From: Flavobacterium branchiophilum NBRC 15030 = ATCC 35035
GTDB lineage: Bacteria > Bacteroidota > Bacteroidia > Flavobacteriales > Flavobacteriaceae
Length of the DNA stretch: 64,000 nt
Direction: 5' to 3'
Assembly (NCBI RefSeq): GCF_002217205.1
Contig: NZ_MUGT01000055.1
Location: 1 to 64,000, forward strand
A program made the translations under genes and the position numbers. This document shows, piece after piece, positions 1-64,000 of this stretch. The notes under the pieces are model-generated. The model was not told where the DNA came from, did no database searches, and saw only the letters and a program-made list of their open reading frames with translations. The first letter of the stretch is position 1; every line of letters begins with the position of its first letter.

Positions 1-35
1 AAAAAACAAAAAGGATATCGCTGCTGTCGGGGCTA
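1..35 (+). repeat. Truncated copy of variable-core palindrome family
   Basis: This is the right half of the intergenic family found complete at 9430, 21173, 39522, 44451 and 63277. It shows the conserved AAAAGGAT...CTGTCGGGGCTA flank; the left half lies before the window. The rest of the upstream region to 217 is AT-rich with nothing else recognised. Confidence 0.6.
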
Positions 36-217
36 AATCGCAGCTTCCGTTTGTGCCACCAAAATATAAAATTTTAATGGTTCCAAAATCTATATTTCTT
101 TTCCTTTTAATTCACTGAATTTTAGTCTATTACTGAATAATAAATTCCAATTCCAAATTTTATGGAAATTTTAATAAAAAAACAAAACTTAAATAGAATC
201 ATTTTAAATATTCTTTT

Positions 218-225
218 TATCTTTG
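218..225 (+). promoter_or_regulatory. -7 promoter element for folE operon
   Basis: TATCTTTG is an exact match to the Bacteroidota -7 consensus TAnnTTTG and lies 37 nt before the folE ATG. No clear -33 TTTG at the usual spacing was seen. Confidence 0.55.
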
Positions 226-262
226 AAAATTCATATATAACATAAATTAGCAATTAAAATAA

Positions 263-934
263 ATGAAAAACGCTGAAAATTTCAACGACGAAATAGGTAA
301 TAATCATATTGCAACAAATGCTCAAAATCCCATCAGACCCGATGCCTTTATTCTTTCAGACGAAGAAAAAATCGAATCTATAAAAAAAGATGTAACAAAT
401 ATATTACAAACTTTAGGTATGGATTTAACAGACGACAGTTTGAAAGGAACACCAAATAGGGTAGCAAAAATGTTTGTTAATGAAATATTTGGTGGATTAA
501 ATCCAAACAAAAAACCAAGCGCTTCAACTTTTGAAAACAATTACAAATATGGAGAAATGTTGGTCGAAAAAAATATTGTAGTCTATTCTACCTGCGAACA
601 CCATTTATTGCCCATTATTGGTCGAGCACATGTAGCTTATATCAGCAACGGCACAGTAGTTGGACTTTCAAAAATGAACAGAATTGTAGAATATTATGCA
701 AAAAGACCACAAGTTCAAGAGCGTTTGACTATGCAAATTGTTCAAGAACTACAAAAAGTATTAAACACCGATGACGTAGCCTGTGTAATAGATGCCAAAC
801 ATTTATGTGTCAATTCAAGAGGTATCAAAGACATAGAAAGCAGCACGGTTACCTCAGAATTTGGTGGAAAATTCAAAAATGAACAAACCAAACGAGAATT
901 TTTAGATTATATAAAATTTGATACAAAATTTTAA
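263..934 (+). CDS. folE: GTP cyclohydrolase I
   Basis: Cytosolic enzyme converting GTP to 7,8-dihydroneopterin triphosphate, the first step of tetrahydrofolate (and, in some bacteria, queuosine) synthesis. The family zinc site is visible as C111-E-H113-H114 and C182 in [10 protein letters not shown]. The segment [20 protein letters not shown] (135-154) is the usual core helix, and [14 protein letters not shown] follows the second zinc ligand. At 223 aa it matches the normal length, with a poorly conserved N-terminal extension of about 30 residues. It is the first gene of a tight run with cysS, yidD, lgt and a GNAT gene, and cysS follows after 14 nt. It is probably driven by the -7 box at 218. 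Confidence 0.95.
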
Positions 935-948
935 AAATTAAAAATATA

Positions 949-2427
949 ATGTCATTATATAAAATAAATAAAATAAAAATATATAATTCACTTACAGCAG
1001 TAAAAGAAGATTTCAATCCCATAAACGAAGGCAGCATTGGAATGTATGTCTGTGGCCCCACTGTGTACAGCAATGTACATTTAGGAAACGTACGCACCTT
1101 TATGTCCTTTGATTTGATTTTTCGTTATTTCAAACATTTGGGTTACAAAGTTAGATATGTAAGAAATATAACCGATGTCGGTCATATTGTTGATGATGTA
1201 GATGAAGGAGAAGATAAAATTGCAAAAAAAGCACGTATAGAAAAACTTGAACCAATGGAAGTTGTTCAACGTTATACTGTTGATTTTCATCAAATTCTAA
1301 AAGCATTCAATTTTTTGCCACCAAGCATAGAACCCACCGCAACAGGGCATATTATTGAACAAATAGAAATCATCAAAACCATTATAGACAAAGGATTTGC
1401 TTATGAAATTAACGGATCTGTATATTTCGATGTAATCAAATTTAATGAAAAACACCATTATGGGCAGCTAAGTGGACGAAATATCGAAGACATGTTAGCC
1501 AATACAAGAGAACTTGATGGCCAATCTGATAAAAAAAACCAACAAGATTTTGCCTTATGGAAACGGGCCGAACCCGAACACATCATGAGGTGGCCTTCGC
1601 CTTGGAGCGATGGTTTTCCAGGTTGGCATCTAGAGTGTACTGCCATGAGTACCAAATATTTAGGCACTCATTTTGACATTCACGGCGGCGGAATGGATTT
1701 AAAATTTCCGCATCACGAATGTGAAATTGCTCAAAATCAAGCTGCAACAGGCCATACACCAGTCAATTATTGGATGCATGCCAATATGCTGACTTTAAAT
1801 GGTAAAAAAATGGCTAAATCAACAGGTAATAATATATTACCTGGCGAAATACTTACAGGAGAAAATCCTTTTTTAAGTAAAGCTTTTCCTGCTACGGTCG
1901 CTCGTTTTTTTATGTTGCAAGCCCATTATCGTAGCAATTTAGATTTTTCAAACGAGGCCATTTTGGCAGCCGAAAAAGGATTTAATCGATTGATGGAAGC
2001 ATTACATTTGCTAAAAGATATTCAACCGCAAAAACAAACCTCTATCGATTTAAAAACTTGGAAATCAAATTGTTATGAGGCTATGAACGACGATTTTAAT
2101 GCCCCAATTTTAATAGCAAATCTATTTGAGGCTGTAAAATATATCAATTTGCTCAACGACAAAAAAGAAACAATTCATGCAGACGATTTAGCCGATTTTA
2201 CAAAAACGTTACATGCCTTTGTTTTTGATGTTTTAGGACTCGAAGACACAAAAGCAAGTACCAATCAAAGTAACAAACTTGAAAATGTGGTTCAAATACT
2301 CATCGAAATGAGAAAAGAAGCCCGAGACAATAAAGATTTTGCTTTGTCTGATCAAATCAGAAACCAATTGTTAGCCATAGGTATCCAACTTAAAGACGGT
2401 AAAGAAGGCACAACTTTTAGTGTTTAA
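949..2427 (+). CDS. cysS: Cysteinyl-tRNA synthetase
   Basis: Class I aminoacyl-tRNA synthetase that charges tRNA-Cys. The HIGH-type signature is HLGN at residues 44-47, followed by VRT. The zinc-binding set is C35 in YVCGPTVY, the Cys of [10 protein letters not shown] and the HHE of [11 protein letters not shown]. The KMSKS loop reads KMAKS (287-291) in [11 protein letters not shown]. At 492 aa it has standard length, including the C-terminal anticodon-binding helices ([15 protein letters not shown]). It is the second gene of the folE operon, with 14 nt after folE and 11 nt before yidD. Confidence 0.97.
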
Positions 2428-2438
2428 AAATAATTTTG

Positions 2439-2654
2439 ATGAATGTAACAAAACCTTTTATTTTTCTAGTTCGGTTCTATCAAGTGGCCATTTCGCCATT
2501 TACTCCAGCCTCTTGCCGGTTTGAACCAACTTGTTCTACTTATATGATTCAATCCCTGCAAAAGCATGGATTAATAAAAGGGGGATATTATGGTATCAAA
2601 AGAATTTTGAGTTGTAATCCTTGGGGAAAGTCAGGATATGATCCAATAAAATAA
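2439..2654 (+). CDS. yidD: Membrane protein insertion efficiency factor YidD
   Basis: A 71-aa protein of the UPF0161/YidD family, which assists YidC-dependent insertion of inner-membrane proteins. The hallmark pattern is complete: [21 protein letters not shown], then a Tyr-x-x-x-(A/S)-(I/L) helix, [19 protein letters not shown] and a final GYDP. The conserved cysteines in SCR, TCS and SCNP are present. The ATG at 2439 is preferred over the in-frame TTG just before it. An amphipathic N-terminal stretch likely associates with the membrane. It sits between cysS and lgt in one transcription unit. Confidence 0.92.
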
Positions 2655-2677
2655 TAAATTAAAAAATAATATTAATA

Positions 2678-3622
2678 ATGAATATAGCTTTTAGTATAGT
2701 TTGGAATCCTTCTGAAGGAATAGATTTGGGTTTTTTTATGATTAGGTTTTACAGTTTGATGTTTGTCGTGGCCTTTGGATTAGGCTGGTGGATCATGAAA
2801 AAAATATTTGATAGAGAAAACGAATCTATTGATAAACTGGATAGCTTATTTGTATGGACAGTAGTTGCTACTTTGCTTGGGGCAAGACTAGGTCATGTTA
2901 TTTTTTATCAGCCAGAATTATTTTTAGACGATCCTTTAAGTATTTTATTACCAATAAGAACGCAACCCGATTTTAAATTTACTGGATATGCAGGACTTGC
3001 AAGTCATGGAGCTGCTATTTCTATTATAATTATGATGTATTTTTTTAGCAAAAAAATCATGAAAAAATCTGTTTTATGGGTTTTGGATAGGGTAGTTATT
3101 CCAGTAGCAAGTGGTGCTATTTTTGTAAGACTTGGAAATTTCTTTAATTCAGAAATTTATGGAAAACCAACAGATGGTAATCATTTTTATGCTATAAAAT
3201 TTGTAAGAGAAGAAGAATTTTGGCAAAACCATAATTTGATGGAAATGACTCAAGCACAATCAGAAAATGAGGCCTATAATGTAATTGCCAATAACTCAAA
3301 ATTTACTGAAGTTTTAAATGAAATACCTTTCAGACATCCATCTCAATTATACGAATCTTTTGCTTATATTTTTGTGTTTTTTATATTATATTTTCTTTAT
3401 TGGAAAACAGATGCACGCAAAAAAGAGGGATTTTTGTTTGGTATGTTTTTAATCACACTTTGGCCCATTCGATTTGTTGTAGAGTTTGTAAAAGCCAGTC
3501 AAGGTGGTTTTGAAAATACTTTAGGTCATTTTTCAACAGGACAATGGTTAAGTATTCCTTTTATTATTTTAGGTTTGGTGTATGTATTTAGAAATAATAC
3601 AAAAAAAGATGAAATATATTAA
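2678..3622 (+). CDS. lgt: Prolipoprotein diacylglyceryl transferase
   Basis: Inner-membrane enzyme that transfers diacylglycerol from phosphatidylglycerol to the lipobox cysteine of prolipoproteins. There are about seven hydrophobic segments. Family signatures are visible: GARLGHVIFYQPE, GYAGLASHGAAI with the essential His, RLGNFFNSEIYGKPT with the signature Arg and Asn, and RHPSQLYESF near the C-terminus. At 314 aa it is slightly longer than proteobacterial Lgt because of the loop between the RLGNFFNSEIYG and HPSQLYE motifs. It serves lipoproteins such as the Wza-like protein at 53361. It is fourth in the folE operon and only 6 nt from the next gene. Confidence 0.95.
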   Translation: MNIAFSIVWNPSEGIDLGFFMIRFYSLMFVVAFGLGWWIMKKIFDRENESIDKLDSLFVWTVVATLLGARLGHVIFYQPELFLDDPLSILLPIRTQPDFKFTGYAGLASHGAAISIIIMMYFFSKKIMKKSVLWVLDRVVIPVASGAIFVRLGNFFNSEIYGKPTDGNHFYAIKFVREEEFWQNHNLMEMTQAQSENEAYNVIANNSKFTEVLNEIPFRHPSQLYESFAYIFVFFILYFLYWKTDARKKEGFLFGMFLITLWPIRFVVEFVKASQGGFENTLGHFSTGQWLSIPFIILGLVYVFRNNTKKDEIY

Positions 3623-3628
3623 TACAAT

Positions 3629-4126
3629 ATGGAAATAATTATCAGAAATGCAGTTGAAAATGATTTAGAGGCCATTTTGAAAATTGTCAATCATGCTATT
3701 TTACATACTACTTCAAATTATTCTTATGATATTCAAACTTTAGCTGATCAAAAAAAATGGTTTATCGATAAAAAAGATAAAGGGTTACCTATTTTGGTTG
3801 CCGAATTTCAAAATCAAGTGCTTGGTTTTGCAACTTATGGAAGTTTTAGAGAAAAAATAGGCTACCAATATACCATAGAACATTCGGTTTATGTAATAGA
3901 TGATTATATAGGAAAAGGTATTGGTAAGTTATTATTATCAAAATTAATTTATCTTGCAAAAAAACAAGGATATCATTGCATGATTGGGGCTATCGATGCA
4001 ACAAACCAAAATAGTATTCAATTTCATCAAAAATTTGGATTCCAAATATCAGGTCATATCAAAGAAGTAGGTTTTAAATTTAACCAATGGCTGGATTTGG
4101 TTTTGATGCAATTAATTTTACAATAA
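3629..4126 (+). CDS. GNAT N-acetyltransferase, phosphinothricin-acetyltransferase-like
   Basis: A 165-aa GNAT fold. The acetyl-CoA loop is GKGIGKLLLSKL, preceded by the strand YTIEHSVYVIDDYIGKG. The closing segment GAIDATNQNSIQFHQKFGFQ is characteristic of the Pat/YncA (MnaT) subgroup, which acetylates small amines such as phosphinothricin, methionine derivatives or related toxic amino acids. The actual substrate cannot be told. It follows lgt by 6 nt, so it is probably co-transcribed as the last gene. Its 3' end overlaps the convergent photolyase gene by 9 nt. Confidence 0.85.
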   Translation: MEIIIRNAVENDLEAILKIVNHAILHTTSNYSYDIQTLADQKKWFIDKKDKGLPILVAEFQNQVLGFATYGSFREKIGYQYTIEHSVYVIDDYIGKGIGKLLLSKLIYLAKKQGYHCMIGAIDATNQNSIQFHQKFGFQISGHIKEVGFKFNQWLDLVLMQLILQ

Positions 4127-5404
4127 CGCTTCTTTAAACACTTTCAAACATTTTGCTCTGGCTTCTTGATGGTTTACAATAGGCTTTGGGTAATTTAATT
4201 CTTGATATTCTGGAACCCATTTTTGAATATATTTACAATTTGCATCAAATTTTTTGGTTTGCTCCATTGGGTTAAATATTCTAAAATAGGGTGCAGCATC
4301 TACACCACAACCTGCTGCCCATTGCCAATTTCCAACATTGCTTGATTGCTCATAATCTAATAATTTTGATGCAAAATAGGCTTCTCCCCATCTCCAATCT
4401 ATAAGTAAATGTTTGCATAAAAAACTTGCAACTATCATTCTAACTCTATTATGTAGGTATCCTGTAGCGTTTAACTCACGCATGCCTGCATCCACAATAG
4501 GGTAACCTGTTTGTCCTATACACCATTTTTCAAAATACATTTCATTGTTGTCCCATGGTATGTTTTCATATTTTGGTCTAAAACATAAGTGGGTTGTGTG
4601 TGGATAATGCCAAATAACATTCATAAAAAATTCCCTCCAAATTAATTCATTTAGATAAGTTTCATTTTCAATATCAATGATATTTCTAATAATTTCTCTT
4701 ATAGATATAGTTCCAAACCGTAGGTGAGGCGCTGCATTGGAAGTTTTAGCAAGATATGGAAAATTTCTATTCAATTCATAGTTTTCAATCAATTCGTGGC
4801 CAATAGCAATAGGTAAAACTTTCTGCAATGATTTTTGAAATCCAATTTTTTCTAATGATAAAAAAGGGTAGGAGTGAGGTTGTAAATGTTGCAAATAATC
4901 TTCTGAATATGCTACATTGATTAAATTTTTATGGAATTTCTGTTTCCATTTTTTTGAATATGGAGTAAAAACAACATACGGGCTGCCATCTTCTTTGACA
5001 ATTTCATTTTTTTCAAAAATGACCTGATCTTTATAAGCTTTTAATGGAATTTGATGTTCTTGTAATAAATAGTAAATTTTTTTATCTCGTTCTCGAGCAG
5101 CAGGTTCATAATCTTTGTTTATATATACTGATGTAATAATATTATTTGTAATTAATTCTTTCCATATTTCAATAGGGTCACCATAAAAAGTAGCAATAGA
5201 ACTATTGTATTTTTGGAATTCATCATTCATTTTTTGTAATGAATCATGTATAAAATCAACCCTTGCATCATTTTTTTCGAGTTGTTGCAAAATGTTATGA
5301 TCAAAAATAAATATCGGCAAAACGGATTGGTTTTCTTGTAACGCATGATACAATCCAACATTATCTGTCCATCTTAAATCCCTTCTAAACCAAAATATTG
5401 TCAT
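4118..5404 (-). CDS. Deoxyribodipyrimidine photolyase / cryptochrome family
   Basis: A 428-aa FAD flavoprotein of the photolyase/cryptochrome superfamily. The N-terminal Rossmann domain begins IFWFRRDLRWTDNVGL and ends near FTPYSKKW. The FAD-binding helical domain has LIWREFFMNV, GYPIVDAGMRELNATGYLHN, the RVRMIVASFLCKHLLIDWRW helix, and SNVGNWQWAAGCGVDAAPYF. These fit class I CPD photolyases, which reverse UV pyrimidine dimers with blue light; a sensory cryptochrome role cannot be excluded. It is the second gene of a two-gene unit, 6 nt after the SRPBCC gene. Confidence 0.9.
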   Translation of the reverse strand: MTIFWFRRDLRWTDNVGLYHALQENQSVLPIFIFDHNILQQLEKNDARVDFIHDSLQKMNDEFQKYNSSIATFYGDPIEIWKELITNNIITSVYINKDYEPAARERDKKIYYLLQEHQIPLKAYKDQVIFEKNEIVKEDGSPYVVFTPYSKKWKQKFHKNLINVAYSEDYLQHLQPHSYPFLSLEKIGFQKSLQKVLPIAIGHELIENYELNRNFPYLAKTSNAAPHLRFGTISIREIIRNIIDIENETYLNELIWREFFMNVIWHYPHTTHLCFRPKYENIPWDNNEMYFEKWCIGQTGYPIVDAGMRELNATGYLHNRVRMIVASFLCKHLLIDWRWGEAYFASKLLDYEQSSNVGNWQWAAGCGVDAAPYFRIFNPMEQTKKFDANCKYIQKWVPEYQELNYPKPIVNHQEARAKCLKVFKEALL

Positions 5405-5410
5405 ATTATT

Positions 5411-5875
5411 TTATTTTAATTCGCCAAACATGCTTGTTAAAGTCGTTTTTCTAAATTCAAAAATCTCCTTAAGTTTAGGTGCTACTAATATGGGATGTAT
5501 CATTTGTCCTACAATACCTAATGGTAATTTGTAATCTACAATATCTTCCATTTCTATTCCTCCTGGAATTGCTTTGAAAAAATGTTTATGATGCCATAAT
5601 GAATAAGGACCAAATCGTTGTTCATCTACAAAATAATGTTTATCATCTACCTGAGTAATTTCTGTAACCCATTTTGTAGGTATTCCTGCTATGGGGGTTA
5701 CAATATATTGAATAATTTGTCCTGCAAACATGGGTTTGTCATCGCCTGAAAGGGTTTTGAAACCCATATATGGAGGCGTTATTTTTTTTAAATTGGCTGG
5801 ATTTGAAAAAAACTCCCAAGCTTGATCTAAACTAATGGGAAGTTTTTGTTTGGTTTCTAATCTGTATATTTTCAT
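5411..5875 (-). CDS. SRPBCC (START-like) domain protein
   Basis: A 154-aa single-domain protein of the SRPBCC/polyketide-cyclase fold. It opens with a strand and the ISLDQAWEFFSNPANLKKITPP helix common to the group. It continues with WVTEITQVDDKHYFVDEQRFGPYSLWHHKHFF, and ends with a long C-terminal helix (LKEIFEFRKTTLTSMFGE). The fold forms a hydrophobic ligand cavity; the ligand is unknown. It lies 6 nt upstream of the photolyase in the same direction, so a role linked to light or DNA damage is plausible but only inferred from position. Confidence 0.75.
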   Translation of the reverse strand: MKIYRLETKQKLPISLDQAWEFFSNPANLKKITPPYMGFKTLSGDDKPMFAGQIIQYIVTPIAGIPTKWVTEITQVDDKHYFVDEQRFGPYSLWHHKHFFKAIPGGIEMEDIVDYKLPLGIVGQMIHPILVAPKLKEIFEFRKTTLTSMFGELK

Positions 5876-5989
5876 GGTTACTTTTATTGTGTCAAAAATG
5901 ATTAAAATGAATTTAAGAATCTATTTTTGGTGTAAAAGTAATAAAAATGTTTAATTAAAACACAAAAAGATTAAACAATATATTTTTTT

Positions 5990-7243
5990 TTAAACATCAT
6001 GCTTTTCAGATGGCAACTCAAAAATTTCTAAATTAAAATAGGGCACGGCAGCAATAAAGTGGTCGAATAAATCAGATACGATATATTCATAATTTTCCCA
6101 TTTTTTATCTTTTGAAAAAGCATATATTTCAAGCGGAATTCCATGTTGTGTGGGTTGTAATTGTCTGCAAACCAAAAACATATCTTGATTGATTGCGGCA
6201 TGTCTTTCTAAATATTTTGTTATATAAACTCTAAATAAACCCAAATTAGTAAGATTTCTTCCGTTTACTAATACGTCTTTATTAATTTGATGATTCGCAT
6301 TATAGATGTCAATTTCTGATTGTTTTTGGGAAATATAATGATGAATCAATTGAATTTTTGATAAATTTTCGATTTCTATGTCTGATAAAAAATGAACACT
6401 ATGCGATTTAATCAATAAAAAACGTTTTATCCTCCTTCCAGATGAATTTTGCATCCCTCGCCAGTTTTTAAATGAATCTGATATCAAACTATATGTAGGA
6501 ATAGTTGTAGTAGTCAAATCAAAATTACGAACTTTTACCGTAGCTAAATTGATTTCAATCACATCGCCATCTGCACCAAATTTGTCGAATGTTACCCAAT
6601 CGCCAATGCGAACCATATCATTTAATGACACCTGAACACTAGCTACAAAACCCAAAATAGTATCTCTAAAAATCAATAATATAACAGCAGAAACAGCTCC
6701 AAAAGCTGTAAATAAAGTATTTGTTTTTATTTCAAATAATTCTAATATAATTACAAATAATCCTATCATCCAAAGAATGATCATAAATACTTGAATATAA
6801 CTGTCTATGGGTTTATCGCTATATTGGGGTATTAATTTTAAATAATCTCTTAATGCATTGAATATGGTTCTGATGATCCATAAGGTAAGCAAAACAATAT
6901 AAATACCTATAAATTTACCAAAAAAACCTTCCCAATATACATAATCATTTAAAATTATAGGAACTGATTTATAAATAAATAAAAGTGGTATTAAATAGGA
7001 AATGTATTTTGCTGTTTTGTTTGCAATTAAAAAATCATCAAACTTTGAGTGGGTTCTTTGTGCAATTATTGCTAAAACACTTACTAAAATAAACCTAAAA
7101 ATTTTATAAATTAGATAGGCAAACAACCATAAAATAATGATATTCACTATCAAACTACTATAAGATGCAACCGTATCATGCCATCCTATTTTTTTGAAAA
7201 GCGGATAACACCACCCAAATATTTTGTTTATAAATTTAAGCAT
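5990..7243 (-). CDS. Mechanosensitive ion channel, MscS family (YbdG-like)
   Basis: A 417-aa membrane protein. Four to five hydrophobic segments occupy roughly residues 25-190. They are followed by the MscS core, with the pore-lining helix (FGAVSAVILLIFRDTILGF) and the beta domain VRIGDWVTFDKFGADGDVIE, VKVRNFDLTTTTIPTYSLIS. The pattern SFKNWRGMQNSSGRRIKR is typical of the YbdG/YnaI branch with a longer cytosolic tail. Such channels release solutes on hypo-osmotic shock from the inner membrane. Its start overlaps the end of the upstream DUF3817 gene by 8 nt, so the two are translationally linked. Confidence 0.88.
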   Translation of the reverse strand: MLKFINKIFGWCYPLFKKIGWHDTVASYSSLIVNIIILWLFAYLIYKIFRFILVSVLAIIAQRTHSKFDDFLIANKTAKYISYLIPLLFIYKSVPIILNDYVYWEGFFGKFIGIYIVLLTLWIIRTIFNALRDYLKLIPQYSDKPIDSYIQVFMIILWMIGLFVIILELFEIKTNTLFTAFGAVSAVILLIFRDTILGFVASVQVSLNDMVRIGDWVTFDKFGADGDVIEINLATVKVRNFDLTTTTIPTYSLISDSFKNWRGMQNSSGRRIKRFLLIKSHSVHFLSDIEIENLSKIQLIHHYISQKQSEIDIYNANHQINKDVLVNGRNLTNLGLFRVYITKYLERHAAINQDMFLVCRQLQPTQHGIPLEIYAFSKDKKWENYEYIVSDLFDHFIAAVPYFNLEIFELPSEKHDV

Positions 7244-7514
7244 TTTTTAAATATTTATTTTCAATATAAAATGTTCCAAACGGTACAAAAGAAGCCAAAC
7301 ATACTATCGAAAATATTTTAAATGACCAATTTTGTTTGTATTTTACTATAACTGCAAGCAAAATATAAGCAATAAACAAAATACCATGTGCCATACCTAT
7401 AGGCCTAATATAGGCATCGTTTTGAAAAAAACGTCTCATGGGCATAGCAAAGAAAAACAAGGCAAGCAACGACAACCCTTCTAAAATAGCAATGTATTTA
7501 AATAATTTTAACAT
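7236..7514 (-). CDS. DUF3817 integral membrane protein
   Basis: A 92-aa protein with three hydrophobic segments. DUF3817 features are visible: LKLFKYIAILEGLSLLALFF, PIGMAHGILFIAYI, then a final segment ending FVPFGTFYIENKYL. The function of the family is unknown. An upstream in-frame ATG at 7550 would add 12 residues, but a -7-like TAATTTTG lies inside that extension, so the ATG at 7514 is preferred. It is co-directional with and overlaps the MscS-type channel gene. Confidence 0.82.
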   Translation of the reverse strand: MLKLFKYIAILEGLSLLALFFFAMPMRRFFQNDAYIRPIGMAHGILFIAYILLAVIVKYKQNWSFKIFSIVCLASFVPFGTFYIENKYLKNA

Positions 7515-7550
7515 AGTTTTTTTTTTGGGTACAAAATTAATAATTTGCAA

Positions 7551-7854
7551 ACAACTCGGCTGCTAAATAGCTGTTTTTTATGAATTATTTAATAATTGAT
7601 TCCTAAACAGCAAAATCGACTTTGAATGTAATAATTTAATATTATATTTATCAATTTTATTTTAAAATAAAAATAATAATACTATATTGAGTATAATTCA
7701 TCAATAATTAAATAAAATTAAAATTTATATTGATAATAGTTCAATAAAATAATATATATACATAAATTTAACATTATTTATAAAATTTATTGATTTTACA
7801 TCTGCTTTAAATCACTTTTTTTAAATTATTATCAAATAATAGGTTTTTTAAACG
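7551..7854. other. AT-rich intergenic region between divergent genes
   Basis: About 300 nt of very AT-rich sequence between the divergent DUF3817 and helicase genes. The only structure seen is a 7-bp inverted repeat, GCTGTTT at 7570 and AAACAGC at 7605. No reading frame or RNA gene was recognised. Confidence 0.5.
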
Positions 7855-7862
7855 TACTTTTG
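7855..7862 (+). promoter_or_regulatory. -7 promoter element for helicase gene
   Basis: TACTTTTG matches TAnnTTTG exactly, 20 nt before the ATG at 7883. Confidence 0.6.
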
Positions 7863-7882
7863 CAAAAATCAATTTTTATCAA

Positions 7883-9421
7883 ATGTCATACCCATTAGTT
7901 GAAGCCGAATTAGACGAAAAAAAAGTTTTATATGATTATCAAGAATACGATATTGATGCCATTTTTGAAAGAATAGACAACCAAAAAAGCAATTTTCATT
8001 TGCTGTACCAATTGCCTACGGGTGGTGGTAAAACAGTCGTTTTTTCTGAAATAGTTAGAAGGTATATTAAAAAAAATAATAAAAAAGTAGTAATTTTAAC
8101 TCATAGAATTGAGCTTTGCAAACAAACTTCAAAAATGCTCAAGGGTTTTGGTGTAAAAAATAAAATTGTAAACAGCAAAATCAAAGATTTGCCAGACCAG
8201 CATGAATATTCTTGTTTTGTAGCCATGGTAGAAACCTTAAAAAATAGGTTAAATGATGAAAAATTATTGATAGATGATGTAGGTTTATTAATAATTGACG
8301 AAGCTCATTATAATTCTTTTAGAAAATTATTTAGTTCTTTTGAAAATTCTTTTATTCTTGGCGTTACGGCCACTCCTTTAAGTTCCAATGTTGGGCTTCC
8401 AATGCACGAAAATTATGATGAATTAATCGTAGGAGATACCATACAAAACTTGATAGATAATGGCTTTTTAGCAAAAGCTACTACCTATAGTTATGATGTT
8501 GGACTTACTTCATTAAAAGTAGGTATAAATGGCGATTATACAGTAAAATCGTCAGACGATTTATATACTAATATGGCAATGCAAGAAAAATTATTGCACG
8601 CTTACGCCGAGAAATCTTTAGGCAAAAAAACATTAATTTTCAACAACGGTATCAACACCTCGCTATATGTTTATGAAACTTTTAGAGAAGCAGGCTATGA
8701 CATTAGACATTTAGATAATACCAATAGTAACGAAGAACGTAAAGAAATTTTGCATTGGTTTAAAAAAACGCCACATGCTATTCTTACTTCTGTTGGAATT
8801 TTGACAACAGGTTTTGACGAACCTACCGTAGAGACCATCATCCTAAATAGGGCTACAAAATCATTAACGTTATATTACCAAATGATAGGGCGAGGGTCTC
8901 GTCGATTGCCCAACAAAGACAGTTTTACGGTAATCGATTTGGGTAACAATGCTGCCCGATTTGGTTTGTGGAACGAGCCCATCAATTGGCAACATATTTT
9001 TAAATCGCCAGAGTTTTACCTCGAAAATCTAAGAGACGATGCCGAAATTGAAATGAATTTTAAATATGTAATGCCTGATGAATTACGTCAAAAATTCAGT
9101 AAAACTCCCGATGTTACTTTTGATGTGGACGACGAACACAAATTGGCCATCAAGTTCAATTTGCGTTCAAAAATTGTACTCGAAAAATCGCTCGACCAGC
9201 ATGCGGCCATGTGTGTAGATAATACCGAAACACTTCAAGAAGCCCGTGCATTAGCCAAAGAATTATTAGCAGATATAGAAAGTAGAATAAAAAAATATTC
9301 AAATTGTTTGAGTCAATGTAGTAAAAATTATAGAGAATGGCTAGTCGATGATTATATTAAAAACCTCAATTTATTGATAGGGAAGAAGTATCGTGAAAAA
9401 ATTATGAACGAACCAGATTAA
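7883..9421 (+). CDS. DEAD/DEAH-box superfamily 2 helicase
   Basis: A 512-aa SF2 helicase of the SSL2/RecQ-like COG1061 type. Motif I is PTGGGKT (45-51), with Ia around LTHRIELC. Motif II is DEAH (139-142) and motif III is TAT (162-164) in GVTATPL. Motif VI is QMIGRGSRRLP, preceded by a motif V segment GILTTGFDEP. The C-terminal ~130 residues beyond the helicase core are family-specific and rich in charged helices. It is probably an ATP-dependent DNA or RNA translocase. It is not linked to an endonuclease gene, so a restriction role is not supported. It is transcribed alone and followed by a palindromic repeat element. Confidence 0.85.
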   Translation: MSYPLVEAELDEKKVLYDYQEYDIDAIFERIDNQKSNFHLLYQLPTGGGKTVVFSEIVRRYIKKNNKKVVILTHRIELCKQTSKMLKGFGVKNKIVNSKIKDLPDQHEYSCFVAMVETLKNRLNDEKLLIDDVGLLIIDEAHYNSFRKLFSSFENSFILGVTATPLSSNVGLPMHENYDELIVGDTIQNLIDNGFLAKATTYSYDVGLTSLKVGINGDYTVKSSDDLYTNMAMQEKLLHAYAEKSLGKKTLIFNNGINTSLYVYETFREAGYDIRHLDNTNSNEERKEILHWFKKTPHAILTSVGILTTGFDEPTVETIILNRATKSLTLYYQMIGRGSRRLPNKDSFTVIDLGNNAARFGLWNEPINWQHIFKSPEFYLENLRDDAEIEMNFKYVMPDELRQKFSKTPDVTFDVDDEHKLAIKFNLRSKIVLEKSLDQHAAMCVDNTETLQEARALAKELLADIESRIKKYSNCLSQCSKNYREWLVDDYIKNLNLLIGKKYREKIMNEPD

Positions 9422-9429
9422 TTTTTTAG

Positions 9430-9507
9430 GGAGCTTGATCCCGCTTTTCGTTACAATCTTTTGTGGCGAACCCCGCCACAAAAGGATTTTCACTACAATC
9501 GGGGCTA
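9430..9507 (+). repeat. Variable-core palindrome family, complete copy
   Basis: The left flank GGAGCT..TCCCGCTTTTCG then TTACAATCTTTT, and the right flank AAAAGGATTTTCACTACAAT then CGGGGCTA, enclose the inverted repeat TTTTGTGGCG / CGCCACAAAA. The element fills the gap between two helicase genes and could act as a terminator-like hairpin. The flanks recur elsewhere in the window with unrelated cores. Confidence 0.75.
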
Positions 9508-9549
9508 GATTCATTTTCAAAAGTAACGCTTTCTTAAAACAATATTTTC

Positions 9550-10848
9550 ATGTCAAATTTTATCGATTTAGGTTTAATAATTGCTTTTGTTGAAACGCTT
9601 AAAAGTCTGAATATCAATACACCAACTGAAATTCAACAACAAGTTATTCCACAAATTCTACAAGCACAACATGATGTAGTAGGCATAGCACACACAGGTC
9701 ACGGAAAAACAGTTGCTTTTGGTGTACCCATTTTGCAACAAATAGACGTGCAAAACCTTCATGTTCAAGCTGTTATATTAGCACCAACCAGAGAACTAGG
9801 ACAACAAATAACGCACCAACTACAACAATTTGCTCAACATCATTCGTCAATCAACATTTTGGCTACTTGTGGAGGCAATCCAATAAAACCACAAATTGCG
9901 GCCTTGCAAAATAACCCCCAAATTGTGGTAGCTACGCCAGGTCGATTGCTAGATTTACTCGAACAAAAGGTACTCAACTTGCAACACGTGCAATTTGTAG
10001 TTTTGGATGAAGCAGACGAAATGATGGCCATATTACACGACAGTTTGACAAAAATCGAACAATATTTGCCCAAAAATAAACGACAGTTCTTGTTTACAGC
10101 AACATATTCGGGGGGATTAAAACAGTTGGTACAACAAAATTTTTCAAAAAATACTGCTATTATCACATCGGTTGTAGGTACAAAAACCAATACAAACATC
10201 AAACACCATTATGTAATAGTAGATCCAATAGAAAAATTAGCAGTATTATTACATTTATTAAATTCAAAACCAAATCAAAAAGGAATTATTTTTTGTAAAA
10301 CAAAAGCAGCTGTCAATAAATTAGCCAAAAATTTAGCCATCAAAAAGTTTACCTCGGGTGCCATTCACAGTAGTTTGACACAGCCTATAAGAGACAAAAT
10401 GATGTCGCAATTTAGAGCAGGACATATTCCTATTTTAGTAGCCACAGACTTGGCCGCACGTGGTATCGATATAGATGACATTCAATATATTGTAAATTAT
10501 CACTTACCAGATACGTTAGAAACATACATTCACCGCAGTGGCAGAAGTGCCCGAAATACTCACAAAGGCTTGGTTTACAACATCATACAAGAAGAGGAAT
10601 TAGCCCAATTGCAAACTATTGAAAAAGCGATTGAGTTGCCCATTTTAAAATATGAAAAACCTGACAATAAAAGTATTGAAGATAATAATACGATGATATG
10701 GGCCAAACAAATTTATAAAACCAAACCCAATCATCAAATATCTAATGAATTGAAAAACGACATTAAAGCAATTTTTCATCATTTAACAAAAGATGAATTG
10801 ATTGATAAAATTCTGGCCAATCACTTGCAACAAAACGCTAAAAAGTAA
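9550..10848 (+). CDS. DEAD-box RNA helicase
   Basis: A 432-aa ATP-dependent RNA helicase. Nearly the full DEAD-box motif set is visible: Q-motif region TPTEIQQQVIPQ, motif I HTGHGKT, PTRELG, TPGR, DEAD in LDEADEMM, TAT in FTATYSGG, ARGID in LAARGIDI, and HRSGRSAR. Motif I reads HTGHGKT rather than the common A(Q/K)TGxGKT, still keeping GKT. The C-terminal tail of about 70 residues has no RNA-binding DbpA-like domain that I can see. Likely roles are ribosome assembly or RNA turnover. It is separated from the upstream helicase by the palindrome element, so it is probably a separate unit. Confidence 0.9.
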   Translation: MSNFIDLGLIIAFVETLKSLNINTPTEIQQQVIPQILQAQHDVVGIAHTGHGKTVAFGVPILQQIDVQNLHVQAVILAPTRELGQQITHQLQQFAQHHSSINILATCGGNPIKPQIAALQNNPQIVVATPGRLLDLLEQKVLNLQHVQFVVLDEADEMMAILHDSLTKIEQYLPKNKRQFLFTATYSGGLKQLVQQNFSKNTAIITSVVGTKTNTNIKHHYVIVDPIEKLAVLLHLLNSKPNQKGIIFCKTKAAVNKLAKNLAIKKFTSGAIHSSLTQPIRDKMMSQFRAGHIPILVATDLAARGIDIDDIQYIVNYHLPDTLETYIHRSGRSARNTHKGLVYNIIQEEELAQLQTIEKAIELPILKYEKPDNKSIEDNNTMIWAKQIYKTKPNHQISNELKNDIKAIFHHLTKDELIDKILANHLQQNAKK

Positions 10849-11391
10849 CCAATATCTAAGCCAATATGCTCCTTTTTTGGTTCTTATTATTTGAACTATA
10901 ATTAATATTATGTAAAATAGAAAATTACAATTATTCATTTTGCCTAACGCATGCCTTTCACATGATACAGAGCATTGTTACAGATTTATTTTAAAATATA
11001 GTTAAAAAATAAATACAATTTTATAAAGCAAGTATTATAAATAAAAAAATGTTTTATTGAAAAATTTGCATCTCACAACTTGATTTTTCAGATGATTTCA
11101 ATTATAAATATAATAGTAAATTTATATTTACCTAAATCAAACTTATTTGATTCCATTTTTTTATCAGGAATTCATTTGCAAATGTGAAATGAGTCTATAA
11201 TATCGAATTTATTTATCTTTTATATTTGAATTTAATATTTAGCTGTATTTTACAAAAGTATAAAGCAATTGATTAGGGGCTTTTTTTTATAAGAAATGGA
11301 TAAAAAAACAGTTGAAACAAGGTAAAAATAACACAATAAACGTTCCAAAAAAGCTGCCCCCCCTCCTACTCTTTTAGTGGTATTTTATTAC
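10849..11391. other. Long AT-rich intergenic region before tracrRNA
   Basis: About 540 nt between the DEAD-box gene and the tracrRNA terminator, without a convincing reading frame. A run of C residues occurs near 11357 and a weak hairpin with a T-run (AAAGC...GCTTT) near 11263-11288, which could end the DEAD-box transcript. Nothing else is recognised. Confidence 0.4.
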
Positions 11392-11417
11392 AAAAAAAAG
11401 TCCCACCGAAGCAGGAC
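11392..11417 (-). terminator. Intrinsic terminator of tracrRNA
   Basis: Read on the minus strand, GTCCTGC-TTCG-GTGGGAC forms a seven-pair stem (two G-T pairs) closed by a stable TTCG tetraloop and followed directly by eight T. Confidence 0.85.
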
Positions 11418-11482
11418 TAAAGATTTTACATCTACGGCATATAGCCTTATTGTGATAAGATTAAAGATTAGAAATATTAATC
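11392..11482 (-). ncRNA. tracrRNA of the type II-C CRISPR locus
   Basis: On the minus strand this region carries an anti-repeat. The plus-strand sequence TTGTG (11450) and the 16-mer GATTAAAGATTAGAAA (11459-11474) are identical to the CRISPR repeat and are separated by a 4-nt mismatch (ATAA against GTTT). The transcript would then pair with crRNA over 5+16 bp around a 4x4 internal loop. Downstream it can form a small hairpin GGC-TATAT-GCC, and it ends in a 7-bp stem with a TTCG loop (plus strand 11400-11417) followed by eight T (11392-11399). An exact -7 box lies just upstream at 11489. tracrRNA guides RNase III processing and holds crRNA in Cas9. The boundaries are inferred, not measured. 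Confidence 0.88.
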
Positions 11483-11488
11483 ATGCTG

Positions 11489-11496
11489 CAAATATA
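11489..11496 (-). promoter_or_regulatory. -7 promoter element of tracrRNA
   Basis: The minus strand reads TATATTTG, an exact TAnnTTTG, placed so that transcription would begin at about 11482, just before the anti-repeat. It lies inside the longest possible cas9 reading frame, arguing that this part is not coding. Confidence 0.7.
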
Positions 11497-11584
11497 TAAA
11501 ACATTTTTAAATGTATATAGCGAAAAAACTTTTTTTTTAAAATATTTTTTCCAATATATTTACAAAAAATTTGAAAACACAAAA

Positions 11585-14500
11585 ATGGCAAAAATATTAG
11601 GATTAGATTTAGGCACAAACAGCATTGGCTGGGCGGTGGTGGATGACACAAAAAACAAAATTATTGACGCTGGAGTAAGAATTTTTCCAGAAGGTGTGAA
11701 ATCAGATACCATCGGAAAAGGAGATAAGGAGGAAAGCAAAAACGCTAAGCGAAGAACAAGCAGACAAACCAGAAGAGGGTTTTACAGAAAAAGGCTTAGG
11801 AAAATTAAACTATTAAGAACACTTATAAATTTTAATATGTGTCCTTTGAAACATGAAGAACTAGATGTTTGGAGTAAATGGGATAAAATTAAAAAGAAAG
11901 AAGGTAGAATGGCACCTGAACTTTTCTTACCTGATAATCATCCTTATTGTTTATGGTTAAAGCAAAATCCTTATGAATTAAGAAATAAAGCACTAATTGA
12001 AGATGTAACACTATATGAATATGGAAGAGTCTTATATCATTTAATTCAAAGACGTGGTTTTTTAAGTAATAGAAAAGGAAAGGATGACGGTAAAATTTAC
12101 AAAGGGAAAGAAGGAATTAAAGGAATAGAAGATACACAAAAGGAGATACAGAACTCTACTTTAGGAAAATATTTGTTTGATATTTTGCCAAAAGAGGGAG
12201 AGCCATTTAAAATTATACAAGATGAAAAGGGTAATGAATTAAGGGTTCGTTCTCGATATACATTACGAGATATGTATATTGCTGAATTTGAAGCAATATG
12301 GAATAGACAAGCACCACAGTTAGGACTTGATAAGATTGATTACTTAAATGAGAAAAAGATTTTACTAAAAGGAGGATTAAAAAATAAAAGGAATAATAAT
12401 AAAATTGAATATTTCAAAAAGAGTAAAGGGATAGATAATGTAGAAATTATTGAAATAAAAGATGAATTGTCTAATACGGATAAAGAAAAATTTATTTTAA
12501 AAGTAATTTCAAAAATACCTTTGAAAGAGTTTTTAGGAGGGAGAATTGAAAAAGATGAAGATGAAAATATCAAATTTAAAAGCAATGATAGTGTTTTGTT
12601 TTGGCAACGCCCATTGCGATCTCAAAAAAATTTACTTTCTAAATGTCGATTTGAGCCAGATTTAAAAGATGACAATGGAAAGTTTATTCAAAAAGGAAAG
12701 ACACCATGTCATTTATCACATCTTTTGTTTGAAGAATTCAGAGCTTATGGATATATTAATAATATTGAATATGGAAAAAAACAAAAATTAGAAGAAACTC
12801 AACGGGAGCAAGTCTTAGAATTAATTAATTCTAAAGACAGTAATTTCAAGTTTTCTGAAGTTAAAAAGAAATTAAAATTGGAGTATGAAACTTTTAATTT
12901 TGATGACGATGCTCCGGTTAATGGAAATTATACAACAAAACATCTAAATTCATTATTTCCAAAAGAAATTCTTGAAAAAGAATATGTTATCAAAGTTAAT
13001 AATATTGATATTGTTGAATATGGTTATGAACGCATTTGGCATTTATTTCATTATTGCGATGATAATGATGTTTTAATCGAAAAATTGCAAAAGGAATATG
13101 GTTTAGAAGAAAAGAATATTGAAAAAGTTTCTAAAACAAATTTAAAAGAAGGATATTCAAATGTTTCTTTAAAAGCAATTAAAAATATTTTGCCTTATCT
13201 AAAGGAAGGAAGAAGATTGAGTGATGCGGTAATTCTTGGTGGCGTTAGAAATGCTTTTGGAAAAAAGTGGGAATTATACAAAGAAGATCATAAGGAATTA
13301 GAGAAAGATTTATTGAAAATAAATCAAGATAAATCTAACAAAGAAGGCGAAGCCATAGAAAAGATTAAACATTATTTAATCGAAAATAAATATGGTTTTG
13401 TTGAAAATGATATTAGATTTAAAAAGTTATACCATCATAGTCAAGAAGTGATCGAGGTTAAACAAAAAGATAAAATAGAAGATATTGATAATTTAAGAAA
13501 TCCTATAGTCCAACAAGGAGTAAATGAGGTAAAACGATTAGTCAATTTATTAATTGAAGAACATGGTAAATTTGACCAAATAAGGGTTGAGTTAGGAAGA
13601 GATTTAAAGAACAACAAAATGAAACGTCAAGAATTAACTTATAAAATCTCTCAAAACACTGCTAAAAATGAAAATGCAAAACAGCTATTAACCGAGTATG
13701 CATTAAGACATAGTAGAGAAAATATTCAAAAAGTACTATTGTATCAAGAACTGCAAGAAAGAGGAACTATTGCTGTTTGTCCGTACACAAATAAAACGAT
13801 AAATATTTCTGATGTACTAGGAAGGGCAAACAAAATTCAAATTGAACATATAATACCAAAAAGTATTTCATTGGATGATAGTTTTGCTAATAAAACCTTA
13901 TGTGATGCAAAATTTAATGGACTAAAAGGTGAGCGCACTCCTTATGAATTTTATCAAATAAATAAAGATGTAAATTTATGGGGTGGTGCAAAAACTTGGG
14001 AAGAAATTGAAAGAAGAGTTTTTACTGTGTTGCCTTATCCTAAAGCAAAACGATTTACTTCAAAAACAAAATTTGATAAAAACGATTTTATAGAAAGACA
14101 ACTTAACGATACTCGTTATATAAGTAAAAAAACTGCGGAAATTTTATCTCAAATTTGTGGTGATGTTCGAGTAATGCCAGGAAGTTTAACAGCTGAATTA
14201 AGAAGACTGTGGGGCTTGAATAATATTTTACAACCAGCCTTTACAATTGATATTCCAAATTTGCATATTGACGAAAATAAACACATTCCTCATTATGTAG
14301 TTTTAGATAAAGATAAAAATCCAATTGCTTCTCAAAAAATTTATAATGAAAAACCTAAATTAAAACCAAATGAAACAACCTTGTTTGGTAAAGTTGATAA
14401 AGGTATTTTTAAATCAAAAGAGCAATATATAAAATTTCAAGTTGACACGCCTGAATTAATAAATGGCGAATATTGGGCAAAACTGTTGTTGTCAAATCCT

Positions 14501-16249
14501 AAAAGTATTGTTAGGGTTTTTAAAGAAAAACCAGAAAATACAGAAGATGAAATAGTAGTTAGAGGTAAAATAGAGAAAGAAAAGTTTAAGCATGAAGGGT
14601 TAAACACAATCAATGCACAAGGGAAAGACAATGGTGTTTATTGGGCAAAACTAACTATTTCAAATAAAGAATTTAAAAAACCTATAAAAGAAGACCAACC
14701 TAAGAAAAATGGAAAACAAATCTTGTTATTTGGAGAAGTAAAAGAAGGTGTATTTTCTTCTTACGTATATCAATGTGATGCTGAAAAAGTAGAAGATGGT
14801 AAATATTGGTTAGTCCTTGATATTGATTTTGAAAAAGTTGATTTTGAAAAAGCTTTAAATGACAAATCAACCGTAAAAGAAAATCAAATTGTAATCCAGG
14901 GAATTACAAATGATGATAATGTATTTGTTTCTGATATGGACAACCAACATCAGTTTACAATGAATGAAGGCAAAGGCAAATATTATGTATTGTTTGATAT
15001 TATTTCTGAAGTAGATGATTTTTATCCTGTAAAAACGGAAATCCCTAAAATAGAAGAAGGACAAGCATTAGTGGAAGGTACTGTGTGGGTAGATAAATAT
15101 TCGGGTGAAATAAAGTTTGACCCCAAAAAGAATAGAGAAGACCATCGTCATCACGCTATAGATGCTTTAGTAATTGCGTTAACAAAAGAAACTTATTTTC
15201 AACAGTTAAGTAAACACAATGCCTCGTCTGAAAACAAAAAAAGAGGCATAGAATATGATAACGACCAATTAGATTTTGCAGAACCATGGAATGGTTTTCA
15301 TACCGATGCTCAAAAAACAATAAATAGTATTTTAATTTCTCATAAACAGAATAGAAATATACTAACTAAAATCACCAAGAAGATTACAAAAAATGGTAAA
15401 ACCTATAAAAGTGAAGGAATGGCGGTTAGAGGACAATTGCACAAAGAATTTGTCTTTGGTTTTAGAACTCCACCAAATGGAGATGAAGGTTATCACATAA
15501 GAAAATCTGTGGAAAGTTTGGTTACAGATAAACAGATAAATAAAATTGTAGACACAAGCATCAGAGAAATAATTATAAAAGCAAGAAGAGCCGAAATTCC
15601 ATTGTATAAAGAAATTGAAAACTTGTCAAAACAATTGAAAAATCCAAGGCTATCTGAAATCGAAGAAAAAAACATTAATGATAAAATAAGTCAATTAAGA
15701 AATGATATTAAACAATTATATACGTTACCTAATAAAAAAGGTGATCCAATTCCAATAAAAAAAGTAAGAGTTGCCGAAGAAATGGGGAAAGCACAGAAAT
15801 TAAAATCTTCTATAAATCAATTTGTTAATCCAAGGAATAACCATCATATTGTTATTTATAAAGATGAAGAAGGACAGCTTAAAGACACAGTTACTAATTT
15901 TTGGAAAGTAGTAGAAAGAGTAAAACAAAAAGAAGAAATTTATAGGATTCCATCTCCCGTAGTTGGTCAATCTGTTCCAAAAGAACTTATTTTAACCTTT
16001 CAAGAAAATGATATGTTCATACTTGGACTTTCTGAAGATGAATATAATGATAACATTAATAACTCATCATTTTTAAGTAATTATTTGTATAGAGTTCAAA
16101 AAATATCTGATGGAGATTATTCATTCAGACATCATTTAGCATCCACAGTAACAAATAAAAAAGAAGAAATAAGGATTGCAAGTATGAAAAAATTCCAAGA
16201 AATGAACCCAATTAAAATTGTAGTTAATATATTGGGTAAAAACAAGTAA
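11585..16249 (+). CDS. cas9: CRISPR-associated endonuclease Cas9, type II-C, with tandem-repeat insert
   Basis: RNA-guided double-strand DNA nuclease, 1554 aa from MAKILGLDLGTNSIGW. RuvC-I has D8, and the Arg-rich bridge helix is NAKRRTSRQTRRGFYRKRLR. RuvC-II is IRVELGRDLKNN with E669. HNH is IEHIIPKS with H755 and the following NKTLCDAKFNG. RuvC-III is HRHHAIDALVIAL with H1190 and D1193, so both nuclease sites look intact. About 300 residues (883-1184) are inserted between LRRLWGLNNIL and RuvC-III. They contain tandem modules with glycine anchors at 935, 994, 1050, 1106 and 1165, and GxY(W/Y) anchors at 961, 1017, 1072 and 1131. The frame opens earlier, at 11483, but that stretch holds the tracrRNA promoter and lacks homology, so 11585 is chosen. 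Absence of csn2/cas4 and the two-gene cas1-cas2 set indicate II-C. Confidence 0.96.
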   Translation: MAKILGLDLGTNSIGWAVVDDTKNKIIDAGVRIFPEGVKSDTIGKGDKEESKNAKRRTSRQTRRGFYRKRLRKIKLLRTLINFNMCPLKHEELDVWSKWDKIKKKEGRMAPELFLPDNHPYCLWLKQNPYELRNKALIEDVTLYEYGRVLYHLIQRRGFLSNRKGKDDGKIYKGKEGIKGIEDTQKEIQNSTLGKYLFDILPKEGEPFKIIQDEKGNELRVRSRYTLRDMYIAEFEAIWNRQAPQLGLDKIDYLNEKKILLKGGLKNKRNNNKIEYFKKSKGIDNVEIIEIKDELSNTDKEKFILKVISKIPLKEFLGGRIEKDEDENIKFKSNDSVLFWQRPLRSQKNLLSKCRFEPDLKDDNGKFIQKGKTPCHLSHLLFEEFRAYGYINNIEYGKKQKLEETQREQVLELINSKDSNFKFSEVKKKLKLEYETFNFDDDAPVNGNYTTKHLNSLFPKEILEKEYVIKVNNIDIVEYGYERIWHLFHYCDDNDVLIEKLQKEYGLEEKNIEKVSKTNLKEGYSNVSLKAIKNILPYLKEGRRLSDAVILGGVRNAFGKKWELYKEDHKELEKDLLKINQDKSNKEGEAIEKIKHYLIENKYGFVENDIRFKKLYHHSQEVIEVKQKDKIEDIDNLRNPIVQQGVNEVKRLVNLLIEEHGKFDQIRVELGRDLKNNKMKRQELTYKISQNTAKNENAKQLLTEYALRHSRENIQKVLLYQELQERGTIAVCPYTNKTINISDVLGRANKIQIEHIIPKSISLDDSFANKTLCDAKFNGLKGERTPYEFYQINKDVNLWGGAKTWEEIERRVFTVLPYPKAKRFTSKTKFDKNDFIERQLNDTRYISKKTAEILSQICGDVRVMPGSLTAELRRLWGLNNILQPAFTIDIPNLHIDENKHIPHYVVLDKDKNPIASQKIYNEKPKLKPNETTLFGKVDKGIFKSKEQYIKFQVDTPELINGEYWAKLLLSNPKSIVRVFKEKPENTEDEIVVRGKIEKEKFKHEGLNTINAQGKDNGVYWAKLTISNKEFKKPIKEDQPKKNGKQILLFGEVKEGVFSSYVYQCDAEKVEDGKYWLVLDIDFEKVDFEKALNDKSTVKENQIVIQGITNDDNVFVSDMDNQHQFTMNEGKGKYYVLFDIISEVDDFYPVKTEIPKIEEGQALVEGTVWVDKYSGEIKFDPKKNREDHRHHAIDALVIALTKETYFQQLSKHNASSENKKRGIEYDNDQLDFAEPWNGFHTDAQKTINSILISHKQNRNILTKITKKITKNGKTYKSEGMAVRGQLHKEFVFGFRTPPNGDEGYHIRKSVESLVTDKQINKIVDTSIREIIIKARRAEIPLYKEIENLSKQLKNPRLSEIEEKNINDKISQLRNDIKQLYTLPNKKGDPIPIKKVRVAEEMGKAQKLKSSINQFVNPRNNHHIVIYKDEEGQLKDTVTNFWKVVERVKQKEEIYRIPSPVVGQSVPKELILTFQENDMFILGLSEDEYNDNINNSSFLSNYLYRVQKISDGDYSFRHHLASTVTNKKEEIRIASMKKFQEMNPIKIVVNILGKNK

Positions 16250-16261
16250 TTATTATCATGA

Positions 16262-16272
16262 TCTTTGACATA
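16262..16272 (+). promoter_or_regulatory. boxA-like motif downstream of cas9
   Basis: TCTTTGACATA starts 12 nt after the cas9 stop and 29 nt before the mini-ORF array. The same 11-mer occurs in the CRISPR leader at 18003. It resembles the boxA antitermination signal of rRNA leaders; function here is inferred. Confidence 0.35.
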
Positions 16273-16290
16273 TTGTTTGAAAAATTTCAA

Positions 16291-16602
16291 ATGCTTACTA
16301 TTTTAAAAAAAACGTTTAAACGCTTCTTATAAATGATTTCTTATTTAAAAGAAATGAGTAAAAGCTTCTTATAAATGTTTGCTAATTTAAAAGAAATGAG
16401 TAAACATTTTTTATAAATGCCTACTAGTTTAAAGAAAATAAGTAAACGTTTTTTATAAATGCACACTAGTTTAGAGGAAATGAGTAAACATTTTTTATAA
16501 ATGCACACTAGTTTAGAGGAAATAAGTAAACGTTTGTTATAAAGACTTACTGGTTTAGAGTAAATAGTTCAACATTTATAATAAATGCTGATTAGTAATT
16601 AA
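16291..16602 (+). repeat. Tandem 42-bp repeat; each unit is a 13-codon mini-ORF
   Basis: Six consecutive 42-bp units start at 16291, 16333, 16375, 16417, 16459 and 16501. Each reads ATG, 12 codons and TAA, with the next ATG touching the stop (TTATAAATG). Predicted peptides are MLTILKKTFKRFL, MISYLKEMSKSFL, MFANLKEMSKHFL, MPTSLKKISKRFL, MHTSLEEMSKHFL and MHTSLEEISKRLL. A seventh unit (16543) has lost its ATG and gained an internal stop. An eighth (16585) is a stub, ATG CTG ATT AGT AAT TAA. The invariant parts are ATG, codon 5 TTA, codon 10 AAA, codon 13 TTA and TAA; codons 2-4 vary most. Units 4-6 are the most alike, so expansion seems recent there. Translation is unproven: a minisatellite of length divisible by three would show the same frame in every copy. 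Confidence 0.85.
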
Positions 16603-16705
16603 TGAAGTAGTCTTAATTTACATGAAAGTGTTAAATAACTGTAAAATATTTTTATAAAACAACTATTATTATTAATTTTATTTAAAATTTTTAAAACACA
16701 AAACA

Positions 16706-17059
16706 ATGGCAAGAAAAAAATTAATTAGAGTGCCCGACCTTGATAAAGGAGCCACTCGATTGGCATCAGTAAAAAGTATCGATCCTGTTATCGATTTGGG
16801 TAACGGCATTACTGCTGCCAATTATGAAACACAAATTAACTTGTTACGCACCAAGTTAAACAGTTACAACACCGCTTTGAGTACCATTGACGAATTGTAT
16901 AACGAGTGTATTTCACAAATTGATGTGTTAAGAGATTGGAACGACAGGGTATTAACTGGTGTTGCAACCAAATTTGGCAAAAACAGTTCGCAGTATGAAA
17001 TGGCAGGAGGAGTTAAAAAAAGCGAACGTAAAAAGCAAACACCAAAACCTAGTGCCTAA
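16706..17059 (+). CDS. Hypothetical protein, 117 aa
   Basis: Not a family I can name. It begins MARKKLIRVPDLDKGATRLASVKSI, followed by DPVIDLGNGITAANYETQI. The middle (residues 42-90) is a predicted helix or coiled coil (LLRTKLNSYNTALSTIDELYN, then ECISQIDVLRDWNDRVL). The tail KKSERKKQTPKPSA is basic and Pro-containing. Codon use is more GC-rich than cas9. An intrinsic terminator follows 8 nt after the stop, so it is a single-gene unit. It lies between the mini-ORF array and an orphan antitoxin gene. No CRISPR role is indicated beyond position. Confidence 0.75.
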   Translation: MARKKLIRVPDLDKGATRLASVKSIDPVIDLGNGITAANYETQINLLRTKLNSYNTALSTIDELYNECISQIDVLRDWNDRVLTGVATKFGKNSSQYEMAGGVKKSERKKQTPKPSA

Positions 17060-17066
17060 AGATCAA

Positions 17067-17095
17067 AATCCCAATGTAAAGATTGGGATTTTTTT
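17067..17095 (+). terminator. Intrinsic terminator of the 117-aa hypothetical gene
   Basis: AATCCCAAT (17067-17075), a six-base loop, ATTGGGATT (17082-17090) and a following T-run. Confidence 0.88.
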
Positions 17096-17173
17096 ATGGG
17101 TACAAAAAAAGTTTTTTTTAAATTATAATTTACACCCAACCTAAAAAATAAATCCGATTAACTATTTTTGGTG

Positions 17174-17181
17174 TATATTTG
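17174..17181 (+). promoter_or_regulatory. -7 promoter element for antitoxin-like gene
   Basis: TATATTTG matches TAnnTTTG exactly, 20 nt before the ATG at 17202. Confidence 0.6.
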
Positions 17182-17201
17182 CACCACTAAATCATATTAT
17201 C

Positions 17202-17444
17202 ATGGCAAGACAAAGTATCACCCTAGCCAATCAAAACGATGAGTGGCTAAAGCAACAAGTGGCTAAGGAAGAATTTACCAGCAAAAGCGAAGCGGTAAAT
17301 CATCTCATCAAGCTAGCACGGGAGCTAGAGGCATATCATGACTATGTGCAAATGAAAATTGACAGAGGTTTAACTAGTGGTTTTAGTACCAAAACCAAAG
17401 AACAACTATTGGCTGAGTTCAAAGAAAGACTAAAAATTGTATAA
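17202..17444 (+). CDS. ParD-like ribbon-helix-helix antitoxin, without a toxin gene
   Basis: An 80-aa protein of the ParD/CopG type. The N-terminal strand QSITLANQNDEWLKQQV is followed by the helix-turn-helix part FTSKSEAVNHLIKLARELEAY, and the C-terminal toxin-binding arm by LAEFKERLKIV. In complete systems ParD represses its own operon and neutralises a ParE toxin (gyrase poison) encoded immediately downstream. Here the next 120 nt contain no ParE frame, only a 21-codon open stretch with no resemblance, so the toxin appears lost. It could also be a stand-alone RHH regulator. It is preceded by an exact -7 box. Confidence 0.8.
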   Translation: MARQSITLANQNDEWLKQQVAKEEFTSKSEAVNHLIKLARELEAYHDYVQMKIDRGLTSGFSTKTKEQLLAEFKERLKIV

Positions 17445-17566
17445 ATATGAAATCGCCATTAACAACTTGTTTGCGCAAGCAAACCCCAATTAATAAAAAG
17501 GCGATACCATAACTTGTCCCGAAAATGCGGGACGGGATATGATCGCTAACAAATAAATTTACATAT

Positions 17567-17896
17567 ATGAATAATAATATGATAGAATTTAATGAAGGGC
17601 ATCATACTTATTTTGTTTACATAATTACCAATAAGTTTCGCTCAACTTATTACATTGGAATGACAAATAACTTGGGATTGCGATTACTTCAACATAAAGA
17701 AAATATAGAAAAAGGAATTAAAACATTTGCCTCTAAATACAATATTGAGTTTTTGGTATTTTACGAAAAGTTTACTTGGGTTCAAAAGGCAATAGAAAGA
17801 GAAAAAGAATTAAAAGGGTGGAAAAGAGAAAAAAAATTAGAATTAATTAGAAATTTTAATCCAAATTTTGAATTTTTAAACGATCGATTTATGTAA
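17567..17896 (+). CDS. GIY-YIG domain protein
   Basis: A 109-aa single GIY-YIG domain of the UPF0213/YhbQ type. The motif is HTYFVYIITNKFRSTYYIGMT, so GIY-YIG reads VYI...YIG. It is followed by NLGLRLLQHK with the catalytic-type Arg, ERE in AIEREKELKGWKREKK, and NFNPNFEFLND at the end. Proteins of this size are widespread in Bacteroidota and are presumed small structure-specific nucleases with unknown substrates. The ATG at 17567 gives a short leader; the later Met5 is an alternative start. An almost perfect 26-bp inverted repeat lies directly downstream. Confidence 0.85.
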   Translation: MNNNMIEFNEGHHTYFVYIITNKFRSTYYIGMTNNLGLRLLQHKENIEKGIKTFASKYNIEFLVFYEKFTWVQKAIEREKELKGWKREKKLELIRNFNPNFEFLNDRFM

Positions 17897-17913
17897 GAAA
17901 ATAAATGATTCGA

Positions 17914-17987
17914 TTTGTCATTCCGACGAAGGAGGAATCACATAACATGAGTAACAAATGCGATTCCTCCTCCGTCGGAATGACAAA
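17914..17987. repeat. 26-bp inverted repeat after the GIY-YIG gene
   Basis: Arms 17914-17939 and 17962-17987 are complementary except for one position (25 of 26) and enclose 22 nt. The arms contain GTCATTCCGACG and GGAGGAATC. Base composition is GC-rich against the local background. It is consistent with a mobile or REP-like palindrome; a T-run for termination is absent. Confidence 0.85.
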
Positions 17988-18000
17988 AAGGAGACAAAAA

Positions 18001-18013
18001 GTTCTTTGACATA
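18001..18013 (+). promoter_or_regulatory. boxA-like motif in the CRISPR leader
   Basis: GTTCTTTGACATA lies 75 nt upstream of the first CRISPR repeat and resembles the boxA antitermination element of rRNA leaders. boxA elements have been described upstream of CRISPR arrays in other bacteria. It supports transcription entering the array from this side. No exact -7 box was found in the leader. Confidence 0.45.
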
Positions 18014-18087
18014 CGTTTTCATGGTCTTAAACAGCCAAACCACAAAGACGATGTAAGAGTAATCTGTGCATCAGTGGCAATTTTAAA

Positions 18088-19651
18088 GTTGTGGTTTACA
18101 AACACCAAAATAATATTTTTTATTGGTGTGTTTGTGAATTTATTTGATTAAAGATTAGAAAACACGATATGCAATAGTACAAACACAATCATCACTGCCT
18201 TGTTGTGGTTTACAAACACCAAAATAATATTTTTTATTGGAGTGTTTGTGAATTTATTTGATTAAAGATTAGAAAACACGATATGTGGTGCTACTTTTGG
18301 AGCAATAGTGGCTGGGTTGTGGTTTACAAACACCAAAATAATATTTTTTATAGGTGTGTTTGTGAATTTATTTGATTAAAGATTAGAAAACACGATATGT
18401 GAATGGATTCTTGCTAGAGAAAAAGACATGTTGTGGTTTGATTAAAGATTAGAAAACACGATATGTGAATCCATTGAATCAATGTCCGCAGATACGTTGT
18501 GGTTTGATTAAAGATTAGAAAACACGATATGTGCACGGATAACCGAAAAAATAAGTCTGATGTTGTGGTTTGATTAAAGATTAGAAAACACGATATGCTT
18601 TGCCTTCAAATGAATTAATGGCATCAAGTTGTGGTTTGATTAAAGATTAGAAAACACGATATGAGTTTCTAAATTGAAAGATTTAGAACACTTGTTGTGG
18701 TTTGATTAAAGATTAGAAAACACGATATGAATGGTTAAGACGGCTTGGAGGCTCTGAAAGTTGTGGTTTGATTAAAGATTAGAAAACACGATATGTACAT
18801 TGGAACTGCACCGTGTTAGCAGTTGTTGTGGTTTGATTAAAGATTAGAAAACACGATATGCGTACTTTTAAGGAGCAGACTGATTTATGGTTGTGGTTTG
18901 ATTAAAGATTAGAAAACACGATATGAGATAGAAGCTACATCAGCTTATTTCGACAGTTGTGGTTTGATTAAAGATTAGAAAACACGATATGAACGCAGTA
19001 ATAGTTAAATCAGACCTTGATGTTGTGGTTTGATTAAAGATTAGAAAACACGATATGTTTTGTACCTGTGGAATTAAAGTTACCCCGGTTGTGGTTTGAT
19101 TAAAGATTAGAAAACACGATATGAATGCAACAAAAGGAATTTCAAACCAAAGTGTTGTGGTTTGATTAAAGATTAGAAAACACGATATGTCAAATATGAA
19201 AATATCCAAAGCAAGAAAAGTTGTGGTTTGATTAAAGATTAGAAAACACGATATGGCATTTTTCAAAACAAAATAAGAAAGGCTTGTTGTGGTTTGATTA
19301 AAGATTAGAAAACACGATATGTTATCTCGTGTGAACTGGATGAGACCGACAGTTGTGGTTTGATTAAAGATTAGAAAACACGATATGTTTACAGCCGATA
19401 AGTTGGAAAGCATTTCCGTTGTGGTTTGATTAAAGATTAGAAAACACGATATGTTTACAGCCGATAAGTTGGAAAGCATTGCCGTTGTGGTTTGATTAAA
19501 GATTAGAAAACACGATATGATAGTAAGCCTAATTTTTCTAGGCGTGGCAGTTGTGGTTTGATTAAAGATTAGAAAACACGATATGGTTTTGAATTTAAAA
19601 GAAAAAACCCTTAAAGTTGTGGTTTGATTAAAGATTAGAAAACACGATATG
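18088..19651 (+). CRISPR. Type II-C CRISPR array, 22 repeats and 21 spacers
   Basis: The standard repeat is 36 nt, starting GTTGTGGTTT and ending ACACGATATG. Repeat starts are 18088, 18202, 18316, 18430, 18496, 18562, 18628, 18694, 18760, 18825, 18890, 18956, 19022, 19088, 19154, 19220, 19286, 19352, 19418, 19484, 19550 and 19616. Spacers are 30 nt, except two of 29 nt (18796-18824 and 18861-18889). The first three repeats are 84 nt long because of a 48-nt insert after base 10. Spacers at 19388-19417 and 19454-19483 differ by one base. Repeat orientation is set by the tracrRNA anti-repeat: crRNA is read on the plus strand. The leader is probably on the left (boxA-like motif, propagated insert). 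After the last repeat, 30 nt are followed by GATTAATTG, perhaps a decayed repeat. Confidence 0.98.
18098..18373 (+). repeat. 48-nt hairpin-forming insert in three CRISPR repeats
   Basis: Copies occupy 18098-18145, 18212-18259 and 18326-18373. Each begins ACAAACACCA and contains GTGTTTGT 8-bp terminal complementarity around an AT-rich loop, then GAATTTATTT. Copies 2 and 3 each differ from copy 1 by one T-to-A change, whereas the flanking repeat parts are identical. TTT on both sides could be a 3-bp target duplication. Confidence 0.9.
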
Positions 19652-19707
19652 AGTTGGCTTGTTGCCTTCTGATATTCAAGGGATTAATTGTAAATATCGT
19701 TATAAAA

Positions 19708-19752
19708 AATGCCTCTTTATAGGACTGATAACCCTATATTGAGGCATTTTTT
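19708..19752. terminator. Bidirectional terminator between array and cas2
   Basis: AAAAAATGCCTC...TATAGG...CCTATA...GAGGCATTTTTT: an outer 6-bp and an inner 6-bp stem with an A-run and a T-run on either side. It would stop both the array transcript and the convergent cas1-cas2 transcript. Confidence 0.85.
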
Positions 19753-19757
19753 GTTTT

Positions 19758-20087
19758 CTAAAACAGCTCTAGCTGTACAGGCATTGGTACTTTTGGCAAC
19801 GGAGCTTGGCCCCAATAATTCATAATATTGCCAAACTGTTTGTCGGTTATCCGTACAACACTCACCTTGCCTAGTGGGGGCAACAATTGTACGATACGTT
19901 TTTCGTGTACGTCGGCACTCTCGCTACTGGCACAATGTCTTGTATATACAGAATATTGCATCATCGTAAATCCGTCGTTCAATAATTTGTTTCTAAAAAC
20001 CGAGGCATCTTTACGGTTTTTTTTTGTTGCTGTGGGCAGGTCAAAAAATACAAACAACCACATTATCCGATATCCGTTGAGTTCCAT
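19758..20087 (-). CDS. cas2: CRISPR-associated endoribonuclease/integration factor Cas2
   Basis: A 109-aa Cas2 of the type II kind, the structural partner of Cas1 in spacer integration. The N-terminal strand MWLFVFFDLPTATKKNRKDA carries the conserved Asp, followed by FRNKLLNDGFTMMQYSVYTRHC and a C-terminal VQLELF. The start at 20087 (MELNGYRIMWLFVFF) keeps the YRIMW segment seen in Bacteroidota homologues and overlaps cas1 by 25 nt. An internal ATG at 20063, sharing its A with the cas1 stop, is the alternative. It is transcribed toward the array and ends next to a bidirectional terminator. Its base composition is clearly more GC-rich than that of cas9. Confidence 0.93.
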   Translation of the reverse strand: MELNGYRIMWLFVFFDLPTATKKNRKDASVFRNKLLNDGFTMMQYSVYTRHCASSESADVHEKRIVQLLPPLGKVSVVRITDKQFGNIMNYWGQAPLPKVPMPVQLELF

Positions 20088-20962
20088 AACTTGGCATATT
20101 TTATTTTTTTGCGTTCGCCCGTATAACATTGTTGTAGCGAGCTGGCTGTTTTTTGTAAAGCCACCATCAAAGGGCTTTTTTCGTTTTCAAAATACACTGT
20201 TCGGGTTAGCAGTTGCAACAACTCGGCTTTTAGGGTGGTGTTCAACTCTTGTTCTTCAAATTTTTGCATCATCTCAAATACTTTTTCGTCCACCAGCGGT
20301 CTGTAGGGTTCCATAATGTCGTCTGCAAGGGCAAAGGCGTTGTATTTGTTTTTGTGATGAATGCCTAGCGTATTGAGCAAGCCACTGCCAGATAAGGCTC
20401 GTGCTGTGGCGGCTCGTAAAATGGCATAGCCATAATTTAGAAAATTGTTGGGATAGTTACCAAATCGCTCTCGCTTAAAATCAAATTCAAAAAACCGCTG
20501 CCAGTATTGGCTAGCCGCTACCCCTTCCATGTTGGTACTGTCGCCACTCAAAACTTTTGAGGCTAAAAAATCAAAGTGGTTTTTTTTGCCTTCCATTCGT
20601 TCCAAAAGGCTTCCTTGGTTTTTAATTTTTTCGACAATTGTTTGTTGCCACAATTGTTTTTTGAGCGGTACACTGGCTTCCAATTGGTTTCTAAAAATCT
20701 CTTGTTGCACGTGGTGGCTGTTGAGATTCATAAACATTCCTTGTGGCAAATGATTTTGATGACATACAATGATGGCGGCATTGTTTTCTATCAACAAATT
20801 CATGGCTCTGATGCTCAAATACACCTCTGGATTATCGACAACTACAAATCCTAAATCTTCGATTGGAATGGTGGTTTCTCTCCATTCGGTTTTGATAACC
20901 AATTGACGGTTTTTGGTAGAAACAGAGGCTTTGTTTTCTAATAAAATAGTACGTTTTAACAT
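20063..20962 (-). CDS. cas1: CRISPR-associated integrase Cas1, type II
   Basis: A 299-aa Cas1, the metal-dependent integrase that inserts new spacers. The type II form opens LKRTILLENKASVSTKNRQL. Catalytic residues are visible: E146 in STNMEGVAASQYW, H203 in LGIHHKNKYNAF, and E218 in ADDIMEPYRPLVD. Length and motifs are normal, so it should be active. It lies immediately upstream of and overlaps cas2. The pair is convergent with cas9 and separated from it by the array and three unrelated genes. Codon use is more GC-rich than cas9, suggesting a separate history. Confidence 0.95.
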   Translation of the reverse strand: MLKRTILLENKASVSTKNRQLVIKTEWRETTIPIEDLGFVVVDNPEVYLSIRAMNLLIENNAAIIVCHQNHLPQGMFMNLNSHHVQQEIFRNQLEASVPLKKQLWQQTIVEKIKNQGSLLERMEGKKNHFDFLASKVLSGDSTNMEGVAASQYWQRFFEFDFKRERFGNYPNNFLNYGYAILRAATARALSGSGLLNTLGIHHKNKYNAFALADDIMEPYRPLVDEKVFEMMQKFEEQELNTTLKAELLQLLTRTVYFENEKSPLMVALQKTASSLQQCYTGERKKIKYAKLWNSTDIG

Positions 20963-21172
20963 ATTTAAGTATTTAAAATTGAAGCTATTAAAACGGAATA
21001 ATGATTATTATTGTTGTATTTGATACTCCTTTTTTAAAGCCTTTAATCCAAAAATATGTTGAGGTTTAACTATTGATATTGTTTGAAATTTTGATAAATA
21101 ATTACTTGTTGCAACTGTTTTTTAAAAGAAGTTTATTATTACAAATAAAGTGGCTTTTTTGCAGACGCTGCG
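20963..21172. other. Intergenic region upstream of cas1
   Basis: AT-rich sequence that should hold the cas1-cas2 promoter; no exact -7 box close to the cas1 ATG was identified. Together with the palindromic element and promoter that follow, it fills 446 nt between divergent genes. Open frames here overlap the palindrome and look like chance. Confidence 0.4.
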
Positions 21173-21260
21173 TTAGGGATAGTAGTGGAAATCCTTTTTT
21201 GGGGCAGGGCTTTTTTTTGGCCCTGCCCCAAAAAAGATTGCAACGGATAGCCCGGCCCCT
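21173..21260 (-). repeat. Variable-core palindrome family, GC-rich core
   Basis: Minus-strand copy of the family. The plus strand reads GGGATAGTAGTGGAAATCC, a core of TTTTTTGGGGCAGGGC / GCCCTGCCCCAAAAAA, then GATTGCAACGGATAGCCCGG. The core is a 16-bp perfect inverted repeat unrelated to other copies. It lies between divergent promoters, so it cannot serve simply as a terminator of a neighbouring gene. Confidence 0.75.
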
Positions 21261-21358
21261 TGTGGGAACGCCCAAAAAAGGTTTGTGGTTTTGTAGTGAA
21301 GTTTTTTTTTGATATTATTCATCAAGTAAATTGTGTGTAGGGTTGTGGTTTGAAATTG

Positions 21359-21390
21359 TTTGCACCGTTCAAAGTATTTTGCTACATTTG
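21359..21390 (+). promoter_or_regulatory. Promoter (-33 and -7) of the cNMP/CBS/nucleotidyltransferase gene
   Basis: TTTG (21359-21362) and TACATTTG (21383-21390) are 20 nt apart, the typical Bacteroidota -33/-7 arrangement. The ATG follows 18 nt later. Confidence 0.75.
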
Positions 21391-21408
21391 CCATAAAATA
21401 ATGCACCA

Positions 21409-23316
21409 ATGAACAATCCCGTAGCAGATAAAATAGCAGATTTTTTATCGGATTTTAAACCATTTAACTTATTGAGCCACAGCGATTTGTTGTTGGTGTC
21501 CAGAGAAGTGAAAATATTGTACAAAGATAAGGGCAAAACGTTGTTTCAGGTAAACGATGCGTTGCACGATTGTTTTTATGTGATTTATTCGGGAAGTGTC
21601 AAATTGACGGTGTTTGCAGATGCCGAGGAAACGTTGTTGAACAAGTGTCAGAGGGGGGATATTTTTGGGTTGAGGCCTTTTTTTGCAAAAAACAACTACA
21701 TGATGACGGCCACGGCCCGAGAAGATGCTATGGTGTATGCGATTCCGTTGGCGGTTTTTAAACCACTATTGGCTTCAAACACAGAGGTTTTGGATTATTT
21801 ATTGGAAAGTTTTGCCTCGGTGTCTAGTACGTCCAAAGATAGTAAAAACACGATTTCGGATGCCATTTCGATGACAGAAAATGGGTCGGAAATTCAGTAT
21901 TTTCAGGCATTAAACTATTCCAAAACAACCTTGCAGGTGGTAGTAGAGCAAACGATACATCAGGTGGCACAGTTGATTAGTGAAAAAAATACTGATTATT
22001 CGCTTGTAATAGAAAATAATTTACCAATTGGTATTGTAACCGATGAAGATTTTCGGTCGAAAGTTGCAACAGGCCGCTACCCTATTTTGTCCTCAATAGA
22101 CAAAATCATGTCGTCGCCCGTGATAACGGTTACCGAAAACATTTCGTTGACAGAGGCTCAATTGTTGATGCTCAAAAACAGTGTTACCCACTTGTGTGTA
22201 ACAGAAGATGGGAGCGACAAGTCGGTGGTAAAGGGAATTATTACACAAAATGATTTAATTGTAGCACATTCTAACAATCCTGGGGTTTTGTTGAAAGAAA
22301 TAAAGAAGGCAAAAAGTACTAAAGAATTGAAAAATATTCAGGAAAAATTGTATGAATTGATACAAACTTCTATTTCAAAAAACATACCTATACAAAGTAT
22401 TGCCATGATAGTGGGCGAAATATTTTTTGCGTTAAATAAAAGGGTTATTGAGCTGGCTATTATGGAGTTGGGGACTCCTCCAACTACTTTTGCATGGTTT
22501 AGTATGGGCAGTCAGGCTCGAAAAGAACAAATTTTGCAAACAGATCAGGATAGTTTTTTGGTGTTTGATGATGTTGCGGCCGATATGTACCGCAATGTGA
22601 AAGATTATTTTTTGAAATTGTCAAAAAAAGTAACCACAACGCTCGAAAAAATAGGGTATCCAATGTGTGCCAATGGTCATGTGGCCAGCAATTATATTTG
22701 GTGTAAGTCGTTGAGCGACTGGACTAAACAGTTTAACAATTGGATAAATACTCCAGGAGAAAACACAGACGATGTATGTAGTGTTTTTTTTGATTTTGAA
22801 TTGATTTATGGCGAAGTAAAAATAGAAGAAACCTTACAGAATATTGTGTTTAAAGAACGAAAATCCAATCATTTGTTTTATGATTATTTAGGTAACGAAG
22901 CCATAAAAAAACCAGCCCCCTTGAATTTTTTCAAAAAATTTAATTTGGAAGAAGAAGGTGCCGAAAAAGGGAAATTTGATATCAAAACCCGAGGGCTACT
23001 GCCGCTGGTAGATGCGGCAAGGTTGTTTGTATTGAGTCAAAACATCAAAGGCAATGGTCATACCTACTTTAGGTTCAAGCAGTTAGCACATTTGAATCCG
23101 CAGCATCAAGCATTATTTTTGAATTGTGCCGAGGCCTTTATCACGCTTTCTAAATTTAGAATTTTGGATGGATTGAAAAATGATAGCCAGGGGCAGTATA
23201 TAGATTTAGAAGAATTTTCAAAGTTGGATAAAGAAAAATTAAAAAATGCTTTATTGAGTTTGAAAGATTTAGAAGAAATCATCAAAGAACAATTTCAACT
23301 AACCCATTTTTCGTAA
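21409..23316 (+). CDS. cNMP-binding / CBS / DUF294 nucleotidyltransferase protein
   Basis: A 635-aa multidomain cytosolic protein. Residues ~15-130 are a cyclic-nucleotide-binding domain (FYVIYSGSVKLTVF, CQRGDIFGLRPFF). Residues ~170-290 are a CBS pair (LPIGIVTDEDFRSKV, IMSSPVITVTENISLTEA). From ~300 comes the DUF294 nucleotidyltransferase, with the polymerase-beta-type signature MGSQARKEQILQTDQDSFLV starting near residue 366. A helical DUF294 C-terminal domain follows. Such proteins occur as GlnD-like sensors in many bacteria; the modified target is unknown. The exonuclease-like gene starts 2 nt downstream, so they form an operon. Composition is more GC-rich than most neighbours. Confidence 0.88.
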   Translation: MNNPVADKIADFLSDFKPFNLLSHSDLLLVSREVKILYKDKGKTLFQVNDALHDCFYVIYSGSVKLTVFADAEETLLNKCQRGDIFGLRPFFAKNNYMMTATAREDAMVYAIPLAVFKPLLASNTEVLDYLLESFASVSSTSKDSKNTISDAISMTENGSEIQYFQALNYSKTTLQVVVEQTIHQVAQLISEKNTDYSLVIENNLPIGIVTDEDFRSKVATGRYPILSSIDKIMSSPVITVTENISLTEAQLLMLKNSVTHLCVTEDGSDKSVVKGIITQNDLIVAHSNNPGVLLKEIKKAKSTKELKNIQEKLYELIQTSISKNIPIQSIAMIVGEIFFALNKRVIELAIMELGTPPTTFAWFSMGSQARKEQILQTDQDSFLVFDDVAADMYRNVKDYFLKLSKKVTTTLEKIGYPMCANGHVASNYIWCKSLSDWTKQFNNWINTPGENTDDVCSVFFDFELIYGEVKIEETLQNIVFKERKSNHLFYDYLGNEAIKKPAPLNFFKKFNLEEEGAEKGKFDIKTRGLLPLVDAARLFVLSQNIKGNGHTYFRFKQLAHLNPQHQALFLNCAEAFITLSKFRILDGLKNDSQGQYIDLEEFSKLDKEKLKNALLSLKDLEEIIKEQFQLTHFS

Positions 23317-23318
23317 TT

Positions 23319-23882
23319 ATGCTAGACTGGCTCATCAATATCGGAAGCAATTATCCAGATTTTTGGAAAACATATACAGAAAAATTTCAAACCAAATCCA
23401 AACAGTTTGTTGTTTTGAGTATAGAAACCTCGGGTTTGAATCCAACAGAGGATTACATCATGTCTGTTGGGGCTATTGTTATCAACCAAAATGAAATTTT
23501 AGTACGGCAGGTTTTTGATTTTAATTTGAATGAATTTTCATACAATTTAGAAGAGCAATTGAATGCAAAAGAACAAGAACTTATCATCAATTTTATTGAT
23601 TTTATAGGTAATGCTACACTTATAGGTCATAGAATTCATTTTGATATTGCTATATTAAATGAATATCTCAAAAAAATGCAATGCGGCCGACTGAAAAATG
23701 AGGCATTGGATGTAGAAGTGATGTATAAAAAATGGAAAGATACTAATGAAAAAACTTTTACAGTAGAAGAATTATTACAAGAATTTAAGATAGAAAAAAG
23801 CGAAAGAAATACGGCTTCGGAGGACGCATTGTCTCTCGCTGTGTTGTTTTTGAAATTAAAATCAAAACTGAATATGCCTTAG
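23319..23882 (+). CDS. DnaQ-like exonuclease-fold protein, catalytic residues partly replaced
   Basis: A 187-aa DEDDh exonuclease fold. Motif I reads LSIETSGLNP where active enzymes have D-x-E-T-x-G, so the first Asp is Ser. Motif II is IGHRIHFDIAILNEYL, keeping the Asp. Motif III is RNTASEDALSLA, keeping the last Asp but without the usual His five residues earlier. It may therefore be weakly active or a nucleic-acid-binding relative. It is fused in operon with the cNMP/CBS/nucleotidyltransferase gene (2-nt gap), an arrangement seen in other bacteria, and its end overlaps the convergent ppx gene by 4 nt. Confidence 0.82.
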   Translation: MLDWLINIGSNYPDFWKTYTEKFQTKSKQFVVLSIETSGLNPTEDYIMSVGAIVINQNEILVRQVFDFNLNEFSYNLEEQLNAKEQELIINFIDFIGNATLIGHRIHFDIAILNEYLKKMQCGRLKNEALDVEVMYKKWKDTNEKTFTVEELLQEFKIEKSERNTASEDALSLAVLFLKLKSKLNMP

Positions 23883-24784
23883 ATTTTGCCATAATACATG
23901 GCTTTCACAATGCCGTCTGAAAGTCCAATTTTGGGAACATAAATGTTTTGTGCTTTGCTCCATTTCATGGCATTCAAATACAATTTCATGGCAGGAATGA
24001 TAACGTCTGCTCTATCAGGATTGAGGCCCAACTCAGCAATACGTTGTTCATAAGTCAAATTGTTGAGTATTGTAAATTGAGCATTTAAGTAAATATATGT
24101 TAAAGGTTTTTCTTGTGATTTACCAGACATTTTAAATAATTTGTTAATATTTCCACCAGAACCTATCAAGGAAATACTATCATAACCAGATGTATTGTTT
24201 ACAATCCATTTTTCAATTTCTTTCCAAACGATGTCGCTTACCACTTCGTTGAGCAATCGAACCGTACCCGCTTTAAAGGATTTAGAAGCAATAATTTTGC
24301 CGTCGGAAAACAACGAAAACTCTGTACTACCACCACCAACATCTACATACAAATATGTTTTTTCTGTTTTTAATAAGAAATGCAAATCGGTTGATGCGAT
24401 GATGGCCGCCTCTTTTTTGCCATCAATGATGTCGATGTCGATTTCGGCTTCTTTTTTGATAATGTCCACAACCTCTTTGCCATTATAAGCCTCTCTCATG
24501 GCCGAAGTGGCACAGGCCAAATAACTTTCTACCTTATGAACTTTCATCAACAATTTAAAAGCTTTCATGGCATCGACCATTCTTTCAATATTTTCGGAAG
24601 TTATTTCTCCTACCGTAAAGGCATCCTGACCTAAACGAATAGGTACCCTAACCAACGAACTTTTGTTAAACTGGGTTTGTTTGCCTTTGTATTCGATAAT
24701 ATTAGTAATGAGCAACCGCATGGCATTAGAACCGATATCTATTGCGGCATACTTTTTTATTTTTATATGTTCTGTTGTACTCAT
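23879..24784 (-). CDS. ppx: Exopolyphosphatase / guanosine pentaphosphatase (Ppx/GppA)
   Basis: A 301-aa actin-fold phosphatase that hydrolyses terminal phosphate of polyphosphate (or pppGpp). The phosphate-1 loop is YAAIDIGSNAMRLLI at the N-terminus and the second is YVDVGGGSTEFSLFSDGK; the STAMREA-type segment reads CATSAMREAYNG. It is the short form without the C-terminal HD domain. It starts within the ppk1 stop (ATGA overlap), so it is translationally coupled to the kinase that makes its substrate. Confidence 0.92.
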   Translation of the reverse strand: MSTTEHIKIKKYAAIDIGSNAMRLLITNIIEYKGKQTQFNKSSLVRVPIRLGQDAFTVGEITSENIERMVDAMKAFKLLMKVHKVESYLACATSAMREAYNGKEVVDIIKKEAEIDIDIIDGKKEAAIIASTDLHFLLKTEKTYLYVDVGGGSTEFSLFSDGKIIASKSFKAGTVRLLNEVVSDIVWKEIEKWIVNNTSGYDSISLIGSGGNINKLFKMSGKSQEKPLTYIYLNAQFTILNNLTYEQRIAELGLNPDRADVIIPAMKLYLNAMKWSKAQNIYVPKIGLSDGIVKAMYYGKI

Positions 24785-26877
24785 TTAATTTTTTTTTGAT
24801 AAAATCTATAAGATTCTAATTGAGCCCTAAATACAGGTTCGTTGTCTTTTCTTATACGGTATTTATTATCTAAATTTTCAGAATGAAGCCTTACTTTTAC
24901 ATTTCCTTTCCAACCCAAATCAAAACTATCAATCAAATCCTGTTTGATTTTGGGGTCGTATATTGGGCAAGTAACTTCGACCCTACCATCTAAATTTCGG
25001 GCCATAAAATCGGCCGACGAAATAAATACATCAGGTTTTCCGCCGTTTCCAAAAATAAATAACCGTGTGTGTTCCAAGTAGTTATCTACTATACTAATGG
25101 CTTCAATATTGTCGCTCAAGCCTTTTTTGCCAGGAATCAAAGAGCAAATTCCTCTTACAATTAACTGAATTTTGACCCCTGCCCTACTGGCTTCATACAA
25201 TTTGTCTATCATTTGAAAATCTGACAAACTATTCATTTTTAGTTTTATAAAAGTAGGAATACCGGCAAGTGCTAATTTGATTTCTTTATCTATCAATTTA
25301 ACCAATTTTGAGCGGGTATAATGTGGTGAAACTATTAAGTGTTGGTAGCGGTGTATTCTAAAATTTACTTCAAAAAAATCGAAAACTTTTGAAATATCTT
25401 TAAGAATTTGCTGATGACTTGTTAATAATGTAACGTCGGTATAAACTTTTGCCGTTGATTCATTAAAATTGCCAGTAGATACAAAACCATATCGTTTTAA
25501 TTTGCCTTCTTCTATTCTATCAATCACACAAATTTTGCTATGTACTTTAAGCCCTTTTACCCCAAAAATCAATTCAATACCTTCAGTTTGCATTTGTTCT
25601 GCATAAGAAATATTGCTGGCCTCGTCAAAACGGGCTTGTAATTCAATTTGAACCACTACTTTTTTGCCGTTTTTGGCAGCATTGATTAAAGAACTAATAA
25701 TTTGAGAATTTTTAGACAATCGATATAAAGTAATCTTGATACTTGTTACTTGAGGGTCTAGAGCAGCTTCTCGTAAAAATTTAATAATATAAGAAAATGT
25801 TTGATAAGGTGCGTTTACAAGATAATCTTTTTCTCCTATTTTTTTCATTATATTTTCGTCCAAACTCAATCCAGGTACTAATAATGGTGGATTCGTTTTA
25901 TACAATAAATCCTTACGACCCAAGTCGGGAAAATCCATATAATCTCTTCTGTTGTGGTACCTCCCCCCCGGAATGATACTATCCGAAGCATCTATTCCCA
26001 TTTTTTTTAGGAAAAACTTTAAGGTATCTTTTTCAATAGATTGGTCATATATAAACCGAACGGGCTCCCCTATTCTTCTTTCTTTGACACTAGTAGCAAT
26101 TTTTTCGAGCATGCTTTTACTCAAATCGCTATCTATTTCCAATTGAGCATCACGAGTAATTTTGATCATGTGTGCCGACACTTGTTCGTAGTCAAAAATA
26201 TTAAAGATGCTTTGAAGATGCAGCCTAATCACATCGTCAATCATGATAATATATTGCTTTTCATGAATAGAAGGCAATACCACAAAACGATTAATGGATT
26301 TTGGTATTTCAATTACAGCATATCTGATTTCGGGTTTTAACAAAGGCAAATTTAAAAGTTTAGATTTTACTTTGCTTTTCATGGTTAATTTTACAGCCAA
26401 ATAGCCAAAAGTATCTTTTAGCAGCGGAAATTCTGCCAAATCATTTAAAATAATAGTTACTAAAGCAGGAGCCACTTTTTGAACAAAAAAATCTTTAATA
26501 TAGGTTTTATGTTCGTCTAAAATTTCACTTTCGTTAATAATAAAAATGTTTTGTTCTTCTAATTTTTTTTCGATAATACCCAAAATTCTCAAGCTTTCAG
26601 ACTGTTGTTTGATGGCTATTTCGGTAATATCTTTAATCAATTGTTTTGCAGTAATGGTACCAATCATTTTGTTTTGCGACGCTTTATTAAGCGTCAATCT
26701 TCGAATGGCTGCAAATCGAACTCTAAAAAATTCATCTAAATTATTTGAAAAAATGCCCAAAAATCTCAATCTATCCAGCAAAGGGACGTTTTCGTCTGAG
26801 GCTTCTTGAAGTACTCGGGCATTAAAATTGAGCCAGCTTTTTTCTCTGTCTATGTAACTATTTTGTTCTAAATTCAT
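24781..26877 (-). CDS. ppk1: Polyphosphate kinase 1
   Basis: A 698-aa enzyme that polymerises ATP gamma-phosphate into polyphosphate, usually at the inner membrane. The N-terminal domain starts NSYIDREKSWLNFNARVLQE and FLGIFSNNLDEFFRVR. The catalytic part has PYQTFSYIIKFLREAALDP, GLKVHSKICVIDR with the first active-site His, FVSTGNFNESTAKVYTD, and a second His in YLEHTRLFIFGNGG. The start at 26877 forms an ATGA overlap with the sixA stop. An upstream extension of 19 codons in the same frame lies inside sixA and is not used here. It is the middle gene of sixA-ppk1-ppx. Confidence 0.96.
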   Translation of the reverse strand: MNLEQNSYIDREKSWLNFNARVLQEASDENVPLLDRLRFLGIFSNNLDEFFRVRFAAIRRLTLNKASQNKMIGTITAKQLIKDITEIAIKQQSESLRILGIIEKKLEEQNIFIINESEILDEHKTYIKDFFVQKVAPALVTIILNDLAEFPLLKDTFGYLAVKLTMKSKVKSKLLNLPLLKPEIRYAVIEIPKSINRFVVLPSIHEKQYIIMIDDVIRLHLQSIFNIFDYEQVSAHMIKITRDAQLEIDSDLSKSMLEKIATSVKERRIGEPVRFIYDQSIEKDTLKFFLKKMGIDASDSIIPGGRYHNRRDYMDFPDLGRKDLLYKTNPPLLVPGLSLDENIMKKIGEKDYLVNAPYQTFSYIIKFLREAALDPQVTSIKITLYRLSKNSQIISSLINAAKNGKKVVVQIELQARFDEASNISYAEQMQTEGIELIFGVKGLKVHSKICVIDRIEEGKLKRYGFVSTGNFNESTAKVYTDVTLLTSHQQILKDISKVFDFFEVNFRIHRYQHLIVSPHYTRSKLVKLIDKEIKLALAGIPTFIKLKMNSLSDFQMIDKLYEASRAGVKIQLIVRGICSLIPGKKGLSDNIEAISIVDNYLEHTRLFIFGNGGKPDVFISSADFMARNLDGRVEVTCPIYDPKIKQDLIDSFDLGWKGNVKVRLHSENLDNKYRIRKDNEPVFRAQLESYRFYQKKIK

Positions 26878-27359
26878 TTTAAATCTTTTGGAAACAGTAT
26901 TTTTTGTATGGTTCCTTGAGAAATATTTTCCCAAGAATTGGCATTAAAATTAATAGAAACCACTCCTGATGTGGGAACATTTTCTATAAATTTATCGCCA
27001 AATTTATTAACAAAATTGGTAATAGCCCCATTATGTCCAAAAATTATCAAATTCTTAACATCGTCTTTACAAGATTTGACAATATCTTCGAGTTGTTTTT
27101 CGTCAAACGTATATAAATCCTCTATATAATTAACTGATTCTAAGGGGAATAATAATGAGTTTGAAAAAATTTTTACAGTTTGAGTGGCTCTAGTTGCTGG
27201 ACTACTCCACACCGTAAATTTATCGGGCAAAAATTGGCAAATGGTATGGGCAATTTTTTGTGCATCAATGATGCCTCGTACCATAATTGGTCGCATTTTG
27301 TCATACATGGGAGTTTCCCAACTAGACTTTGCATGTCTAATAAGTGTTAAATTTTTCAT
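26874..27359 (-). CDS. sixA: SixA-type phosphohistidine phosphatase
   Basis: A 161-aa histidine-phosphatase-superfamily protein. The RHG-type motif is LTLIRHAKSSWE at residues 4-15, and the second catalytic His is in IIFGHNGAITNFVNKFG. Intervening WSSPATRATQTVKIF carries the conserved Arg. SixA removes phosphate from phosphohistidine on signalling or PTS proteins in E. coli; here the operon with ppk1 and ppx suggests a link to phosphate or polyphosphate metabolism. The minus strand upstream carries a near match to the -7 box (TATATTTA). Confidence 0.88.
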   Translation of the reverse strand: MKNLTLIRHAKSSWETPMYDKMRPIMVRGIIDAQKIAHTICQFLPDKFTVWSSPATRATQTVKIFSNSLLFPLESVNYIEDLYTFDEKQLEDIVKSCKDDVKNLIIFGHNGAITNFVNKFGDKFIENVPTSGVVSINFNANSWENISQGTIQKILFPKDLK

Positions 27360-27444
27360 ATTATAAAATGGTTAAATTTGGGACTATAAATATAATCATT
27401 TTTTTTAATAAAAAATTATTTTTTTGTTTTTTTTTACATCAATT

Positions 27445-28089
27445 TTAAGGCGATAATCGATCAATTTTCCAAGAAAAATCTTCCTTTAATTGGAATCTAA
27501 TCCGATCATGTAACCTATTGGGTCTGCCTTGCCAAAATTCGACTTCAACTGGAGACACTATATATCCGCCCCAAAAATCAGGTCTTTGTATTGTATTTTC
27601 TTTATAATTTTCTTCTAATTGCTTTAATTTATTTTCTAAAAATGTTCTGTTCTCAATAATTTCGCTTTGATTTGATGCCAAAGCTCCTAATTGACTTCCA
27701 AGGGGTCTCGAGGCAAAATAATTGTCTGATATGTTATCGGCTACTTTTGAAGCTATACCTTTTATGATAACTTGCCTTTCCATCGAATGCCAAAAAAAAG
27801 ATAAACAAACCTTTGGATTGTTGGCCATGGCCCTCCCTTTTTCGGACTCGTAGTTTGTAAAAAAGACAAAACCATTTTCGTCAAATTTTTTCAATAAAAC
27901 CACTCTCGATTTTGGGTAGCCATCTAGTCCAAATGTAGAAACCGTCATGGCATTTACCTCTTCTGTACCACCAAATGCTTCCATTTCATGAAACCATCTG
28001 TTGAATAAATTAATAGGATCTTCTGTTAGTTGATGCTCTAATAATTCAGATTTTTCGTAAGATTTTCTATAATCATGTAAATCTTTCAT
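27445..28089 (-). CDS. pdxH: Pyridoxamine 5'-phosphate oxidase
   Basis: A 214-aa FMN enzyme oxidising pyridoxamine/pyridoxine phosphate to pyridoxal 5'-phosphate. Signatures are YRKSYEKSELLE at the start, the FMN-binding SRVVLLKKFDENGFVFFTNY, RQVIIKG, and the C-terminal EFWQGRPNRLHDRIRF followed by W...RLSP. Length and ends are complete. It lies 13 nt after mazG in the same direction, so the two are likely co-transcribed. Confidence 0.95.
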   Translation of the reverse strand: MKDLHDYRKSYEKSELLEHQLTEDPINLFNRWFHEMEAFGGTEEVNAMTVSTFGLDGYPKSRVVLLKKFDENGFVFFTNYESEKGRAMANNPKVCLSFFWHSMERQVIIKGIASKVADNISDNYFASRPLGSQLGALASNQSEIIENRTFLENKLKQLEENYKENTIQRPDFWGGYIVSPVEVEFWQGRPNRLHDRIRFQLKEDFSWKIDRLSP

Positions 28090-28102
28090 AATTTTTTAAA
28101 TA

Positions 28103-28876
28103 TTAAATATTTTTAGCTTCGTTCCAATACATTTCCATTTCGTTCAAAGATAAATCTGCTATACTTTTTTGACTTTCAATTGCTTTTTGTTCAATATACT
28201 GAAATCGTTTAATGAATTTTTTATTGGTTTTTTCGAGGGCATCTTCGGGATTTATTTTCAAAAAACGAGCGTAATTGATTAATGAAAACAATACATCACC
28301 AAATTCCTCTTCTATCTTGTTGTGATTTTGATGTTCGATTTCTATTTTCAATTCTTGTATTTCTTCTTCTACTTTTTCCCATACTTGTTGGCTATTTTCC
28401 CAATCAAAACCAATACTTTTAGCTTTATCCTGAATGCGACTTGCTTTTACTAGTGCAGGCAAGCTTTTGGGTACTCCTTCTAATACAGATTTTTTTCCTT
28501 CTTTTAGTTTGAGTTTTTCCCAATTTTGTTTTACATCATCTTCATTTGATACTTTAGTATTGCCATAAATATGCGGGTGTCTAAAAATCAATTTCTCACA
28601 AATTTCATGACATACCGCTCCAATATCAAAACTATTGGTTTCGCTGCCTATTTTGGCATAAAATACAATATGCAATAATAAATCGCCTAATTCTTTTTTT
28701 ATTTCTGTAAGGTTTTGATCTAAAATTGCATCTCCCAATTCATAAGTTTCTTCAATTGTTAGGTGCCGTAAACTTTCAAATGTTTGCTTCTTGTCCCACG
28801 GGCATTGGGCTCGTAAATCGTCCATAATGTGCAGCAAACGCTCAAAAGCTTTCAATTGATTGTCTTTATTTTCCAT
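28103..28876 (-). CDS. mazG: Nucleoside triphosphate pyrophosphohydrolase MazG
   Basis: A 257-aa protein with two MazG repeats, cleaving NTPs to NMP and pyrophosphate as a house-cleaning enzyme. The first repeat has CPWDKKQTFESLRHLTIEET and the EExxE/D metal motif in YELGDAIL...KKELGDLLLHI. The second has WEKVEEEIQELKIE and EEFGDVLFSLINYARF. The frame is open to an ATG at 28924, but that codon lies inside the terminator hairpin of the upstream gene, so the start at 28876 (MENKDNQLKAFERLL) is chosen. It precedes pdxH by 13 nt. Confidence 0.93.
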   Translation of the reverse strand: MENKDNQLKAFERLLHIMDDLRAQCPWDKKQTFESLRHLTIEETYELGDAILDQNLTEIKKELGDLLLHIVFYAKIGSETNSFDIGAVCHEICEKLIFRHPHIYGNTKVSNEDDVKQNWEKLKLKEGKKSVLEGVPKSLPALVKASRIQDKAKSIGFDWENSQQVWEKVEEEIQELKIEIEHQNHNKIEEEFGDVLFSLINYARFLKINPEDALEKTNKKFIKRFQYIEQKAIESQKSIADLSLNEMEMYWNEAKNI

Positions 28877-28904
28877 TTTTTGAAATTTACTAATGATTGA
28901 TATT

Positions 28905-28942
28905 AAAAAATCCTGTTCAATCATGAATACAATTGAACAGGA
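28905..28942 (-). terminator. Intrinsic terminator of the DUF5606 gene
   Basis: A perfect 11-bp inverted repeat (28911-28921 and 28932-28942) is followed on the minus strand by six T (28905-28910). It covers the alternative mazG ATG. Confidence 0.85.
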
Positions 28943-28969
28943 CTTTTATTGGAATAAATAATACAAATA

Positions 28970-29395
28970 TTATGCAGTTATTTCTTCAGATTTTTCAGTT
29001 TCAACAGTTGGACTGGCTTCAATATAACCTTTGTTTTGCAAAATGTTGTACCAGTTTAAAACCTTTTTTATATCGGAAATATACACTCTATCTTGATCAT
29101 AATCAGGAAATACTTCTAAAAAGTAAGCGGTTAAATCTTCTTGACCCGCTTTGTGTGAAATTGCTTCGCCATTATTTTCTTTAGCTGCAATATTTTCAAA
29201 AACAGTTCTCAATGGTTTTTCTCCTTCATAAGAATACATGGAAATTTCAGACAATAAACTGACATTACTTTTTAGATTTACTGTAATTTTTTTTCCATCT
29301 ATCAAAGATTCTACTAAAAATCCTGTACGAGTTTGTACTTTTAATACATACAAACCTGGTTTTCCAGAGATAGCTAATATTTTTTCTAAATTCAT
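28970..29395 (-). CDS. DUF5606 family protein
   Basis: A 141-aa protein of a family largely limited to Bacteroidota. It has an N-terminal beta-rich domain (LEKILAISGKPGLYVLKVQT, then RTGFLVESLIDGKKITV). A helical part, DLTAYFLEVFPDYDQDRVYI, follows, and the tail is acidic and low-complexity. The function is unknown; conserved linkage with peptide deformylase is repeated here, with def 48 nt upstream. A strong terminator follows the stop. Confidence 0.85.
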   Translation of the reverse strand: MNLEKILAISGKPGLYVLKVQTRTGFLVESLIDGKKITVNLKSNVSLLSEISMYSYEGEKPLRTVFENIAAKENNGEAISHKAGQEDLTAYFLEVFPDYDQDRVYISDIKKVLNWYNILQNKGYIEASPTVETEKSEEITA

Positions 29396-29443
29396 AAAAT
29401 GTTTGATTAATTTTAAATTAATTGATATTTATTATTATTCGTT

Positions 29444-30031
29444 TTATTTACCTTTTTTATTACAAAACCTCATTCGATAATCAGGTCTGGCCTTGCCATC
29501 CATAATATTTTGTAATTTCTTTTTTATCAATTGTTTTTTTAATGTAGATACTAAATCTGTAAATAAAATACCTTCAATATGATCATATTCATGCTGAATA
29601 ACTCTGGCAATCATACCATCAAAAGTTTCAACTTTAGTTTCAAAATTGTCATCTAAAAACTCAATTGTAATCTTTTCTTTGCGATATACATCTTCTCTCA
29701 CATCTGGAATACTCAAACAGCCTTCATTAAATCCCCATTCTTCGCCTTCTTCTTTTAGCATTTTGGCATTTATAAATGTTTGTTTGAAGTCTTTTAATTT
29801 GATTTTTTCTTCGTCTGAAAGGTTTTCACTGTCGCTAAAAGGCTCTGTATCAACAACAAACAAACGAATGGGTAATCCAATTTGTGGTGCTGCTAACCCA
29901 ATTCCATAAGCATTATACATGGTATCATACATATTTGCAATGAGTTCTTTTAGATTTGGATAGTCTTCTGAAATATTTTCACAAACTTTTCTAAGTACAA
30001 CATCGCCATATCCTACAATTGGTAGTATCAT
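29444..30031 (-). CDS. def: Peptide deformylase
   Basis: A 195-aa metalloenzyme removing the formyl group from nascent proteins. All three motifs are present: GIGLAAPQIG (43-52), EGCLS (103-107) with metal ligand C105, and HEYDH (147-151) with H147, E148 and H151. The insertion between motifs I and II (residues 62-100, acidic) is typical of Bacteroidota deformylases. An exact -7 box lies 39 nt upstream. DUF5606 follows in the same direction. Confidence 0.96.
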   Translation of the reverse strand: MILPIVGYGDVVLRKVCENISEDYPNLKELIANMYDTMYNAYGIGLAAPQIGLPIRLFVVDTEPFSDSENLSDEEKIKLKDFKQTFINAKMLKEEGEEWGFNEGCLSIPDVREDVYRKEKITIEFLDDNFETKVETFDGMIARVIQHEYDHIEGILFTDLVSTLKKQLIKKKLQNIMDGKARPDYRMRFCNKKGK

Positions 30032-30069
30032 ATTTTAAAATTATTATGCTGATTTTGGTTTTAAAACGG

Positions 30070-30077
30070 CAAAAGTA
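30070..30077 (-). promoter_or_regulatory. -7 promoter element for def
   Basis: The minus strand reads TACTTTTG, an exact TAnnTTTG, 38 nt before the def ATG. Confidence 0.55.
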
Positions 30078-30115
30078 ATCAAAATTATATCAATTTTTTA
30101 TTTTTTTATTTCAAA

Positions 30116-31615
30116 TTAATCATTTAATTTCAAAACTTGATTGGTTTTAGCCCGTAAGGTGGCTAATAATTCTGGATTTTCGTTTAATAATTTTCCAAAA
30201 GAAGGAATCATTTCGGTTAATTTTGCAGTCCAAGATTCGCTTTGCATTTTGTCTGCAAAACATTTATTCAATACATCAATCATAATCGAAACAGCTGTTG
30301 AAGCTCCAGGAGATGCACCTAATAACGCTGCAAGTGTACCATCGGAACTTGAAATAATTTCTGTACCAAATTCAAGAACCCCTCCTTCTTTCTCATCTTT
30401 TTTAATCACCTGCACTCTTTGTCCTGCTTGTAATAACTCCCAATCTTCTGATTTTGCTTCTGGGAAATACTCTCGTAAAGCTGCAATTCTGTCGTCTTGC
30501 GATTGCATCACTTGTTGAATTAAATATTTAGTAAGTGGCACATTTTTAAATCCAGCAGATAACATGGGCAACATATTATTGATTTCGATAGATTTAATTA
30601 AATCCATATACGAACCATTTTTCAAAAATTTAGTAGAAAACCCAGCAAAAGGGCCAAATAACAATTCTTTTTTGCCATTGATTATCCTAGAATCTAAATG
30701 AGGTACAGACATTGGAGGTGCCCCAACGCTGGCTTTACCATATACTTTTACAGCGTGATTTTGTATGATGTCTGGGTTGTTGCATTTTAGCCATTGTCCA
30801 CTTACAGGAAACCCTCCGTATCCCTCACCTTCTTTGATATTGGCATTTTCTAATAGCAACAACGACCCACCACCGGCTCCAATAAACACAAAATTTGCAA
30901 AGGCTTTAATTCGTATATTGTTTTGAGTATCTTTAATTTTAAGTCGCCAAACTTTGGTATCTCTTTGTTTTAATTTTCGTACTTTATGGTTATAAAATAT
31001 GTGAACTCCTTCTTGTTTTTGCAAAAATTCAAAAATCGATTCTGATAATTTACCAAAATTAACATCTGTACCATATTTCATAAAAGTTGCTGCCAATGTT
31101 TCTTTTGAATCTCGACCATTCATTACAAGTGGCATCCAAGCTAGTAATTGTTCAAATGATTCGCTGTATAACATTTCTGAAAAAAGAGCGTTTTCTTTTA
31201 ATAATTGAAATCTTTTTCGCAAAAAATCAACATTTTCTTCACCCCAAACAAAACTCAAGTGGGGTGTTTTTTTGATAAATTGTTCTGGATTTTGAATGAT
31301 ATTATTTTCTACTAAATAACTCCAAAATTGTCGAGTTACTTCAAAATTTTCAGCAATATTTAAGGCTTTTTTTATATCAACATCACCATTTTCTTTTTGT
31401 GGAGTGTAGTTTAATTCACAAAAAGCAGCATGACCTGTCCCTGCATTATTCCAGGCATCTGTACTTTCTAATGCTGGCTGGTCTAAGCTTTCAAAGATAC
31501 TAATTTTAATACTGGGATCTAATAATTTTAAAAAAATACCTAAAGTTGCACTCATAATTCCTGTTCCCACAAGAATTACATCCGAATTAATTCGGTTAAT
31601 ATGATTTGATGACAT
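30116..31615 (-). CDS. mqo: Malate:quinone oxidoreductase
   Basis: A 499-aa peripheral membrane FAD enzyme oxidising malate to oxaloacetate and reducing quinone in the TCA cycle. The FAD-binding start is VILVGTGIMSATLGIFLKLL. Further family blocks are NNAGTGHAAFCELNYTP, FVFIGAGGGSLLLLENANI, GFPVSGQWLKC and LGASPGASTAVSIM near the end. It is full length and monocistronic, with an exact -7 box 29 nt upstream of the start. Confidence 0.96.
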   Translation of the reverse strand: MSSNHINRINSDVILVGTGIMSATLGIFLKLLDPSIKISIFESLDQPALESTDAWNNAGTGHAAFCELNYTPQKENGDVDIKKALNIAENFEVTRQFWSYLVENNIIQNPEQFIKKTPHLSFVWGEENVDFLRKRFQLLKENALFSEMLYSESFEQLLAWMPLVMNGRDSKETLAATFMKYGTDVNFGKLSESIFEFLQKQEGVHIFYNHKVRKLKQRDTKVWRLKIKDTQNNIRIKAFANFVFIGAGGGSLLLLENANIKEGEGYGGFPVSGQWLKCNNPDIIQNHAVKVYGKASVGAPPMSVPHLDSRIINGKKELLFGPFAGFSTKFLKNGSYMDLIKSIEINNMLPMLSAGFKNVPLTKYLIQQVMQSQDDRIAALREYFPEAKSEDWELLQAGQRVQVIKKDEKEGGVLEFGTEIISSSDGTLAALLGASPGASTAVSIMIDVLNKCFADKMQSESWTAKLTEMIPSFGKLLNENPELLATLRAKTNQVLKLND

Positions 31616-31644
31616 AATAGTGTTGTGTGTGTTATTTTCTGGTG

Positions 31645-31652
31645 CAAAGATA
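31645..31652 (-). promoter_or_regulatory. -7 promoter element for mqo
   Basis: The minus strand reads TATCTTTG, an exact TAnnTTTG, upstream of the mqo ATG at 31615. Confidence 0.6.
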
Positions 31653-31746
31653 CTATGTTATTTTTTTATTTTAATACAAATTTTGAGGTAAATTTATCTT
31701 TTATGAAAATTGTTTGCAACGAATTTGCCAAAACACTAATAATAAT

Positions 31747-32157
31747 TTATTTTGAAGCCAAAAAATCTTGTAGCAGTATGGTAGCGGCAATTTCGTCTAT
31801 TAAAGCTTTATTTTTGCGTTGGTTTTTTTTCAAACCACTGTCAATCATGGTTTTAAAAGCCATTTTTGACGTAAATCTTTCATCTATTCTTACTACCTCA
31901 ATATTAGGGAAAATGTTTTTAAAATGAGTTACAAAACCATTAATAATAGCAGCACTTTCAGACGGTAAACCATTCATTTGTTTGGGATCGCCAATGACAA
32001 GCGTTTTTACATTTTCTGTCTGAAAATATTGAGTCAAAAACGACATTAATTCATGGGTAGGCACTGTAGTTAAACCCGAGGCAATGAGTTGATAGTCATC
32101 GGTAACTGCAATTCCTGTTCGTTTTAGACCATAATCTAAAGCTAAAATTCTTGACAT
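31747..32157 (-). CDS. ruvX: YqgF/RuvX Holliday-junction-resolvase-like protein
   Basis: A 136-aa RNase H-fold protein, implicated in pre-16S rRNA processing and possibly junction resolution. Key segments are SRILALDYGLKRTGIAVTD with the first Asp, VIGDPKQMNG, and VRIDERFTSKMA with the DER motif, then KNKALIDEIAATILLQDFL with the last Asp. The frame is open to 32277, but the first 38-40 codons are unlike the family and contain promoter-like sequence. MSRIL at 32157 (or MYMSRIL at 32163) is the likely start. It is divergent from aroB. Confidence 0.88.
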   Translation of the reverse strand: MSRILALDYGLKRTGIAVTDDYQLIASGLTTVPTHELMSFLTQYFQTENVKTLVIGDPKQMNGLPSESAAIINGFVTHFKNIFPNIEVVRIDERFTSKMAFKTMIDSGLKKNQRKNKALIDEIAATILLQDFLASK

Positions 32158-32301
32158 ATACATTTGATTTTGGTGTAAAAGTATGGATTTTTTAACAAAA
32201 ATTAAAATTTTATAAACTGCAAAAAAAAATCTTTTTTTTAAATAAAAATGCTTTATTTTGCACAACGAAAACAACAATTATATTCAAATAATACAACAAC
32301 T

Positions 32302-33372
32302 ATGCAAGCTATATTGGCCAATGGGTATCAAGTTTTTTTTAATGAATCTGGATACGAAGCACTTCATCAACATTTAAATCAAAAGAAATATTCTACTATT
32401 TTTATTATTGTTGATACCAATACAAACGAACATTGTTTGGATGTTTTTTTGCCCCATTTGGAAACCCATTTAAAAATTGAAATCATAGAATTTGAAAATG
32501 GTGAGATACATAAAAACCTTGATACATGTATAGAATTATGGAAAATACTTACGGATTACGGTGCCGATCGTAAAAGTTTGATCATCAATTTAGGAGGAGG
32601 TGTTGTTACAGATTTGGGTGGTTTTGTGGCATCTACTTTCAAAAGAGGTATTGATTTTATTAATATTCCTACTTCACTACTTGCCATGGTAGATGCTTCT
32701 GTTGGAGGTAAAACAGGTGTTGATTTGGGTAACTTGAAAAATCAAATTGGTGTAATAAATACTCCAGTAATGGTAATTATCGACAGTAATTATTTAGGTA
32801 CTTTGCCTCAAAATGAATTTAGATCTGGATTGGCAGAAATGTTGAAACATGGTTTGATATATGATGAACAATATTGGAATTTGTTCAAAGACATTGCACA
32901 ATCAGCAAAAATTGATTCAATAGATACTTTAATTTATCAATCGGTTGTAATAAAAAACGAAATTGTTACCGAAGATCCTCGTGAAAATGGCATACGAAAA
33001 GCTTTGAATTTTGGACATACATTAGGACATGCCATAGAAAGTTATTTTTTAGAAAATCCAAATAAAACAACCTTATTGCATGGCGAGGCTATAGCAGCAG
33101 GCATGATTTTGGAAAGTTATATTGCTTGGCAAAAAAACTTGATTTCTCAAGCTGCATTTGAGGAAATAAAAACGACAATTAAATTGATTTTTGATGATAT
33201 AATATTTGAACCAAATGATTTAGAACCTATCAAAGATTTGTTGATTCATGACAAAAAAAATGAATATGGTACGATTCAATTTGCATTAATACAAAATATT
33301 GGTTCCATCATATTGAATCAAGAAGTTGAAAATCAATTGATTGAAGCAGCATTTGAAAATTATAAATCTTAA
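32302..33372 (+). CDS. aroB: 3-dehydroquinate synthase
   Basis: A 356-aa NAD- and zinc-dependent enzyme of the shikimate pathway, converting DAHP to 3-dehydroquinate. The NAD-binding core is LIINLGGGVVTDLGGFVAS and PTSLLAMVDASVGGKTGVDL. Zinc ligands lie in LAEMLKHGLI, FGHTLGHAIES and HGEAIAAGM. The open frame begins at 32248, but the first ATG falls in a near -7 box (TTATTTTG, 32253-32260), so MQAILANGYQVFF at 32302 is used. It is transcribed alone. Confidence 0.94.
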   Translation: MQAILANGYQVFFNESGYEALHQHLNQKKYSTIFIIVDTNTNEHCLDVFLPHLETHLKIEIIEFENGEIHKNLDTCIELWKILTDYGADRKSLIINLGGGVVTDLGGFVASTFKRGIDFINIPTSLLAMVDASVGGKTGVDLGNLKNQIGVINTPVMVIIDSNYLGTLPQNEFRSGLAEMLKHGLIYDEQYWNLFKDIAQSAKIDSIDTLIYQSVVIKNEIVTEDPRENGIRKALNFGHTLGHAIESYFLENPNKTTLLHGEAIAAGMILESYIAWQKNLISQAAFEEIKTTIKLIFDDIIFEPNDLEPIKDLLIHDKKNEYGTIQFALIQNIGSIILNQEVENQLIEAAFENYKS

Positions 33373-33415
33373 TTTTTTTTTTTGTAAAGCCTTGTTATTA
33401 GGTAAATTAATTTTT

Positions 33416-33423
33416 TACATTTG
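33416..33423 (+). promoter_or_regulatory. -7 promoter element upstream of the polyamine genes
   Basis: TACATTTG matches TAnnTTTG exactly. It lies 240 nt before the arginine decarboxylase ATG and 5 nt before a small open frame. Confidence 0.6.
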
Positions 33424-33428
33424 CATTG

Positions 33429-33608
33429 ATGAAAAAGAACACCAAAAACATAAACTTAAAGCTGCACATAGACAATTTTAAATGTCGGTGTGTAGAATTG
33501 TTTTTAAATTTTTCAGATTTAAAATCCATTGATGCCTTGTTTTTAGCGTTTCATTTTTATATTTATGGGGAAAAATTACCCATAAAATATGAAAATTTAA
33601 GAGTTTGA
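33429..33608 (+). CDS. Possible small protein, 59 aa
   Basis: An open frame MKKNTKNINLKLHIDNFKC... that starts within a few bases of the expected transcription start for the -7 box at 33416, so it would be almost leaderless. It contains two Cys (CRC) and an aromatic-rich middle. I do not recognise the family. The segment may instead be untranslated leader of the arginine decarboxylase mRNA, which begins 55 nt after the stop. Confidence 0.3.
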   Translation: MKKNTKNINLKLHIDNFKCRCVELFLNFSDLKSIDALFLAFHFYIYGEKLPIKYENLRV

Positions 33609-33663
33609 AAATGAATTATTTTATTAAAATAAGTAATTAATTTTCAAAATCAAGTAAAACTAA

Positions 33664-35058
33664 ATGAACACAAAATATATCGATTTAATCAATCAAACTT
33701 ATTATTTTCCACAAGAAGAATTCACATTAAATAAAGACAATTTATTGTTTCACAATATCGATTTGATGAAATTGGTAGAAAAATATGGAACTCCTTTAAA
33801 ATTTACTTATTTGCCACAAATTTCAAAAAACATAAGCAAAGCAAAAGGCTGGTTTAGAAGTGCAATGGAAAAAAACAAATACGAGGGAAAGTATTATTAT
33901 TGTTATTGTACAAAAAGTTCTCATTTTGAGTACATTATGAACGAAGCTTTTAAGAATAATATTCATATAGAAACATCATCTGCATTTGATATTAATATTG
34001 TTGAGAATTTATTGACAAATGGTAAAATAAACAAAAGTACTTATGTCATTTGTAACGGATTTAAACGTGATTTGTATATAGAAAATATTGCTCGTTTGAT
34101 CAATAACGGTCATAAAAATACGATACCTATTATAGATAATTATGAGGAGTTGGACTTATTGCAAGCAACTATTAAAGGTAAATTTAAAATAGGCATCAGA
34201 ATTGCTGCCGAGGAAGAGCCAAAATTTGAATTTTATACCTCCAGATTAGGTATAGGTTATAAAAATATTGTTCAGTTTTATAAAAAACAAATCCAAGAGA
34301 ATAAAAATTTGGAACTCAAAATGTTGCACTTTTTTATCAATACTGGTATAAATGATAATGCTTATTATTGGAACGAGTTGGTAAAATGTATTAAGGTGTA
34401 TATTGCTTTAAAACGGGAATGTCCAACATTAGACGGGTTGAATATTGGTGGGGGATTTCCTATAAAAAATTCATTAGCATTTGAATATGACTATCAGTAC
34501 ATGATTGATGAAATCATCAACCAAATCAAAATTGCTTGTGATGAAGCAGAAGTGGATGTTCCGAATATATTTACAGAATTTGGTTCATTTACAGTAGGAG
34601 AAAGTGGCGGTGCTATTTATCAGATTTTATATCAAAAACAACAAAACGATAGAGAAAAATGGAATATGATAGATTCCTCATTTATCACTACGCTCCCAGA
34701 TACTTGGGCAATCAACAAAAGGTTTATCATGTTGGCCATCAATAGATGGAATGATAATTATGAAAGGGTTTTATTGGGCGGATTGACCTGTGATAGCGAC
34801 GATTATTACAATTCTGAACAAAATATGAATGCCATTTATTTGCCTCGATATAATAAAGAAAAACCCTTGTATATAGGATTTTTCAATACGGGAGCCTATC
34901 AAGAAACGATTGGGGGCTATGGTGGATTGCACCATTGCTTGATTCCGCAACCCAAACATGTATTGATAGATAGAGACGAAAATGGCATTTTGGCTACTGA
35001 AATATTTTCTGATCAACAAACATCCGACGAAGTTTTGAAAATATTAGGATATAAATAA
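33664..35058 (+). CDS. speA: Arginine decarboxylase, Bacteroidota short form
   Basis: A 464-aa PLP enzyme of the alanine-racemase fold (type III), predicted to convert arginine to agmatine. The PLP lysine is K84 in YYCYCTKSSHFEY. The Gly-rich phosphate-binding loop is LDGLNIGGGFPIKN. Further conserved parts are FTEFGSFTVGESGG and LGGLTCDSDDYY, the latter matching the family CDSD substrate motif. It is shorter than the ~630-aa E. coli SpeA, as usual in Bacteroidota. Ornithine or diaminopimelate as substrate is less likely given the context. The DHS-like gene follows 47 nt downstream, pointing to polyamine synthesis. Confidence 0.85.
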   Translation: MNTKYIDLINQTYYFPQEEFTLNKDNLLFHNIDLMKLVEKYGTPLKFTYLPQISKNISKAKGWFRSAMEKNKYEGKYYYCYCTKSSHFEYIMNEAFKNNIHIETSSAFDINIVENLLTNGKINKSTYVICNGFKRDLYIENIARLINNGHKNTIPIIDNYEELDLLQATIKGKFKIGIRIAAEEEPKFEFYTSRLGIGYKNIVQFYKKQIQENKNLELKMLHFFINTGINDNAYYWNELVKCIKVYIALKRECPTLDGLNIGGGFPIKNSLAFEYDYQYMIDEIINQIKIACDEAEVDVPNIFTEFGSFTVGESGGAIYQILYQKQQNDREKWNMIDSSFITTLPDTWAINKRFIMLAINRWNDNYERVLLGGLTCDSDDYYNSEQNMNAIYLPRYNKEKPLYIGFFNTGAYQETIGGYGGLHHCLIPQPKHVLIDRDENGILATEIFSDQQTSDEVLKILGYK

Positions 35059-35105
35059 ATATTTGCATAAAAATACATTAACGATACATATAAAGTAAGA
35101 TAAAG

Positions 35106-36077
35106 ATGAGTAAAGGGCCAATAAGTCAGTTTATAGAGAAACACTATTTACATTTTAATTCCGCATCGTTGGTAGATGCTGCAAAAGCGTATGAACAACA
35201 ATTAGCCAATGGTGCTAAAATGATGGTAACAATGGCAGGAGCTATGAGTACTGCTGAAATAGGAAAAATATTTGCAGAGTTTATTCGTCAAGATAAAGTG
35301 CAAATTATTTCATGTACAGGAGCCAATTTGGAAGAAGATATCATGAATTTGGTAGCCCACTCCCATTATGAACGAGTGCCACATTATAGAGATTTGACCC
35401 CACAAGAGGAATGGGATTTATTAGAAAGAGGATTAAATAGAGTTACAGATACTTGTATTCCAGAGCATGAAGCTTTTAGAAGGTTGCAAAAACACATTTA
35501 TAAAATTTGGAAAGATGCAGATGATAAAGGCGAACGCTATTTTCCGCATGAGTTTATGTATAAAATGTTGCTTTCGGGTGTTTTAGAAGAATATTATGAA
35601 ATTGACTTGAAAGACAGTTGGATGTATGCAGCTGCAGAAAAGAATTTGCCAATTATTGTACCTGGATGGGAAGACAGTACGATGGGAAATATTTTTGCTT
35701 CGTATGTAATCAAAGGCGATTTGAAAGCATCTACAATGAAATCAGGTATAGAATACATGACTTATTTGGCAGATTGGTATCCAAAAAATAGTGCCAATGG
35801 TATTGGATTTTTTCAAATTGGTGGCGGTATAGCGGGTGATTTTCCTATTTGTGTTGTGCCTATGCTTTATCAAGATATGGAAATGCACGACGTACCATTT
35901 TGGAGTTATTTCTGTCAAATTTCAGATTCGACAACTAGCTATGGATCCTATTCTGGTGCTGTGCCAAATGAAAAAATTACATGGGGTAAACTAGATATTA
36001 CTACTCCAAAGTTTATTATTGAATCAGATGCTACGATTGTTGCCCCATTGATTTTTGCCTATTTATTAGATATGTAA
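35106..36077 (+). CDS. Deoxyhypusine-synthase-family protein (possible homospermidine synthase)
   Basis: A 323-aa NAD-dependent DHS-fold protein. Recognisable blocks are MMVTMAGAMSTAEIG, SCTGANLEEDIMNLVAHSHY, PGWEDSTMGNIFASY, NGIGFFQIGGGIAGDFPICV and ITWGKLD. K295 in the last corresponds to the catalytic lysine of eukaryotic DHS. Bacteria lack eIF5A, so the natural acceptor is likely a small diamine: putrescine giving homospermidine, or agmatine. Its position after arginine decarboxylase fits polyamine synthesis; an agmatine-to-putrescine enzyme is not in the window. Product assignment is inference. Confidence 0.82.
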   Translation: MSKGPISQFIEKHYLHFNSASLVDAAKAYEQQLANGAKMMVTMAGAMSTAEIGKIFAEFIRQDKVQIISCTGANLEEDIMNLVAHSHYERVPHYRDLTPQEEWDLLERGLNRVTDTCIPEHEAFRRLQKHIYKIWKDADDKGERYFPHEFMYKMLLSGVLEEYYEIDLKDSWMYAAAEKNLPIIVPGWEDSTMGNIFASYVIKGDLKASTMKSGIEYMTYLADWYPKNSANGIGFFQIGGGIAGDFPICVVPMLYQDMEMHDVPFWSYFCQISDSTTSYGSYSGAVPNEKITWGKLDITTPKFIIESDATIVAPLIFAYLLDM

Positions 36078-36140
36078 AAAATAACTTTTAATATTCAAAA
36101 AAAAACATACCATTTCTAAAAAACAAATATTGATTACATT

Positions 36141-36545
36141 ATGAAAAGAGTTATTGTTGATTACGCAAAACTGACCAACGAAATCTTAAATTTACTAGTT
36201 GAAAAATTTCCAGACGGATATGACGATTCAGATATTATTCGTTTTAAAAATCATAAAGACGAAACCATTGAAGCAGTTGAAGTTCGTACAGAAGATACCA
36301 TTTATTTAGTAAAAATTAGTACAAAATTGTCTGAAAGAATCATTAATTTTGATGATGAAGATGATATTGTAGTACCATTAGAAGCAATTAAAGGAATTGA
36401 AATGGATGAAGAAATGGAGATGGAGGACGATGAAGAGGAAGAAGAGGATTTAGATAAACCTGAATTTGATGATGACGATGACGATGATGACGATAATGAC
36501 GATGAAGAACCTTTGGATGACGACGAAGACGACGACGAGGAATAA
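36141..36545 (+). CDS. Small protein with long Asp/Glu tail
   Basis: A 134-aa protein. Residues 1-90 form a compact domain (VIVDYAKLTNEILNLLVEKF, then IYLVKISTKLSER). From about residue 92 the chain is almost only Asp and Glu (runs of nine Asp) to the end. Homologues in Bacteroidota are often labelled DNA primase, but no primase motif is visible. The acidic tail could mimic nucleic acid or bind basic proteins. A bidirectional terminator follows 11 nt after the stop. Confidence 0.75.
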   Translation: MKRVIVDYAKLTNEILNLLVEKFPDGYDDSDIIRFKNHKDETIEAVEVRTEDTIYLVKISTKLSERIINFDDEDDIVVPLEAIKGIEMDEEMEMEDDEEEEEDLDKPEFDDDDDDDDDNDDEEPLDDDEDDDEE

Positions 36546-36556
36546 ATAAATTTTAT

Positions 36557-36588
36557 AAAAAAAGGGAACTGAATAAGTTCCCTTTTTT
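36557..36588. terminator. Bidirectional terminator
   Basis: AAAAAAGGGAACT, a short loop, AGTTCCC and six T. It serves the convergent acidic-tail gene and the PH-domain gene; the latter's stop codon lies within its edge. Confidence 0.88.
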
Positions 36589-36964
36589 ATTTTAAAATGT
36601 GTTGAGACAATACACGGTAAACGGCATTGATATTTTCGTTGTTTTTTCCAAATTGTTTGACAACCGGCATGTCGTTTCCTTTGATCCAAATTTTTAATTC
36701 GGCATCTAAATCTAAAATTCCTGCACTTTCTTTTGAAAATTTGATGATACTGCTGTATGGAATCGAAATATAATTGGCCTTTGTACTTGTAAGTTCTTTT
36801 TCTACTAAAATAATTCTTTTGTTAGTAAAAATAAACATATCTTTAATTAATTTAAAAGCTTTTTCAATTTTTTCAGTATCAATTAATATAGGCTCAAACT
36901 CTTTATTAATTTTTTCGATATCAACCTCTGAAGCATTACCTAAAATAGCATTAAAAATTCCCAT
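36587..36964 (-). CDS. Bacterial PH-domain protein
   Basis: A 125-aa protein with a bacterial pleckstrin-homology-like fold. Features are a helix (DIEKINKEFEPILIDTEKIE), then strands MFIFTNKRIILVEKEL, KANYISIPYSSIIKFSKES and LDLDAELKIWI, and a terminal helix NENINAVYRVLSQHIL. The pattern (I/L)xxTNKRI(I/L) is the usual signature. Ligand and role are unknown. It is monocistronic, with an exact -7 box 28 nt upstream. Confidence 0.8.
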   Translation of the reverse strand: MGIFNAILGNASEVDIEKINKEFEPILIDTEKIEKAFKLIKDMFIFTNKRIILVEKELTSTKANYISIPYSSIIKFSKESAGILDLDAELKIWIKGNDMPVVKQFGKNNENINAVYRVLSQHILK

Positions 36965-36992
36965 ATTTTTTTTGAATTAAAATTATTATTTT

Positions 36993-37000
36993 CAAAATTA
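36993..37000 (-). promoter_or_regulatory. -7 promoter element for PH-domain gene
   Basis: The minus strand reads TAATTTTG, an exact TAnnTTTG, upstream of the ATG at 36964. Confidence 0.55.
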
Positions 37001-37058
37001 ATTTATTTTATTTGTTATTAGAAAAAAAAATCACTTTTTTAATAAAAAATTTTGTAAA

Positions 37059-38594
37059 ATGCTTATAAAAGTTTTTGGTAGTGCCGTTTTTGGGGTAGAA
37101 GCTACAACAATTACAGTAGAAGTAAACATGGATAAAGGTATTGGCTATCATTTAGTAGGCCTGCCAGATAATGCCATAAAAGAAAGTAGTTTTAGAATAG
37201 CAGCCGCATTGAAAAACAATGGTTTTGCCATGCCAGGAAAAAAAATTACGATTAATATGGCACCTGCCGACTTAAGAAAAGAAGGATCTGCTTATGATTT
37301 GACACTTGCAATAGGAATATTAGCAGGATCACAACAAATAAAGTCAGATTGTGTAGGACAATACATTATCATGGGCGAGTTATCGTTAGACGGCAGTTTG
37401 CAACCCATAAAAGGGGCTTTGCCAATTGCAATAAAGGCAAGAGAAGAAGGATTTAAAGGATTTTTTCTTCCAAAACAAAATGTAAAAGAAGCTGCTATTG
37501 TAGATGATTTGGAGGTTTATGGGGTTGAAAACTTACAAGAAGTTATTGATTTTTTTGAAGGAAAACCAACTATAAGTCCTACTAAAATTGATACAAGGGC
37601 AGAATTTTATAAAACATTAGACTTTCCTGAACACGATTTTAGCGATGTAAAAGGACAGGAAAGCATCAAAAGATGCATGGAAATTGCAGCGGCTGGAGGT
37701 CATAATATCATATTGATTGGACCTCCAGGATCTGGTAAAACAATGATAGCCAAACGACTACCGAGTATTTTACCTCCCATGACACTAAGAGAAGCCCTTG
37801 AAACTACAAAAATTCATAGTGTAGCTGGTAAGTTGAAAGAAATTGGGTTGATGAACCAAAGACCATTTAGAAGTCCGCACCATACGATTTCAAACGTGGC
37901 ATTGGTTGGCGGTGGGAGTTATCCACAGCCAGGAGAAATTTCGATGGCCCATAATGGTGTTTTGTTTTTAGATGAATTGCCAGAATTTAAACGAGATGTA
38001 CTCGAAGTGATGAGGCAACCCCTTGAGGATAGAGAGGTTACAATATCGAGAGCCAAGTTTACCGTTACATACCCCTCTTCTTTTATGCTTGTTGCAAGTA
38101 TGAATCCGAGTCCGAGTGGTTTTTTTAATGACCCCAACTCACCAAACAGTGCTTCGCCACATGAAATGCAAAGGTATATGAGCAAAATATCGGGCCCATT
38201 ATTGGATAGGATAGACATTCATATAGAAGTAACCCCTGTACCATTTGAAAAATTATCTGACAATAGAAAAGCAGAAAGTAGTAGTGTGATTAGAGAAAGG
38301 GTAACAAAAGCAAGAGAAATTCAGAGCAAAAGGTTTTTAGAATTGCCTGCCATCAACTATAATGCCCAAATGAATACCAAACAAATCAGACAATATTGTG
38401 AACTGAACGATACCTCGTTACAACTGTTGAAAACTGCAATGGAGCGTTTAAATCTTTCGGCAAGGGCCTATGACAGGATTTTGAAAGTATCGAGAACCAT
38501 AGCCGATTTGGACCAATCAGAACAAATTAGTCCTTCGCATATAGCAGAGGCCATACAATATAGGAGCTTGGACAGAGAGGGTTGGTTGGGGTAA
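37059..38594 (+). CDS. comM: YifB/ComM family Mg-chelatase-like AAA ATPase
   Basis: A 511-aa ATPase. The N-terminal ChlI-like domain begins VFGSAVFGVEATTITVEVNM and includes GYHLVGLPDNAIKES. The AAA core has Walker A GPPGSGKT near residue 221, Walker B VLFLDELPEF and the arginine-finger region GPLLDRIDIHIEV. The C-terminal part LNLSARAYDRILKVSRTIAD is the Mg-chelatase C domain. In naturally competent bacteria ComM is a hexameric helicase promoting branch migration during recombination of incoming DNA. It stands alone between convergent and divergent neighbours. Confidence 0.93.
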   Translation: MLIKVFGSAVFGVEATTITVEVNMDKGIGYHLVGLPDNAIKESSFRIAAALKNNGFAMPGKKITINMAPADLRKEGSAYDLTLAIGILAGSQQIKSDCVGQYIIMGELSLDGSLQPIKGALPIAIKAREEGFKGFFLPKQNVKEAAIVDDLEVYGVENLQEVIDFFEGKPTISPTKIDTRAEFYKTLDFPEHDFSDVKGQESIKRCMEIAAAGGHNIILIGPPGSGKTMIAKRLPSILPPMTLREALETTKIHSVAGKLKEIGLMNQRPFRSPHHTISNVALVGGGSYPQPGEISMAHNGVLFLDELPEFKRDVLEVMRQPLEDREVTISRAKFTVTYPSSFMLVASMNPSPSGFFNDPNSPNSASPHEMQRYMSKISGPLLDRIDIHIEVTPVPFEKLSDNRKAESSSVIRERVTKAREIQSKRFLELPAINYNAQMNTKQIRQYCELNDTSLQLLKTAMERLNLSARAYDRILKVSRTIADLDQSEQISPSHIAEAIQYRSLDREGWLG

Positions 38595-38702
38595 ATATAC
38601 CCAATTAAACCCTTTACCTATATTTATATAAAAATAATATTATTGTATAAATATAAATTTTTTATAACGAATAACTGAAATATTTATTGATTAAATTGAT
38701 TA

Positions 38703-39374
38703 TTACAAATGCCATTGGATGGTTGGAATGTTTTTAGCGTTTAAAAATTCATTGGTTTTGCTAAAATGTTTATGACCAAACCAGCGTCCTTTATTGGCAC
38801 TTAGTGGCGATGGATGACCCGCTGATAAAACAAAATGCTTTGAATGGTCTATCAAAATACTTTTTTTTTGAGCAAATGAACCCCAAAGTAGAAAAACAAT
38901 ATCTTTTTTTTGTTCAGAAATGAGTTGGATTACCTGGTCGGTAAATGTTTGCCATTTTAATTTTTTATGAGAATTTGGTTTGTCTTTTTGAACAGTAAGT
39001 GTGGCATTTAATAACAGCACCCCTTGTTTTGCCCATGGTTCTAAATTACCCGAAGTAGGAAATAAAATCGATTGGTAATCATTTGCTAATTCTCTGAAAA
39101 TATTTTTGAGAGATGGCGGTATTTTTATGCCATCGTTTACAGAAAAGCACAAACCGTTGGCTTCGCCAGCCCCATGATAAGGGTCTTGACCAATAATTAC
39201 TACTTTAATGTCATGAAAAGGGCAGGAATTGAACGCTCTAAATATTTGATTTTTAGGAGGATAACATTCATTTAATTGGTAGGCAGTGTCCACGTCTGCG
39301 ATTAATTTTTTGAAATACTCTTTGTTAATTTCAGTGTATAAAATATCATGCCACGAATGTTCCAATGCAATCAT
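38703..39374 (-). CDS. ung: Uracil-DNA glycosylase, family 1
   Basis: A 223-aa base-excision repair enzyme removing uracil from DNA. The water-activating loop is GQDPYHG (62-68, D64) in VVIIGQDPYHGAGEANGLCF. Further motifs are LLLNATLTVQ and the DNA-intercalating HPSPLSANKGRWFG. The length is normal. An exact -7 box lies 17 nt upstream. Confidence 0.96.
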   Translation of the reverse strand: MIALEHSWHDILYTEINKEYFKKLIADVDTAYQLNECYPPKNQIFRAFNSCPFHDIKVVIIGQDPYHGAGEANGLCFSVNDGIKIPPSLKNIFRELANDYQSILFPTSGNLEPWAKQGVLLLNATLTVQKDKPNSHKKLKWQTFTDQVIQLISEQKKDIVFLLWGSFAQKKSILIDHSKHFVLSAGHPSPLSANKGRWFGHKHFSKTNEFLNAKNIPTIQWHL

Positions 39375-39390
39375 AAATTGTATGTTTTTA

Positions 39391-39398
39391 CAAAAATA
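39391..39398 (-). promoter_or_regulatory. -7 promoter element for ung
   Basis: The minus strand reads TATTTTTG, an exact TAnnTTTG, 16 nt before the ung ATG. Confidence 0.6.
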
Positions 39399-39521
39399 AT
39401 GCTAGATTTTGGATTTTCCTAATAAATTTGTATTGCTACTATTATATAATTTTTTTTTAAACAATAAACTTTTTCTTATATAGTTTGATGTTATTGCATT
39501 TTGAAAGTCAGAAGCTGTTTG

Positions 39522-39597
39522 TAGCCTCGATTGAAGTGAAAATCCTTTAATAGCGGGGTTCGCTATTAAAGATTGTAACGAAAAGCGAGTTGTATAG
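39522..39597 (-). repeat. Variable-core palindrome family, complete copy
   Basis: The plus strand reads TAGCCTCGATTGAAGTGAAA then ATCCTTT, the core AATAGCGGGGTTCGCTATT, then AAAGATTGTAACG and AAAAGCGAGTT. It occupies most of the 313-nt gap between the divergent ung and membrane-protein genes. A small open frame on the minus strand here is only translation of the element. Confidence 0.75.
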
Positions 39598-39687
39598 TGG
39601 ATTGAAAGGAAAGGGTACTGCTTCAAAAAAAAAAATTTGCTCAAATGAAAATTTTAACTTTACTTTGCTATTCAAAGGACTTTAAAA

Positions 39688-40287
39688 ATGGAAGAAAAAT
39701 ATTTAGAAGATTTAGTTGCAATAAAAAAAATGATGAGTAAATCATCGCAATTTATATCGTTGAGTGGATTGACGGGAGTTTTGGCAGGGGTTTACGCATT
39801 AGTTGGAGCTTATTTTGCATATAAAAACATACATGATTATACAATAGATATTATAAATTTGAAATTTAAATTGATTTATATAGGATCATTTGTACTCATA
39901 TTATCTGTTATTACAGCATTTGTTTTGACATTGATGAAAGCCAAACAACAGGAAGTATCCATTTGGACAGCGACCTCACGTAGGATGTTGTTTCATTTTT
40001 TGGTACCTTTATTTTCGGGAGGTTTTTTAGTATTGGTTATGTTAAATTCAGAAAATTATGAATTTATTGCTCCAATAACCTTGATTTTTTATGGACTATC
40101 TTGTATTAACGCAAGTAAATACACATTTAGAGATGTATTGTATTTAGGATTGACGATGTTGTTATTAGGATTACTGTCGTCGTTGTTTATAGGATATGGT
40201 TTGTTGTTTTGGACTATTGGTTTTGGGTTTTGTCATATTTTGTATGGTTCAATTATGTATGTAAAATATGATTTTAAAAATAAATAA
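39688..40287 (+). CDS. Integral membrane protein of unknown function
   Basis: A 199-aa protein. A short polar N-terminus (MEEKYLEDLVAIKKMMSKSS) is followed by about six hydrophobic segments, for example FISLSGLTGVLAGVYALVGA and LIYIGSFVLILSVITAFVL. A polar loop KAKQQEVSIWTATSRRML follows the second. I do not recognise a characterised family. A winged-helix regulator gene begins 2 nt after its stop, so regulator and membrane protein form one unit and probably one system. Confidence 0.8.
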   Translation: MEEKYLEDLVAIKKMMSKSSQFISLSGLTGVLAGVYALVGAYFAYKNIHDYTIDIINLKFKLIYIGSFVLILSVITAFVLTLMKAKQQEVSIWTATSRRMLFHFLVPLFSGGFLVLVMLNSENYEFIAPITLIFYGLSCINASKYTFRDVLYLGLTMLLLGLLSSLFIGYGLLFWTIGFGFCHILYGSIMYVKYDFKNK

Positions 40288-40289
40288 AC

Positions 40290-40586
40290 TTGAAAAATAT
40301 TATACAAAATATTAATAAAGCCTTTGACCACCGCATTCGATTAGGAATTATGTCGGTTTTGATGGTAAATGAATCTTCGGATTTTAGTAGTTTGAAAGAA
40401 TTATTAGGCGTAACCGATGGTAACCTGTCTAGTCATATCAAGGCATTGGAAGCTGAAGAGTATATTATTATAGAGAAACAATTCATTGGAAAAAAGCCGA
40501 ATACCAGTTATCAGGTATCCAAAAAAGGACGATTGGCATTTGAATTACATATTGACGCATTAGAACAGTTGATTCAAAAAAAATAG
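40290..40586 (+). CDS. Winged-helix transcriptional regulator, TTG start
   Basis: A 98-aa single-domain winged HTH of the ArsR/MarR-like HTH_34 type. It opens INKAFDHRIRLGIMSVLMVN; the recognition helix region is LLGVTDGNLSSHIKALEAEE, and the wing is YIIIEKQFIGKKPNTSYQVS. No metal- or ligand-binding residues are evident. The only in-frame start upstream of the domain is TTG at 40290, 2 nt after the membrane-protein stop, which suggests coupled and perhaps low translation. It may regulate its own operon. Confidence 0.85.
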   Translation: MKNIIQNINKAFDHRIRLGIMSVLMVNESSDFSSLKELLGVTDGNLSSHIKALEAEEYIIIEKQFIGKKPNTSYQVSKKGRLAFELHIDALEQLIQKK

Positions 40587-40773
40587 TTTATTTTGATTCT
40601 AAATAAAGGAATTTAAAAAAAAGTAACTGCCATTTTTTTTATAGAAATATAAATTATTAATAAAATATTCAAAATAAAGATCTTTAAATTACGTTATTAT
40701 TTAGTTAAAAAAATAGAAATAATATTATTTGATAAGCAGCCCCCATTTCTGTTATATATTTTTTTACTTGAGG

Positions 40774-40805
40774 TTTGTTTAAAAAAATAAATATATGTAC
40801 TTTTA
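40774..40805 (+). promoter_or_regulatory. Promoter of the LytTR response regulator gene
   Basis: TTTG (40774-40777) and TACTTTTA (40798-40805, seven of eight consensus bases) are separated by 20 nt, with the ATG 27 nt further on. Confidence 0.55.
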
Positions 40806-40832
40806 CATTCAAAAAAATACAAAAAATAAAAA

Positions 40833-41558
40833 ATGAAATTATTCTGCGTTGTTGTTGATGATAGCTCTATTCAGAGAATGATTATTACCAGATTAGTAAA
40901 AAACCATCCTGATTTGCATTTAGTTGGTGATTTTCCCAATGCAATTGAGGCAAAGAATTGTATTTCTTTGAATAAAATAGATTTAGTTTTTTTAGATATA
41001 GAAATGCCTGTAATAAGTGGGTTTGATTTTTTGGATGGATTAAAAAACAAACCTCAAATTGTGTTTATTACTTCAAAACCAGAATATGCAGTAAAGGCAT
41101 TTGAATATGATGCAACGGATTATTTGCAAAAGCCAATAGAAGTTGAGCGTTTTAATATGGCCGTAAAACGTGTGGTAGAATTGTATAACCTTAAAAATGA
41201 TACTGCTGCAGAAACGGGAGATCACATATTTATAAAGAGTAATTCAAAAAAATTAAAGATATTTATCAATAAAATTAGATTTATTGAAGCCGATGGTGAT
41301 TATATTAAAGTGGTTACAGATGATGCTTCGCACTCTGTATTGCGTACGATGAAATCATTTGAAGAAGATTTGCCGATGGATCAATTTTTTAGAATACATA
41401 AATCCTATATTGTTAATTTAGACAAAATAGTAAGGTTTGACGGAAAAATTGTTGAAATTGATAATATAGAAATTCCATTAAGCCGTCAGAAAAAAGAAGG
41501 ATTTGAGGAAGCAATAGAAAATTATATTAATAAAAATCTACAGTTAGAACAATCCTAA
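40833..41558 (+). CDS. LytTR-family response regulator
   Basis: A 241-aa two-domain regulator. Receiver, residues 1-120: VVVDDSS acidic pocket, phospho-acceptor Asp in LVFLDIEMP, and the Thr/Lys switch in ITSKPEYAVKAFEYDATDYL and QKPIE. LytTR DNA-binding domain, ~135-235: IFIKSNSKKLKIFINKIRFI, EADGDYIKVV, FFRIHKSYIVNLDKI. Usually paired with a 7TM/5TM or LytS-like kinase, but no kinase gene is adjacent. Its 3' end overlaps priA by 32 nt on the opposite strand. Confidence 0.92.
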   Translation: MKLFCVVVDDSSIQRMIITRLVKNHPDLHLVGDFPNAIEAKNCISLNKIDLVFLDIEMPVISGFDFLDGLKNKPQIVFITSKPEYAVKAFEYDATDYLQKPIEVERFNMAVKRVVELYNLKNDTAAETGDHIFIKSNSKKLKIFINKIRFIEADGDYIKVVTDDASHSVLRTMKSFEEDLPMDQFFRIHKSYIVNLDKIVRFDGKIVEIDNIEIPLSRQKKEGFEEAIENYINKNLQLEQS

Positions 41559-43977
41559 TGGATTTATAAGGAGCCACATTTTCAAAACTATTTAGAATTT
41601 TCTGAATAGTTTTTTTGGTTTGGGCCAATGCACTATTTTGAGGAATTTTTACCAAAATGTTTTTGATGTATTCATTTCTAATTCTGGAAATGGCGGGCTC
41701 TTCTGGGCCAAGAATTGGTATATTCAAATTTTGTGTTAATGCCTGAACTAGCCACATGCTGGCATGATTTAGTTTTTCGTAATCACGATGACGTAATGAT
41801 ATTTTTATGAGTTTATAAAATGGCGGATAATGATAGATTTTTCTTTCGTATATTTGTTCGTTGTACATAGAGATATAATCATTTAATACCATTTGTTGAA
41901 GCGTATGGTGCAACGGATTATAGGTTTGGACAATGACTTTGCCTTGATTTTCTGAACGACCAGACCTGCCAGCCACTTGTGCCAATAGTTGGTAACTTCG
42001 TTCAAGTGCTCTAAAATCGGGATAATACAAAAGATTATCGGCATTCATTACTCCTACTAAACTTACATTATCAAAATCAAGTCCTTTTGCTAACATTTGA
42101 GTACCTACTAAAATATCAAACTCTTTGTTTTTGAAACTGTCTATGATTTTTTCAAATCCAAATTTGCCTCTAGTGGTATCCTGATCCATGCGTCCAATTT
42201 TTGAAGAAGGATAAAGTTCGACCAATTCTTGTTGGATTTGTTCCGTTCCAAAGCCTTTTGTGTCTAAATGTGGACTTGAACACACATGGCATGTAATAGG
42301 TTTTGCAATTGCATAGCCACAATAATGACAACGGAGTTGGTTTTTTGATTTATGATAAGTCAAACTGACATCGCATTGCGAACAACCAGGAATATGTCCA
42401 CAAGTGATGCACTCCAATATAGGCGAAAATCCACGACGGTTTTGTAATAAAATTACTTGTTGTTGTAATGAAAGTGCTGTATTGATTTCGTCAAGTAATA
42501 CATCGCTAAAATGGCCTGTCATTTTTTTTCTGTAATACTTGTCTTTCAAATCAACTAGTTCTATATTTGGCATTTTTACATTTCCATATCTTTTAGAGAT
42601 ATGAGTTATGCCATATTTTTGATTTTGTGTATTAAAATAGGTTTCTAAACTTGGTGTAGCCGATCCTAATAATACTTTTGCTTGATGTAAATTTGCTAAT
42701 ACAATAGAGGCATCTCGGGCATGATAGCGAGGTGCAGGATCAATTTGTTTGAAAGTTTGCTCGTGTTCTTCGTCTATAATGATAAAACCTAAATTTTGAA
42801 AAGGTAAAAACATCGACGACCTTACACCAATTACAATTTGAGCAGTGTCGGCTTGATTCAAAACTTGATGCCAAACTTCTACACGCTCATTGATATTGAA
42901 TTTTGAATGATATACCGCTACTTTATTACCAAAATGTTTTCTTAAACGTTGTACTAATTGAGCGGTCAAAGCAATTTCTGGTAATAAATAGAGTACTTGT
43001 TTATTATTTAATAAATATTTTTCTATAATTTTTATATATACCTCTGTTTTTCCAGAAGCAGTAACTCCATGCAACAAACAAACATTTTTAGTTTGCAGTT
43101 GCAAAAGGATGTCTTGGAACGCTTGTTGTTGGTATTCATTGAGAATCAAGTCTTTACTAGTAGCTTTACCGTCAAATTGTATTCTATTTTCTTGAATATA
43201 ATATATTTCAAAAATATTTTTCTGAATTAAAGATTTTAAAGTTGTTGTGTTTGAAGCAGCAGCATCTAAAAGTTTTTTTACTGCTAAAGGATTTTTTTCT
43301 TTGGCCACCATTTGAAAATAATGCATGACTAAGTTTCGTTGTTTTTCGGATTTTTTTAATTCATTTAATAGTAAATTTAGCCCATTTTCTTCTTGATAAA
43401 CAGGATTTAATCGAATATATTTTACTAATTTTGGTTTGTAAACTTCTGTTACTTCTTCGTGCAGGAGTATGACTTTTTTTTGTATTAATTTTTGAATTAT
43501 AGGGAAAACATTTTTACGATTTAAAATTTTAATAATATCACTTATTTTTAAGGCATTTTGTATTTTTAAAGCCTCATATATTAAAAATTCCTCATCATTT
43601 AAAGTCTTTTCGTCTATAAAATTAGATGTATCACACTCGATTGTGGTTTCACTTTCTAATAATAATGCCGAGGGCAAAGCAGCTTTGAGTACCTCGCCTA
43701 TGTTGCACATGTAATAATCTGAAATCCAAAACCAATGTTGAATTTGAATGGGTGTTACTATGGGTTTTTCGTCTAATATTTGATCAATTTCTTTGGCTTG
43801 GTATAAAAGGGGTTCGTTTTGATGGATTTTTACAACAATAGCTGTATATAATTTGCTTTTACCAAAAGGCACAACAACACGCATACCAATTTGAATGAAA
43901 TGAAATTCATGTTCATTAATTTGATAAGTAAATGTTTTTGGTAACGATAAAGCAATGATTATATCAATAAAATACAT
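41527..43977 (-). CDS. priA: Primosomal protein N' (replication restart helicase PriA)
   Basis: An 816-aa SF2 helicase that reloads the replisome at stalled forks. The N-terminal DNA-binding domain is followed by Walker A in LLHGVTASGKTEVYIKI, DEEH in IIDEEHEQTFKQ, and ATPSLET. A zinc-binding region holds eight Cys (CITCGHIPGCSQC and CHYCGYAIAKPITCHVC). Motifs V and VI are GTQMLAKGLDF and AGRSGR. The length is normal for Bacteroidota PriA. It overlaps the convergent response-regulator gene by 32 nt. Confidence 0.95.
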   Translation of the reverse strand: MYFIDIIIALSLPKTFTYQINEHEFHFIQIGMRVVVPFGKSKLYTAIVVKIHQNEPLLYQAKEIDQILDEKPIVTPIQIQHWFWISDYYMCNIGEVLKAALPSALLLESETTIECDTSNFIDEKTLNDEEFLIYEALKIQNALKISDIIKILNRKNVFPIIQKLIQKKVILLHEEVTEVYKPKLVKYIRLNPVYQEENGLNLLLNELKKSEKQRNLVMHYFQMVAKEKNPLAVKKLLDAAASNTTTLKSLIQKNIFEIYYIQENRIQFDGKATSKDLILNEYQQQAFQDILLQLQTKNVCLLHGVTASGKTEVYIKIIEKYLLNNKQVLYLLPEIALTAQLVQRLRKHFGNKVAVYHSKFNINERVEVWHQVLNQADTAQIVIGVRSSMFLPFQNLGFIIIDEEHEQTFKQIDPAPRYHARDASIVLANLHQAKVLLGSATPSLETYFNTQNQKYGITHISKRYGNVKMPNIELVDLKDKYYRKKMTGHFSDVLLDEINTALSLQQQVILLQNRRGFSPILECITCGHIPGCSQCDVSLTYHKSKNQLRCHYCGYAIAKPITCHVCSSPHLDTKGFGTEQIQQELVELYPSSKIGRMDQDTTRGKFGFEKIIDSFKNKEFDILVGTQMLAKGLDFDNVSLVGVMNADNLLYYPDFRALERSYQLLAQVAGRSGRSENQGKVIVQTYNPLHHTLQQMVLNDYISMYNEQIYERKIYHYPPFYKLIKISLRHRDYEKLNHASMWLVQALTQNLNIPILGPEEPAISRIRNEYIKNILVKIPQNSALAQTKKTIQKILNSFENVAPYKSIRIVLTVDFY

Positions 43978-43993
43978 AAAATCTTATTATAAT

Positions 43994-44419
43994 TTATTTG
44001 ACTCTTGTCCAAATTTGACTTCTGCCCATTAAGGCAAATCCAATATACCCTCTGATTTTTAATTGGTCTTTATTGATAAGCGAAGCTTTACATTTATATA
44101 CGTTGCCCGTTTTGGGGTCTGTTATTTTTCCTGAATCATATTCATTATCAGATTTGACTAAATCTTTAATAATAATCAAGCCCAAAACGGGTTTATCTTT
44201 ATCGGCACAAGTACATAATTTGCAAAGGGCTACACGTTGATCAGGGTTGAAAATATCTATAATTTTGCCATAATAGGCATTACCCACAGCATAAATTTCG
44301 ACAACGGATTCAGATTTGTTGGTTTTATCGTCGTGTGTTTTCCATTTTCCTACAATTGAATGTTGTGAAAAAGACAAATTGGAAATTAACAAGAAGAAAG
44401 TTAAGATAAAATGTTTCAT
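43994..44419 (-). CDS. DUF2147 secreted protein
   Basis: A 141-aa protein with a cleavable signal peptide (MKHFILTFFLLISNLSFSQ), probably periplasmic. DUF2147 hallmarks are SIVGKWKTHDD near the mature N-terminus, VEIYAVGNAYYGKI, a CKLC/C cluster (ALCKLCTCADKDKPVLGL) and GYIGFALMGRSQIWTRV at the end. The function is unknown; a beta-barrel lipocalin-like shape is suspected for the family. It lies 16 nt upstream of priA in the same direction. Confidence 0.88.
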   Translation of the reverse strand: MKHFILTFFLLISNLSFSQHSIVGKWKTHDDKTNKSESVVEIYAVGNAYYGKIIDIFNPDQRVALCKLCTCADKDKPVLGLIIIKDLVKSDNEYDSGKITDPKTGNVYKCKASLINKDQLKIRGYIGFALMGRSQIWTRVK

Positions 44420-44450
44420 TTTTAGTAAAGTTTAAAGTTATTAGCACGAA

Positions 44451-44530
44451 CTAGCCCCGATAGTAGCGACATCCTTTTCTTTTTTTTCTTTAAAAAAAGA
44501 AAAGATATAGCGGATAGCGGGATTAGCTCC
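44451..44530 (-). repeat. Variable-core palindrome family, complete copy
   Basis: The plus strand reads CTAGCCCCGATAGTAGCGAC, ATCCTTTTC, a core of CTTTTTTTTCTTTAAAAAAAG, then GATATAGCGGATAGCGGGA and TTAGCTCC. It lies between the stop of the YihY gene and the start of the DUF2147 gene. Confidence 0.75.
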
Positions 44531-44533
44531 AAA

Positions 44534-45460
44534 TTAATCGTATTTTCTTATTTTTTTTAATTTTGAAATAAGCGCATTAAGTTCAAAACCGATGAGCATG
44601 ATCATACAATTGATCCAAATATAAAACATCATGATAAGTAATGTACCAATAGAGCCATATAATTCATTATATTTTGAAAATTTAACTACCCATATTCCAA
44701 AAAAATAGGAAGATACAACAATAAGGCAAGTTGTAAATACAGAACCAATTGAGATAAACGCCCTATTTTGTTCCCTTTTTGTTCCAAACTTGAACATGAT
44801 GGAAATGGTTAGCAAAATCATAATGATAACAAATATATACCTACCAATTCTAATTAAAGGAATATTATCTGACAAAACATTTTGAATCATTGTTTTTTGG
44901 ATGAATACTTCAAAAACCACAATGGCTGCAACTGTAAATAACAGTAATATTGACAACAAAAGCGACATGCCCAAAGCAACCATGTATTGTCTTACAAAAG
45001 AGCGTTTGATAGTGATGTGTTTGGAATTTTCAAAACCAGCTAAAATAGAGTTTAAACCATTGGCCATCAAGAAAATAGACAAAATAAAACCCGATGATAA
45101 TAAGCCAGAATGACTATTGTGCAAAATATCATTGATAATGTTTTTGATGGCATCAAAAGTTCTGGGGGGTACCCCTTCTGATACAAATTGTAGGAAATCA
45201 TCTTGAAATCCATTGATAGGAATATAGGGTATTAAATTTAAAATAAATAAAGCAAATGGAAATAAAGCCATAAAAAAGCTAAAAGCAATAGCGGCAGCTC
45301 TGTATGATAAAGCACCTTCAACTAAAGAAATTCCATACAATTCTAACAAATCATATAAAGATAATCCCTCGAGCCATGGTAGTTTGATGGCTTGCAATAT
45401 AGGAAGTAAATTTCGTATTATTGGAATTTTACGAATATATTTTTCTACTTTGTGGCTCAT
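44534..45460 (-). CDS. YihY/BrkB family integral membrane protein
   Basis: A 308-aa inner-membrane protein with six hydrophobic segments. The family signature is GALSYRAAAIAFSFFMALFP in the first segment. It is followed by GVPPRTFDAIKNIINDIL, WINCMIMLIGFELNA near the end and a basic tail. Annotated in some bacteria as serum-resistance BrkB or wrongly as RNase BN; the real role is unknown. Its start is 13 nt after nadC, with which it is probably co-transcribed. Confidence 0.88.
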   Translation of the reverse strand: MSHKVEKYIRKIPIIRNLLPILQAIKLPWLEGLSLYDLLELYGISLVEGALSYRAAAIAFSFFMALFPFALFILNLIPYIPINGFQDDFLQFVSEGVPPRTFDAIKNIINDILHNSHSGLLSSGFILSIFLMANGLNSILAGFENSKHITIKRSFVRQYMVALGMSLLLSILLLFTVAAIVVFEVFIQKTMIQNVLSDNIPLIRIGRYIFVIIMILLTISIMFKFGTKREQNRAFISIGSVFTTCLIVVSSYFFGIWVVKFSKYNELYGSIGTLLIMMFYIWINCMIMLIGFELNALISKLKKIRKYD

Positions 45461-45473
45461 TTATAAGTTTATT

Positions 45474-46331
45474 TTAAAAAGCTTTTAAACTTAAATCCAT
45501 ATTATGTACAGAATGTGTTAAGGCCCCAGAAGAAATATACAACACACCACAAGCAGCATACTGTTGCAGCGTGTTTTCATTAATATTGCCAGATGATTCT
45601 GTTTGACATGTATTTCCAATTAATGCTACAGCTTGTTTGGTTGTTTCGAAATCAAAATTATCAATTAATATTCTATGAATACCGTCATTTTTTAATATTT
45701 CTTTAATTTCGTCCAAATTTCGAGCCTCTACAATAATTTTCAAATCTAAATTATTATCTTTAAGATATTTCTTTGTTTTTTTGATGGCTTGTGTAATACC
45801 TCCTGCAAAATCAATATGATTGTCTTTCAACATGATCATGTCATACAGGGCAAAACGGTGATTATCGCCACCTCCAATTTTTACAGCCCATTTTTCGCAT
45901 GCTCTAAAACCAGGAGTTGTTTTTCGGGTATCTAAAATTTTTGTATTATAATTTGATAATAATTGTACATATTGATTAGTTTTGGTTGCAATTGCCGACA
46001 TTCTTTGCATTGAATTTAATACAACTCTTTCTGCTTTTAATATTGATTGAGAACTTCCAGATACTGTAAAAACAATATCTCCAAATTGTACATTAGAACC
46101 ATCATTAATGTATTTTTGTATGACTAAATTGGGATCAACGTAATTAAAAACTTGAATTGCAAAATCTACACCTGCAATGATGCCTTGATCTTTTACTAAT
46201 AATTTTGCATTTCCAGTGGCGGTAATTGGAATGCAAGCTAAAGAACTATAATCGCCTGGCCCAACGTCTTCATTAATAGCATTTTGAATAATATGGTGCA
46301 ATTCTTGTTGAAATTGTAGATCTGAAATCAT
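45474..46331 (-). CDS. nadC: Nicotinate-nucleotide pyrophosphorylase (carboxylating)
   Basis: A 285-aa enzyme converting quinolinate and PRPP to nicotinate mononucleotide in de novo NAD synthesis. Signatures are NEDVGPGDYSSLACI, RVVLNSMQRMSAIAT, ILDTRKTTPGFRACEKWAVK, GGGDNHRFALYDMIMLKDNH and the C-terminal SSGNINENTLQQYAACGV. The open frame begins at 46352, but that ATG overlaps an exact -7 box, so the ATG at 46331 is chosen. Confidence 0.95.
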   Translation of the reverse strand: MISDLQFQQELHHIIQNAINEDVGPGDYSSLACIPITATGNAKLLVKDQGIIAGVDFAIQVFNYVDPNLVIQKYINDGSNVQFGDIVFTVSGSSQSILKAERVVLNSMQRMSAIATKTNQYVQLLSNYNTKILDTRKTTPGFRACEKWAVKIGGGDNHRFALYDMIMLKDNHIDFAGGITQAIKKTKKYLKDNNLDLKIIVEARNLDEIKEILKNDGIHRILIDNFDFETTKQAVALIGNTCQTESSGNINENTLQQYAACGVLYISSGALTHSVHNMDLSLKAF

Positions 46332-46349
46332 GATGTTTATATTTTTTTT

Positions 46350-46357
46350 CAAATGTA
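46350..46357 (-). promoter_or_regulatory. -7 promoter element for nadC
   Basis: The minus strand reads TACATTTG, an exact TAnnTTTG, 18 nt upstream of the preferred nadC start. Confidence 0.65.
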
Positions 46358-46437
46358 CAATATTTTTTTTTTAATAAAAAAACAACTCCGTACTGATTTT
46401 GTTGTAAATATTTTAGAATTTTGCAAAAAATAAAAAC

Positions 46438-46866
46438 ATGACCATTCAAATTGCAACCCCTGCCCTACTGTTTTCTGCCACTTCGTTGATTTTGTTGGCC
46501 TATACGAATCGGTTTTTGACCATTGCTGGAATTATTCGAGGATTGAAAAAATCCTATTTGAAAGAAGCCGATGCAACGATATTACTTGAAATAAAAAACT
46601 TACATTTACGATTAACATTAATAAAATACATGCAGTTATCGGGTGTTTTTAGCTTATTTTTATCCGTTTTTTCCATGTTGATGTTGTTTTTAAACTTTGA
46701 TAATGGTGCCTTACTATTGTTTGGAATTAGTTTATTGAGTTTGTTGGTTTCACTCGGCATATCGTTTTGGGAAATCAGTATATCTATTGATGCTTTAAAA
46801 TTGCATTTGAGTAGTTTAAGTAAGTATAATAGTCAGCAAAAACTTATTGATAATGAGCAAAACTAG
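46438..46866 (+). CDS. DUF2721 integral membrane protein
   Basis: A 142-aa protein with three hydrophobic segments, matching DUF2721. It starts with the segment IATPALLFSATSLILLAYTN and a basic stretch FLTIAGIIRGLKKSYLKE; segments around VFSLFLSVFSMLMLFL and LLFGISLLSLLVSLGISF follow. The function is unknown. It is divergent from nadC. Its last 23 nt overlap the convergent outer-membrane protein gene. Confidence 0.82.
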   Translation: MTIQIATPALLFSATSLILLAYTNRFLTIAGIIRGLKKSYLKEADATILLEIKNLHLRLTLIKYMQLSGVFSLFLSVFSMLMLFLNFDNGALLLFGISLLSLLVSLGISFWEISISIDALKLHLSSLSKYNSQQKLIDNEQN

Positions 46867-48649
46867 GCTTTGGATACTCATAATTTGAAAGTTGAAAATC
46901 ATTTGACTTTATAGCGTTTGTTTTTAATATATTGTATCCAATACCAGGTATTTTTGGAAAAAATGAAAATGAAATTTGAAAAGTGTCAAAAGATAAGAAA
47001 TCATTACTTATAATAAAACCTATACCAAATTCTGATAATAATGGACTATGCTTAAAACTATTATTACTATTAGACAACATACCTCCTGAATAATTGAAGT
47101 ATGGATTTAACCTAAAGCCCCATACTTTCCAAGGAGCATACATTTGTGTTTGAAAATTGAAAACAATTTTTTTTGTACCTAATAAATTAGCATTTGAAAA
47201 ACCTGAAATTCCAAAATTACCGTTTAAAGTCAATTTATCCAAATTGGTATCAAGACGATGAAAACCTAAAGTAATTTCAGGTTTTACAAATTGTCGAATT
47301 TGCCAATTTCCAAATTTGAATAAATTCGTAAAATATGTAACAGACGCATTAAAAGCACTTTGTTTGGTTTGATTTTGTTCAAAAAATGTACCAATTTCTA
47401 TATTTGCACTTAAATAACCAAAATGATAAAAAGCCGCATGTGTCCATTTAGAACCTAAATATAGGGTACTTAAATTATTTTTAAATATGAAACCAGATGT
47501 GAGATTGAAAATATATCCCGTAGGTATATTTTCATATATATTAAAATTAAATACGTTTTTATTTTTTATAAATCTACTTTGAGCAATCCCTATACTTGCC
47601 AAAAATGTATTTTCATTTGAAAATATACGGTATTTATCATATTCAAAATTAGGAGTAAAATAATAATCTTTAGTAATAAATCGGAACATATTGTATATTT
47701 TAGTGGTTCTTTGGGATTCAGAATTTCCGTTGGATACCCTGAAAGCATAACCACCACCACATTCAAATAAATTCAATTTATAGTTTTGTAAATCAGGTAT
47801 TTGCAAATCATTATATAATACAATTTTTTTATATTGCTGTGAAAAAAGAGAAAAAAATGACCAATTCTGATATGAAGTAAAGAAGTTTTTTTCTAAAGAA
47901 ATATTTTTTTCATAACTAAAATCAATCTCTTTTTGATAATTTACCTTGAAATTTAAAAAAGTTTTCCATATATTATTTGCAGTATATCCAAATCCAAAAG
48001 TATTTTCATTTTTTTTATTATTTTTATGCATATTAATATATATTTCATGTCCAAATCCTAATAAATTATTTTCACTTAATTGAAAATTAGATGTATTAAT
48101 AGAAGTATTAAAACTAGGGCTCAAACTCCAAGAATCAACCACGTTTACCGCAATATCTATGGAGTCAGTTGAAGCATCGCTACCTATTGGTTTTATTTCA
48201 ATTTCATGAATGAAACGTTGATTTCTAATAATTCTTTCAGATTCATTGATAATTAATGAGTCTATTTCATCATTTTTATGAAATAGCAATAAGTTATTTA
48301 TTATTTTTTCTTTAGTTTTTATATGATATGTATTAGCTAAATCTTTTATTCGGTTCCTAAAATTATTTTTTGAAATACTATCAATTACAAAAGGATCGTT
48401 GATTTGAATAATAATATGCCTTATAATTTTGCAATTGACTTTTTTCCAAACAAAATTGTTTTGTATAATTGGTTTTGTCTTATTTTTTTTGCGAATATTT
48501 TCAAATAAATATTGGTTAAAACGATTATTTTTTTTATTTTTTTCTAGTTTTTTGAACCACTTTACAGTATCCATTTTTTGTGATAATAGGTGTTGATTAG
48601 AACAAAATATTGCAAAAATGATTAACAATTTTATTTTGATTTGACACAT
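46844..48649 (-). CDS. Outer-membrane beta-barrel protein with POTRA-like N-terminus
   Basis: A 601-aa predicted outer-membrane protein. The signal peptide is MCQIKIKLLIIFAIFCSNQH; an upstream extension in the same frame (to 48712) is not signal-like and is not used. Residues ~60-170 resemble a single POTRA domain (IIQINDPFVIDSISKNNFRN, then IRNQRFIHEIEIKP). From ~190 on there are alternating amphipathic strands, with ENNLLGFGHEIYI recalling the first barrel strands of Omp85/TamA-type proteins. The last residue is not the usual aromatic, since the chain ends FAHYQ. An assembly or secretion role is inferred, not shown. Confidence 0.7.
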   Translation of the reverse strand: MCQIKIKLLIIFAIFCSNQHLLSQKMDTVKWFKKLEKNKKNNRFNQYLFENIRKKNKTKPIIQNNFVWKKVNCKIIRHIIIQINDPFVIDSISKNNFRNRIKDLANTYHIKTKEKIINNLLLFHKNDEIDSLIINESERIIRNQRFIHEIEIKPIGSDASTDSIDIAVNVVDSWSLSPSFNTSINTSNFQLSENNLLGFGHEIYINMHKNNKKNENTFGFGYTANNIWKTFLNFKVNYQKEIDFSYEKNISLEKNFFTSYQNWSFFSLFSQQYKKIVLYNDLQIPDLQNYKLNLFECGGGYAFRVSNGNSESQRTTKIYNMFRFITKDYYFTPNFEYDKYRIFSNENTFLASIGIAQSRFIKNKNVFNFNIYENIPTGYIFNLTSGFIFKNNLSTLYLGSKWTHAAFYHFGYLSANIEIGTFFEQNQTKQSAFNASVTYFTNLFKFGNWQIRQFVKPEITLGFHRLDTNLDKLTLNGNFGISGFSNANLLGTKKIVFNFQTQMYAPWKVWGFRLNPYFNYSGGMLSNSNNSFKHSPLLSEFGIGFIISNDFLSFDTFQISFSFFPKIPGIGYNILKTNAIKSNDFQLSNYEYPKPSFAHYQ

Positions 48650-48828
48650 TTTGATGTTTATTAAATATTTAGAAGCTTTTAAGATATAAATTGAATTCAA
48701 AAATGGGTACAATTATACCAATAAAATAAAACAAATGTAACCGATTAAAAGTTAATATTATTACATTATTATTAGAAATAAGTTCATAATTACTAAATAT
48801 TTTATCAAAATACTAATTGATAAATTAC

Positions 48829-48836
48829 TATATTTG
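48829..48836 (+). promoter_or_regulatory. -7 promoter element for beta-propeller gene
   Basis: TATATTTG matches TAnnTTTG exactly and ends 14 nt before the ATG at 48851, implying a very short leader. Confidence 0.6.
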
Positions 48837-48850
48837 CAAAATAAATTGTA

Positions 48851-50170
48851 ATGCTAATGAGACCATATTTTTTAATATTATTATTTAATTTTTTTATAAA
48901 TTGCCAAAATTTACATGCAGATAAAAATATTGTTGCTGTTGGTTTAGATAGCATTAGACCTGTTGGACAATTTAAAAAATTAATGTTAAAACAAAGAATC
49001 CAAGCTATAGATTCTACAAAATTAGATAGTTTGGATGTATTTGAGCCTACAATAAATTCACCAAAATCAGTAATTTATTCAAAAGATGGAACTAAATTTT
49101 ATGTAAATTCTTTAGAAGGATTTGCAACTATTGTTTTTGATTCCAAAACATTAAAAAAAATTGGAGTCATAAAACATGTATTCGATATTAGAAATAAAAA
49201 CTTATTTAAAAATAATGAAACTACAGCTTTTGATTATCAATTTAAGCAACAATTACCCGATTTTAACATTTTTAAAGGCAAACCAGTAGAAGGTTGTTTA
49301 TCTCACAATGGAAAATATTTGTGGGTAACGTATTACAGAAGAGATTGGGACGAGAATGCTGAATCTCCGTCGGCAGTTGCTATTATTGACACCGAAACGG
49401 ATCAAATTGTACGGGTTATTCCTAGTGGGCCATTGCCAAAAATGATTGCTTGTTCGCCAGACAATCAATACATTGCCATTACACATTGGGGCGATAATAC
49501 GGTAGGAATTTTAGATATATCTAGTCAAAATGTTATGGATTTTAAATATATTTCTCATGTGATTATTGACGAAAGATTAACGATGAATTATCAATCGGAT
49601 GTAAAAATAGATCGGGATAATGAATGTGGTAATTGTTTGCGTGGCACCGTTTTTAGCCCTGATAGTAAAAAAATATTAGTTGCAAAAATGGGTGGCAACG
49701 GCATTGCATTGATCGATTTGACTACAATGAAATATCTTGGAACCATAACAGGAATGAAACAAAATTTAAGGCATTTAGTCATCAATAATAATGACTTGAT
49801 ATTGAGTTCTAATAAATATGGTTTTGTTCAAAAAGCCACTTTAAATGACTTGTTACATTTAGATTTTTCGAATAAAAATAAGATTATTACTTATGAAAAA
49901 TGGCAAACGATTCATGTTGGAAAAGGTGCCAGAACGATTGATGTTACTAATGACGGAAAGTATATTTTTGCATGTGTTAATAATGACTGTAAAATTGCAG
50001 TTATTGAAGCCTCAACTATGACCGTTGTTGATAGTATTTCAGTGTCAAAATTTCCAGTGGGTATGGCAATATCACCAAATTCTAGACAATTAATTATTAC
50101 TTCCCAAGGCAAAAAAGATGTTTTATTTGCGGGTAATGCGGTTAGTGTCTTTGAAATTATTTACAATTAG
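48851..50170 (+). CDS. YncE/YVTN-type beta-propeller protein, secreted
   Basis: A 439-aa protein. The hydrophobic N-terminus (YFLILLFNFFINCQNLHA) is a signal peptide; a Cys at its end could be a lipidation site, although FINC is a poor lipobox. The body has repeated blades: PKSVIYSKDGTKFYVNSLEG, GPLPKMIACSPDNQYIAITH, and PVGMAISPNSRQLIITSQGK. These are typical of YVTN/lactonase-like seven-blade propellers. Proteins of this type bind partners or sense redox ligands; no catalytic signature is seen. The CpsB-like gene follows 28 nt downstream. Confidence 0.8.
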   Translation: MLMRPYFLILLFNFFINCQNLHADKNIVAVGLDSIRPVGQFKKLMLKQRIQAIDSTKLDSLDVFEPTINSPKSVIYSKDGTKFYVNSLEGFATIVFDSKTLKKIGVIKHVFDIRNKNLFKNNETTAFDYQFKQQLPDFNIFKGKPVEGCLSHNGKYLWVTYYRRDWDENAESPSAVAIIDTETDQIVRVIPSGPLPKMIACSPDNQYIAITHWGDNTVGILDISSQNVMDFKYISHVIIDERLTMNYQSDVKIDRDNECGNCLRGTVFSPDSKKILVAKMGGNGIALIDLTTMKYLGTITGMKQNLRHLVINNNDLILSSNKYGFVQKATLNDLLHLDFSNKNKIITYEKWQTIHVGKGARTIDVTNDGKYIFACVNNDCKIAVIEASTMTVVDSISVSKFPVGMAISPNSRQLIITSQGKKDVLFAGNAVSVFEIIYN

Positions 50171-50198
50171 TTTTATATATAAATAAATTTATAAAAAA

Positions 50199-50942
50199 AT
50201 GTTTTCAATATTTAAAAAAAGTAGTTATTTGATGGATTATATTCCAGATAATTTTACAGATATTCATTCACATTTATTACCAGGAATTGATGATGGAGCA
50301 AAGGATTTGGAAGATACGAATGTATTAGTTGAAAAGTTAGAACAGCTTCGATTTAAAAATTTTATTGCAACACCTCATGTATTAAAAAATGTTTGGGATA
50401 ATGATGATGAAATTATCAATTCAAAATTGGCTTTAGTTCAAGAAAATTTTGTGCAATCACATAAAAAAATTGCTTTTAAAGCCGCTGCTGAATATATGAT
50501 GGACAATCATTTTTATGATTTACTTAAAAATGGAAATACAATTTTGCCTTTGAAAGACAATCATATTTTAGTAGAAATGTCTTATTTAGCACCACCAATT
50601 CAATTGTATGATATTTTATTTGAAATACAAATTGCAGGTTTTCAGCCCATTTTAGCCCATCCAGAACGGTATAATTCCTATCATAACAATTTGAAAGAAT
50701 ATGATAAACTAATTAAAGCAGGATGTAAATTTCAATTGAATATGTTATCTACAGTTGGTTATTATGGCCCAATGATTAGCAAGACAGCAGATTATTTATT
50801 GAAAAATGATTTAATTACTTATATTGGCTCGGATACACATCACGAAAAACACATTTCATTTCTTCAAAATAAAATCATTTTAAAAAATCATGAAAAATTA
50901 AATCAAGTATTTAAAAATAATGCTTTTTTTGATTTTCAATAA
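50199..50942 (+). CDS. CpsB/CapC-type tyrosine-protein phosphatase (PHP domain)
   Basis: A 247-aa PHP-fold metal-dependent phosphatase. Metal-binding motifs are DIHSHLLPGIDDGAKD, IATPHV, the Glu of AAAEYMMD, ILAHPERY, and IGSDTHHEKH. The family dephosphorylates the Tyr-rich tail of Wzc/CpsD-type kinases and so controls capsule or exopolysaccharide assembly. It is convergent with the wzc gene and separated from it by a bidirectional terminator, a close physical pairing of kinase and presumed phosphatase. Confidence 0.9.
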   Translation: MFSIFKKSSYLMDYIPDNFTDIHSHLLPGIDDGAKDLEDTNVLVEKLEQLRFKNFIATPHVLKNVWDNDDEIINSKLALVQENFVQSHKKIAFKAAAEYMMDNHFYDLLKNGNTILPLKDNHILVEMSYLAPPIQLYDILFEIQIAGFQPILAHPERYNSYHNNLKEYDKLIKAGCKFQLNMLSTVGYYGPMISKTADYLLKNDLITYIGSDTHHEKHISFLQNKIILKNHEKLNQVFKNNAFFDFQ

Positions 50943-50975
50943 AAAAAAAGCTGTTCAGTGTGAACAGCTTTTTTT
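50941..50975. terminator. Bidirectional terminator between phosphatase and wzc
   Basis: An A-run, GCTGTTCA, GTG loop, TGAACAGC and a T-run. It stops both convergent transcripts. Confidence 0.9.
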
Positions 50976-50982
50976 AAATGTA

Positions 50983-53364
50983 TTATTTTCTAAAAATATT
51001 AAAAATCCTTTCTATAATATTTTTTGGTTTATTATTTCCATCATTACCATAACCGTAACCATAACCGTAACCATAACCGTAACCATAGCCATAACCGTAT
51101 CCATAACCAGACTTTGCATTAACACCATTGATTACAATAGACAAATTATTTAATTTATTTTCTTTAAATAATGAGTTTGGAATTGTAATGGAATTTTTTC
51201 TTATGTAATTTGCTCTTACCACATAAATAAACATGTCAGAATATTTATTAAGTAATAACGTATCTGTAACTAAACTTACAGGAGCGGTATCTACAATAAT
51301 ATAATCAAATTGTTTTTTTAATTCATCAAAAGCAAGTTCAACTTTTTTACTATTTAATAAAACGGCTGGATTTGGTGGTATAATTCCAGATGGAAGCACA
51401 TAAAAATCAGTGTAACCTTCTTGTTTGTATATAATGTCTTCTAAATTAATTTTTTCATTTGAAAGATAATTACTCATACCAAAATCTGATTTTACATCTA
51501 AATAATCAGATATTTTTGGATTTCTTAAATCCATTCCCATTAAAAGAACTTTTTTACCATAAAGTGCTAATGTTCTCGACAAATTTACAGAAACAAACGT
51601 TTTACCTTCTTTCGGAATAGTCGAAGTTATAAAAATCGTTTTTGCTGTATCTTTTTTGGAATTAGTGAGCATAAACTCAAGATTTGTAAGTATTATTCTG
51701 AAAGATTCAACAACACTTGAACGACTTATAGAAGTTACATCTTCTAAAATATCTTTTGTTAAAGGTACATCACCAAGATAAGGAATAGATGAAATTCTTT
51801 CAATATCAGATCTTGTGTGTATTTTATTATCTAATAAAAATATAATAAATAATATACCTAAAGGAATAAGCAAACCAATAACAAATGCTACCGACATGAT
51901 TAATTTTCTGTTTGGTCCAATAGCTCCTTTAGAAAATGCAGCATCAATAACTTTAGCTTTTGGCGAAGTTACAGATAATGCAATCGCTGTTTGTTCAGCT
52001 TTTTGCAATAAATATGAATATAATTCTGCCTTAACTTTTTGTTGTCTATCAATTTTTTTGTAATTCATTTCATTTGTAGGAACCATACTAACTTTTGTTT
52101 GAAAAAAGTTTTCTTGGTTTTGCAAATTTCCTTGTCTGATTCTCAAAGCACGACCTTCGTTACTCAAAACTTTTAAAATCTCAGCTTTCCGCCATTTTAA
52201 TTTCTCATCTAAATTAACGATATAGGGATTGGCAATTGTTGAAGTTTTTAAAACCCTTTTTCTATCCAAAACTCCATTGTTAAATTCGTCTATTAGTCGC
52301 ATTGCGGGACTACTTGATGGCAATATATTACTTGGAATTAAATCTTGATTAGTTGCTTTTGAAACTTCCTCTGCCATATAGCCATTTACAGAAATTTCTG
52401 TGCTAATGTCCGTAACATTTCTTCTATATTGAGAATTTTGATTTAAATTTAAAGAAGCATCTGATATTAAATCTGTTAAACCATTATTTTTCTTAAATGT
52501 TTCAGACTTTTTATCAATTCCTTCTAACTCTTCTGATATTACTTCTAATCTTTTTTTAATAAAAGTATAGGTATTATTAGCAATAATGTTTCTGTCTTCT
52601 GTGGCATCTAAATTATATTGTTCAACTAATTCATTAATAAAATCCATGGCTTTTGCTTCATTTGCTGTAGCCATATCAATAGAAATGATATTCGTATTTT
52701 TTGCGTTTAAAATTTTCAATGCACTACTTAATGCTATTGCAGTATTTTTTATTGGTGCAACTACTATTGTAATTTTTTTATCAATTTCAATGTCATTTGA
52801 TACTTTTTTTATTATAAATGTTCCAATATCAGATTTAAGAACAGTGTTGTATGTATATACTTTTTTAGCATCAAAATTCATTCCTTGAATTTTAAACTTA
52901 GTATCTGAAATTGGTGTCATATTTATCTGAAAGTAAGATTCCTCAAAATTTTTACTTTTCGATAAAAATATTATATTGACAGGCGAATTTTTATAGGCTT
53001 CAGTATTAATAACCATACCTTCAACAAAATAAGATACATTCATTCCTAATTTTCTAGCAGCTCTTTCTGCTAAACTTCTGGATTGAAAAATAGCTATTTC
53101 ATTATCAATACTATTTTTACTTCCTGGAAATACACTTAATTCACTAAAAGCATCTAATTCAGATCCACCTTTTTTATCGGCTTTTATTAATACTGTAGAG
53201 GACACACCATAAGTTGTTATAGTGTATCGTAAATAAAAATAAGCAATCGATAAAGAAATTAATATGGATAATACCACCCATTTCCAATGTACAACATATT
53301 TGTATAATTGTTCTTCTAAATGTACGGTATGACTTTGACTGTTTGGGGTTGATTTATCTGTCAT
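50983..53364 (-). CDS. wzc: Polysaccharide co-polymerase / tyrosine autokinase (Wzc-like)
   Basis: A 793-aa inner-membrane protein. A first TM segment lies at ~30-50 (WVVLSILISLSIAYFYL), then a long periplasmic part with coiled coil and a GNVR-type region. A second TM segment is LIMSVAFVIGLLIPLGILFI. A cytosolic BY-kinase domain follows, with Walker A in FITSTIPKEGKTFVSVNLSR, A' in LLMGMDLRNPK and YIIVDTAP. The C-terminus has nine or so Tyr-Gly pairs before NDGNNKPKN, giving many phosphorylatable tyrosines. It regulates chain length and export with Wza, whose gene overlaps it by 4 nt upstream. Confidence 0.93.
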   Translation of the reverse strand: MTDKSTPNSQSHTVHLEEQLYKYVVHWKWVVLSILISLSIAYFYLRYTITTYGVSSTVLIKADKKGGSELDAFSELSVFPGSKNSIDNEIAIFQSRSLAERAARKLGMNVSYFVEGMVINTEAYKNSPVNIIFLSKSKNFEESYFQINMTPISDTKFKIQGMNFDAKKVYTYNTVLKSDIGTFIIKKVSNDIEIDKKITIVVAPIKNTAIALSSALKILNAKNTNIISIDMATANEAKAMDFINELVEQYNLDATEDRNIIANNTYTFIKKRLEVISEELEGIDKKSETFKKNNGLTDLISDASLNLNQNSQYRRNVTDISTEISVNGYMAEEVSKATNQDLIPSNILPSSSPAMRLIDEFNNGVLDRKRVLKTSTIANPYIVNLDEKLKWRKAEILKVLSNEGRALRIRQGNLQNQENFFQTKVSMVPTNEMNYKKIDRQQKVKAELYSYLLQKAEQTAIALSVTSPKAKVIDAAFSKGAIGPNRKLIMSVAFVIGLLIPLGILFIIFLLDNKIHTRSDIERISSIPYLGDVPLTKDILEDVTSISRSSVVESFRIILTNLEFMLTNSKKDTAKTIFITSTIPKEGKTFVSVNLSRTLALYGKKVLLMGMDLRNPKISDYLDVKSDFGMSNYLSNEKINLEDIIYKQEGYTDFYVLPSGIIPPNPAVLLNSKKVELAFDELKKQFDYIIVDTAPVSLVTDTLLLNKYSDMFIYVVRANYIRKNSITIPNSLFKENKLNNLSIVINGVNAKSGYGYGYGYGYGYGYGYGYGYGNDGNNKPKNIIERIFNIFRK
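51043..51110 (-). repeat. Tandem 6/12-bp repeat encoding the Tyr-Gly tail of Wzc
   Basis: The plus-strand unit ATAACCGTAACC (with ATAGCC and GTATCC variants) repeats about five times; read on the minus strand it encodes (Gly-Tyr)n. Unit length keeps the frame, so gain or loss of copies changes only the number of tyrosines. Confidence 0.9.
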
Positions 53365-54122
53365 ATTCTAGTAATTAGTATGTATAAAGTTAGTAAACTT
53401 CCAAATATAGAAAGTGTTGTGGTTAAATTTGATCCAATAGCAGTTGAATTTACTTTAACTTCTCTTGGTTCTACATAGATCACATCATTTTGTTTTAAAT
53501 AATAAAATGGAGAATTGACTAAATCTGCTTTAGTAATATCTACATAATTATAAGTTTTTTTTCCTTCAACATCTCTAATTATAAGTACGTTTTCTTTTTT
53601 ACCATAAAGCGTAATATCAGACGCTTGAGCCAAAGCATCTAAAATTGTAAACCTATCACTTCCTACATTGATAATTCCTGGTCTCCCAACTTCGCCAAGT
53701 ACTGATACTTTAAAATTTATAATCCTTAGATTTACAACAATATCTGTTGCATATTTTTTTAATTTTTCTTTAAAAAAATCAGTAAGTTCAACTCTAGTCA
53801 TACCTGCAATTTTAATTGAACCTAATACAGGAAATTCAATATTTCCATTTTTATCAACTAAATAGGATTGTCGATTGACATTAAAATTAACGTTTTGAGC
53901 GGCTAACTTAGAATCTAAATTAAAAACATCAACTGATTCAGGATTCTGTGAAGAAAACCCCAAATATATAATATCATCTGGTTGTATTCGAGTTTCATAT
54001 TGCGATACTATACTTTCTTTAACTTGTTCATTACCTTGAAAATAAATGTATTTTTTTCTAGATACACAAGAAGTTAATGAAATAATTGATAATATTACAA
54101 TCAATTGCTTATTCAATTTCAT
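53361..54122 (-). CDS. wza: Polysaccharide export outer-membrane lipoprotein (Wza-like)
   Basis: A 253-aa lipoprotein with signal peptide and lipobox LTSC (C19). The polysaccharide export domain includes YETRIQPDDIIYLGFSSQNP, and the SLBB-type domain VSVLGEVGRPGIINVGSDRF and TILDALAQASDITLYGKKEN. The last segment LSIFGSLLTLYILI is hydrophobic and may be the membrane-spanning helix of the Wza octamer. Its gene overlaps wzc by 4 nt, the classical wza-wzc pairing. Confidence 0.93.
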   Translation of the reverse strand: MKLNKQLIVILSIISLTSCVSRKKYIYFQGNEQVKESIVSQYETRIQPDDIIYLGFSSQNPESVDVFNLDSKLAAQNVNFNVNRQSYLVDKNGNIEFPVLGSIKIAGMTRVELTDFFKEKLKKYATDIVVNLRIINFKVSVLGEVGRPGIINVGSDRFTILDALAQASDITLYGKKENVLIIRDVEGKKTYNYVDITKADLVNSPFYYLKQNDVIYVEPREVKVNSTAIGSNLTTTLSIFGSLLTLYILITRI

Positions 54123-54213
54123 ATATTTATACTGATTTAATTATTTATTATTTATTTAATTTTTATTTTTTTTGCAAATATAGAATTTTATACTACTTGA
54201 TTTATAAAATATT

Positions 54214-56133
54214 TTAATTTTTATAAAACGAATTTAAACTAATAAATTCTGGAACAATTTCTTTCATTTGAGTAACTACTTCTTCATCATTGTTTTTTAA
54301 GTAATTTTCAATAAGTTGTAAAATTTGTTGGTATATTTCCTCTAAGTTGGTTTCATGATCAATTGAAATCATGATTTTTTTATGATAGGTTTCCTTAGTT
54401 TTAGCCTTATCATTTAACAATTCTTCATATAGTTTTTCGCCTGGTCTCAATCCTGTTACCTTGATTTCTATATCTTTGTTAGGCTGATAACCTGCTAATT
54501 TTATCATTTTAACTGCCAAATCATAAATTCTTACGGGTTCACCCATATCAAAAATGAATATTTCACCACCACTTCCCATTATTCCAGCTTCTAAAACCAA
54601 TTGGCATGCCTCTGGGATTGTCATAAAATACCTTATGATATCTGGATGTGTTAAAGTTACAGGGCCTCCTTCATTGATTTGTCTGGTAAATAAAGGAACA
54701 ACCGACCCATTCGACCCTAATACATTTCCAAATCTAGTAATGATAAATTCTGTATGAAAATCTTTATTTTTAAAACTTAATTGATTCAAATATTGCACCG
54801 TAAGCTCTGCTATTCGTTTTGAGGCTCCCATAACACTACTTGGATTAACTGCTTTGTCTGTAGATACCAATACAAATTTTTTAACTTGATATTTGATGGC
54901 CAATGCTGCAACTGTTTTTGTACCAATAATATTGGTTTGAATGGCCTGCTTGGGGTTGATTTCCATTAAAGGTACATGTTTGTAGGCTGCCGCATGATAA
55001 ATGATATCAGGTTTGTGCTCTTTTAGAACAGTATCAATATAGTCATAATTTCTTACGTCTCCAATTAAAGGAAGTAATTCGATTTGATTGGTAAATATTT
55101 TTTCAATTTCTAATGTTAAATCATTCAAAGGCGATTCTGCTTGGTCTAGTAAAATAATTTTTTTTGGAGAAAATTTATACAATTGTCTTACAATTTCACT
55201 TCCAATAGACCCTGCTGCACCCGTTACTAATACACATGTAGCCTCGTGCTGTTCAGCAATTTTATGATTGTTGATAATAATCGAATCCCTTTCAAGTAAA
55301 TCGTTAATGTCAAAATGTTTAATTCTATTAGAAACTTCTTGTCCATTTTCTAAATTGGAAATCTTTGGGACTGTAAAAACCTTAAAATTAAACTCTAAGC
55401 AGTCATTTACAATTTTAGTTTTTTCAATAATGGTTAATGAAGCATCTGTAAGTATAATTCCTTGACAATTATTCACTCTTAATAAAGCGGGAATACGAGA
55501 TTTATTTGAAAAAATAGGTAGTGCTAAAAGTAATTTATTAGTATTACCATATCTATGATCTATAAATCCTACAACTTTATACTTTTGTGTTTTATTAGTT
55601 TGAATTGAATTGACTACCGAAATAGAATTGGTATCTGTTCCATATACCAATACTCTTATTTCATCTTTTCTGCTTGATACAGTACTAAAGTAGTATTCAA
55701 ATGTTAGTTTTACAAAAACCCTAAACAATACTAAAAGTGTAAAACAAAATATAAAATTGATGACCAACCCTGCATTGCCAAAATATTTTACAAAATTAAA
55801 AAAATAAGCATTATTTATAAATAATAATGTTAATAATGTTACAACTTGTACTTTAAAAATTTTAAATGTATCTTGAATAGAGGAATGTCTAATAATACCT
55901 GAATAGGATTTAAAAAAATAAAAACAAAATAAATTTGTTCCAAAATACAAGCTTAATGCTTCTACAAAATAGCCATGAAAATACAAAGCCTTATTCATTT
56001 TGGACAACAGAAAATCTGTAAAAAACAAACAAGCAATAATAATTGTAAAATCAATAATAAGAATGATCCACCTTGGTAGATAATTCAAATTAGTAATTTT
56101 TTCTCTCAATTGTATTTTTAAGTTTTTTTTCAT
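54214..56133 (-). CDS. Membrane-bound nucleotide-sugar 4,6-dehydratase (PglF/WbpM/CapD type)
   Basis: A 639-aa protein. Four N-terminal TM segments (residues ~15-130, e.g. WIILIIDFTIIIACLFF), a CoA-binding-like domain and a Rossmann SDR domain starting VTGAAGSIGSEIVRQLYKFS. YHAAAYKHVPLME and STDKAVNPSSVMGASKR are diagnostic of the UDP-GlcNAc dehydratases PglF, WbpM and FlaA1-like enzymes; Met takes the place of the usual catalytic Tyr in SSVMGASKR. The likely reaction is UDP-GlcNAc to its 4-keto-6-deoxy derivative. It overlaps the aminotransferase by one base. Confidence 0.9.
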   Translation of the reverse strand: MKKNLKIQLREKITNLNYLPRWIILIIDFTIIIACLFFTDFLLSKMNKALYFHGYFVEALSLYFGTNLFCFYFFKSYSGIIRHSSIQDTFKIFKVQVVTLLTLLFINNAYFFNFVKYFGNAGLVINFIFCFTLLVLFRVFVKLTFEYYFSTVSSRKDEIRVLVYGTDTNSISVVNSIQTNKTQKYKVVGFIDHRYGNTNKLLLALPIFSNKSRIPALLRVNNCQGIILTDASLTIIEKTKIVNDCLEFNFKVFTVPKISNLENGQEVSNRIKHFDINDLLERDSIIINNHKIAEQHEATCVLVTGAAGSIGSEIVRQLYKFSPKKIILLDQAESPLNDLTLEIEKIFTNQIELLPLIGDVRNYDYIDTVLKEHKPDIIYHAAAYKHVPLMEINPKQAIQTNIIGTKTVAALAIKYQVKKFVLVSTDKAVNPSSVMGASKRIAELTVQYLNQLSFKNKDFHTEFIITRFGNVLGSNGSVVPLFTRQINEGGPVTLTHPDIIRYFMTIPEACQLVLEAGIMGSGGEIFIFDMGEPVRIYDLAVKMIKLAGYQPNKDIEIKVTGLRPGEKLYEELLNDKAKTKETYHKKIMISIDHETNLEEIYQQILQLIENYLKNNDEEVVTQMKEIVPEFISLNSFYKN

Positions 56134-57281
56134 TAGTATTTTGAAGTAAAAACTTCTGATATTATGGTCTTAATTCTTAATTTTTCTGCTGCTGTTGTAT
56201 TGGATCCAGAGGGCAAACAAAGGCCATTTTCAAATAAGTTTTCACATACATTTGTTCCAAAATAAGAATAGGAATTAAATATAGGTTGTAAGTGCATGGG
56301 TTTCCATAACGGCCTGCTCTCAATATTATTTTGTTCTAATGCTATTCTCAAGTCTTCTCTTGTAATTCCATTTGTTAATTTAGGGTCAATCACAATGGCA
56401 GAAAGCCAATGGTTTGAATGAAAATCTTCATTTGGCTCTTCAAAAACTGTAACTCCATCTATATTTTTAAATAAATCTTTATAAAATACATGCATATTTC
56501 TTCTTAATGCAACATGTTTATCTAAAACTTCCATTTGGCCTCTCCCTATTCCAGCACATATATTGCTCAACCTATAATTGTATCCAATTGCTGAATGTTG
56601 ATAATGCACTGCATGGTCTCTTGCCTGTGTTGCTAAAAAAACAGCTTTTTCTTTAATAGCTTTTTCTTTTGACACTAAAGCACCACCTCCAGATGTAGTA
56701 ATAATCTTATTGCCATTAAATGATAATATTGAAATATTCCCAAATGTTCCACATTTTTTACCTTTATAAGTACTTCCTAAAGCCTCTGCACTGTCTTCAA
56801 TAATTGGAATATCATATTGAGCAGATAATTTTCTTAATTGATCAATTTGAAATGGCATACCATATAAATGTACACCAATAATAGCTTTTGGTTTTTTGCC
56901 TGATTTGATGCTCGAAATTATTGCCTCTTCAACTGCTTTTGGACACAAATTCCATGTTTGCTGCTCGCTATCTACAAATATTGGTGTAGCACCAACGTAT
57001 AATATGGGATTTGCCGAGGCTGAGAATGTAAAACTTTGACAAATTACTACATCGCCTTGTCCTATACCTAGTAATATTAAACTTAAATGAATAGCAGCTG
57101 TTCCCGAACTTAAAGCGGCTACGTGAACATTTTCTGATAAATATTGCTCTAAATCTTGTTCAAATCCGTTTACATTTGGTCCAAGTGGGGCTACCCAATT
57201 ACTATCAAATGCTTCTTGAACGAAATTTCTTTCTGAATCTCCTAAATGTGGAGAAGAGAGCCATATTTTTGATTGATTCAT
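56133..57281 (-). CDS. DegT/DnrJ/EryC1/StrS aminotransferase (PglE-like)
   Basis: A 382-aa PLP aminotransferase acting on nucleotide keto-sugars. Visible blocks are WLSSPHLGDSERNFVQEAFD, VAALSSGTAAIHLSLILLGI, IEDSAEALGSTYKGKKCGTF, and the PLP lysine in SFNGNKIITTSGGGALVS. HLGD and SNWVAPLGP near the start are typical of PglE/PseC-type enzymes. It is placed between the 4,6-dehydratase and a sugar transferase/acetyltransferase pair, so UDP-4-keto to UDP-4-amino sugar is the likely step. Confidence 0.9.
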   Translation of the reverse strand: MNQSKIWLSSPHLGDSERNFVQEAFDSNWVAPLGPNVNGFEQDLEQYLSENVHVAALSSGTAAIHLSLILLGIGQGDVVICQSFTFSASANPILYVGATPIFVDSEQQTWNLCPKAVEEAIISSIKSGKKPKAIIGVHLYGMPFQIDQLRKLSAQYDIPIIEDSAEALGSTYKGKKCGTFGNISILSFNGNKIITTSGGGALVSKEKAIKEKAVFLATQARDHAVHYQHSAIGYNYRLSNICAGIGRGQMEVLDKHVALRRNMHVFYKDLFKNIDGVTVFEEPNEDFHSNHWLSAIVIDPKLTNGITREDLRIALEQNNIESRPLWKPMHLQPIFNSYSYFGTNVCENLFENGLCLPSGSNTTAAEKLRIKTIISEVFTSKY

Positions 57282-57829
57282 ATTGTTCTAAATAATGTTT
57301 TATATATAATGTGCAAATCTAATAAAAAAGTCCGACAATTATAATATTCTAAGTTCATTTTTATTTTATCTTTAAAAATAATTTCATCGTTATATGTTAG
57401 TGGATTATCGACAAACGACAAAATCTCCTCTTCATTGGCATATTTTATGGAGGCTTCAGATGTTAATCCTGGCTTTAATTTCAATATATTTCTATATTCT
57501 CCTTCTAATTTGTCGTAATATCCTTCAATGTCTGGTCTGGGTCCGACAAAACTCATGTTTCCAATCAAAATGTTCCATAATTGTGGAAATTCGTCTATTT
57601 TACTCTTTCTTAAAAATTGACCTATTTTAGATATTTTACCCGTTTTTGCCTCAATAGTTTTAATTTTATATATAATAAAAAGTTTACCATATTGACCAAC
57701 TCTTTTCTGGCAAAATATACCAAAACTTTGGGTATCTATTGTAGCAATACATACAAATATAATAATTATCCATGATAAAAATAACAAACCAATTATGGAG
57801 AATAAAATGTCAAATAGTCGTTTCAGCAT
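57278..57829 (-). CDS. Undecaprenyl-phosphate sugar phosphotransferase (first of two)
   Basis: A 183-aa monotopic phosphoglycosyl transferase. The N-terminal re-entrant membrane helix is LKRLFDILFSIIGLLFLSW; QKRVGQYGKLFIIYKIKT follows; the catalytic Asp-Glu is in KSKIDEFPQLWNILIGNMSF; VGPRPDIEGY and LKPGLTSEASIKYANEEE come next. The C-terminal part differs from the PglC pattern of the second copy at 58435, so substrates may differ. It overlaps the aminotransferase gene by 4 nt. Confidence 0.88.
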   Translation of the reverse strand: MLKRLFDILFSIIGLLFLSWIIIIFVCIATIDTQSFGIFCQKRVGQYGKLFIIYKIKTIEAKTGKISKIGQFLRKSKIDEFPQLWNILIGNMSFVGPRPDIEGYYDKLEGEYRNILKLKPGLTSEASIKYANEEEILSFVDNPLTYNDEIIFKDKIKMNLEYYNCRTFLLDLHIIYKTLFRTI

Positions 57830-57830
57830 T

Positions 57831-58448
57831 TTATGGATTTAAAAATTTGATTATTTTACCAGGATTACCTACTACACATGCAAAATCGGGTACATCTTGG
57901 ATGATGACGGCTCCAGCTCCAATTTTTGCCCATTTTCCAATTTTTATATTTGGAATTATACTCGCTCCAATGCCAATATGACTGCCCTCTCCTACACTTA
58001 CATTGCCAGCCAAGCAGGCATTTGGCGAGATATGTACAAAATTACCTATAATACATTCATGCTCAATTATACTACTTGAATTGATGATGCAATGATCTCC
58101 TATTCTTACATCAGCATTGATTACCACATTTGCCATGATTGCTGTGCCATTTCCAATTTTTGAAAACCTCGAGATCATGGATTTAGGGTGGATGGCATTA
58201 AAAAATGGATTAAATATTCGTGATGCTATATTTTTTCGTATAGTATTATCACCTATTGTAATTAAAAATTCCGTATTATTACTTATTTCATAAATATTAG
58301 GCTTGTATATTGGAATATCATATAAATATTTATCTTCAGAAAAATCATCTAATATACCATTTATTTGGCAATTATTACTACATAAAATATCAATAATTAC
58401 TTTTGCATGGCCACTTGCTCCATATAACATTTTTTTAGTTCCCATCAA
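57831..58448 (-). CDS. NeuD/PglD-type sugar O- or N-acetyltransferase
   Basis: A 205-aa left-handed beta-helix acetyltransferase. The N-terminal Rossmann-like part MLYGASGHAKVIIDIL binds the sugar nucleotide. Hexapeptide repeats run through GNGTAIMANVVINADVRIGD, IEHECIIGNFVHISPNACLA, and GNVSVGEGSHIGIGASIIPN. The catalytic-type His is in SIIEHECIIG. With the neighbouring dehydratase and aminotransferase it would complete UDP-N,N'-diacetylbacillosamine; this is inferred from gene set. It starts 14 nt inside the upstream phosphotransferase gene. Confidence 0.88.
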   Translation of the reverse strand: MMGTKKMLYGASGHAKVIIDILCSNNCQINGILDDFSEDKYLYDIPIYKPNIYEISNNTEFLITIGDNTIRKNIASRIFNPFFNAIHPKSMISRFSKIGNGTAIMANVVINADVRIGDHCIINSSSIIEHECIIGNFVHISPNACLAGNVSVGEGSHIGIGASIIPNIKIGKWAKIGAGAVIIQDVPDFACVVGNPGKIIKFLNP

Positions 58449-59037
58449 ATTTTTCCATTGATACTGAATTTTCAGCGGTTATTCCTTCTTTTATTAATAT
58501 TTTCTTGATAGTCATAAAAACGATTTTAAGATCCAAAATAAAATTACAATGGTCCACATACCAAACATCAAATTCAAATTTTTGTTTCCAACTTATGGCA
58601 TTTCTTCCATTTACTTGTGCCCAACCAGTAATTCCTGGCGTTACTTCATGTCTGCGATTTTGTTGTACAGAATATAAAGACAAATATTCGGGCAATAAAG
58701 GTCTTGGTCCTATAAAACTCATCTCACCCTTGGCTACATTAATGAGTTGGGTGATTTCATCTAACGATGTTTTTCGTATAAAATATCCTATTTTTGTTAG
58801 TCTATGTGCATCTTCCAATAAATTCCCTTGTGCATCTTTTTTATCGTTCATCGTTTTAAATTTGATGATCGTAAAAATGTGTCCATTTTTTCCAGGCCGC
58901 TTTTGAAAGAAAAAGGGTTGTCCTGAATTGGCAAAATATAGGGCTATTGTAATGATTATAAAAATAGGAGAAATTAAAATTAATCCTATTATTGCAAAAA
59001 ATACATCAAAAAAAGGTTTAATTATTTTTTTATACAT
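58435..59037 (-). CDS. Undecaprenyl-phosphate sugar phosphotransferase, PglC-like (second)
   Basis: A 200-aa monotopic phosphoglycosyl transferase close to PglC. Parts: membrane helix FFDVFFAIIGLILISPIFII, KRPGKNGHIFTIIKFKTMND, Asp-Glu in KTSLDEITQLINVAKGEMSF, IGPRPLLPEYL, and the PglC hallmark GITGWAQVNGRNAISWKQKF with WYVDHCNFILDLKIV. PglC moves phospho-diacetylbacillosamine onto undecaprenyl phosphate, starting the repeat unit. It lies between the GT4 and acetyltransferase genes. Confidence 0.92.
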   Translation of the reverse strand: MYKKIIKPFFDVFFAIIGLILISPIFIIITIALYFANSGQPFFFQKRPGKNGHIFTIIKFKTMNDKKDAQGNLLEDAHRLTKIGYFIRKTSLDEITQLINVAKGEMSFIGPRPLLPEYLSLYSVQQNRRHEVTPGITGWAQVNGRNAISWKQKFEFDVWYVDHCNFILDLKIVFMTIKKILIKEGITAENSVSMEKFDGN

Positions 59038-59040
59038 ACT

Positions 59041-60282
59041 TTATTTATTAAATATTTTTAATTCAATTAATTGTAAGTACTTTTTAGCTAAAACGTGTCT
59101 GTCAAAATTATTTTTAGCATACTCATAACCATTCTCGCCATGTTTTTTTAATATTTCAGGATTTTCTATATAAAACCTTATTTTTGCTTCAAAATCCTTT
59201 GGCCTTTCTGGTTCTACAAACAAGCCTGCTTGTGCTTCTTCTACTAACGCTCTTGACACACCATCGATGGCCATCAATATAGGTTTTTTGCAGGCCATAT
59301 AATCAAATGTTTTGTTTGAATATACAGTTTTAAAAGTTTCCACTCGTTTCAATACAGAAGTCCCTACATCTGAAGCTAATATGTACTTAAATACCAAGGA
59401 TTTAGGTACAGAGTCTATGAATTTTACATTAATACAATTCATATCTTTTGCTTTCTTTTTCAAACGTTCTTTTTCCATTCCTTGCCCAATCAACAGGAAT
59501 AAAATATTAGTATCTTCCAATAATTTACCAGTTTCTAATACCTGATCCAAATGATTCGCTACTCCATGAGCCCCAACATAAGTTATCACAAAATGTCCTT
59601 CCAGTTGATTGTCTTTTCTAAATTGTGCAACATCAAAAGAGTTTAGTAAACCATCGGACAATGTGAAATCAGCCGCATTTGGTATAAAAATAATTTTTTC
59701 GGGATCCACTTTTTTATGTGCTATCAATGTAGTCCTAAATGCAGGAGTCAAAACATTGATAAGTTTTGCTTTTTTGTATAAAAATGCCTCAAGCCAATAG
59801 GCTAATTTGATAATCAAACCGTTGGTAACTACTCCTGTATCTATTGCCGATTCTGGCCATAAATCTCTAATTTCAAACACAAAAGGTATTCTTTTTAATC
59901 TTGAAAGTAAATAACCACTTATACCTATAAATAAGGGGGGTGAAGTAACTACAATACAATCAAATTTTCCCTTTGTTTTGAATATTCCTGCATATAATGA
60001 CGAAAAAACAAATGAAAAATAACCCCAAAGCCTTCCTAAAAAATTGGTATTATAACTTTCAGATACATGACATCTAATCACTTGTACTCCTCCTTGTTGT
60101 TTTTCAACAAAGTATTTTCCTTTATATTCTGGCATTTTTTCAGACCCATTTGCATGAATCATTCCTGCCAATACGGTTACTTGATGCCCCTGATCTATCC
60201 AAACTTTTGACATTTCATTCCATCTTGAACCTCCTGGGTCATTTTCTTCTAAAAAATATTGATGTAATAGTAAAATATTCAT
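59041..60282 (-). CDS. Glycosyltransferase family 4 (WbuB-like)
   Basis: A 413-aa GT-B glycosyltransferase. The N-terminal part is MNILLLHQYFLEENDPGGSR and WNEMSKVWIDQGHQVTVLAG. The sugar-nucleotide domain has FVITYVGAHGVANHLDQVLE, and the family EX7E-like region lies around SDVGTSVLKRVETF and YMACKKPILMAIDG. WbuB-type enzymes add N-acetyl-fucosamine or related sugars to the lipid-linked unit. Start and stop overlap neighbours closely (TAATG with the heparinase-like gene, 3 nt to the PglC-like gene). Confidence 0.9.
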   Translation of the reverse strand: MNILLLHQYFLEENDPGGSRWNEMSKVWIDQGHQVTVLAGMIHANGSEKMPEYKGKYFVEKQQGGVQVIRCHVSESYNTNFLGRLWGYFSFVFSSLYAGIFKTKGKFDCIVVTSPPLFIGISGYLLSRLKRIPFVFEIRDLWPESAIDTGVVTNGLIIKLAYWLEAFLYKKAKLINVLTPAFRTTLIAHKKVDPEKIIFIPNAADFTLSDGLLNSFDVAQFRKDNQLEGHFVITYVGAHGVANHLDQVLETGKLLEDTNILFLLIGQGMEKERLKKKAKDMNCINVKFIDSVPKSLVFKYILASDVGTSVLKRVETFKTVYSNKTFDYMACKKPILMAIDGVSRALVEEAQAGLFVEPERPKDFEAKIRFYIENPEILKKHGENGYEYAKNNFDRHVLAKKYLQLIELKIFNK

Positions 60283-62150
60283 TAATTGATTGTTATTTGG
60301 GTTTTTATCTCATTTTGAAATTCAAAATAGCATCCTATTTGCTGTTCTTTATGACCATATAATGATGAATAATACGATTCAAAAGATTTTGCATTAACTG
60401 TATTTTGTGTATCGTTTGCAATGATTTCAACTAGACTATTTGGAGCTATATTCCAACATTGTTGTGCTATTTTTCCTGTGCAATTTTCTAATCTATCTTC
60501 TACTAACCATTTGAATTGTCCTTTGTATTTTGTTACTTTACGAACATGTGTTATTTTAGGATTAATATAAGTAAAAACGCTTATTTTTCCTTCAAAAATA
60601 TATGAATCTTCTGTTTCTTTAAATGTAAAGTCGAGTGCCTTTGTCCAATAAAACCATATAAATCGACTCCCTTTATACATCTGATTGGCTCCTTCTAGCA
60701 TAACTGTATTGTGTGATTGTGTACCCATAAAAAAATGCACCCATTTCGGATCGGTATTGTATTTATAAGAACCAGCATCTCGAAAAACATTGACACCATT
60801 TTTCCAAATATCCAAATGCAAATTATCTGCCTGAAAGGGCCTATCTTTATAACTACCACACTTAAAAAATGTAAATGAATTTGCTTCTCTAATCAAATAA
60901 TAGCCGCTAGGTTTAAACAATGTTACTCCATATTTTTGAACTAAAACATCAAATGAATACAAACATTTTGACTTTGTAATAAAGTCTTCTTGCTGGTTTT
61001 CAAATAAGTCTTGTCCTGTTAATATTACATGAAGTGTATTGAGTTGCGGCCTATAATCTCTAAACTCGTGAGTTGATAATGGAAAAAATAAGGCACCGTC
61101 ATTTGACCCGTAGTTTGGCAAATGTCCATTAGATTTTTCTACAAATTGATATAAAAAATTCAAACACGAATAGGCCTTTTCATATACTTTTTTTGAAAAA
61201 TATTTTTTATGAATATTGGATATTTGAAATCCAAAACTTAATAATTGTATCAAAACCCTATGATAATTCATACTATGCTGTATAAACGCACCATCTTCAT
61301 ATATTTGATAATCAATTTCTTGCTCAAAATAGGTAATACCACGTTGGCACCATTTTTTGGTTTCAGGTATATATGGAAACAGCATATTACTCAAAGCAAG
61401 TATCATGGTTTCCGTAATTGCATGGTTATTTCTTACAGCTATTCTAGAAAAATGAATATGTTCATTTACATGATGCAATTGCCAATATACCGCATTTTGT
61501 ATTTTTTGCCATAATTTTTCTGTTAAATTTGTAGTATCTTTGTAAAAATTCAACACATATAACCAATTCAATAGTCTTAATGAAATTTCCTGACTGCATT
61601 TCCAGTTTGGCCCCTGATTTATGGGATTTTGGTCTATCCAACTTTCAATTTCCGAAAAAACAAATGCCGAATGGTCTTCATCAAAATGATAATCATATCG
61701 CATTATTGTAAGCAAATAGGTAAATCTGCTTTTTTCCCATACATATTTTATATCACCAATTGCTGCATTAAAATCCTGAATTTTTGTCCAATGATCTTGT
61801 ATATTGTATTCATATCCCGAATCAGGATTTTTCAACCAATTGTAATCCAATCCTAAATGAATCCATTCATTACTAAAGAATAAAATAGAGCCATTTAAAA
61901 TATTGAAAGCATTTTCTTTTAATTTTTCATCTCTTATTTTTTTATCTTGAATCGTTTTTCTACATTCAAATATAAATAAGGGCGATTGTTGTCGCCATGT
62001 GTCTAGCGATATAAATGATTTCGTTTCAGGGCACACGGGATGTTTTTTTTGCAAAAAACCCGTTCTTTTTTCCAATTCATGCCATATCCGATATCTAGTG
62101 TATCGGAACCCCATATTTTTATAAAGCTGTAATGCCAATTGAATGTTCAT
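60282..62150 (-). CDS. Heparinase II/III-family protein
   Basis: A 622-aa protein. An N-terminal alpha/alpha toroid (FRYTRYRIWHELEKRTGF, NQGPNWKCSQEISLRLLNWL, RNNHAITETMILALSNML) carries the conserved NNH-x-x-x-E. A beta-sandwich second domain contains FRDAGSYKYNTDPKWVHFF and GTQSHNTVMLEGANQM, typical of heparinase II/III and alginate-lyase relatives. No signal peptide is visible. In polysaccharide operons such proteins are thought to modify or cleave the nascent polymer; substrate unknown. It lies between wecB (12 nt) and the GT4 gene (1-nt overlap). Confidence 0.88.
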   Translation of the reverse strand: MNIQLALQLYKNMGFRYTRYRIWHELEKRTGFLQKKHPVCPETKSFISLDTWRQQSPLFIFECRKTIQDKKIRDEKLKENAFNILNGSILFFSNEWIHLGLDYNWLKNPDSGYEYNIQDHWTKIQDFNAAIGDIKYVWEKSRFTYLLTIMRYDYHFDEDHSAFVFSEIESWIDQNPINQGPNWKCSQEISLRLLNWLYVLNFYKDTTNLTEKLWQKIQNAVYWQLHHVNEHIHFSRIAVRNNHAITETMILALSNMLFPYIPETKKWCQRGITYFEQEIDYQIYEDGAFIQHSMNYHRVLIQLLSFGFQISNIHKKYFSKKVYEKAYSCLNFLYQFVEKSNGHLPNYGSNDGALFFPLSTHEFRDYRPQLNTLHVILTGQDLFENQQEDFITKSKCLYSFDVLVQKYGVTLFKPSGYYLIREANSFTFFKCGSYKDRPFQADNLHLDIWKNGVNVFRDAGSYKYNTDPKWVHFFMGTQSHNTVMLEGANQMYKGSRFIWFYWTKALDFTFKETEDSYIFEGKISVFTYINPKITHVRKVTKYKGQFKWLVEDRLENCTGKIAQQCWNIAPNSLVEIIANDTQNTVNAKSFESYYSSLYGHKEQQIGCYFEFQNEIKTQITIN

Positions 62151-62162
62151 TAGTTCAAATGG

Positions 62163-63248
62163 TTACATATTTAATAAAATTTCTACAATTCTTTCTGCTG
62201 TTTTACCATCCCATTTTTCTGGAATCGATCCTTTTTTCCATTTTCCAGCATTTAATATTTGTAAGAATGGTCCAATTTTTTTCGGATCTGTTCCCACAAG
62301 TTCATTACTACCAACGGTAACTGTTTCTGGACGCTCTGTATTGTCTCGCAATGTCAAACAAGGAATGCCCATCACCGTAGTTTCTTCTGTTATTCCACCA
62401 GAATCGGTTATTACAGCCTTAGCATTTTTTACCAAATAATTAAACTCCAAATACCCTAACGGTTCTACATAATGCAAGTTATCATATTGAATACCAATGC
62501 CTTCCAAAATTTTTGCCGTTCTTGGATGTACTGGAAAAATAATGGGCAACCCTTCTGAATGTAAAACAATTTCTTGAATCAATTGTTTTAACTTTCCTTC
62601 CTCATCCACATTGGCTGGGCGGTGCAAAGTCATCACCAAATACTGCTTGTTTTTCAATTCAAGTGCATCAAAAAAATCAGGTTTTCTTAAATTAGGCATT
62701 TGAATCATCAAAGTATCAATCATTGTATTACCTACAAAATAAATATTATTTTCAGCAATACCTGAATTTTTTAAATTATCATTGGCTACTTCCGATGTCG
62801 TAAAAAAATAATTTGTTATAGCATCAGTAACCATACGATTTATTTCCTCGGGCATACTCCAATCTCCAGATCGAATACCCGCTTCTACGTGAGCAACTTT
62901 AATTTTCATTTTTTGTGCCACAATCGCACATGCCATCGTAGAGGTTACATCTCCTACAACCAAACACAAATCTGAAGGCGAAAACATCAGTAATTTCTCA
63001 TAACCTATCATTATGGCAGCCGTTTGCTCTGCTTGTGTGCCTCCTCCTGCTCCTAAATTCACATCAGGGTTTGGAATTTGCAATTGCTCAAAAAACGATT
63101 CACTCATATTCTTGTCAAAATGCTGTCCTGTATGAATCAACCTAAAGGAAATATCTTTTCCTTCAGATTTTGCTTTTTGAATGGCATGTGTGATAGGTGC
63201 AATTTTCATAAAATTAGGTCTTGCACCCGCAATTAAGTCTATTTTCAT
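62163..63248 (-). CDS. wecB: UDP-N-acetylglucosamine 2-epimerase, non-hydrolysing
   Basis: A 361-aa GT-B-fold epimerase forming UDP-ManNAc from UDP-GlcNAc. Signatures are DLIAGARPNFMKIAPITHAI, IHTGQHFDKNMSESFFEQL, HVEAGIRSGDWSMPEEINR, FVGNTMIDTL, and the C-terminal ITDSGGITEETTVMGIPCLT and LRDNTERPETV. ManNAc-derived sugars (e.g. ManNAcA or, with FnlB/C-like partners, FucNAc) could be polymer components; partner genes are not in the window. It is the first operon gene after the palindrome element. Confidence 0.95.
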   Translation of the reverse strand: MKIDLIAGARPNFMKIAPITHAIQKAKSEGKDISFRLIHTGQHFDKNMSESFFEQLQIPNPDVNLGAGGGTQAEQTAAIMIGYEKLLMFSPSDLCLVVGDVTSTMACAIVAQKMKIKVAHVEAGIRSGDWSMPEEINRMVTDAITNYFFTTSEVANDNLKNSGIAENNIYFVGNTMIDTLMIQMPNLRKPDFFDALELKNKQYLVMTLHRPANVDEEGKLKQLIQEIVLHSEGLPIIFPVHPRTAKILEGIGIQYDNLHYVEPLGYLEFNYLVKNAKAVITDSGGITEETTVMGIPCLTLRDNTERPETVTVGSNELVGTDPKKIGPFLQILNAGKWKKGSIPEKWDGKTAERIVEILLNM

Positions 63249-63276
63249 ATAATTCGATTATTTTATTTATAAATTT

Positions 63277-63360
63277 GGAGCTATTTCCAGCTTTTCGTTT
63301 CAATCTTTTAATTTTTTTAAATAAAAAAATTAAAAGGATTTCCACTTCAATCTGGGCTAG
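63277..63360 (+). repeat. Variable-core palindrome family, complete copy
   Basis: GGAGCTATTTCCAGCTTTTC, TTTCAATC, then the core TTTTAATTTTTTTA / AAAAAAATTAAAA, then GGATTTCCACTTCAATC and TGGGCTAG. It lies between the ridA stop and the wecB start; both genes are on the minus strand. Confidence 0.75.
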
Positions 63361-63369
63361 GGCAATTTG

Positions 63370-63753
63370 CTACTTTTGGGCAATGGCAGTAAATTCAATC
63401 TCTACCAAATATTCTGGTGCTACAAGTTTGCTTATTTCATAAAATCCAGTTGTAGGTTTTACATCCTTAAAAAAGCTTGCATGGGCACGGGCAACTTCTT
63501 CAAAAGTATTAATATTTGTAGTAAATATTCGGGTCCTAATGACATCTTGCATACTCACCTCCAAATCTTGTAATACTACGGCTACTCTTTCTAATATATT
63601 CAATGTCTGACTATAAGCATCTGTTGCGGTTACTTTTTCTCCATCTACAATTGCAACTGTTCCAGATACTTCTATAATATTTCCAATCCGTACTGCTCTG
63701 CAGTATCCCATTTTATCTTCCCAAGGCGAACCTGTAAGTATATTTTTTCTCAT
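63370..63753 (-). CDS. RidA family (YjgF/YER057c) protein
   Basis: A 127-aa RidA-fold protein. Key parts: GSPWEDKMGYCRAVRIGNII, EVSGTVA, the trimer-interface residues in NILERVAVVLQDLEVSMQDV, IRTRIFTTNI with the substrate-binding Arg, and EYLVEIEFTAIA. Canonical RidA deaminates reactive enamine/imine intermediates; this longer-spaced variant (EDKMGYCRAVR) belongs to a Rid subgroup of unclear substrate. It lies 6 nt after purC. Confidence 0.88.
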   Translation of the reverse strand: MRKNILTGSPWEDKMGYCRAVRIGNIIEVSGTVAIVDGEKVTATDAYSQTLNILERVAVVLQDLEVSMQDVIRTRIFTTNINTFEEVARAHASFFKDVKPTTGFYEISKLVAPEYLVEIEFTAIAQK

Positions 63754-63759
63754 TTCTAA

Positions 63760-64000
63760 TTAATTGTTTGCTAAATAATTCAATACATTTTTCTCAATTC
63801 TTGATTGTATGTCAGTAATATCTGCCTTAACAAAACTTTCTCCTAATATATTTTCAAATAATTCTATATATCTATCAGATACAGATTCTATATATTTATC
63901 AGTCATTTCAGGAATTTGCTGTCCTTCTTTTCCTTGAAAACCATTTTCAATCAACCATCTTCTTACAAATTCTTTTGACAATTGCTTTTGTTCCTCGCCT
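63760..64000 (-). CDS. purC: SAICAR synthase (3' part, runs off the window)
   Basis: C-terminal 79 residues of phosphoribosylaminoimidazole-succinocarboxamide synthase, an ATP-dependent purine biosynthesis enzyme. The frame is open to the window edge; the visible part begins [20 protein letters not shown]. It continues through [20 protein letters not shown] and [16 protein letters not shown], ending [13 protein letters not shown] at 63979 is an internal Leu, not a start. The match to the family C-terminus is clear. Confidence 0.9.

Follow-up and report, generated by a model that had tools for sequence, protein, structure and literature searches.

Repeats of type II-C CRISPR arrays in several species of Flavobacterium carry related hairpins of a few dozen bases, all placed at one base of the repeat. 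We consider it probable that II-C repeats were invaded more than once by a small hairpin element that inserts after G(G/A)TTT, that this element survives where a repeat is dispensable, and that it probably disables the repeats it occupies. A curiosity of one locus thereby becomes a recurrent event, in which a small, apparently mobile hairpin sits at a single base of dispensable repeats in several species. Among open-licence papers we found no report of such inserts in CRISPR repeats, and the available portions of PMC3718332 and PMC5306136 hold nothing on inserts inside repeats.

The array that started the analysis lies in a 64,000-nt stretch of the Flavobacterium branchiophilum genome (the window), which is a 3.58 Mb draft in 240 contigs. 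The CRISPR-Cas locus is of type II-C: a scan of the neighbourhood of Cas9, Cas1, Cas2 and the tracrRNA gave no fourth adaptation gene (Table 1). A later ATG at 11585 may be the true cas9 start, and the whole array comprises 22 repeats (18088-19651), with cas2 and cas1 behind it on the opposite strand. Of the ORFs between cas9 and the array that were scanned with Pfam, two have no match, one of them small (17202-17444), and a third encodes a GIY-YIG protein (17567-17896); in F. columnare, ParDE is reported from this interval (PMC8092290, available text). Other features of the locus are degenerate tandem repeats of ~60-70 nt behind cas9 (16320-16560, by eye), a near-perfect 30-nt inverted repeat directly upstream of the array (17914-17987), which by eye resembles palindromes dispersed in F. 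covae, and a Flavo-1 RNA (RF01705, 62.1 bits) that adjoins cas1 (21156-21261). The neighbouring spacers 18 and 19 (19388-19417 and 19454-19483) differ in sequence by a single base. Comparison of the spacers with phages returned three records at E 0.4, which we take as chance.

Table 1. Positions of features in the window and in other stretches of DNA
Feature	Stretch	Position	Strand	Remarks
tracrRNA candidate	window	11391..11474	-	16-nt anti-repeat 11474-11459, lower-stem strand, terminator hairpin, T-run; upstream of cas9
cas9	window	11483..16249	+	1588-aa frame; RuvC_III and HNH_4 matches
Anti-repeat-like stretch upstream of repeat 1	window	18035..18046	+	predicted 7-bp pairing with the first bases of repeat 1
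Repeat 1, 84 nt	window	18088..18171	+	oldest and 'extra' repeat; insert 18098-18145
Repeat 2, 84 nt	window	18202..18285	+	insert 18212-18259
Repeat 3, 84 nt	window	18316..18399	+	insert 18326-18373
Repeats 4-22, all 36 nt	window	18430..19651	+	19 exact copies, 18 spacers between
Leader region	window	19652..19757	+	terminator-like hairpin at its end before cas2; 3' flank conserved among related loci
cas2	window	19758..20129	-	Cas2_II match
cas1	window	20063..20962	-	Cas1_II match
Eco57I-type methylase gene	C168 (L125)	7665-11969		followed by a related hairpin
RhuM-family gene	C168 (L125)	6214-7212		followed by a related hairpin
YhcG-type nuclease gene	C168 (L125)	4662-5660		followed by a related hairpin
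Second insert kind	L012	~6476-6502		F. covae, first repeat
Second insert kind	L014	~1079-1105		F. columnare, first repeat
Second insert kind	L070	~8141	-	G345, long repeat
Shortened long repeat	L012	~6650-6662		F. covae, repeat 3
Shortened long repeat	L025	~1470-1500		G301

As originally predicted, repeats 1-3 measure 84 nt and repeats 4-22 measure 36 nt, the difference being 48 bases that follow base 10 of the repeat; a shared TTT allows the break to be drawn equally well after base 7, 8 or 9. The complementary ends of the insert, ACAAACAC and GTGTTTGT, do pair, and together with neighbouring bases the RNA is predicted to form a stem of 12 bp and an inner one of 4-5 bp. With the insert of repeat 1 as reference, those of repeats 2 and 3 each depart from it by a single T-to-A change, and the repeat parts are identical. 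A loop common to the three copies appears in no other genome found, which supports the proposal of one common source; this private loop and the single-base differences make a single insertion the most likely origin of all three. The mutations do not order the copies, as repeat 1 can be the ancestor of both repeat 2 and repeat 3. A search of the same genome gave no further full copy of the insert, either among the best 40 of 50 candidates scored or by exact pattern.

Inserts of this kind recur. We scanned a collection of genome contigs for the two halves of the repeat separated by 28-58 free bases and obtained three stretches, each with this hairpin at the identical base. They belong to F. covae AL-02-36, F. 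columnare NBRC 100251 and a MAG with the label Limnohabitans (G061). The last (L013 / L074) has a Flavobacterium-type II-C locus of 78 repeats, and its label or binning may be wrong. Searching 397 Flavobacterium genomes for the hairpin itself, with its constant arms required (the scan of repeat halves had no such requirement), gave 12 places in 6 genomes, all 12 inside II-C repeats. The II-C repeat is present in 62 of the 397, and these include all six hairpin genomes, so that the hairpin occurs in 6/62 repeat-bearing genomes versus 0/335 others (Fisher p 1.2e-5). The insert thus lies at the identical repeat base in seven other genomes, eight with the window's own, and this recurrence, together with the three near-identical copies in the window, argues that it is not a product of chance. 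All 16 matches with E 2e-7 or better in the eight genomes fall in arrays (in six of the eight, the best 40 candidates were scored). Among 60 relatives the gap pattern matched the window's genome alone, and an order-wide search matched 2 of 246 genomes, namely the window's own and G580. The G580 match, GTGGTTTACAAACAC, was rejected as a family member and attributed to chance: it lies outside any repeat seen, and such matches are no commoner than reversed-pattern controls. A phage or plasmid source was likewise discarded, since the hairpin pattern occurred in two viral contigs, both as near-identical coding-like stretches without a repeat; the phage search gave one weak match (E 0.2) and the plasmid search none.

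The original prediction had called repeats 1-3 leader-side and explained them by an insertion into the then leader-proximal repeat, copied by two recent spacer acquisitions. Three lines of evidence place the leader at the opposite end. Across six related loci, the 80 bases 3' of the arrays align with a mean score of 55.8 versus 33.1 when shuffled, and the 80 bases 5' of them with 34.3 versus 31.5. A comparison of 18 stretches that follow repeats in F. columnare with 35 in F. covae gave exactly one shared spacer start, the 5'-most; the F. columnare array meets a contig end at 18 repeats and is thus at least that long. In the available text of PMC8092290, base 36 of the F. columnare II-C repeat is leader-proximal and transcription runs toward the leader, and II-C systems are described as adding spacers at the last repeat, the first being the oldest, or 'extra', repeat (PMC12080349, available text). 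The leader is at the 3' end, on the cas2 side, and the oldest repeat is at the 5' end, so the long repeats are the oldest of the array. Recent leader-side copying of an 84-nt repeat is therefore not the simplest history, and with this correction of polarity the claim that Cas1-Cas2 copied so long a repeat twice at the leader, and hence tolerated it, loses its support. That account was also at odds with any related strain whose long repeats lie at the old end with the leader on the cas2 side, and this is in substance what we see: the leader is cas2-side, and F. covae, F. columnare, the MAG and G301 have their long repeats in the old half. What holds of the original prediction is the observation itself, the hairpin at the foot of the tracrRNA helix and the common source; its polarity does not hold, and its claim on Cas1-Cas2 tolerance is not supported.

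Counted from 5' to 3', the insert-bearing repeats are 1-3 of 22 in the window, 2 and 3 of 33 in F. covae, 2 and 4 of at least 18 in F. columnare (repeat 3 has no insert), 3 of 78 in the MAG, and 3 and 7 of 16 in G301. In three genomes the insert occupies spacer-less repeats that stand between tandem copies of the leader: G127 has three such copies of the insert, G242 has two, and G345 has a single repeat that holds two elements. Across the eight genomes, the 16 repeats with an insert (17 elements) are thus all either in the old half of an array or spacer-less beside extra leader copies, with the leader-proximal half of working arrays free of them. Tested against random placement, and leaving out G127, G242 and G345, whose long repeats lie beyond the leader, the old-end position has a combined p of 9e-6 per copy and of 0.03 with one event per array. 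The second figure is the safer one because copies within an array are not independent; the two copies of G301 share one spacer and represent a duplication, and since both were counted in the multi-copy test, its significance is overstated.

F. covae and F. columnare have, in their first repeat, a second kind of insert (CGAGGGACGAG..CGAAGTC), placed further to the right; the long repeat of G345 has it too.

At the RNA level, the insert falls where crRNA and tracrRNA meet. The tracrRNA candidate pairs with repeat bases 11-26 over 16 bp, as had been proposed; the lower stem of a normal repeat is predicted to have 8 bp with a 2x2 loop rather than the proposed 5 bp with a 4x4 loop. The insert lies at the foot of the 16-bp helix and can fold outward, as foreseen: in the predicted fold of the long repeat with the tracrRNA it forms a side stem, and the 16 bp and 6 bp of the lower stem are kept. 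A type II crRNA consists of a spacer followed by the first part of a repeat, so the guides affected would be the extraneous crRNA before repeat 1 and those of spacers 1 and 2, not those of spacers 1-3. In our model, a stem of ~12 bp would stand at the junction read by Cas9, with the 16-bp helix still possible, and these three guides would probably be weak or dead. The predicted folds point the same way for long repeats in general, which probably lose crRNA function: the tracrRNA interaction is predicted at -18.2 kcal/mol for the long versus -23.0 kcal/mol for the normal repeat, a drop similar to the one reported between the medians of consensus (-31) and extra repeats (-26) in the available text of PMC12080349. 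The insert also adds 48 bp to the distance between the spacer and a putative TTG promoter element in the repeat. The long repeats can be regarded as insertion mutants of the tracrRNA junction that nature has supplied in series.

Could the hairpin have been kept because it is useful? The first, extra repeat of II-C arrays is reported to be mutated in 60% of arrays, versus 5% for other repeats (PMC12080349, available text). In the window, this oldest repeat is altered, by the insert after base 10, where Cas9 meets the processed RNA. Like the mutated extra repeats of that study, as far as its available text describes them, the long repeats have a change at the old end, within the first 15 bases, with a weaker predicted tracrRNA interaction and an untouched acquisition end. 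They differ from them in that the change is a homologous hairpin of 48-93 nt (119 nt in tandem), at one base in several species, and is also found in repeats 2, 3, 4 and 7 and in spacer-less repeats. Selection for a hairpin that stops the extraneous crRNA of the extra repeat, as one more II-C route besides those in the available part of PMC12080349, is a possibility to which we give less than even credence. It fits the insert in repeat 1 of the window, the other insert in the opening repeat of both F. columnare and F. covae, and the insert in spacer-less repeats of three genomes. An anti-repeat-like CCAAACCACAA(C) near repeat 1 also speaks for it: this stretch lies 34-54 nt upstream in the window, G345 (L070) and G127 (L071), 3/7 arrays looked at, and its predicted pairing partner is the start of repeat 1 (18035-18046 with 18088-18097 in the window). 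Leader-repeat hairpins of such a kind were not identified in II-C systems, according to the available text of PMC12080349. However, the MAG and G301 carry the insert in repeat 3 (and 7) with repeats 1 and 2 free of it, so that it does not silence the extra repeat as a rule, and relaxed constraint on old repeats would give the same pattern without selection. On the reading that we prefer, the insert offers a case in which the silencing of a II-C array's extra repeat by mobile DNA can be put to the test. It resembles the insertion sequences that inactivate CRISPR-Cas (PMC10359306) in that mobile DNA breaks a CRISPR locus, and it differs from the cases in the available text of that paper, which lie in cas genes, in being a mini-element in a repeat.

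The elements form a family. Distinct CRISPR inserts are 48, 59, 62 or 93 nt long; the hairpin is constant among them, loop and tail vary, and a tandem pair of inserts measures 119 nt. The 17 CRISPR elements directly follow a fixed motif, GGTTT in 16 cases and GATTT in one, and the II-C repeat, which reads GTTGTGGTTT before and GATTAAAG after the insertion point, holds this G(G/A)TTT there. Neighbouring repeats of F. covae hold two different elements, and one repeat of G345 holds a head-to-tail pair, which argues for repeated, independent insertion. The long forms have TTT or G(G/A)TTT at both ends, the GTGATTATAATT form does not, and there is no constant target duplication among the elements.

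In the MAG, relatives are dispersed outside the array, as 14 distinct sequences with the same GTTTAC start and a similar loop. Their tails include GTGAATTTATTT, which is the window's tail, and GTGATTACAATT, one base from the tail of F. columnare. Their mean best alignment score is 40.3 versus 20.0 shuffled (0/500 shuffles as high), a score inflated by a collecting pattern that fixed part of the compared bases, though not the tails. An empty/occupied pair was also found there: of two intergenic units, one has an additional element of 46 nt that begins right behind GGTTT, as in the CRISPR repeat, so that the pair obeys the repeat's rule. The right flanks of the two agree for 7 bases only (CATTGTT) and then pass into a variable palindrome. 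On MAG contigs C286 and C309 (L120, L121), intergenic units lie ~0.8-2.4 kb apart between small genes in a cassette-like arrangement, each with hairpin elements and a palindrome that ends in CAACGAAACC. On contig C168 of the window's genome, three hairpins with a related core, CACCAAGTGTTTATTTTAATAGGTGT (E 0.0024 each), lie behind three genes of a restriction-like cluster. A search of the best-scoring candidates in the other six genomes gave no clear dispersed copy, and the dispersed-form pattern matched 1 of 150 Flavobacterium genomes, at the window's own array. The dispersed family is clearly seen in one MAG only.

From these observations we propose that a family of hairpin elements of ~46-93 nt in Flavobacterium-type genomes, presumably mobile at present, inserts directly 3' of G(G/A)TTT, and that a sub-lineage with the stem ACAAACAC/GTGTTTGT would have entered this single repeat position in several species.

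Two known kinds of element offer a comparison for what might move such hairpins. MITEs typically carry an inverted repeat at each terminus, together with a constant target duplication. Our element is like them in being small, non-coding, dispersed in one genome and presumably moved in trans; it is unlike them in having inverted arms near its left end only and an inconstant target duplication. REP/RAYT elements, of the IS200/IS605 type, carry a GTAG or CGTC tag. Common to these and our element are a short imperfect hairpin, a position 3' of a short fixed motif, the lack of a constant target duplication, tandem copies and, here, a REP-transposase-like gene in one of eight CRISPR loci. That gene, in the MAG (206 aa, L074 16391-17011), has the leader of the array on one side and cas2 on the other, stands ~5 kb away from the repeat with the insert, and scores 65.2 bits for REP_Tyr_transpos, below the cut-off of 80, and 26.3 bits for PF01797 (Y1 transposase), above the cut-off of 23. 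It is the best lead to a mover, although one locus in eight is not proof. We entertain, with reserve, the idea that a REP-associated tyrosine transposase (RAYT) moves the insert as a REP-type element, the CRISPR repeat having been a chance target. Contig C168, which also holds one of the genes with a PF01797 match, fits as well, as it pairs its three CACCAAGTGTTTATTTTAATAGGTGT hairpins with a methylase frame (Eco57I-type) holding in frame a REP_Tyr_transpos-like stretch of 52 bits, ~2.4 kb from the nearest hairpin. Against the idea, PF01797 matches (24 in total) occur in 7/8 genomes, F. covae having none, and the hairpin flanks 0/24 of these loci in the stretches scanned around the genes of the 7 genomes; two poor matches there, one with three mismatches and without arms (L092) and one loose core match (L105), are taken as chance. 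The insert also differs from REP/RAYT elements in its few copies and in the absence of a GTAG or CGTC tag from the hairpin ends of ten distinct inserts.

A bolder reading, which we rate as rather improbable, is a hairpin lineage specialised on II-C repeats that has the old end as a safe harbour and turns off repeats that are retired or spacer-less; it may have been recruited by the host to silence repeats, and a REP-type mover may be lodged in a CRISPR locus. In the genomes seen, this lineage would live only in Flavobacterium II-C repeats, at one base that it targets by its G(G/A)TTT motif.

For the three copies of the window we favour one insertion into an old repeat that would then have come to occupy three adjacent old repeats, with recombination or local re-insertion as perhaps likelier routes than spacer acquisition in the young array. 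The copies would persist because spacers are added at the other end, where acquisition is thus undisturbed, and because repeat 1 serves no spacer of its own. A history in which the array began with an 84-nt repeat, the two first acquisitions copied it (repeat 1 to 2 to 3) and repeat 4 lost the insert precisely strikes us as unlikely. It would keep the claim of Cas1-Cas2 tolerance for long repeats, shifted to the old end, and it accommodates three contiguous copies with different spacers around them, a private loop, and repeats 2 and 3 each one base off repeat 1. In a type II-A study, insertions of a base upstream of the ruler (bases 28-32) shifted the second cut and acquisition persisted, often less efficiently, with changes of 1-3 nt only (PMC6895254, available text), which still leaves room for such copying. 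Extrapolated from these small II-A changes, a 48-nt insert would be expected to misplace the second cut. The history also demands a precise 48-nt loss and, in F. columnare, with inserts in repeats 2 and 4 but not 3, an extra loss. The spacer-less long repeats beside their own leader copies in G127, G242 and G345, which gained no spacer, suggest that long repeats acquire poorly, if anything. An assembly artefact, conceivable in a 240-contig draft since arrays misassemble, is scarcely credible given the same insert at the same base in CP067379.1 (a record titled chromosome) and other assemblies.

Some long repeats show further peculiarities. G242, G127 and G345 (L072, L071 and L070) have tandem spacer-less units of repeat plus leader between the array and cas2, and the relic repeat of G345 has a 3' half unlike that of its 70 working repeats. 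In repeat 3 of F. covae and in the long repeats of G301, some of the first bases are missing, as if cut just before GGTTT.
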